IMG/VR virus record: IMGVR_UViG_3300014501_001251
Span: 1-20,083 of that record
Length of the DNA: 20,083 nt
Origin: a virus
Direction: 5' to 3' (one strand)
In this document: positions 1 through 20,083 of the stretch, one piece after another
Layout: every line of letters starts with the position of its first letter
How positions within the stretch are numbered: position 1 is the stretch's first letter
The notes under the pieces: generated by a model
What the model saw: only the letters and a program-made list of their open reading frames with translations
Databases searched by the model: none
Told to the model about the DNA's origin: nothing
Position numbers and translations under genes: made by a program

Positions 1-381
1 TTAGTGAGAGTCCAGGTACTCGGCGATGCGATGCGCGAGGAGCGCCTGCATCTTGAACCAGTTGTAAAGCAGGCCTGCTATCAGTCCGCCACAGAGGCCA
101 CAGAGAGAGGCGCAAATAGCCATGAGAACGGGGTCCGTATTCCCCAGGGCTGAATATCCATAGGACGCCCCAAGGACGATCAGGACAGGGAAGAAGATGC
201 CCGCGAGTCCAGCTACGGACCTCGAAGATGAATAGAGCCCTACGTGTGCCTTGCGCCCCTCCTCCAGCTTGACATCGGCGCGAACCTTCTCCGGTGTGAC
301 GCCAAGATCGACGCGTGTCTGGCATTCAGGATGGGCCGTTACCAGCCCAGAAGGATCTCCGCAAATCGAACAGAATGCCAT
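1..381 (-). CDS. Small membrane protein with N-terminal Cys/His cluster
   Basis: This 126-residue protein is not a recognised family. Residues 1-20 carry C4, C7, H17 and C20, an arrangement that could bind one zinc ion. Two hydrophobic stretches, about residues 56-76 and 84-106, look like a helical hairpin in the membrane. The C-terminal tail (about 107-126) is hydrophilic. There is no signal peptide, so the Cys cluster is probably cytoplasmic. A GAGGAG ribosome binding site lies just upstream of the ATG. The gene follows the TIR gene by 33 bp on the same strand and is likely co-transcribed with it and the repressor. A membrane partner for the TIR protein is an inference from position only. 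Confidence 0.7.
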   Translation of the reverse strand: MAFCSICGDPSGLVTAHPECQTRVDLGVTPEKVRADVKLEEGRKAHVGLYSSSRSVAGLAGIFFPVLIVLGASYGYSALGNTDPVLMAICASLCGLCGGLIAGLLYNWFKMQALLAHRIAEYLDSH

Positions 382-414
382 ATTGCTCCTCTCACTTCCT
401 CATATTGGTGCTGG

Positions 415-942
415 TTATGCGCTCATCGCGTGTGCGTTCAAACTGTTCTTTTTCCATTGTTCTAGCCCAGCTATGAGTCTCCTGACATCAGGATCGTCCT
501 CGGCGAACCTGGCCAAAGGCATAAGCCGCGCCTCCGGGCGAAGGCAACGGGTGATCGTACCGACGAGATAATGCGCCGTCGTCCAATCGTGAAGGTCGGC
601 CCCCTGGATGTTGGCGTAAGGCTTGCCCAACTCCGCCGGTTTGAGACCTCCGATGCAGAGGGGGATAAGACACTTGTTGCCGTGGAAGAAGGCGCCGCCC
701 GCCTCGAAATGCACCCACTGCCGCCGCAGCGCCTCGCCGCTAAAGAGCGCGATCACCACGGTCGCGGAGGTGAAGGCCTTGCCGATTGTCTGGAACCATT
801 CGCTTCCCAGATCGATCTGCTGGTTAGAGGAGACGAAGATCTCGTCGTGCCTTACTTCCAGTTTTTTACGAAGAAATTCGACAAGGTAAAGAGCAGCCTG
901 ATCGTCTTCGTGAATATGAGATATGAAAATCCTTGGCCCCAT
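415..942 (-). CDS. TIR-domain protein (probable NAD-targeting effector)
   Basis: With the ATG at 942 the protein has 175 residues. An upstream in-frame ATG at 1098 is possible but would overlap the repressor gene by about 150 bp, so it was rejected. An AAGGGG box precedes 942. Residues 3-135 match a bacterial TIR (TIR_2 type) fold: RIFISH at 4-9 is strand A, and residues 62-68 (VVIALFS) form a later strand. W76 and E80 in the WVHFEAG motif correspond to the conserved Trp and catalytic Glu of NAD-cleaving TIR enzymes. Bacterial TIR proteins commonly act in anti-phage defence by consuming NAD or making signalling nucleotides. The gene starts 2 bp after the repressor stop, so it should be expressed in the lysogen. 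NAD cleavage here is inferred. Confidence 0.85.
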   Translation of the reverse strand: MGPRIFISHIHEDDQAALYLVEFLRKKLEVRHDEIFVSSNQQIDLGSEWFQTIGKAFTSATVVIALFSGEALRRQWVHFEAGGAFFHGNKCLIPLCIGGLKPAELGKPYANIQGADLHDWTTAHYLVGTITRCLRPEARLMPLARFAEDDPDVRRLIAGLEQWKKNSLNAHAMSA

Positions 943-944
943 TG

Positions 945-1640
945 CTACATCCCCTTGGTCTTGTTCCCCGGCCATCCTGTCCAAAGCACAACTTCTCCGA
1001 CTATTCCGTGGCCGCGCTGCGTGCTTAGCTCCGACATTCGATAGAGCCGATCGTCTTCCGGTATGAGAAGGTTCATTCCGAGATCTCTGCGTAGCCATCT
1101 TATGTACACTCCTTCGTCGTCCTTAGCGACCACCATTTTGTTCACCAGAAGTTTGGTGTCCCGTTTTGAAACATCGACCACGACAACGAACCCAGGCTCT
1201 AAAATCGGGCCCATAGATTCATCCTCTACTTTGATGGCATAGAGCTCTCCCCTTTTCGGCAACCAATCCTTCGGGATCGACCATATACGCTCCGTTCCTT
1301 CTTCGAGCTGGGCCTCCGGCGTCCCCAGTAAAGCAGCCTCTTTCAGAAGGGGGATCTGTCTTGCCATGCGAGGCGCAGTCTCGTCCGCACTGTCCTGGAG
1401 GCTGATACCCGCATGCTGGAGCCAATCGTCCTTCTCCTCCACCGTCTGCGCTAGTTCGACCATCTTCAGAATGGCCGAGACGGGCATGGGCAGCTTCCCC
1501 TGCTCCCACTTTGAAAGGGAACTTTGATCGACACCTAATATCTGCGCGAACTGGATTTGCCCCAAAATCCGAGATGACCGGAACTGCTTCAGCATGGGTC
1601 CGAGTCCAGCGACAGATCTGCCCGGTTGCGATTTTTTCAT
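945..1640 (-). CDS. Phage repressor, HTH plus S24/LexA-like domain
   Basis: This 231-residue protein has an XRE-type helix-turn-helix at about residues 24-48 (FAQILGVDQSSLSKWEQG) and a C-terminal S24/LexA-like domain from about 130 to 222. The ESM triplet puts the equivalent of the LexA catalytic serine at S142. The position expected for the catalytic lysine (the VKRL of LexA) reads IRWL here, giving R181. The expected Ala-Gly cleavage site reads LLG near 104-106. These changes suggest a repressor that may not cleave itself. The gene is divergent from a Cro-like gene across a 43-bp control region and is probably the lysogeny repressor. The ATG has no recognisable ribosome binding site, so a leaderless transcript is plausible, as for lambda cI. 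Confidence 0.85.
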   Translation of the reverse strand: MKKSQPGRSVAGLGPMLKQFRSSRILGQIQFAQILGVDQSSLSKWEQGKLPMPVSAILKMVELAQTVEEKDDWLQHAGISLQDSADETAPRMARQIPLLKEAALLGTPEAQLEEGTERIWSIPKDWLPKRGELYAIKVEDESMGPILEPGFVVVVDVSKRDTKLLVNKMVVAKDDEGVYIRWLRRDLGMNLLIPEDDRLYRMSELSTQRGHGIVGEVVLWTGWPGNKTKGM

Positions 1641-1647
1641 AATTATG

Positions 1648-1676
1648 TTGACAGCCTAGGGTATTTACCCTAGGCT
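1648..1676 (+). promoter_or_regulatory. Candidate rightward early promoter
   Basis: A perfect TTGACA lies at 1648-1653. A weak TAGGCT lies 17 bp downstream at 1671-1676 and matches the -10 consensus only in part. The box directly abuts the palindrome at 1654-1675, so a repressor bound there would cover the space between -35 and -10. Transcription would run into the Cro-like gene at 1684 with almost no leader. The assignment rests on the -35 box and the divergent gene layout. Confidence 0.4.
1654..1675. promoter_or_regulatory. Repressor/Cro operator palindrome
   Basis: A 22-bp inverted repeat has arms GCCTAGGGTA and TACCCTAGGC around a central TT; every base pairs except the centre. It lies in the 43-bp gap between the divergent repressor and Cro-like genes, where a lysis-lysogeny operator is expected. 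An 8-bp half-site, TACCCTAG, recurs at 1988-1995. Either the XRE-type repressor or the Cro-like protein is the probable ligand. Confidence 0.75.
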
Positions 1677-1683
1677 TCCCCTC

Positions 1684-1923
1684 ATGCCCGCAGAAGTAAG
1701 CAAAGTAAACCAATCCCAAAAGGCTACCAGTAAAGGTTGGCGAAGGCACTCCCAATATCTAGGACTGCAATCACGCATCGCGAAATCTCTGGGTATCACT
1801 CGCTCGATGGTCTGCCAGGTCATGTCCGGCGCGAAGACCTCAGCTCGTGTCTCGAAAGCCCTCGCCAAGGAAATAGACAGAATTGAACGGGTGATTGCGC
1901 GTTCTGAGGAGCGTGCGGCGTGA
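1684..1923 (+). CDS. Cro/Ner-like helix-turn-helix regulator
   Basis: This 79-residue basic protein has one helix-turn-helix at about residues 28-49 (LQSRIAKSLGITRSMVCQVM) and a helical, charged C-terminus. It is the first rightward gene beyond the operator, which is the position of cro in lambdoid phages and ner in Mu. It probably binds the same palindrome and turns down the repressor promoter. No clear ribosome binding site precedes the ATG at 1684, so the message may be leaderless or the true start may lie slightly downstream. Its stop overlaps the GTG start of the next gene (GTGA), suggesting coupled translation. The exact family is not certain. Confidence 0.75.
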   Translation: MPAEVSKVNQSQKATSKGWRRHSQYLGLQSRIAKSLGITRSMVCQVMSGAKTSARVSKALAKEIDRIERVIARSEERAA

Positions 1924-2411
1924 GTTCATTTCCGAAGAATGCAAGCCAAAACGCCCCCGCGTCTACGGCGAAGAGTGAACAATCTTTTACCCTAGTTCGG
2001 CAACTCCCCCTTGAGATGGACCGACAGATGTTCCAGCCGGGCAGCTTGAATGACGCCCATCTCGTCCGCGCCGTGCTTACGGAAGTAATCAGGGCCTGCG
2101 GGAAATCCAGGGCAACAATCTGTGAGGAGATGACTTACCTCTCAGGACAAGAAGTAACGGAACGCAGACTCAATGGATTTACCGCCGAATCGAAGGAAGA
2201 CTTCCGCTGGCCGGCCGAACTGGATCGGGCGTTCTGCACCGTCACTGGCGACACAAGGCTGCTTACCTGCCGCGTCGAACTTCACGGACTCCACGTTATT
2301 ACCGCCGATGAGATGGAGTTGCTTGAGTTAGGCCGTGCCTTCCTGAAACGTACCCAGTCTGAGGACCAGATCGCGCTGCTGCAGCGCCGCTTGCACGGGA
2401 GGTCGCTATGA
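1920..2411 (+). CDS. Early transposable-phage protein, paralogue of the next gene
   Basis: The start is GTG at 1920, overlapping the Cro-like stop, with GAGGAG about 7 bp upstream. The 163-residue protein has a disordered N-terminus (1-42) and a domain at 43-157 clearly homologous to residues 69-185 of the next protein. Shared features are the LNDAHL/FNDAYL start, GKSRA, an EEMTYL/DEMSYL helix, TERRLNGF.AES, TGD.R.LTC and a C-terminal amphipathic helix. The GKSRA-to-NGF section resembles a helix-turn-helix. From memory, similar proteins occur between ner and the transposase gene in B3-like transposable phages. The function is unknown; DNA binding is likely. Confidence 0.7.
   Translation: MSSFPKNASQNAPASTAKSEQSFTLVRQLPLEMDRQMFQPGSLNDAHLVRAVLTEVIRACGKSRATICEEMTYLSGQEVTERRLNGFTAESKEDFRWPAELDRAFCTVTGDTRLLTCRVELHGLHVITADEMELLELGRAFLKRTQSEDQIALLQRRLHGRSL
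1988..1995. promoter_or_regulatory. Possible operator half-site
   Basis: TACCCTAG matches one arm of the 1654-1675 palindrome exactly. It lies about 320 bp downstream, inside the first codons of the early gene at 1920. A lone 8-mer can occur by chance, so this is only a candidate secondary site. Confidence 0.2.
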
Positions 2412-2977
2412 GCACCTGGCTAACCCTCAACGAATATCTCGATGCGAGCGGCGTGTCGCGGCGCAACTTTTTTTATAAACGTGCATCGATCCAATCGAAG
2501 AAAATCAACGGCATCCTCAAGTTCAGCGCTGACTCGCTCACCGACGAGCAGCGCGCCAAGTTGGAGGAGTCGCGCAAACAGAGTGAGACCGCGATGTCCG
2601 CGTCGGCCAGTTTCAACGATGCCTATCTGATTCGACAGGTAATCCATGACGCGATGGCGCAATCGGGAAAAAGCCGCGCCCAGCTAGCCGATGAGATGTC
2701 CTACCTTCTCGGCTCTGTGGTAACTGAAAGAAGACTGAACGGGTTTGCAGCCGAATCCCGCGAGGATCTCCTCTTTCCCGCGCAGTACGCCCGCGCCATG
2801 GCCGAGGTGACAGGTGACAACCGCATCCTCACCTGCCTTGTAGAGAAGGCCGGGTTCCGAGTGATCACAGATGCCGAAGGTCTTGTGCTTGATCTAGGTC
2901 GGCAGGTGCTCGAAAAAGAACGCGCCGAAGTTGAGATTGCCAGCCTCAAGCAGCAACTGCAGGAGGGAACGCGATGA
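2408..2977 (+). CDS. Early protein joining a MuA-type N-terminal domain to the paralogous early domain
   Basis: The ATG overlaps the previous stop (ATGA) and follows GGGAGG. The 189-residue protein is a two-part fusion. Residues 1-55 match the first 55 residues of the transposase encoded at 3498: both start MSTWLTL.EYL and share GILKFSADSL and EQRAKL. This is the winged-helix type that in MuA binds the internal enhancer. Residues 69-185 match the previous gene product (FNDAYL, GKSRAQLADEM, TERRLNGF). The last helix looks coiled (LEKERAEVEIASLKQQL). Sharing a DNA-binding domain with the transposase suggests competition for the same enhancer-like sites, as the Mu repressor does with MuA. That role is inferred. 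Confidence 0.75.
   Translation: MSTWLTLNEYLDASGVSRRNFFYKRASIQSKKINGILKFSADSLTDEQRAKLEESRKQSETAMSASASFNDAYLIRQVIHDAMAQSGKSRAQLADEMSYLLGSVVTERRLNGFAAESREDLLFPAQYARAMAEVTGDNRILTCLVEKAGFRVITDAEGLVLDLGRQVLEKERAEVEIASLKQQLQEGTR
2510..2538 (+). repeat. 29-bp identical segment shared with the transposase gene
   Basis: Positions 2510-2538 are identical to 3606-3634. Both encode GILKFSADSL in the N-terminal domains of the two genes. The surrounding sequence is diverged, so the domain was copied and this core was either strongly conserved or recently converted. Confidence 0.85.
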
Positions 2978-3501
2978 GCACTCAACCCACGAGGTTCAGC
3001 CAGGCCCAGGTATTGATCGCAGCCCTCTTCGCCGTGGTGCTAACCGGCGAGATGCCTGAATCAACGTTGCCAATGAAAGGAGAGATACGGACGCTCGAAG
3101 ACGAGTTCGGTGACCTTCTCATCATCAGCGCGAGGCAGGTGAGGGCTCGTCTCGCGAGGGCATCGATACTCTGGATCTCCGACGAGCCGTGGAAGAGCGA
3201 AGGGAAATGCCATCTGTGCAGACTTCTCTGCCGTATCCCGCTGATGCCCTCCACCGTGGCGCAAAAAGTTGCTGACGCGCTGAGCGAACGATGCAACTCC
3301 CACACCCCTGAGGAGTGGCTGAAGCTGAAGGTGAGTCTCCGTCTCCATAAAGGAGTTGCCACTTCCGTAGCTTGCCAGTTTGGAGTCGATCCAGCGCTTG
3401 TTCCGAAGTGCTGGGAGATGCCCGAAGAGCTAGACGAGGCATGGCATCTGTGCCGGGCAGAGCTACAGAAAATCCGCGCCGAGCGTGGGGGTGTGGCATG
3501 A
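2974..3501 (+). CDS. Unknown early protein
   Basis: This 175-residue protein is not recognised. The ATG overlaps the previous stop (ATGA) and follows a strong AGGAGGG site. The N-terminus has a short hydrophobic stretch (about 11-24) that is too weak to call a membrane segment. C79, C82 and C86 form a C-x2-C-x3-C cluster, with further cysteines at 107, 134, 146 and 160. The rest is helical and charged. Its stop overlaps the ATG of the transposase gene, so it is translated with the transposition genes. In Mu this interval carries no comparable gene. A regulatory or accessory role in transposition is possible but not shown. Confidence 0.6.
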   Translation: MSTQPTRFSQAQVLIAALFAVVLTGEMPESTLPMKGEIRTLEDEFGDLLIISARQVRARLARASILWISDEPWKSEGKCHLCRLLCRIPLMPSTVAQKVADALSERCNSHTPEEWLKLKVSLRLHKGVATSVACQFGVDPALVPKCWEMPEELDEAWHLCRAELQKIRAERGGVA

Positions 3502-5516
3502 GCACCTGGCTCACACTCGCCGAGTACCTCGCCGCCGCCGAGATCTGCCGCGCGACCTTCTTCAATCGCCGTAGCAAAGGGGAGATCGAATCGAAAAAGA
3601 TCGGCGGCATCCTCAAGTTCAGCGCTGACTCGCTTACCCCCGAGCAACGCGCCAAGCTGGACAACCAGAACACACCTGCATCGCCGAAGACTAACGCCGC
3701 CTTGGCCCCTCTCTTCGCCGAAACCGATCTGGCTGTCCGCATCACCCTTACCCCCGACGCCCAGAAACAGGCCGAAGAGCGGCTCTCCATGATTCAGCCG
3801 CTGCTGGACTTCGCCGCCGATCCCGCAGGCCGCTCCCGCTTCGCCCAGTTGAGATTGAAAGACGGCCGCGCCGTCACCACCGCCGATCTGCTGGCAAGCT
3901 ATCTCGCCGAGCTGCACTCGCAGGGCGCCGGTAAGATCAGCCGCGCCACCCTCTGGAACTGGAAGAAAAAATATGCCGCCGGCGGCCTCAACGCGCTGGC
4001 CCGCGAGGTCCGCGCCGACAAGGGCTCGTCCAAGTTCTTCACCCGCTACCCGGATGCCGGAAAGCTGGTCGCTGCGGTTTGGCTGAAGCCCTTTCAATCC
4101 GCCTATTCGGCCTATACCAATCTGCTCCGCGAAGCTCCTCTCTGCGGCATCCCGCCCAACGATCTGCCCAGCTATGAGACCGTGCGCACCTATCTCGAAA
4201 GCATTCCCAAGCCGATCGCCGTGCTCGCCCGCCAGGGGGAGCGTTCCTATTCGGAGCGGATGACGCCATACCTGCAGCGAGGCTATACCGACATCGGGGC
4301 CAACAGTTTGTGGGTGGCAGACCATTGCATACACGATACCGAGGTTCGCAATGATTGCTTCGAAGGCATCGCGCCCAACGCTCCCATGCGGCTGCGCTTC
4401 TCCGCGTTCCTCGATATGCGCAGCAGGAAATTCGTCGGCTACTGCTTTGCACCGGAGGGCAACAGCCGCGTCATCACCACGGCTCTAAGACGTGGAATTG
4501 AGCGCTACGGCCCACCCGAAATTGTCTATTGCGATAACGGGGCCGACTATAAAAAAGTAGCGAAGCACGCCCGGCCCGCCACGCAGGAGTGGCGCGAGCA
4601 AGAGTACGAGGCGCTGGCGAAGACGGGCGTCCTGCAGCGTCTGGGAATCTCCGTCCAATTTTGTCTCAAATATCACCCGCAGTCCAAGCTCATCGAGCGC
4701 GCCTTCCGCACCCTGCATCAGAAGTTCGACGCGCTCTTCCCCCATTACCTAAGCGGCAGCGCCTACACCCGTCCCGATCAGACCACCATCGCGATGGGGA
4801 TGCATCGCAAGCTGCTGAAGATGGGCCGGGGTGCGGAGTCGCCTCTGATTCCCGCCAGCCTCTTTATCCGCATGGCGACAACGTGGGTCGAAGAAGATTA
4901 CAACGCGATGCACCACCACCGCGGCCAGGGCATGGAGGGCTGCACGCCCGACGAAGTCTTCAACCAGCTTTATCCGCTCGCCGAGCGCCGGACCGCCGAT
5001 CCCGCCATCCTGTCGCAGCTGCTCTTCGAGAGCCAGACCCGCCGTGTCCGCGAGTGCGCCATCACCCTCCATGGACGCCGCTACACGCCGGCGAACCCCG
5101 AGTCCAGCGCCGTCCTGCACCTCGCCAACGAGACCGAGGTCCTGATCTGCTACGACCCGCATGATCTCGACCAGGCCGTGATCGCCGATCTCGACGGCCG
5201 CCGCATCGCCGAGGTCCGCGCCGAGGTCCTCGTTCCCCACTCGGCCGACGCGCAGCCGGCCATCGCCGCCAGCATGAAGGAGCGCAGGCGCCTGCGCAAC
5301 GCCACCGTCTCCACCGTCCGCCAGATCCACCACAGCGTCGCCATGCTCGGCCACAAGAGCGACCTGGAGCTGCTCCACGAACGCTCCACGCTGCCCGCCG
5401 CCGTCGGCGACTCCATCGTCCATCGTCTCTCCGCTCCACCCACTCCAGAGCAAGGGACCAGTTCGCCCCGCTATGCCCACGATATTGCCAACCAGTTTTT
5501 CGCTGAGGAGAACTAA
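3498..5516 (+). CDS. MuA-type DDE transposase
   Basis: The start is placed at ATG 3498, overlapping the previous stop (ATGA), because MSTWLTL matches the start of the 2408 gene product; an earlier in-frame ATG at 3372 lies inside the upstream gene. The protein has 672 residues, close to MuA. Residues 1-55 resemble the MuA enhancer-binding winged helix, including SADSLTPEQRAKL. Residues 140-175 contain a second helix-turn-helix (ISRATLWNWKKKY). The integrase-fold core runs from about 265 to 420, with D275 (WVADH), D346 (VYCDNGAD) and E400 (LIERAF) as the DDE triad. Residues 515-585 fit the Mu transposase C-terminal beta-barrel. It should cut and join the element ends with the MuB-like ATPase immediately downstream. 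Confidence 0.95.
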   Translation: MSTWLTLAEYLAAAEICRATFFNRRSKGEIESKKIGGILKFSADSLTPEQRAKLDNQNTPASPKTNAALAPLFAETDLAVRITLTPDAQKQAEERLSMIQPLLDFAADPAGRSRFAQLRLKDGRAVTTADLLASYLAELHSQGAGKISRATLWNWKKKYAAGGLNALAREVRADKGSSKFFTRYPDAGKLVAAVWLKPFQSAYSAYTNLLREAPLCGIPPNDLPSYETVRTYLESIPKPIAVLARQGERSYSERMTPYLQRGYTDIGANSLWVADHCIHDTEVRNDCFEGIAPNAPMRLRFSAFLDMRSRKFVGYCFAPEGNSRVITTALRRGIERYGPPEIVYCDNGADYKKVAKHARPATQEWREQEYEALAKTGVLQRLGISVQFCLKYHPQSKLIERAFRTLHQKFDALFPHYLSGSAYTRPDQTTIAMGMHRKLLKMGRGAESPLIPASLFIRMATTWVEEDYNAMHHHRGQGMEGCTPDEVFNQLYPLAERRTADPAILSQLLFESQTRRVRECAITLHGRRYTPANPESSAVLHLANETEVLICYDPHDLDQAVIADLDGRRIAEVRAEVLVPHSADAQPAIAASMKERRRLRNATVSTVRQIHHSVAMLGHKSDLELLHERSTLPAAVGDSIVHRLSAPPTPEQGTSSPRYAHDIANQFFAEEN

Positions 5517-6533
5517 ATGCCCTTCAACACCACCATCGCCGAACGCCGGGACGCCATCCAGCAGGCCCCGTCCTCCGAGGCGCTCGCTGAGGAGTTGAGG
5601 AACTATCTGGAGGCCGCGCACCTCAGCGTCCCCATCTTCGCGGCCTACATCAACTACTCCCACGTCACCATCCGGGCCTTCCTCTCCAACCGCTACTGGA
5701 AGGTGGGCGGCTCCGACAAGAACATCAAGAAGGCGGTCCGTGCGTTCCTCGACGCGAACCCGATCCTGGCCACGCCGGAGAACCAGGGCAGGTTCTACCA
5801 GACGGAGAACGTCGCCACTCTGCAGAAGTGGTTCGCACATTGCCTCGCGATCGAGAGCGGCCGCGGCCGCATGGTCGCCGTCTACTCCGGCCCCGGCGGA
5901 CAGAAGACCTTCATCAGCGAGAACCTGGTCGCCCGCTTCAACCAGGACAACATCGCCAACCCCGACCGTCCGCGCGCCTTCCACCTCTACTGTAGCCAGG
6001 ACATCACGCCCGGCCAGCTCGTCATCAAGATCATGCACACCGCCGGCATCGCCAACTCCGGCGTCCTGCAGAAGAACCTCGCCGCGCTCCGCTACAGCCT
6101 GCGCAACCGCCGCGTGCTCTTTATCTTCGACGAGGCCCAGCACCTCAGCATCCCGTGCCTGGAAATTATCCGCGAGCTCAACGACCTGCGTCCCTACTTC
6201 GGCGTGATGCTGCTGGGCAGCCACAAGCTCCGCCTGCTCTTTGACCAGCGCGCCGCCGAGATGGAGCAGTGGAACTCCCGCCTCACTGCCTCGATCGAGC
6301 TGCCCGGCATCGGCCTGGAGTGCGCCCGCCACATCCTCCTGGAGGAGCTGTCCGAGCTGGCCGCCGTCACCCCGCTCTCCGATCGCAGGATCGACACCCT
6401 GCTCAAGAGCTGCTACGCCGACGACATCTACAGCCGCGAGAAAAAGACCTACCTCTCGGCCCGCCGCCTTTTCCGTTCCATCGAAAAAATCAAAGAAGAC
6501 GCAGCCAAATCGCTTTCCGGAGGAATTCAGTGA
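5517..6533 (+). CDS. MuB-like AAA+ transposition ATPase
   Basis: The ATG directly follows the transposase stop. The 338-residue protein has an N-terminal helical region (1-85) with a possible helix-turn-helix at 35-60, then an AAA ATPase domain from about 115 to 330. Walker B is clear: VLFIFDEAQHL, D205 and E206. The P-loop at 124-131 reads SGPGGQKT, so K130 and T131 are present but the first and last glycines of the usual motif are S124 and Q129. The LLGSHKL segment at 232-238 fits a sensor region. MuB-type proteins bind target DNA, deliver it to MuA and provide target immunity. Compared with MuB the family is certain, but nucleotide binding may be altered. Confidence 0.9.
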   Translation: MPFNTTIAERRDAIQQAPSSEALAEELRNYLEAAHLSVPIFAAYINYSHVTIRAFLSNRYWKVGGSDKNIKKAVRAFLDANPILATPENQGRFYQTENVATLQKWFAHCLAIESGRGRMVAVYSGPGGQKTFISENLVARFNQDNIANPDRPRAFHLYCSQDITPGQLVIKIMHTAGIANSGVLQKNLAALRYSLRNRRVLFIFDEAQHLSIPCLEIIRELNDLRPYFGVMLLGSHKLRLLFDQRAAEMEQWNSRLTASIELPGIGLECARHILLEELSELAAVTPLSDRRIDTLLKSCYADDIYSREKKTYLSARRLFRSIEKIKEDAAKSLSGGIQ

Positions 6534-6784
6534 GCCCGACCAACCTGAAACAGACCCACGCCACCTACATTACCCCCTACGTTGACTTCCAGGACCCGCA
6601 GGGAAACACCGTCCACTTCGGCGAGTCGCGCGTCACTGTCGAGCCGATCGAGACGCCCCTGAAGTTGGGCCTCCGCGCCGCCGACGCGCTGGGAAAGTTC
6701 TTCGTCGTGGCCGCCGCGCTTTACCTCCTGGCGGAAATCTTCCGCGCCTTCGCCGATGGCGCGTTCTCGGTGGTGGCGCGATGA
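6530..6784 (+). CDS. Small single-helix membrane protein
   Basis: A GTG at 6530 overlaps the ATPase stop (GTGA). It has a near-ideal GGAGG at 6519-6523, which decides the start. The protein has 84 residues: a polar N-terminal half and one hydrophobic segment at about 57-72 (FFVVAAALYLLAEIF). There is no signal peptide, so the N-terminus is probably cytoplasmic. In Mu a small toxic gene (kil) follows B, but there is no sequence evidence that this is its counterpart. The stop overlaps the next ATG (ATGA). The function is unknown. Confidence 0.7.
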   Translation: MSPTNLKQTHATYITPYVDFQDPQGNTVHFGESRVTVEPIETPLKLGLRAADALGKFFVVAAALYLLAEIFRAFADGAFSVVAR

Positions 6785-7071
6785 GCCAGCCCCAGCAGCG
6801 CTGGTGCCACGCCTGCAGCGCAGTCCACGACTTCGATGGCGGCTGGTATGAGATATGGATCGGCACTGGCGGCGAGTGCGTCCTGCAGCCCGTCTGCGAT
6901 CCGGCCACCTACCACGAGCGCTTCCGCGGCGACATCTTCGCCTGCGGCCAGCTCTCGGCGCTCATCCTCGTCGAGCGCTATCTCCACTCCCAGACCTTCG
7001 ACCCTCCCGCCCCTGACGAATCCAGGCCCACGCCCACTGCCTTCACCGAACCCATTGCCCAACTGCACTAG
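6781..7071 (+). CDS. Small cysteine-containing phage protein
   Basis: This 96-residue protein begins at an ATGA overlap with the preceding stop. C9 and C12 (CHAC) with C33 and C39 could form one zinc site in the first 40 residues. The remainder contains FACGQLSALILVERYL and a Pro/Thr-rich tail of about 25 residues. The family is not recognised. It lies in a run of small genes typical of the early region of transposable phages. Confidence 0.65.
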   Translation: MSQPQQRWCHACSAVHDFDGGWYEIWIGTGGECVLQPVCDPATYHERFRGDIFACGQLSALILVERYLHSQTFDPPAPDESRPTPTAFTEPIAQLH

Positions 7072-7079
7072 GAGGAAAG

Positions 7080-7679
7080 ATGCACCCTGCCCACGCAACC
7101 GATCCAATCGACAGCATGTACGTCAACGGCGTCGCCCACACCCTGGTCAACGGGGAGCTCGTCCGCGAGGACGGCGTAGAGGTCCCCAGGGGCGACCGCC
7201 CCACCCCCAAACAGATCGATGAGATCGTCGAGCACTTCGAGCAGGTCCGCGACGAAGCCGAGCTCTGCGACGAACGCTACAGCGAAGCCAAGGACGCCAT
7301 GATAGCTCTCGTCCAGCGCTTCGGCATCGTCCCCAAGGGGGCGGAGAGCTCGCTTCGCCTCGAAGGCGTCGTCACCATCCTCACTGTCACCACGGGTAAC
7401 ACGATCACGGTCAGGGAAGATGCCGTCCACGCGCTGAAGGGCGCGATGCACGCGAACGAAAGGAAGCACCTCTTCGCCTCGATGTTCCGCGAGCGTGCGA
7501 AGTTCGAGCTCATGAAGGATGCCGAGCTGCATCTTCGCCTGGCCAAGCTGCCAAAGCGTCTCGTCGACAAGTTCACCAAGCTCTACGCCCGCTGCTTCGA
7601 CGTGAAAAAGAAGTCGCCCTCGCTCAAGGTCGAGCGCCTCTCGGATAAGAAGCCCGCAGCGAAGAAGGGCGGCCGCTAG
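7080..7679 (+). CDS. Coiled-coil protein in the Gam position
   Basis: A strong AGGAGGAAAG precedes the ATG. The 199-residue protein has a charged helical region at about 43-80 likely to form a coiled coil, a beta-rich centre at 88-115 (LRLEGVVTILTVTTGNTITV), a helical section to about 172, and a Lys-rich tail. This position downstream of the MuB gene is where Mu encodes Gam, which protects DNA ends from nucleases, and a coiled coil followed by a strand-rich part is the same broad layout. No specific Gam motif was identified, so the assignment stays open. Confidence 0.65.
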   Translation: MHPAHATDPIDSMYVNGVAHTLVNGELVREDGVEVPRGDRPTPKQIDEIVEHFEQVRDEAELCDERYSEAKDAMIALVQRFGIVPKGAESSLRLEGVVTILTVTTGNTITVREDAVHALKGAMHANERKHLFASMFRERAKFELMKDAELHLRLAKLPKRLVDKFTKLYARCFDVKKKSPSLKVERLSDKKPAAKKGGR

Positions 7680-7834
7680 TGGCGAAGCCATCGCAGCCGC
7701 GCCCCATCTTCGACATCCCGCTCGAAGCGGCCAACGCGGCCTTCATCCAGCAGGTGCTCTTGCCCAAAGCGGAAGAGGTGCTGCGCAGCCTGCGGCAGAT
7801 CGCCGGAAAGGAGATCTCCCATGCAGATCTGTGA
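7679..7834 (+). CDS. Small ORF between coupled genes
   Basis: A GTG at 7679 overlaps the preceding stop (TAGTG), and its own stop lies 14 bp inside the next gene. The 51-residue product (starting VAKPSQPRPIFDIPLEAAN) is mostly helical and charged, with no recognised domain. Without it there would be a 141-bp gap in an otherwise gap-free chain. No good ribosome binding site is visible, so translation would rely on coupling to the upstream gene. Confidence 0.45.
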   Translation: MAKPSQPRPIFDIPLEAANAAFIQQVLLPKAEEVLRSLRQIAGKEISHADL

Positions 7835-8126
7835 CATCACCAACGAAGAGCTGGAGCGGATGATCGCCGACCGCCGGAAGGGCGTCGACTACACCCACGG
7901 CGACGAGACCGTCCGCGCCACCCAGCTCGCGATCGCCGGCATCTTCCAGGAGCTGCTCGATCGCCGCATCGCCGCCGCGCGCCAGACCAGTGCCGCCATC
8001 GCCATGAAGCTGGCCATCGCCCACATCGAGATGCTGCGCCAGCATGCCGTCGAGAAGGAACGGCCGCTCTCGGTCGCCTGCCTCGACACCCAGTTGCAGT
8101 TGCTCAAGGAGTTCGACCAGCCATGA
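7821..8126 (+). CDS. Unknown helical phage protein
   Basis: This 101-residue, mostly alpha-helical protein has no recognised domain. AAGGAGA lies about 8 bp before the ATG. Its stop overlaps the next ATG (ATGA). The N-terminal ICDITNEELERMIADRR and the Ala-rich central helices suggest a compact helical bundle. It contains a single pair of distant cysteines and no membrane segment. Confidence 0.6.
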   Translation: MQICDITNEELERMIADRRKGVDYTHGDETVRATQLAIAGIFQELLDRRIAAARQTSAAIAMKLAIAHIEMLRQHAVEKERPLSVACLDTQLQLLKEFDQP

Positions 8127-8452
8127 CCGACACGACCAACGCTCCACTCACCCAACAGGCAAGCGAGGCCATCATGAAGATCTGCAAATGCGGTTGCGGC
8201 GAAGAGATCAGCGCCCTCAACAAATGGAAATGGGAGTACAAACGCGGCCACAAGCCCACCGGCGCGAAGAAGAGCAAGGCCGATCGCAAGCCCCGCACCG
8301 CTCCCGAGACCGAGGCCGCCGAGACCGAAGTCGTCGAAGAGCTGGTCGCCATGCAGTTGAACGAATTCCAGCTCAACCGCATCTGGGACTCCCTCCCGAT
8401 CGAGGAGAAGGCCCTCGCCATCGTCTCCGCGCTCGAAGCCGAACGCGCCTAA
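8123..8452 (+). CDS. Small protein with CxCxC...H cluster
   Basis: This 109-residue protein starts at an ATGA overlap. Residues 18-45 hold C21, C23, C25 and H43 within KICKCGCGEEIS and YKRGHK, a pattern I recall from small phage zinc-finger and homing-nuclease accessory domains. A Lys/Arg/Glu-rich linker (46-75) and a helical C-terminus (76-109) follow. M18 is a possible alternative start, but ATG 8123 couples with the upstream gene. It probably binds nucleic acid; no enzyme motif is visible. Confidence 0.6.
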   Translation: MTDTTNAPLTQQASEAIMKICKCGCGEEISALNKWKWEYKRGHKPTGAKKSKADRKPRTAPETEAAETEVVEELVAMQLNEFQLNRIWDSLPIEEKALAIVSALEAERA

Positions 8453-8453
8453 A

Positions 8454-8479
8454 CCATTTCGTGGACGTTCACGAAATGG
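8454..8479. promoter_or_regulatory. Perfect 10-bp inverted repeat in the only early-region gap
   Basis: CCATTTCGTG at 8454-8463 and CACGAAATGG at 8470-8479 form a perfect stem around the hexamer GACGTT. The central ACGT continues the symmetry, leaving one G/T mismatch in 26 bp. There is no T-run after it, so a standard intrinsic terminator is unlikely. It starts 2 bp after one stop codon and ends 33 bp before the winged-helix gene, which suits an operator for that regulator or an RNA hairpin controlling its translation. Confidence 0.65.
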
Positions 8480-8512
8480 GCCGCTGCCCGATCCGTAACC
8501 AGAGGAGGACTG

Positions 8513-8962
8513 ATGGCCATCGATCTCTTCACCACCTTTGCCGACCGCGTCCTGGACCGTGTCGACGAAGTGCTCTCCAACCGCGAGTGCAAGTGGCCTC
8601 CCAGCGAGGACCAGCGCAACCTTCTGGGTATGCTGAAGGCGCGGCGCGGCCGGGAGCGCGCCGCGCCCATCGGCGAGATCTGCGAGCGCCTCAGGATCAC
8701 CCCGCGCCAGGTGAAGGACCTTGTGCAGGACCTCCGGCTCAACTTCCGCGTCCAGATCGGCGCCTCGCGCGACGCCTCTGACGGCGGCTACTTCCTCGGC
8801 AACACCCGCGAAGAGATGGTGGTCTCCTCCACCCAGATGCTCCATCAGGCCATCACCATGCTGCGCGTGGTCCACGTCATGCGCGCCGAACACGACAGCG
8901 AGGACCTGCTCCGCCAGGTCCGCCTCGCCCTCACCCAGGAGATTCCCCATGCCATTCGCTGA
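8513..8962 (+). CDS. Winged-helix DNA-binding protein
   Basis: An AGAGGAGGA site precedes the ATG. In this 149-residue protein, residues 51-97 form a winged helix: PIGEICERLRITPRQVKDLV is the helix-turn-helix and the following strands end in DGGYFLGN. This layout is common in small phage replication and regulatory proteins that choose between phage states. The N-terminus (1-45) is helical, as is the C-terminus, which has MLHQAITMLRVVHVMRAE. The hairpin immediately upstream may be its own operator. I found no Mor or C activator signature, so a middle-operon activator role is only a possibility. Confidence 0.7.
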   Translation: MAIDLFTTFADRVLDRVDEVLSNRECKWPPSEDQRNLLGMLKARRGRERAAPIGEICERLRITPRQVKDLVQDLRLNFRVQIGASRDASDGGYFLGNTREEMVVSSTQMLHQAITMLRVVHVMRAEHDSEDLLRQVRLALTQEIPHAIR

Positions 8963-9161
8963 ACGAATCATTGGCGAGGTTCCTGACTCGCTCCCTGACT
9001 ACACCCAGATCTGCCCAAAATGTGGCGCGGTGCTGAACTACGAGGACGAGGGCTATGGATTCGCCTTCGGCGGCGGCCTGGGCCAGTACATGTCCTGCTC
9101 GGAAGACAACTGCGATTGGTTCGTGAAGTGGTTGGACGCGGAGGACGGCGATGCCCGGTAA
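8949..9161 (+). CDS. Small zinc-ribbon-like protein
   Basis: This 70-residue protein starts at ATG 8949, 14 bp inside the preceding gene, with CAGGAGA upstream. C22-x2-C25 (CPKC) and C50-x4-C55 flank a short beta region, consistent with a zinc ribbon. The end of the gene overlaps the next ATG at 9151. The function is unknown, and the small size suggests an adaptor or nucleic-acid-binding role. Confidence 0.65.
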   Translation: MPFAERIIGEVPDSLPDYTQICPKCGAVLNYEDEGYGFAFGGGLGQYMSCSEDNCDWFVKWLDAEDGDAR

Positions 9162-9576
9162 GGTCGAAACCAAACACGAGATGCTCCGCGCCGGTTACAA
9201 GTTCCTCAGCAACGCGAAGTGCAAGTCCTGCCACGCCGCCATCGAGTGGTGGCTGACGACCAACAAAAAGAAGATTCCCTACGACCCGCTGCCCGCCAAC
9301 GAAGACGCGACCACGACGCCGCACTGGGCCACCTGCCCCAAGGCCGACGAGCACCGCACGCCGAAGCAGCCCGCGGCGGCCGCGCCGAAGACGCAGGAGC
9401 TGCTGGAGCAGCTATGCCGCGAACTGAGAAGCCGCACCGATGCCAAGCTCGTCGTCGTCATCCTCGACAACGCCTCCGCGGCGTCCTGGCGCAACGGCAT
9501 CCCCGGCGAGGATCTCCGCTCCGACCTCATCACTGAAGCCAACAGCATCCGCACCCACATCAACGGAGGCAAGTAG
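9151..9576 (+). CDS. Phage zinc-finger-like protein with WATCP motif
   Basis: This 141-residue protein overlaps the previous gene by 11 bp. Residues 24-63 hold C24-x2-C27, IEWWLTTN, KIPYDPLP and HWATCP, with H58 and C62 completing a likely C-x2-C...H-x3-C zinc site. From memory this pattern recurs in hypothetical proteins of many prophages. Residues 84-141 form a second, helical part that contains a hydrophobic strand (KLVVVILD). No catalytic motif is evident. Confidence 0.7.
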   Translation: MPGKVETKHEMLRAGYKFLSNAKCKSCHAAIEWWLTTNKKKIPYDPLPANEDATTTPHWATCPKADEHRTPKQPAAAAPKTQELLEQLCRELRSRTDAKLVVVILDNASAASWRNGIPGEDLRSDLITEANSIRTHINGGK

Positions 9577-9578
9577 CG

Positions 9579-9827
9579 ATGACTCTCTCCAAGTCCAAAT
9601 CCGTACTGATCCTTCTGCTCACGCTTGCGGCGTCGGGATGCGCCGGCAAAGCGCCGGTCATCGTGACGACGACGACCAAGCCGTGCGTTCTGCTCTCCTC
9701 CACACCAGGCCCCGACGGAGTCACCTTCGTCTTTCAGTGTCCGGGCGTCCCCGATATCACCATCACTGAATCCAACGACTGGGTTCCGGCAGTCAGAAGC
9801 TCGCATCCTCCAAGGAACCCACAATGA
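9579..9827 (+). CDS. Small lipoprotein
   Basis: The first 21 residues are a lipoprotein signal: two lysines, the hydrophobic LILLLTLA, and a lipobox ending ASGC with C21 as the lipidated cysteine. The mature part is about 62 residues, Thr/Val-rich, with two further cysteines (C36 and C54) that could form a disulphide in the periplasm. The ATG of the large fibre gene overlaps its stop (ATGA), so the two are coupled. It could anchor or escort the fibre, or be an Rz1-like spanin remnant; no partner Rz gene is present. Confidence 0.7.
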
Positions 9828-12691
9828 AAAAGCAAACCCTCGTCCTCGCCGCGCTCCTCTTCGCCGCCACCGGCCTGCACGCGCAGTACACCCAGATCAC
9901 GGCGAGCCACCTCTACATGGGTGGTGTGCTCATCGCGAACGGCACCATGCTGGCGACGCCGGTGAACGCGCAAGGCTCTCCCATCCCGTTCACCCAGAGC
10001 GGTGGCGGCCTCAACTCGCCGACAGCCTTCCACTGTCCCATCACCAACGGGACCCTCACCGGCTGCCTCGTCCCCGACTCCGCCCTGACGATGCCGGTAG
10101 GCATTCTCTACACCTTCCAGATCACCTCCTCTCTGGGACTGACCTACCTCATGAAGTCGGTGCCCAACGTCACCGGCCCCGTCTGGGCGCTCGATACCTA
10201 CGCTCCGGCGGCGTCGACCACCATCGTCCAAACCGTCCTTGTGGGCTATGGAACGGCAGCGCCGCCCAACCCCTGCGCCGCGTCTCTGCTCTACATCCGC
10301 GACTTCGCCGGCGGCCAACTCTATATCTGCGTCGCCGGCGTTCCTGTCCTGGTCACTGGGAGCGGCGGATCGTCGATCGCGTGGCTGGGCGCGTGGAGCA
10401 GCACCACCGCCTATGTCTTCGGCGACGCTGTGAGTTATCTGGGCTCGTCCTACGTCGCACTGTTGTCGAACACCGATGTTGTTCCGGTAAGCGGGGCGAC
10501 CTGGCAGCTACTGGCGCAGGTGGGCGCAACCGGCCCTGCGGGCCCGACCGGAGCGGCAGGCAGCACCGGGCCAACCGGAGCGGCGGGAGCGACCGGAGCG
10601 ACCGGACCTGCGGGCGCGACCGGGCCGCAAGGCCCCATCGGCGTGACCGGGAACACGGGAAGCGCCGGAGCCACTGGGCCGCAAGGGGCGACGGGAGCAA
10701 CCGGACCGGCAGGGAGCACGGGAGCCGCGGGATCTGCTGCGACCGTGGCCGTCGGCACCACGACCACCGGAGCGGCGGGATCTTCTGCAGCGGTAAGCAA
10801 CTCGGGAAGCGCAAGTGCCGCTGTTCTGAACTTCACCGTGCCGCAAGGCGTAGCGGGAGCCACTGGGCCAACCGGGCCAACCGGCCCGACCGGTGCGGCC
10901 GGAGGATCGACGACCTGGCTGGGCGCGTGGAGCAGCTCCACCAGCTACGTGCTCGACAACGCAGTGAGCTATCTCGGATCGTCCTACATCGCCGTCGCCT
11001 CCAGCACCAACGTTGTTCCCGGAACCAACGGCGCGGATTGGCAACTGCTCGCGCAGGCCGGTGCAGCTGGTGCAACGGGCGCGACGGGAAGCGCTGGAGC
11101 CACGGGCAGCACAGGCCCAACTGGACCGGCAGGCAGCACGGGCGCAACCGGACCGGCCGGATCGACCGGCGCAACAGGCCCGACGGGGCCAACCGGGGCG
11201 ACAGGCGCCGCTGGCTCATCGATCGTCTGGATCGGCGCGTGGAGCAGTTCGGCGGCCTACGTCATCAATGATGCTGTCAGCTATCTCGGCTCGTCCTTTG
11301 TCTCCCTGGATTCGAACACCAACGTGACGCCTCCGAGCGACGCGACGCAATGGCAGCTTCTCGCGCAAGTGGGAGCGACAGGAGCCACCGGATCCGCTGG
11401 GGCGACGGGAAGCGCTGGAGCCACGGGCAGCACGGGGCCAACTGGGCCAACCGGAGCGGCGGGAGCAACCGGCGCGACGGGATCCGCCGGAGCGGCGGCG
11501 ACGATCGCGGCCGGCACGGCAACGGGTCTCGCCGCCGGAGCATCGCCGACGGTGAGCAATGGCGGCACGTCGAGCGCGGCTGTCTTCAACTTCGGCATCC
11601 CCGCCGGAGCGACAGGGGCCACGGGGGCGACGGGCAGCGCCGGAAGCACCGGGGCCACCGGACCGACCGGAGCGACAGGGCCAACCGGCCCGGCCGGTTC
11701 CTCGGCCACTGCGCCCTACATCGCCGGAGCGGGCTCAGTCAACGTGATGACGGCGACCTTCTCGCCCGCGCTAACTTCCTTGTTCGCCGGCGAGGAAGTC
11801 TTCGTGTTGCCCAACCTGGCCAACACCACCACCACGCCGACGCTGAACGCGAACGGACTGGGCGCGAAGACCATCACCAAGCTGGGCACAGCGGCGCTGG
11901 CGGCGGGCGACTACACCACCACCGCCATCGCGGACTTCATCTACGACGGCACCTACTGGGAGCTGCAGAACCCGCTAGGTCTGCCCGTAGCGAATGGTGG
12001 CACGGGCAGGTCTGTCACGGTGGCCTATGCGCCGGTGGTGGGCGGCACGTCGACAACCGGCCCGATGCAGAGCATGGCGGTTGGCACAGCGAAGCAGATT
12101 TATGTGAGCGGGGGTCCGGCAGCCGTCGGCGGTCCAGTGGACTTCCCTGAGCACCTGGTTATTCCCGCGGCAAATTGCAACAGCACGACAGCGGGCGCAG
12201 GGTGGTCGATTGGTGCGAGCGGCGTGGTGACCTGCCGCGCCGGCACCAACAACCTCGGCGGCTATATCGCGATCACGGATACGTCTTCCAGTTTTGCGCA
12301 GTTCTATGTGCAACTGCCGGAGGACTGGGACACCGCGACGCTGCCGTATATCCGCTTCCAGTTCGCCTACCCCGGCACCGACGGGTCGTCGTCCCACACC
12401 ATCATCCCGGCGGTGAAGGTCTCCTGCATCAAGGGCGACGGCAGCACGACGGACGATGTGACCTTCGCCGCCTCGCACTCATCGAGCACGGTCACGCTCA
12501 GCTCGGCGACGGCGAACCTGTTCTTCGACAGCTCCAACGTGCAGCTCAACTCGACCGACATGACCGGCTGCGTGGCGGGCTCGGGAATGATCGTGCAGGT
12601 AGGCCGTGCGACGGATACAGCGACCAGCGCCGTCAACTTCTACTCCGCAACGATCACGATTCCACGGTTGATCACCGTGCAGGCGAACTAA
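9824..12691 (+). CDS. Secreted collagen-like, tail-fibre-type surface protein
   Basis: This 955-residue protein begins with a Sec signal peptide (MKK, hydrophobic 6-16, cleavage after LHA at about 20). Residues 22-175 are an N-terminal domain shared with the 15591 gene product (VPNVTGP..ALDTY.P). Three Trp-rich modules follow at 187-231, 365-410 and 469-514, each of the form [18 protein letters not shown]...WQLLAQ, resembling CBM5/12-type binding modules. They alternate with collagen-like G-x-T/G-x-x runs. Two beta segments (about 305-342 and 558-595), with AVLNF and AVFNF, and the VANGGTG motif near 725 are typical of phage tail fibres. The C-terminal domain is probably the tip. It is most likely exported and trimeric; the ligand is unknown. 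Confidence 0.85.
10382..11698 (+). repeat. Three Trp-rich modules alternating with collagen-like codon repeats
   Basis: Module copies lie at 10382-10516, 10916-11053 and 11228-11365. All three share an exact 14-mer, GGCGCGTGGAGCAG, at 10388, 10922 and 11234. Between and after them lie GGN-NCN-ACN triplet runs encoding Gly-x-Thr repeats up to 11698. The repetition makes the locus prone to slippage and recombination, so module number may vary between strains. Confidence 0.85.
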
Positions 12692-12692
12692 C

Positions 12693-13379
12693 ATGAAAAC
12701 TCTCTCTTCGGCACTGGTGCTGGGTTGCCTGCTCCTGATGGGCGCAAAGCAGTACGTCTCGCCCGGCTACACCAAGAGCGCGGGAGGCGGTGGCAGTCAG
12801 ACATTCACAAACGTCTGCTCGGCGGTGACCTCATCCTGCACTTTATCGGCGTCAGTGTCCACGGGTGATGTGCTGGTGGCGATTGCATCCACTTCGGTCG
12901 TTGCCTTGGGCGGCAATACCATCACCGCAGCCAGCGGTTGCGGCGCGACGTGGACGGTCACGGCGAACGTGGATAATTCCGCTCTGTTGGAGGGCACCAA
13001 CCCGACGGCTGGTTCCTGCACGATCTCCTTCACCGCGGTTGCGGGAGGCTATCCCTATCTCTGCGCGGTGGGCGTTGGACACACTTCAGGCGGAATTGAC
13101 GCTGCGACGACAACCCCCACTCTTTCAGGAACGACTGCCCCGTCGATCACGGCCTCAGTAGCGAATGACCTGATCCTTGGGCTGTTTATCGATGCAGCTG
13201 TGAATGGAAGTGGCTCGAGCTTTACCGTTGGGACCGGATACACCCTCGCTATCGCGGACGGGTACGGATGCGCGATTGAAGCGCGACTGGCATCGGCGAC
13301 CGGAAGCTATACCCCAACGATTACCTATTCGCCCAGTTCTTCGTCTATGGTCTCCGCCAGCGTAGCCATCAAGCCATGA
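12693..13379 (+). CDS. Secreted beta-rich protein, fibre companion
   Basis: The ATG lies 1 bp after the fibre stop. The 228-residue protein starts with an 18-residue signal peptide (hydrophobic core ALVLGCLLLMG). The mature part is almost all Ser/Thr/Gly/Ala beta sequence, with about seven cysteines suited to periplasmic or extracellular disulphides. The STGDVLVAIAS segment and the later VANDLILGLFIDAA resemble the beta-sandwich repeat in the second fibre-like protein (SVGDLAIIFSG, ATDVALYFSYA), so it may be a free-standing version of that head domain. No enzyme motif is visible. Its position argues for joint function with the collagen-like fibre. Confidence 0.7.
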   Translation: MKTLSSALVLGCLLLMGAKQYVSPGYTKSAGGGGSQTFTNVCSAVTSSCTLSASVSTGDVLVAIASTSVVALGGNTITAASGCGATWTVTANVDNSALLEGTNPTAGSCTISFTAVAGGYPYLCAVGVGHTSGGIDAATTTPTLSGTTAPSITASVANDLILGLFIDAAVNGSGSSFTVGTGYTLAIADGYGCAIEARLASATGSYTPTITYSPSSSSMVSASVAIKP

Positions 13380-13392
13380 AAGGCAAAGTCCA

Positions 13393-13731
13393 ATGAACTC
13401 CATCCGCGAAGCTCTCGCCGCCGGATCCAGTCTCGAACCTCTGATCAAAGAGGCGCAGGAGAACATTCGCGCCCGCGCCAGGGCTCGCGGAGAAGAGGTC
13501 GCCGCTGTCGAGCCCGCGCTGCCCAAACACCTCTTCGAAGGCCCGAAGTACGACGGCAAGCAGTGCGCCGTGTGCGAGCGCCGATTCAAGGCCTCATCCG
13601 AATACCTCACCTGCAAGCTCTGCAAGGCCGTCGTCTGCCGCCGCAAGGGCCAATGCAAACACTGCCACCATGGCAGCCACCGTGTCGCGTTCCTGAAGGC
13701 GAAGCAGCAGGCGGAGGCCGCCCATGGCTGA
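13393..13731 (+). CDS. Small treble-clef (FYVE/RING-like) zinc protein
   Basis: This 112-residue protein has a helical, charged N-terminus (1-45) and a dense cysteine domain: C58-x2-C61, C74-x2-C77, C82, C88-x2-C91, with H92, H93 and H96. Two zinc ions in a cross-brace, as in FYVE, PHD or RING folds, would fit this spacing, which is uncommon in phage genes. It may bind nucleic acid, protein or lipid; nothing identifies a ligase partner. The ribosome binding site is weak. Its stop lies 8 bp inside the next gene. Confidence 0.65.
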   Translation: MNSIREALAAGSSLEPLIKEAQENIRARARARGEEVAAVEPALPKHLFEGPKYDGKQCAVCERRFKASSEYLTCKLCKAVVCRRKGQCKHCHHGSHRVAFLKAKQQAEAAHG

Positions 13732-14284
13732 TCGGAAGACATTCCCTCAGATCGGCGCCGGCATCGGCGATCTGGTCGAAGCCAAGAACGCCGCCTACGG
13801 CAGCAGCTTTGCCGTGGCCGGCGACTTCCTCCGTCTGCTCTTTCCCGCCGGCGTCCCCGCCGATCGCTTCGACGACGCGCTCCTCCTGGTGCGGATCTTC
13901 GACAAGCAGATGCGCATCGCCATCGACCAGGACGCCTTCGGCGAGTCCCCCTACCAGGACATCGCCGGCTACGGCATCCTCGGCGTTCATCTCCACCAAC
14001 AGAAGAAAGAGAAAGACAGAACATGGCCCGGTATTGCCAGCGCGGATGCGGAAAACCAGTCAAAGGCACAGCCCGCTTCTGCGGACCGGAACACAAGCGC
14101 GACGACTACAACGAGCGTAAGCGCGACGAACGGATCCGGGCCATCGCCGCGGCGCGTAAGCTGCTGCGCTCCACGCACGGCGGATGCGAGTGCGCCAACT
14201 GCGACGGAAGCTGCAAAACCAAGCGCGGCAGACCCGCTGCGTCAACTGCGAAATGATTCAGAATTTGCCGAGGCAAAAGCATGA
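13724..14284 (+). CDS. DUF1599/nucleotide-modification-associated-like protein
   Basis: This 186-residue frame begins inside the previous gene. Residues 15-92 fit a small all-helical family I recall from phages as DUF1599 or nucleotide-modification-associated domain 1: K..AYG.SF, LRLLFP.GV, DDALLLVRI.DK..RIA, D.FGESP..DIAGYGILG. Such domains accompany phage nucleotide metabolism or DNA modification, but the reaction is not established here. Residues 100-186 are Ala/Ser/Thr-rich low complexity and overlap a complete cysteine-rich gene in another frame. The stop overlaps the next ATG (ATGA), which favours the full-length frame being translated. Confidence 0.65.
   Translation: MADRKTFPQIGAGIGDLVEAKNAAYGSSFAVAGDFLRLLFPAGVPADRFDDALLLVRIFDKQMRIAIDQDAFGESPYQDIAGYGILGVHLHQQKKEKDRTWPGIASADAENQSKAQPASADRNTSATTTTSVSATNGSGPSPRRVSCCAPRTADASAPTATEAAKPSAADPLRQLRNDSEFAEAKA
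14023..14256 (+). CDS. Small Cys-rich protein nested in the preceding gene
   Basis: This 77-residue protein lies wholly inside the 3' half of the 13724 gene, in the +2 frame relative to it. It has two clear metal-site candidates: C5-x3-C9...C20-x3-H24 (QRGCGKPVKGTARFCGPEH) and C55, C57, C60, C64. Between them is a charged helix (RDDYNERKRDERIRAI). Its codons end in G or C more consistently than those of the overlapping frame, and its sequence is more protein-like. A purine-rich GAGAAAGA stretch precedes the ATG. It probably binds nucleic acid. Confidence 0.6.
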   Translation: MARYCQRGCGKPVKGTARFCGPEHKRDDYNERKRDERIRAIAAARKLLRSTHGGCECANCDGSCKTKRGRPAASTAK

Positions 14285-14469
14285 CCCTCACGGCCTTTCA
14301 ACTAACGGAACTGGAATTCCACTTCAACGGCGTCCCGAAAAACCTTCGCGATCGATCTCCCTTTTATTGGACTTCTTACCATCCCGAGATCTCCGCGCCG
14401 TCCGGCTGGTACCAGTGGACCGCTTCCGGCCTCATCTACCTCGGTGCATCCATTCTGGAGGAAGCATGA
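14281..14469 (+). CDS. Unknown 62-residue protein
   Basis: This short protein begins at an ATGA overlap with the 13724 frame and ends at an ATGA overlap with the next gene, so it is bracketed by coupling signals. It is rich in aromatics (FHF, FYWTSYH, GWYQW) and ends in a short hydrophobic stretch. No family is recognised. Base use is a little less GC-rich than its neighbours. Confidence 0.5.
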   Translation: MTLTAFQLTELEFHFNGVPKNLRDRSPFYWTSYHPEISAPSGWYQWTASGLIYLGASILEEA

Positions 14470-14984
14470 ACATCACCGCGCCCCAGCTCCGCCGCCTGCA
14501 GGTCCTGCACGGCCAGTATGTCCGCCACTCGCTCGACGCCGCGCCCACCCGCGAAGGCCGCATCGGCTGGGCCAGCGCCCAGATCAACCGCACCATCGCC
14601 AGCTTCAGCGACCTCACCGTAGAAGAAGGCCGCAAGCTCATCGACGGCCTGCAGGCTGTGCTCGGCGTTGCCCTGCCATCGAAGACCCCGCGCCGCCGCC
14701 CCTCTCGTCGCGACGGCCAGAAGGCCGGCACCGAAGGCCGCCACGATCAGCTCCACGCCGAGACAACCCTCGTCGGCGACCGCGACATCCGCCGCATCCA
14801 GCGCGAGATGGATCGCCTCGGCTGGGACCAGTCGCGTCTGGACGCCTTCCTCGCCTCACCCAAAGGCCCCAACGGCCGCAACCCCCTCATCCGCACCCTG
14901 GGCGAAGCCAACCGCGTCTACTGGGCGCTCAAGCGCATGGGCCACAGCGCAGCCAAGCATCACCAGGAGCACATCGCCAGCTGA
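14466..14984 (+). CDS. Small phage regulatory protein, possibly GemA-like
   Basis: The start at ATG 14466 overlaps the previous stop and follows GGAGGAAGC, which is preferred over earlier in-frame starts. The 172-residue protein has an N-terminal helical domain (1-67): ITAPQLRRLQVLHGQY, then IGWASAQINRTIASFSDLTVEEGRKLIDGLQ. The theme of Leu-rich helices with a late SDLT-x-x-E-x-x-x-L-I resembles the GemA/gp16 (DUF1018) proteins of Mu-like phages, but only loosely. A basic linker (72-95) joins a C-terminal domain (100-160) with DIRRIQREMDRLGWDQSRLDAFL. It probably binds DNA or modulates host transcription. Confidence 0.55.
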   Translation: MNITAPQLRRLQVLHGQYVRHSLDAAPTREGRIGWASAQINRTIASFSDLTVEEGRKLIDGLQAVLGVALPSKTPRRRPSRRDGQKAGTEGRHDQLHAETTLVGDRDIRRIQREMDRLGWDQSRLDAFLASPKGPNGRNPLIRTLGEANRVYWALKRMGHSAAKHHQEHIAS

Positions 14985-14990
14985 TCCGCC

Positions 14991-15560
14991 ATGCCCAACC
15001 CCACCTCCCAATTCGAGATGTTTGAGGCCTTCGACCCCATGGTCGCTCGCGCGCCGAAGCTCGAACTGCCCTTCCAGCGCACCCAGGAGATCAGCTCCGA
15101 GCGCACCGCGGCGATCCTCGGCGTGTCGATGATGACGGTGCTGCGCATGCTCGATAAGAAACTCCTCCGCGCCTATCGCGCCAGCAAGCAACGTTCTCCC
15201 TGGCGCATCGAATACGCCTCGGTCGTCGAGTACTGCGACCGCCTCCGCGTCCAGTACTGCATCTCCGACAAGCGCGTCGGCCTGGGCGGTTCGCGGCGCC
15301 GCTACCGCGATCGCGAGCTCCTGCCCTTCCCGCTCGATCAGACCATCGACATCGCCGAGGTGCGCGAGCGCCTGCAGTGCACCCACAATGTCGCCGTCCA
15401 TCTCATCGAGAGCGGAAGCCTCGTCGGCTACCAGGTCCTCTTCGAGCGGCCGGGCTCCGCCTGGCGCATCCACGCTCCTTCGCTCGACCGCTATCTCGCT
15501 TCGCTCCACGTCGCCGCGGGTAAAAGCACAAGCTCGCGCCCAGCCTCACCTTCGAGCTAG
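14991..15560 (+). CDS. Protein with two excisionase/MerR-type HTH domains
   Basis: In this 189-residue protein, residues 33-86 form a MerR/excisionase-like winged helix (ISSERTAAILGVSMMTVLRM, then LLRAYR, WRIEYASVVEYCDRL). Residues 118-172 repeat the same plan (IDIAEVRERLQCTHNVAVHL, GSLVGYQV, AWRIHAPSLDRYLASL). A basic loop lies between them. Two such domains in tandem would bind a two-site DNA target, as excisionases and phage architectural proteins do. It is the last small gene before the second fibre. An architectural role in transposition or control of the fibre gene are both possible. Confidence 0.7.
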   Translation: MPNPTSQFEMFEAFDPMVARAPKLELPFQRTQEISSERTAAILGVSMMTVLRMLDKKLLRAYRASKQRSPWRIEYASVVEYCDRLRVQYCISDKRVGLGGSRRRYRDRELLPFPLDQTIDIAEVRERLQCTHNVAVHLIESGSLVGYQVLFERPGSAWRIHAPSLDRYLASLHVAAGKSTSSRPASPSS

Positions 15561-15590
15561 ATTTCCTCGCCGCTGCTCGACACTGCCATC

Positions 15591-17945
15591 ATGCGATCGC
15601 TCCGCAGCCTTCTATCTGTTCTCGTCGCCGTCGCTCTGCTGTCTCTCCCCTCTGCTGCACAGAACACTACCAACGTCACCCTCGCCCATCTCCTCGCCGG
15701 CGGCGTGGCCGTCCCCCACGCCACGGTCTGCGCCGAAGCTGCCGACGGCAGCACCAACCCCATCAGCGTATCCTCCACCGGCTGGGGGCTTCTCCTCAAG
15801 GACTACCCGCTCTGCGGCACCGTCGTGAACGGCGCGATGGCCGGCGGCCTCAATGTTCCCGACGCCGCGCACACCACCTCCGCCGCCGCCATCCTCTACA
15901 ACTTCCGCATCCAGGTCACCAACGCAGGCGGCATCCCGTCCGGTCCCGCGATCTTCCTCAAGGGCGTTCCCAACGTCACCGGCCCCACCTTCGCGCTCGA
16001 CACCTACACCCCCACCGTCTCCGTCACTATCCCGCCCACCGGCATCGTCTACACCAGCGGCACGCCGACGAGCTGCACCAGCCCTTCCATCGTCATCGAC
16101 CAGACCGCGGCCGCGGCCTTCATGTGCATCGACGGCACCTTGACCGGCCTCGCGATCGCGGGCAGCGTGGCCACCGCGACCTACGCGACCACCGCCGGGT
16201 ATGCGGCGACCGCCGGATCCGCCGCCTCCGCAACCTCCGCGACGAGCGCGACCACGGCGACCACCGCCACCAACGCGACCAACGCCACCTATGCGACGAC
16301 AGCAGGCAGCGCCGCCACGGCCACCACCGCGACCTCGGCGGCAACCGCAACCACGGCGACCTCCGCCACCACGGCAGCGACAGCCACCGCGCTGGCGGCC
16401 GCGCCCACGGGATGCCCGGCCGGCGAAGTCTCCAACACCTTCGACGCCCAGGGCAACGCCACCAACTGCTTCACCCCTGCGGGCTCGGCTGGCGCAGTCA
16501 CCAGCGTGAATTTGAGTGTACCGTCGCGACAGACGGCGACCGGCGGAGGCGCGGGCGCAGTGGCGTTGGCCGTCACCGACAACGCCCAGTCCCCCAACAC
16601 CTTCTTACGCGGACCGGCCTCGGGCAGCAGCCCCGGAACTCCTTTCTACGGCGGCCTCGTCCCCTCCGACATCACGTTCACCCTCAACCAGAGCACCGAC
16701 GGCGAAGCCGCCACCGCCGCCGCACTCGCAGCCACACCAGTGCTATGCCCGACAGGACAGTCGCCCACCGGAATCCTTCCCAATGGAAACGCCACCGGCT
16801 GCGCTTCAATCACAGCGTCGATTACATCGATTACATCCCTGACCGGTGACGTCACGGCCAGCGGCCCCGGATCGGCAACAGCTACACTGGCCACCGTCAA
16901 CACCTCTCCCGGAACTTGCGGGGACAGCACCCACATCTGCCAGGTCACCACCAACGCCAAGGGCTTGACCACGGGGCAGTCTGCAATCGCCATCGCGGGC
17001 GTAACTCCGGCGGTCCTGCGCGGCTCCAATCAGGCCACCAGCGGCGCCACCAGCGGCGTCACCAGTCTGACGGTCGCATTTCCCGCGGGATCGAGCGTCG
17101 GCGACTTAGCCATCATCTTCAGCGGGAGCATCTGCAGCTTCACCGTTCCTACAGGTTGGACAAACCTCTCGCTCGCCAATGGGTTACTCTTCGGCTCGTT
17201 CGGAGCAAGTAAGATCCTGACCAGTGGTGACATCGCCACCGGAAGCGTCACGGTGACTTATACGACCTATGGCGGCAGCGCCTATGACGCTACTTTGGAT
17301 GACGTGGTTTTTGTAGGTCCAACCGGCGGCATCCGGGAAATTGAAACGCAATTCAACTCCGGAACGAGTAGCTATACCCTAACTACAAGTAGTTCTGTTC
17401 TAGCTACCGACGTTGCTCTTTATTTCTCTTACGCCAGGGCCAACACTAGTCTTAGTATTGTTCCCGCCTCCGGCAGCGCAACGACTCTTGATCTCGCTTA
17501 TACCACCGGCCTCACCGGCAGCGGCATGTTAGTCGCGGACCAGGCCATGCCCGGAGGAGCCTTCACCGTCACCTACAATTTTCCAGGCGGCGGCGAGGGC
17601 CTCACCTACACCCAGATCATCGTCGAGGGCGTCGGCGTTCTCTCAAATGCGAATGCCGGCTTCCAGGTGAGCGGGACAACTTTCGCCGCGTCCGGCTGCT
17701 CCAATACCACCCTCGTCGGCGGATCGACAGGAGGCTCTTTCTACTCCGGGACAACCGGCACCTGCACGGTCACCGTCACCATGGGGAATGCGGTGACAGC
17801 GGCTCATGGATGGGCCTGTTTCCCGCACGATCTGACGACCCCCGCGGACGCGATCAACGAGACCGCGACGACCACCACAACGGTGACCTTTTCCGGCACC
17901 ACGGCCAGCGGCGATGTCATCAATTTTGGCTGCATGGCCTACTGA
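15591..17945 (+). CDS. Secreted tail-fibre-type surface protein with Ala-Thr stalk
   Basis: This 784-residue protein begins with a Sec signal peptide (hydrophobic 7-20, cleavage after SAA at about 23). Residues 25-185 match the N-terminal domain of the 9824 gene product (ILYNF.I, VPNVTGP.FALDTYTP, then FMCIDGTL). A stalk of Ala/Thr repeats (about 190-269, with YATTAG and TNATNAT) replaces the collagen stalk. Residues 416-467 (SLTGDVTASGPGSAT, NAKGLTTGQSA) are a classic phage tail-fibre repeat. A beta-sandwich head occupies 470-682 and a Cys-containing Thr-rich tip 690-784 (VTVTMGNAV, HGWACF). No clear ribosome binding site is seen upstream of the ATG. It is likely exported; the ligand is unknown. 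Confidence 0.8.
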   Translation: MRSLRSLLSVLVAVALLSLPSAAQNTTNVTLAHLLAGGVAVPHATVCAEAADGSTNPISVSSTGWGLLLKDYPLCGTVVNGAMAGGLNVPDAAHTTSAAAILYNFRIQVTNAGGIPSGPAIFLKGVPNVTGPTFALDTYTPTVSVTIPPTGIVYTSGTPTSCTSPSIVIDQTAAAAFMCIDGTLTGLAIAGSVATATYATTAGYAATAGSAASATSATSATTATTATNATNATYATTAGSAATATTATSAATATTATSATTAATATALAAAPTGCPAGEVSNTFDAQGNATNCFTPAGSAGAVTSVNLSVPSRQTATGGGAGAVALAVTDNAQSPNTFLRGPASGSSPGTPFYGGLVPSDITFTLNQSTDGEAATAAALAATPVLCPTGQSPTGILPNGNATGCASITASITSITSLTGDVTASGPGSATATLATVNTSPGTCGDSTHICQVTTNAKGLTTGQSAIAIAGVTPAVLRGSNQATSGATSGVTSLTVAFPAGSSVGDLAIIFSGSICSFTVPTGWTNLSLANGLLFGSFGASKILTSGDIATGSVTVTYTTYGGSAYDATLDDVVFVGPTGGIREIETQFNSGTSSYTLTTSSSVLATDVALYFSYARANTSLSIVPASGSATTLDLAYTTGLTGSGMLVADQAMPGGAFTVTYNFPGGGEGLTYTQIIVEGVGVLSNANAGFQVSGTTFAASGCSNTTLVGGSTGGSFYSGTTGTCTVTVTMGNAVTAAHGWACFPHDLTTPADAINETATTTTTVTFSGTTASGDVINFGCMAY
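16158..16397 (+). repeat. Ala-Thr repeat stalk
   Basis: About 80 codons are dominated by GCN-ACN pairs, encoding YATTAGSAATA-type repeats. This low-complexity stretch is common in fibrous phage tail proteins and marks the shaft between the shared N-terminal domain and the head. Confidence 0.8.
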
Positions 17946-18311
17946 TTTTCGCCCGCGCCACGAGGGATCTGCTATGGTTTTCCGTATCATCCTAAATTGG
18001 CGATTTCACCCGCGTAGTGCAACCCTTCGATGCCCCTCAACCCCGCGTGAATAAAGGATTTTGTGGAATGGGGGAGAGTGATGAAAGTCCAACCAGTCTA
18101 ATTTGCACTAATTGCACTTGTTGAAACGGAAACCCTGAAACGGAAATCAATAACTTAGCGGCGCGGTTTTGCACTTTTGCACTGGCACTCTAATTTATCT
18201 CCTGTAGCCGTCTCAGTCGCCAAATCGAGCTTTTGACCTCAAAATAGCCCCAAATCCCGCGAATTCCCGCCTCCGCCCGCCGTTTCCCGTCACTCCAGTT
18301 TATCTCCTGTA
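17946..18311. other. Non-coding, repeat-rich candidate right end of the element
   Basis: No convincing gene occurs here. TTGCACT occurs at 18103, 18112, 18169 and 18177 and once inverted at 18016-18022. TGAAACGGAAA occurs at 18122-18132 and 18136-18146. A 21-bp repeat (19 of 21 identical, core TTTATCTCCTGTA) occurs at 18186-18206 and 18291-18311. Clustered direct repeats of this kind are expected at Mu-type ends, where several transposase monomers bind, and Mu end sites also contain TTTATC. Base composition is lower in GC than in the flanking genes. The exact cut point (a terminal CA) cannot be fixed without the left end. No terminator with a T-run was seen after the fibre gene. Confidence 0.5.
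18186..18311 (+). repeat. Pair of 21-bp direct repeats, candidate transposase-binding sites
   Basis: Copies at 18186-18206 and 18291-18311 read CACTC, three variable bases, then TTTATCTCCTGTA. They are in the same orientation, 105 bp apart, with two mismatches. They lie at the transition from element to chromosomal flank, where Mu carries its R1-R3 sites. Confidence 0.55.
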
Positions 18312-18667
18312 CTCACACGTAAGCGGCATACCGCCCTGCGCCTTCAATGCGCTATACTCAGCGGCAAAGGCACAGGGCTTATGAAATCTCTCCCCGGCAT
18401 CGCCGCAAACCGGACCCACAGAAGCGAACGCCCGGAGTGCTGCTCCAAACAGCACCAGATGCCGCGCCGGCATCTCCGCGTCCTCCCGAGCCTCACGCGT
18501 CCCAATCTCTTCTCCGGCGACTAGCTCTCTCCACCAGCCGGCGAACTCCCGCCCAGCGCACCGTTCTCCTTCGTCCACTCGCAATCTCCCCATCCGGGCG
18601 AGTGCAGCCCACGGGACGACCGACAGAACGGCCCTCCACGCACCGCTGCCTCCAAGGAGAGAGACCC
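18312..18667 (+). other. Leader region of the aminotransferase gene
   Basis: About 356 bp separate the repeat region from the aminotransferase start. The in-frame upstream extension of that gene reads as Arg/Pro/Ser-rich non-protein-like sequence and is not counted. TATACT at 18353-18358 could be a -10 box but no matching -35 was found. A small hairpin (GTGCTG at 18437-18442, CAGCAC at 18450-18455) is present. AAGGAGA at 18654-18660 is the ribosome binding site for the gene at 18668. Confidence 0.4.
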
Positions 18668-20083
18668 ATGAGCACCGTGACGCAAGACCGCATCAAAGAG
18701 CACGCCCAGAACGAGACCCGCACCGCCGAAGCCGCTCAAAACCTCGCCCAGTACGGCCCCAAACTGAAGACGGCGCTCCCCGGCCCTAACGCGCGGAAGA
18801 TCGTCGCCGCCGACGACCGTCTCATGTCCCCCAGCTACACCCGCAGCTACCCCCTTGTCGCCAAAACTGGCCGCGGCGTCCGCGTCACCGACGTCGACGG
18901 TAACGAGTTCTTGGACTTCGCCGCTGGCATCGCCGTCACCTCCACCGGCCATTGTCATCCCGAGGTCGTCAAGGCCATTCAAGATCAGGCCGCCGAACTC
19001 ATCCACATGTCCGGCACCGACTTCTATTACGAGGGCATGACCATTCTGGCCGAGCGCCTCTCCGCCATCGCCCCCATGCCCGGCCCGCACAAGTTCCTCT
19101 ATGGAAACTCGGGCGCCGAGGCCGTCGAGTGCGCCCTCAAGCTCGCCCGCTACCACACTGGCCGCCAGAACATCATCAGCTTCTTCGGAGCCTTCCACGG
19201 CCGCACCATGGGCGCGCTCTCGCTGACAGCCTCCAAGCCCCAGCAGAAGCGCCGTTTCGCTCCCTTCATGCCCGGCGTCCACCATGTCCCCTACCCCTAT
19301 GCCTATCGCGGCTGTCCCGACGGCGCGCCCGCCCAGCAGGAGGCCTTCGCCCTCAGCTGCGCCCGCTACATCGAAGACAAGCTCTTCAAGACCATCCTCC
19401 CGCCCGAAGAGGTCGCCGCCATCATCCTCGAACCCATCCAGGGCGAGGGTGGCTACGTCGTCGCGCCAACCAACTTCCTACAGGAGATCCGCCGCGTCTG
19501 CGACCGTCACGGCATCCTCCTCATCGCCGACGAGGTCCAGGCCGGCTCCGGCCGCACGGGCAAGTGGTGGTCCATTGAGCACTCGGGCGTCCAGCCCGAC
19601 ATCGTTACCATCGCCAAGGGCATCGCGTCCGGCATGCCGCTGGGCATCTGCATGTCGAAGGCGGAGATCATGGATTGGGTTCCCGGCTCCCACGCCAGCA
19701 CCTTCGGCGGCAACCCCGTCTGCATCGCCTCCGCGCTCGCCACCATGGACATCATCCAGCGAGAGGGCCTCGAAAACGCCACCACCGTCGGCGAAGCCAT
19801 GCTGACCCGCCTGCGCCCCTGGGTCGCCAAACACCCCACTGTAGGCGACGTTCGCGGCCGAGGTCTGATGATCGGCATCGAGATCGTCAAAGACCAGAAG
19901 AGCCGCACCCCCGTCGGCCCCATGCGTGACAAGATCGTCGACCTGGCCTTCGAGCGCGGCCTCCTCATCCTCGGCTGCGGCGAAACCAGCATCCGCCTCT
20001 GCCCACCCCTCATCGTCAACCAGCACGAAGCCGACATCGCCCTCGACATCCTTGAGGAGTGCATCACCGTAGCCGCTCAGTAA
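18668..20083 (+). CDS. Class III PLP-dependent aminotransferase (acetylornithine/GABA type)
   Basis: This 471-residue cytoplasmic enzyme starts at ATG 18668, 7 bp after AAGGAGA, and ends at the last base of the window. Family motifs are in order: D78-G-N-E-F-LDFAAGIAV, STGHCHP (92-98), NSGAEA (147-152) for phosphate binding, FHGRT (176-180), EPIQGEGG (255-262), LLIADEVQAGSGRTG (D288 contacts the pyridine nitrogen), and TIAKGIASGMPLG, where K317 should form the Schiff base. STFGGNP (344-350) follows. It moves an amino group between an omega-amino donor and 2-oxoglutarate. GabT-like and acetylornithine-type substrates cannot be told apart from motifs. It is probably native chromosome next to the insertion. 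Confidence 0.92.
   Translation: MSTVTQDRIKEHAQNETRTAEAAQNLAQYGPKLKTALPGPNARKIVAADDRLMSPSYTRSYPLVAKTGRGVRVTDVDGNEFLDFAAGIAVTSTGHCHPEVVKAIQDQAAELIHMSGTDFYYEGMTILAERLSAIAPMPGPHKFLYGNSGAEAVECALKLARYHTGRQNIISFFGAFHGRTMGALSLTASKPQQKRRFAPFMPGVHHVPYPYAYRGCPDGAPAQQEAFALSCARYIEDKLFKTILPPEEVAAIILEPIQGEGGYVVAPTNFLQEIRRVCDRHGILLIADEVQAGSGRTGKWWSIEHSGVQPDIVTIAKGIASGMPLGICMSKAEIMDWVPGSHASTFGGNPVCIASALATMDIIQREGLENATTVGEAMLTRLRPWVAKHPTVGDVRGRGLMIGIEIVKDQKSRTPVGPMRDKIVDLAFERGLLILGCGETSIRLCPPLIVNQHEADIALDILEECITVAAQ

Follow-up and report, generated by a model that had tools for sequence, protein, structure and literature searches.

A copied transposase head on an ORF3-family body in an early protein of a D3112-type transposable phage

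A fusion protein of 189 residues with an intact frame (2408–2977, plus strand; the 2408 protein) was encoded among the early genes of a transposable phage of the D3112 type and was composed of two distinct parts, a MuA Iα-type head (residues 1–55; 2408–2572) and an ORF3-family body (residues 62–188; 2591–2971). Two modules of DNA-binding type were joined in this one early protein, and the head was copied from the transposase of the same phage. This origin and architecture are well supported. The gene was located in the left part of the window, the whole stretch of DNA that was analysed (a linear IMG/VR record of 20,083 bp), where the early genes of the phage lie; its host is a soil bacterium. 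The host was most likely an acidobacterium, since the protein of the right-end gene, which we take to be aminotransferase-like, was up to 83% identical to Granulicella relatives.

Residues 1–66 of the 2408 protein aligned with residues 1–68 of the transposase (3498–5516) with 56% identity (E-value 6e-20), and residues 63–185 aligned with the first ORF3-family regulator, the 1920 protein (1920–2411, plus strand), with 50% identity over 123 residues (E-value 3e-40). The head, a winged-helix duplicate of the transposase N-terminus, was matched by the head HMM (1e-14), and the body was matched by phrog_2345 (3e-21), as was the 1920 protein, a homologue of D3112 ORF3 (4.1e-25). Leave-out profiles of the head and of the ORF3 family, built without any window sequence, were run on all window ORFs. 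The head profile matched exactly the 2408 protein (E-value 2.5e-10 for its head) and the transposase, and the ORF3 profile matched exactly the 1920 and 2408 proteins; neither profile matched the S24 repressor or Ner. The end-binding (Iβγ-type) domain was absent from the 2408 protein, the domains of which were the head and ORF3 only. An earlier note on this DNA had described the joining of a MuA-type N-terminal domain to a duplicate of the 1920 type, together with an S24 repressor devoid of the MuA-type head; the fusion was confirmed by the agreement of both alignments with the leave-out profiles, the repressor gave no match to the head profile, and the interpretation offered with these observations is partly supported. 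The alignments establish an origin of the 2408 protein by a head copy and an ORF3 copy within this phage lineage, the exact event aside. A copy of the head of the phage's own transposase (residues 1–55) came to form the N-terminal part of a second ORF3 copy, in the slot between orf3 and the transposase gene tnpA.

The early genes of the window were arranged as a leftward S24 repressor gene, followed rightward by a Ner-like gene, the 1920, 2408 and 2974 genes, transposase A and ATPase B. This order fitted the D3112-type early order (repressor on the minus strand, ner, orf3, intervening ORFs, A, B), was the same as in the D3112 early region (cI, orf2 (ner), orf3, orf4, orf5, A, B) and was also common to related loci. 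The repressor (945–1640, minus strand) was of the S24/LexA type with an XRE-type helix-turn-helix (HTH) (PF00717, 1.1e-11; PF13560, 3.6e-7; phrog_4, 2.1e-23). The Ner/Cro-like regulator (1684–1923, plus strand; phrog_1468, 2.9e-4) had homologues as the first gene of the early operon in many relatives. The transposase was of the MuA type (plus strand; phrog_310, 7.7e-87; PF09299, 1.1e-7; PF00665, 7.5e-7) and had an Iα-type head at about residues 1–57, and B was a MuB-type AAA ATPase (5517–6533, plus strand; phrog_296, 4.6e-18; PF13401, 1e-10). Neighbouring starts and stops overlapped in the ATGA style, as at 2408 and 3498, which is what one operon would be expected to show. On account of these overlaps and the gene order, the 2408 protein would be co-expressed with Ner, ORF3, and transposase A and B from the early operon. 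The gap between the repressor and ner genes was only 43 bp and contained a perfect 11-bp inverted repeat, AGCCTAGGGTA-TT-TACCCTAGGCT (1653–1676, unstranded), which adjoined TTGACA and was probably an operator, for the repressor or Ner by its looks. The motif TACCCTAG was present in three copies in the window, against 0.11 expected, and the third half-site was located within the 1920 ORF (1988–1995, plus strand).

The head was assigned to the Iα type, the winged-helix kind of MuA and the Mu repressor, with good but not overwhelming support from profiles and a predicted fold. When 18 heads, taken from the window and from related transposases, were built into a profile and compared with 177,635 PDB sequences, the MuA domain (1tns) came first with an E-value of 1.1e-4 and the Mu repressor (1g4d) second with an E-value of 0.57; with the profile enlarged to 54 heads, 1tns was still first, more weakly (E-value 0.092). 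No match to PF02316 of Pfam was obtained for the 2408 protein, the transposase or the 2408 head alone, which matched no Pfam family, and across the 18 heads one matched it at an E-value of 0.099 and none better. The AlphaFold2 model of the head, based on the 54 heads, had a helix–helix–hairpin–helix arrangement (pLDDT 78). In VIA-align the model was best matched to 1qpm (Z 5.8 over 60 residues) and 1tns (Z 5.8 over 66 residues), followed by an excisionase (Z 4.3), and in Foldseek the first rank was held by 1qpm, the Mu repressor domain, with a probability of 0.93 and an E-value of only 0.11. In the model of the whole 2408 protein, for which the alignment contained no head homologues, the head was all-helical and of low confidence. 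Profile and predicted fold both ranked the MuA and Mu repressor domains top, in keeping with the Iα-type identity that the earlier note had given to the head. Passages of PMC3362531 and PMC3562280 state that Iα of Mu binds the enhancer, and the homology of MuA and the repressor is named in the title of a reference within PMC3820752.

Like Iα of MuA (1tns), the head of the 2408 protein was a winged-helix domain at the extreme N-terminus, and the MuA-type transposase of the window had one too. It differed in that it was carried by a regulator lacking the catalytic core and the end-binding domain, and in that its wing region was shorter than in most relatives. The Mu c repressor (1qpm, 1g4d) shared the head fold and, as a non-transposase protein with the same head as the transposase of its own phage, resembled the 2408 protein. 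However, the 2408 protein was encoded rightward in the early operon and was not a leftward lysogeny repressor; its body was of the ORF3 family, and the actual repressor of the window was of the S24 type.

The 1920 protein was 26% identical to D3112 ORF3 over 121 residues and 78% identical to its orthologue in locus L210, and in a tblastn search it matched 114 phage records, 113 of which were named Pseudomonas phages. The 2408 body shared its domain family and its position between ner and A with D3112 ORF3, whereas the D3112 protein had no transposase-type head. In the AlphaFold2 model of the whole 2408 protein (66 sequences; mean pLDDT 86.6), the body mostly had values of 91–98 and was predicted to consist of an XRE-like HTH together with one long helix at the C-terminus. 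The best structural matches of the body model were XRE/434-type HTH proteins, every one with a weak E-value. A profile of the ORF3 body, when compared with solved structures, matched designed and unrelated proteins only and was discarded. The body retained the conserved residues of the ORF3 family and was placed on a long branch (0.89); neither its grouping with the 1920 protein and L210 (p 0.27) nor that with the clade of second copies (p 0.31) was rejected.

The XRE-like body and the annotation of phrog_2345, which includes D3112 ORF3, as transcription regulation would suit a 2408 protein that only regulates transcription of the early operon, with a head of changed specificity that aids an ORF3-type body at an operator and with no direct effect on transposition. 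In one relative (L151) the second ORF3 copy was fused to a plain XRE HTH (PF01381, 1.3e-8), and therefore the slot accepts other DNA-binding heads, which such a role would also fit. The recognition helices of the two heads differed as well, with SRRN in the 2408 protein and CRAT in the transposase. However, the second half of the head, including the wing, was near-identical to that of the transposase at synonymous sites too, which is hard to reconcile with free drift of specificity except through a chance gene conversion. A purely transcriptional role is considered rather unlikely.

A 78-nt direct repeat was found at 2488–2565 and 3584–3661 on the plus strand, the copies being 87% identical. 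Its core was a 29-bp block, which was exactly identical at 2510–2538 and 3606–3634, as the earlier note had reported. Given equal amino acids, the nine identical codons in the block had a probability of 2.7e-4 under local codon use. Among head codons 28–56, 17 of 22 same-residue codons were identical against 9.9 expected, whereas codons 1–27 (5 of 13 against 5.5 expected) and the ORF3-domain pair of the 1920 protein and the 2408 body (15 of 60 against 26 expected) were saturated. Because the 3′ half of the head was too alike and the rest was saturated in this codon test, the duplication is read as old with a younger patch; the block represents recent homogenization or a DNA-level constraint, whereas the remainder of the duplicated sequence is old and saturated. 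The two copies may have been duplicated long ago and homogenized later in the 3′ half of the head. A recent one-step tandem duplication of the orf3 body and the transposase head, which would have yielded the fusion directly, was considered and was unsupported, since the synonymous sites of the ORF3 pair and of the first half of the head were saturated. A mosaic test against locus L258 gave a weak signal over 48 informative sites (Fisher p 0.15 and 0.08 at fixed cuts; permutation p 0.04). No exact copy of the 29-bp block was found in viral contigs or in the other fetched loci, the window's own record (L001–L003) being set aside.

The frequency of the fusion was examined in the window and 153 fetched loci (L107–L259, many overlapping in contig). 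A set of 80 loci, counted by unique transposase C-termini, had an ORF3 that preceded the transposase in the same orientation, and it included at least two near-copy pairs (L191/L197 and L192/L199). The head–ORF3 fusion was present in 1 of the 80 loci, that of the window alone, and a survey of other transposable phages, as the earlier note had suggested, gave no further case in this set. In the closest relatives, L107, L129 and L210/L258, orf3 abutted tnpA with no insert, so the fusion state of the window is derived. Genomes matching the 2408 protein amounted to 20 of 398 in a family draw, 16 of 399 in a class draw and 5 of 396 in a phylum draw, the sets overlapping, and no match in these draws covered both parts. 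As the sole query against genome contigs and viral contigs, the 2408 protein returned no relatives; neither did the 1920 protein, the transposase or the 2408 body as single queries in viral contigs, and tblastn with the 2408 protein gave zero matches in 50,697 phage records. Among the papers listed in the literature searches, no title or abstract opening reported a comparable fusion, or transposase DNA-binding proteins standing alone, in transposable phages.

Only one metagenomic contig carries the fusion, and its body lies on a long branch, as would be expected of evolutionary debris (a fusion of recent date and without function) or of an artefact (a chimeric assembly join). But the intact frame, the ATGA-type overlaps with both neighbours and the retained family residues argue against either. 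Moreover, the fusion junction (about 2565–2605) is located outside the 29-bp block, so that a mis-join at the block could not have made the fusion. Debris or artefact is a very improbable explanation.

Judged by the gene content of the related loci, spare DNA-binding modules have repeatedly come to occupy the slot between ORF3 and the transposase; they comprise second ORF3 copies, solo end-binding domains, Ner-type proteins and the one XRE–ORF3 fusion. The slot was empty (a gap of at most 60 nt from the first ORF3) in 31 of the 80 loci, and in each of these the transposase had a head; the number was 38 when counted from the nearest ORF3. A second ORF3 copy occupied it in ten loci, the window counted and L257 left out as its two matches were overlapping fragments; nine second copies were labelled, of which seven formed one clade with the single copies of L107 and L152 (support 100/99). 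Solo ORFs with only the end-binding domain of the transposase were found in nine distinct loci. Eight of these ORFs were in the slot (L120, L121, L123, L125, L126, L127, L191 and L200), that of L127 overlapping ORF3 and hence unlabelled in the slot gene listing, and that of L122 was downstream of B. Supported branches of the tree forced at least three changes in this trait, and thus at least three origins. The 2974 protein of the window (2974–3501, plus strand), also in the slot, had phmmer homologues in L146, L174, L192 and L217, and its profile also touched the multi-Ner HTH proteins of L110, L111 and L178. The outlook of the earlier note was too narrow, as many relatives have further DNA-binding modules of this spare kind in the same slot. 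The presence of spare DNA-binding modules of the transposase among the early genes is a wider pattern, better supported than the single-contig fusion.

Headless transposases were present in 19 of the 80 loci, and none of the 19 abutted ORF3. Among 77 tree rows, Ner-type ORFs were found in the slot of 7 of 18 headless and 4 of 59 headed loci, as if the function of the head could come from another protein in trans. Together with the two DNA-binding-type modules on one chain, this distribution would suit a positive assembly factor, a scaffold that bridges an operator-bound complex and an enhancer-like site of the transposase and so helps synapsis. However, the association of head loss with Ner-type slot ORFs (Fisher p 0.002 without the tree) came down to four phylogenetically independent pairs and was not significant, and many relatives manage with no protein of this sort, the 31 empty slots all belonging to loci with headed transposases. 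An assembly factor is accordingly regarded as improbable.

The role tentatively preferred for the 2408 protein, with its origin from the head of its own transposase and a second ORF3, is that of a modulator in trans, probably a damper, of transpososome assembly that is tied to the ORF3 circuit. Its head would occupy the site of the Iα domain of the transposase, or pair with the transposase there, and the ORF3 body would connect this site with the regulatory circuit of ORF3, through the targets or partners of ORF3. Transposition may in this way be delayed or limited until the transposase is in excess; the mode of action would resemble that of the Mu repressor's DNA-binding head, yet the protein is not the lysogeny repressor. 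A damper is favoured because a head that lacks the catalytic and end-binding domains can hold a site and cannot build a transpososome. No enhancer or target DNA common to both heads was found in the phage. The differing recognition helices, this lack of an enhancer and the short repressor–ner gap with its operator-like palindrome count against a damper. The separation of the repressor from Iα, which the earlier note had set against the arrangement in Mu, proved ordinary, since the D3112 repressor is also without the head and the D3112 transposase has one. Competition for an enhancer and a splitting of immunity between proteins are conjectural here.

Truncated transposases can act as inhibitors, as does Inh of Tn5. 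The 2408 protein resembles these in that part of a transposase is made as a separate protein by the same element, but differs in that only the Iα-type head is copied and is fused to another regulator; the solo end-binding-domain proteins of the relatives are the closer parallel. For D3112-type phages of Acidobacteria, it is suggested still more tentatively that transposase DNA-binding modules freed into the orf3–tnpA slot, the Iα head joined to ORF3 here and lone end-binding domains in at least eight other loci, tune transposition in trans and so split the enhancer and end contacts of MuA among proteins.

Mu is the standard model for the restraint of a phage transposase, and this restraint rests on a head common to the repressor and the transposase. 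In the phage described here, the transposase head was common to a different early regulator rather than to the repressor, and relatives have set free other DNA-binding parts of the transposase. If transposition is influenced by such proteins, the modular control known from Mu would be open to study part by part, and the role of Iα in phages with an unrelated repressor would become testable. A second protein besides the transposase may bind the DNA site that is needed to start transposition.

The end-binding domain of the transposase alone made up one early ORF in each of nine related loci, L120, L121, L122, L123, L125, L126, L127, L191, and L200, and on the tree these solo ORFs arose three or more times. 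They were located between ORF3 (the D3112-type early regulator) and the full transposase at L120:6221–6706, L121:6629–7207, L123:8106–8765, L125:7345–8061, L126:6528–7028, L127:1519–2121, L191:5182–5682, and L200:5180–5671; only that of L122 (9319–10113) lay outside this interval. Among the 80 unique transposase loci (L107–L259), the I-alpha-type head was absent from 19 transposases, none of which (0/19) was directly adjacent to ORF3. Ner-type ORFs were more frequent in the slot preceding headless transposases, a difference that was not significant on the tree. The second ORF3 copy of L151 (5091–5774) was fused to an XRE-type HTH, not to a transposase head.

A perfect palindrome (window 1653–1676) was located between the repressor and ner, and its outer arms were kept in the related locus L132. 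A third half-site, TACCCTAG, was positioned inside the 1920 ORF (1988–1995), giving three copies in the window against 0.11 expected.

The gene of a TIR-domain protein (415–1014, minus strand; PF13676, 1.8e-12) adjoined the repressor and was followed by a small protein gene (1–381), possibly encoding a membrane protein. The TIR-domain protein with its small neighbour is possibly defence or exclusion cargo.

Two 21-nt direct repeats, 90% alike (18186–18206 and 18291–18311), immediately preceded host-like sequence and are candidate right-end transposase sites. Among the tested ORFs of window 6534–18300, no portal or terminase family match and no clear capsid match was found; there was only a collagen-like, tail-fibre-type protein with CBM5/12 (9824–12691). 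The element is possibly a prophage that has undergone deletion, or it may lack particle genes of its own.
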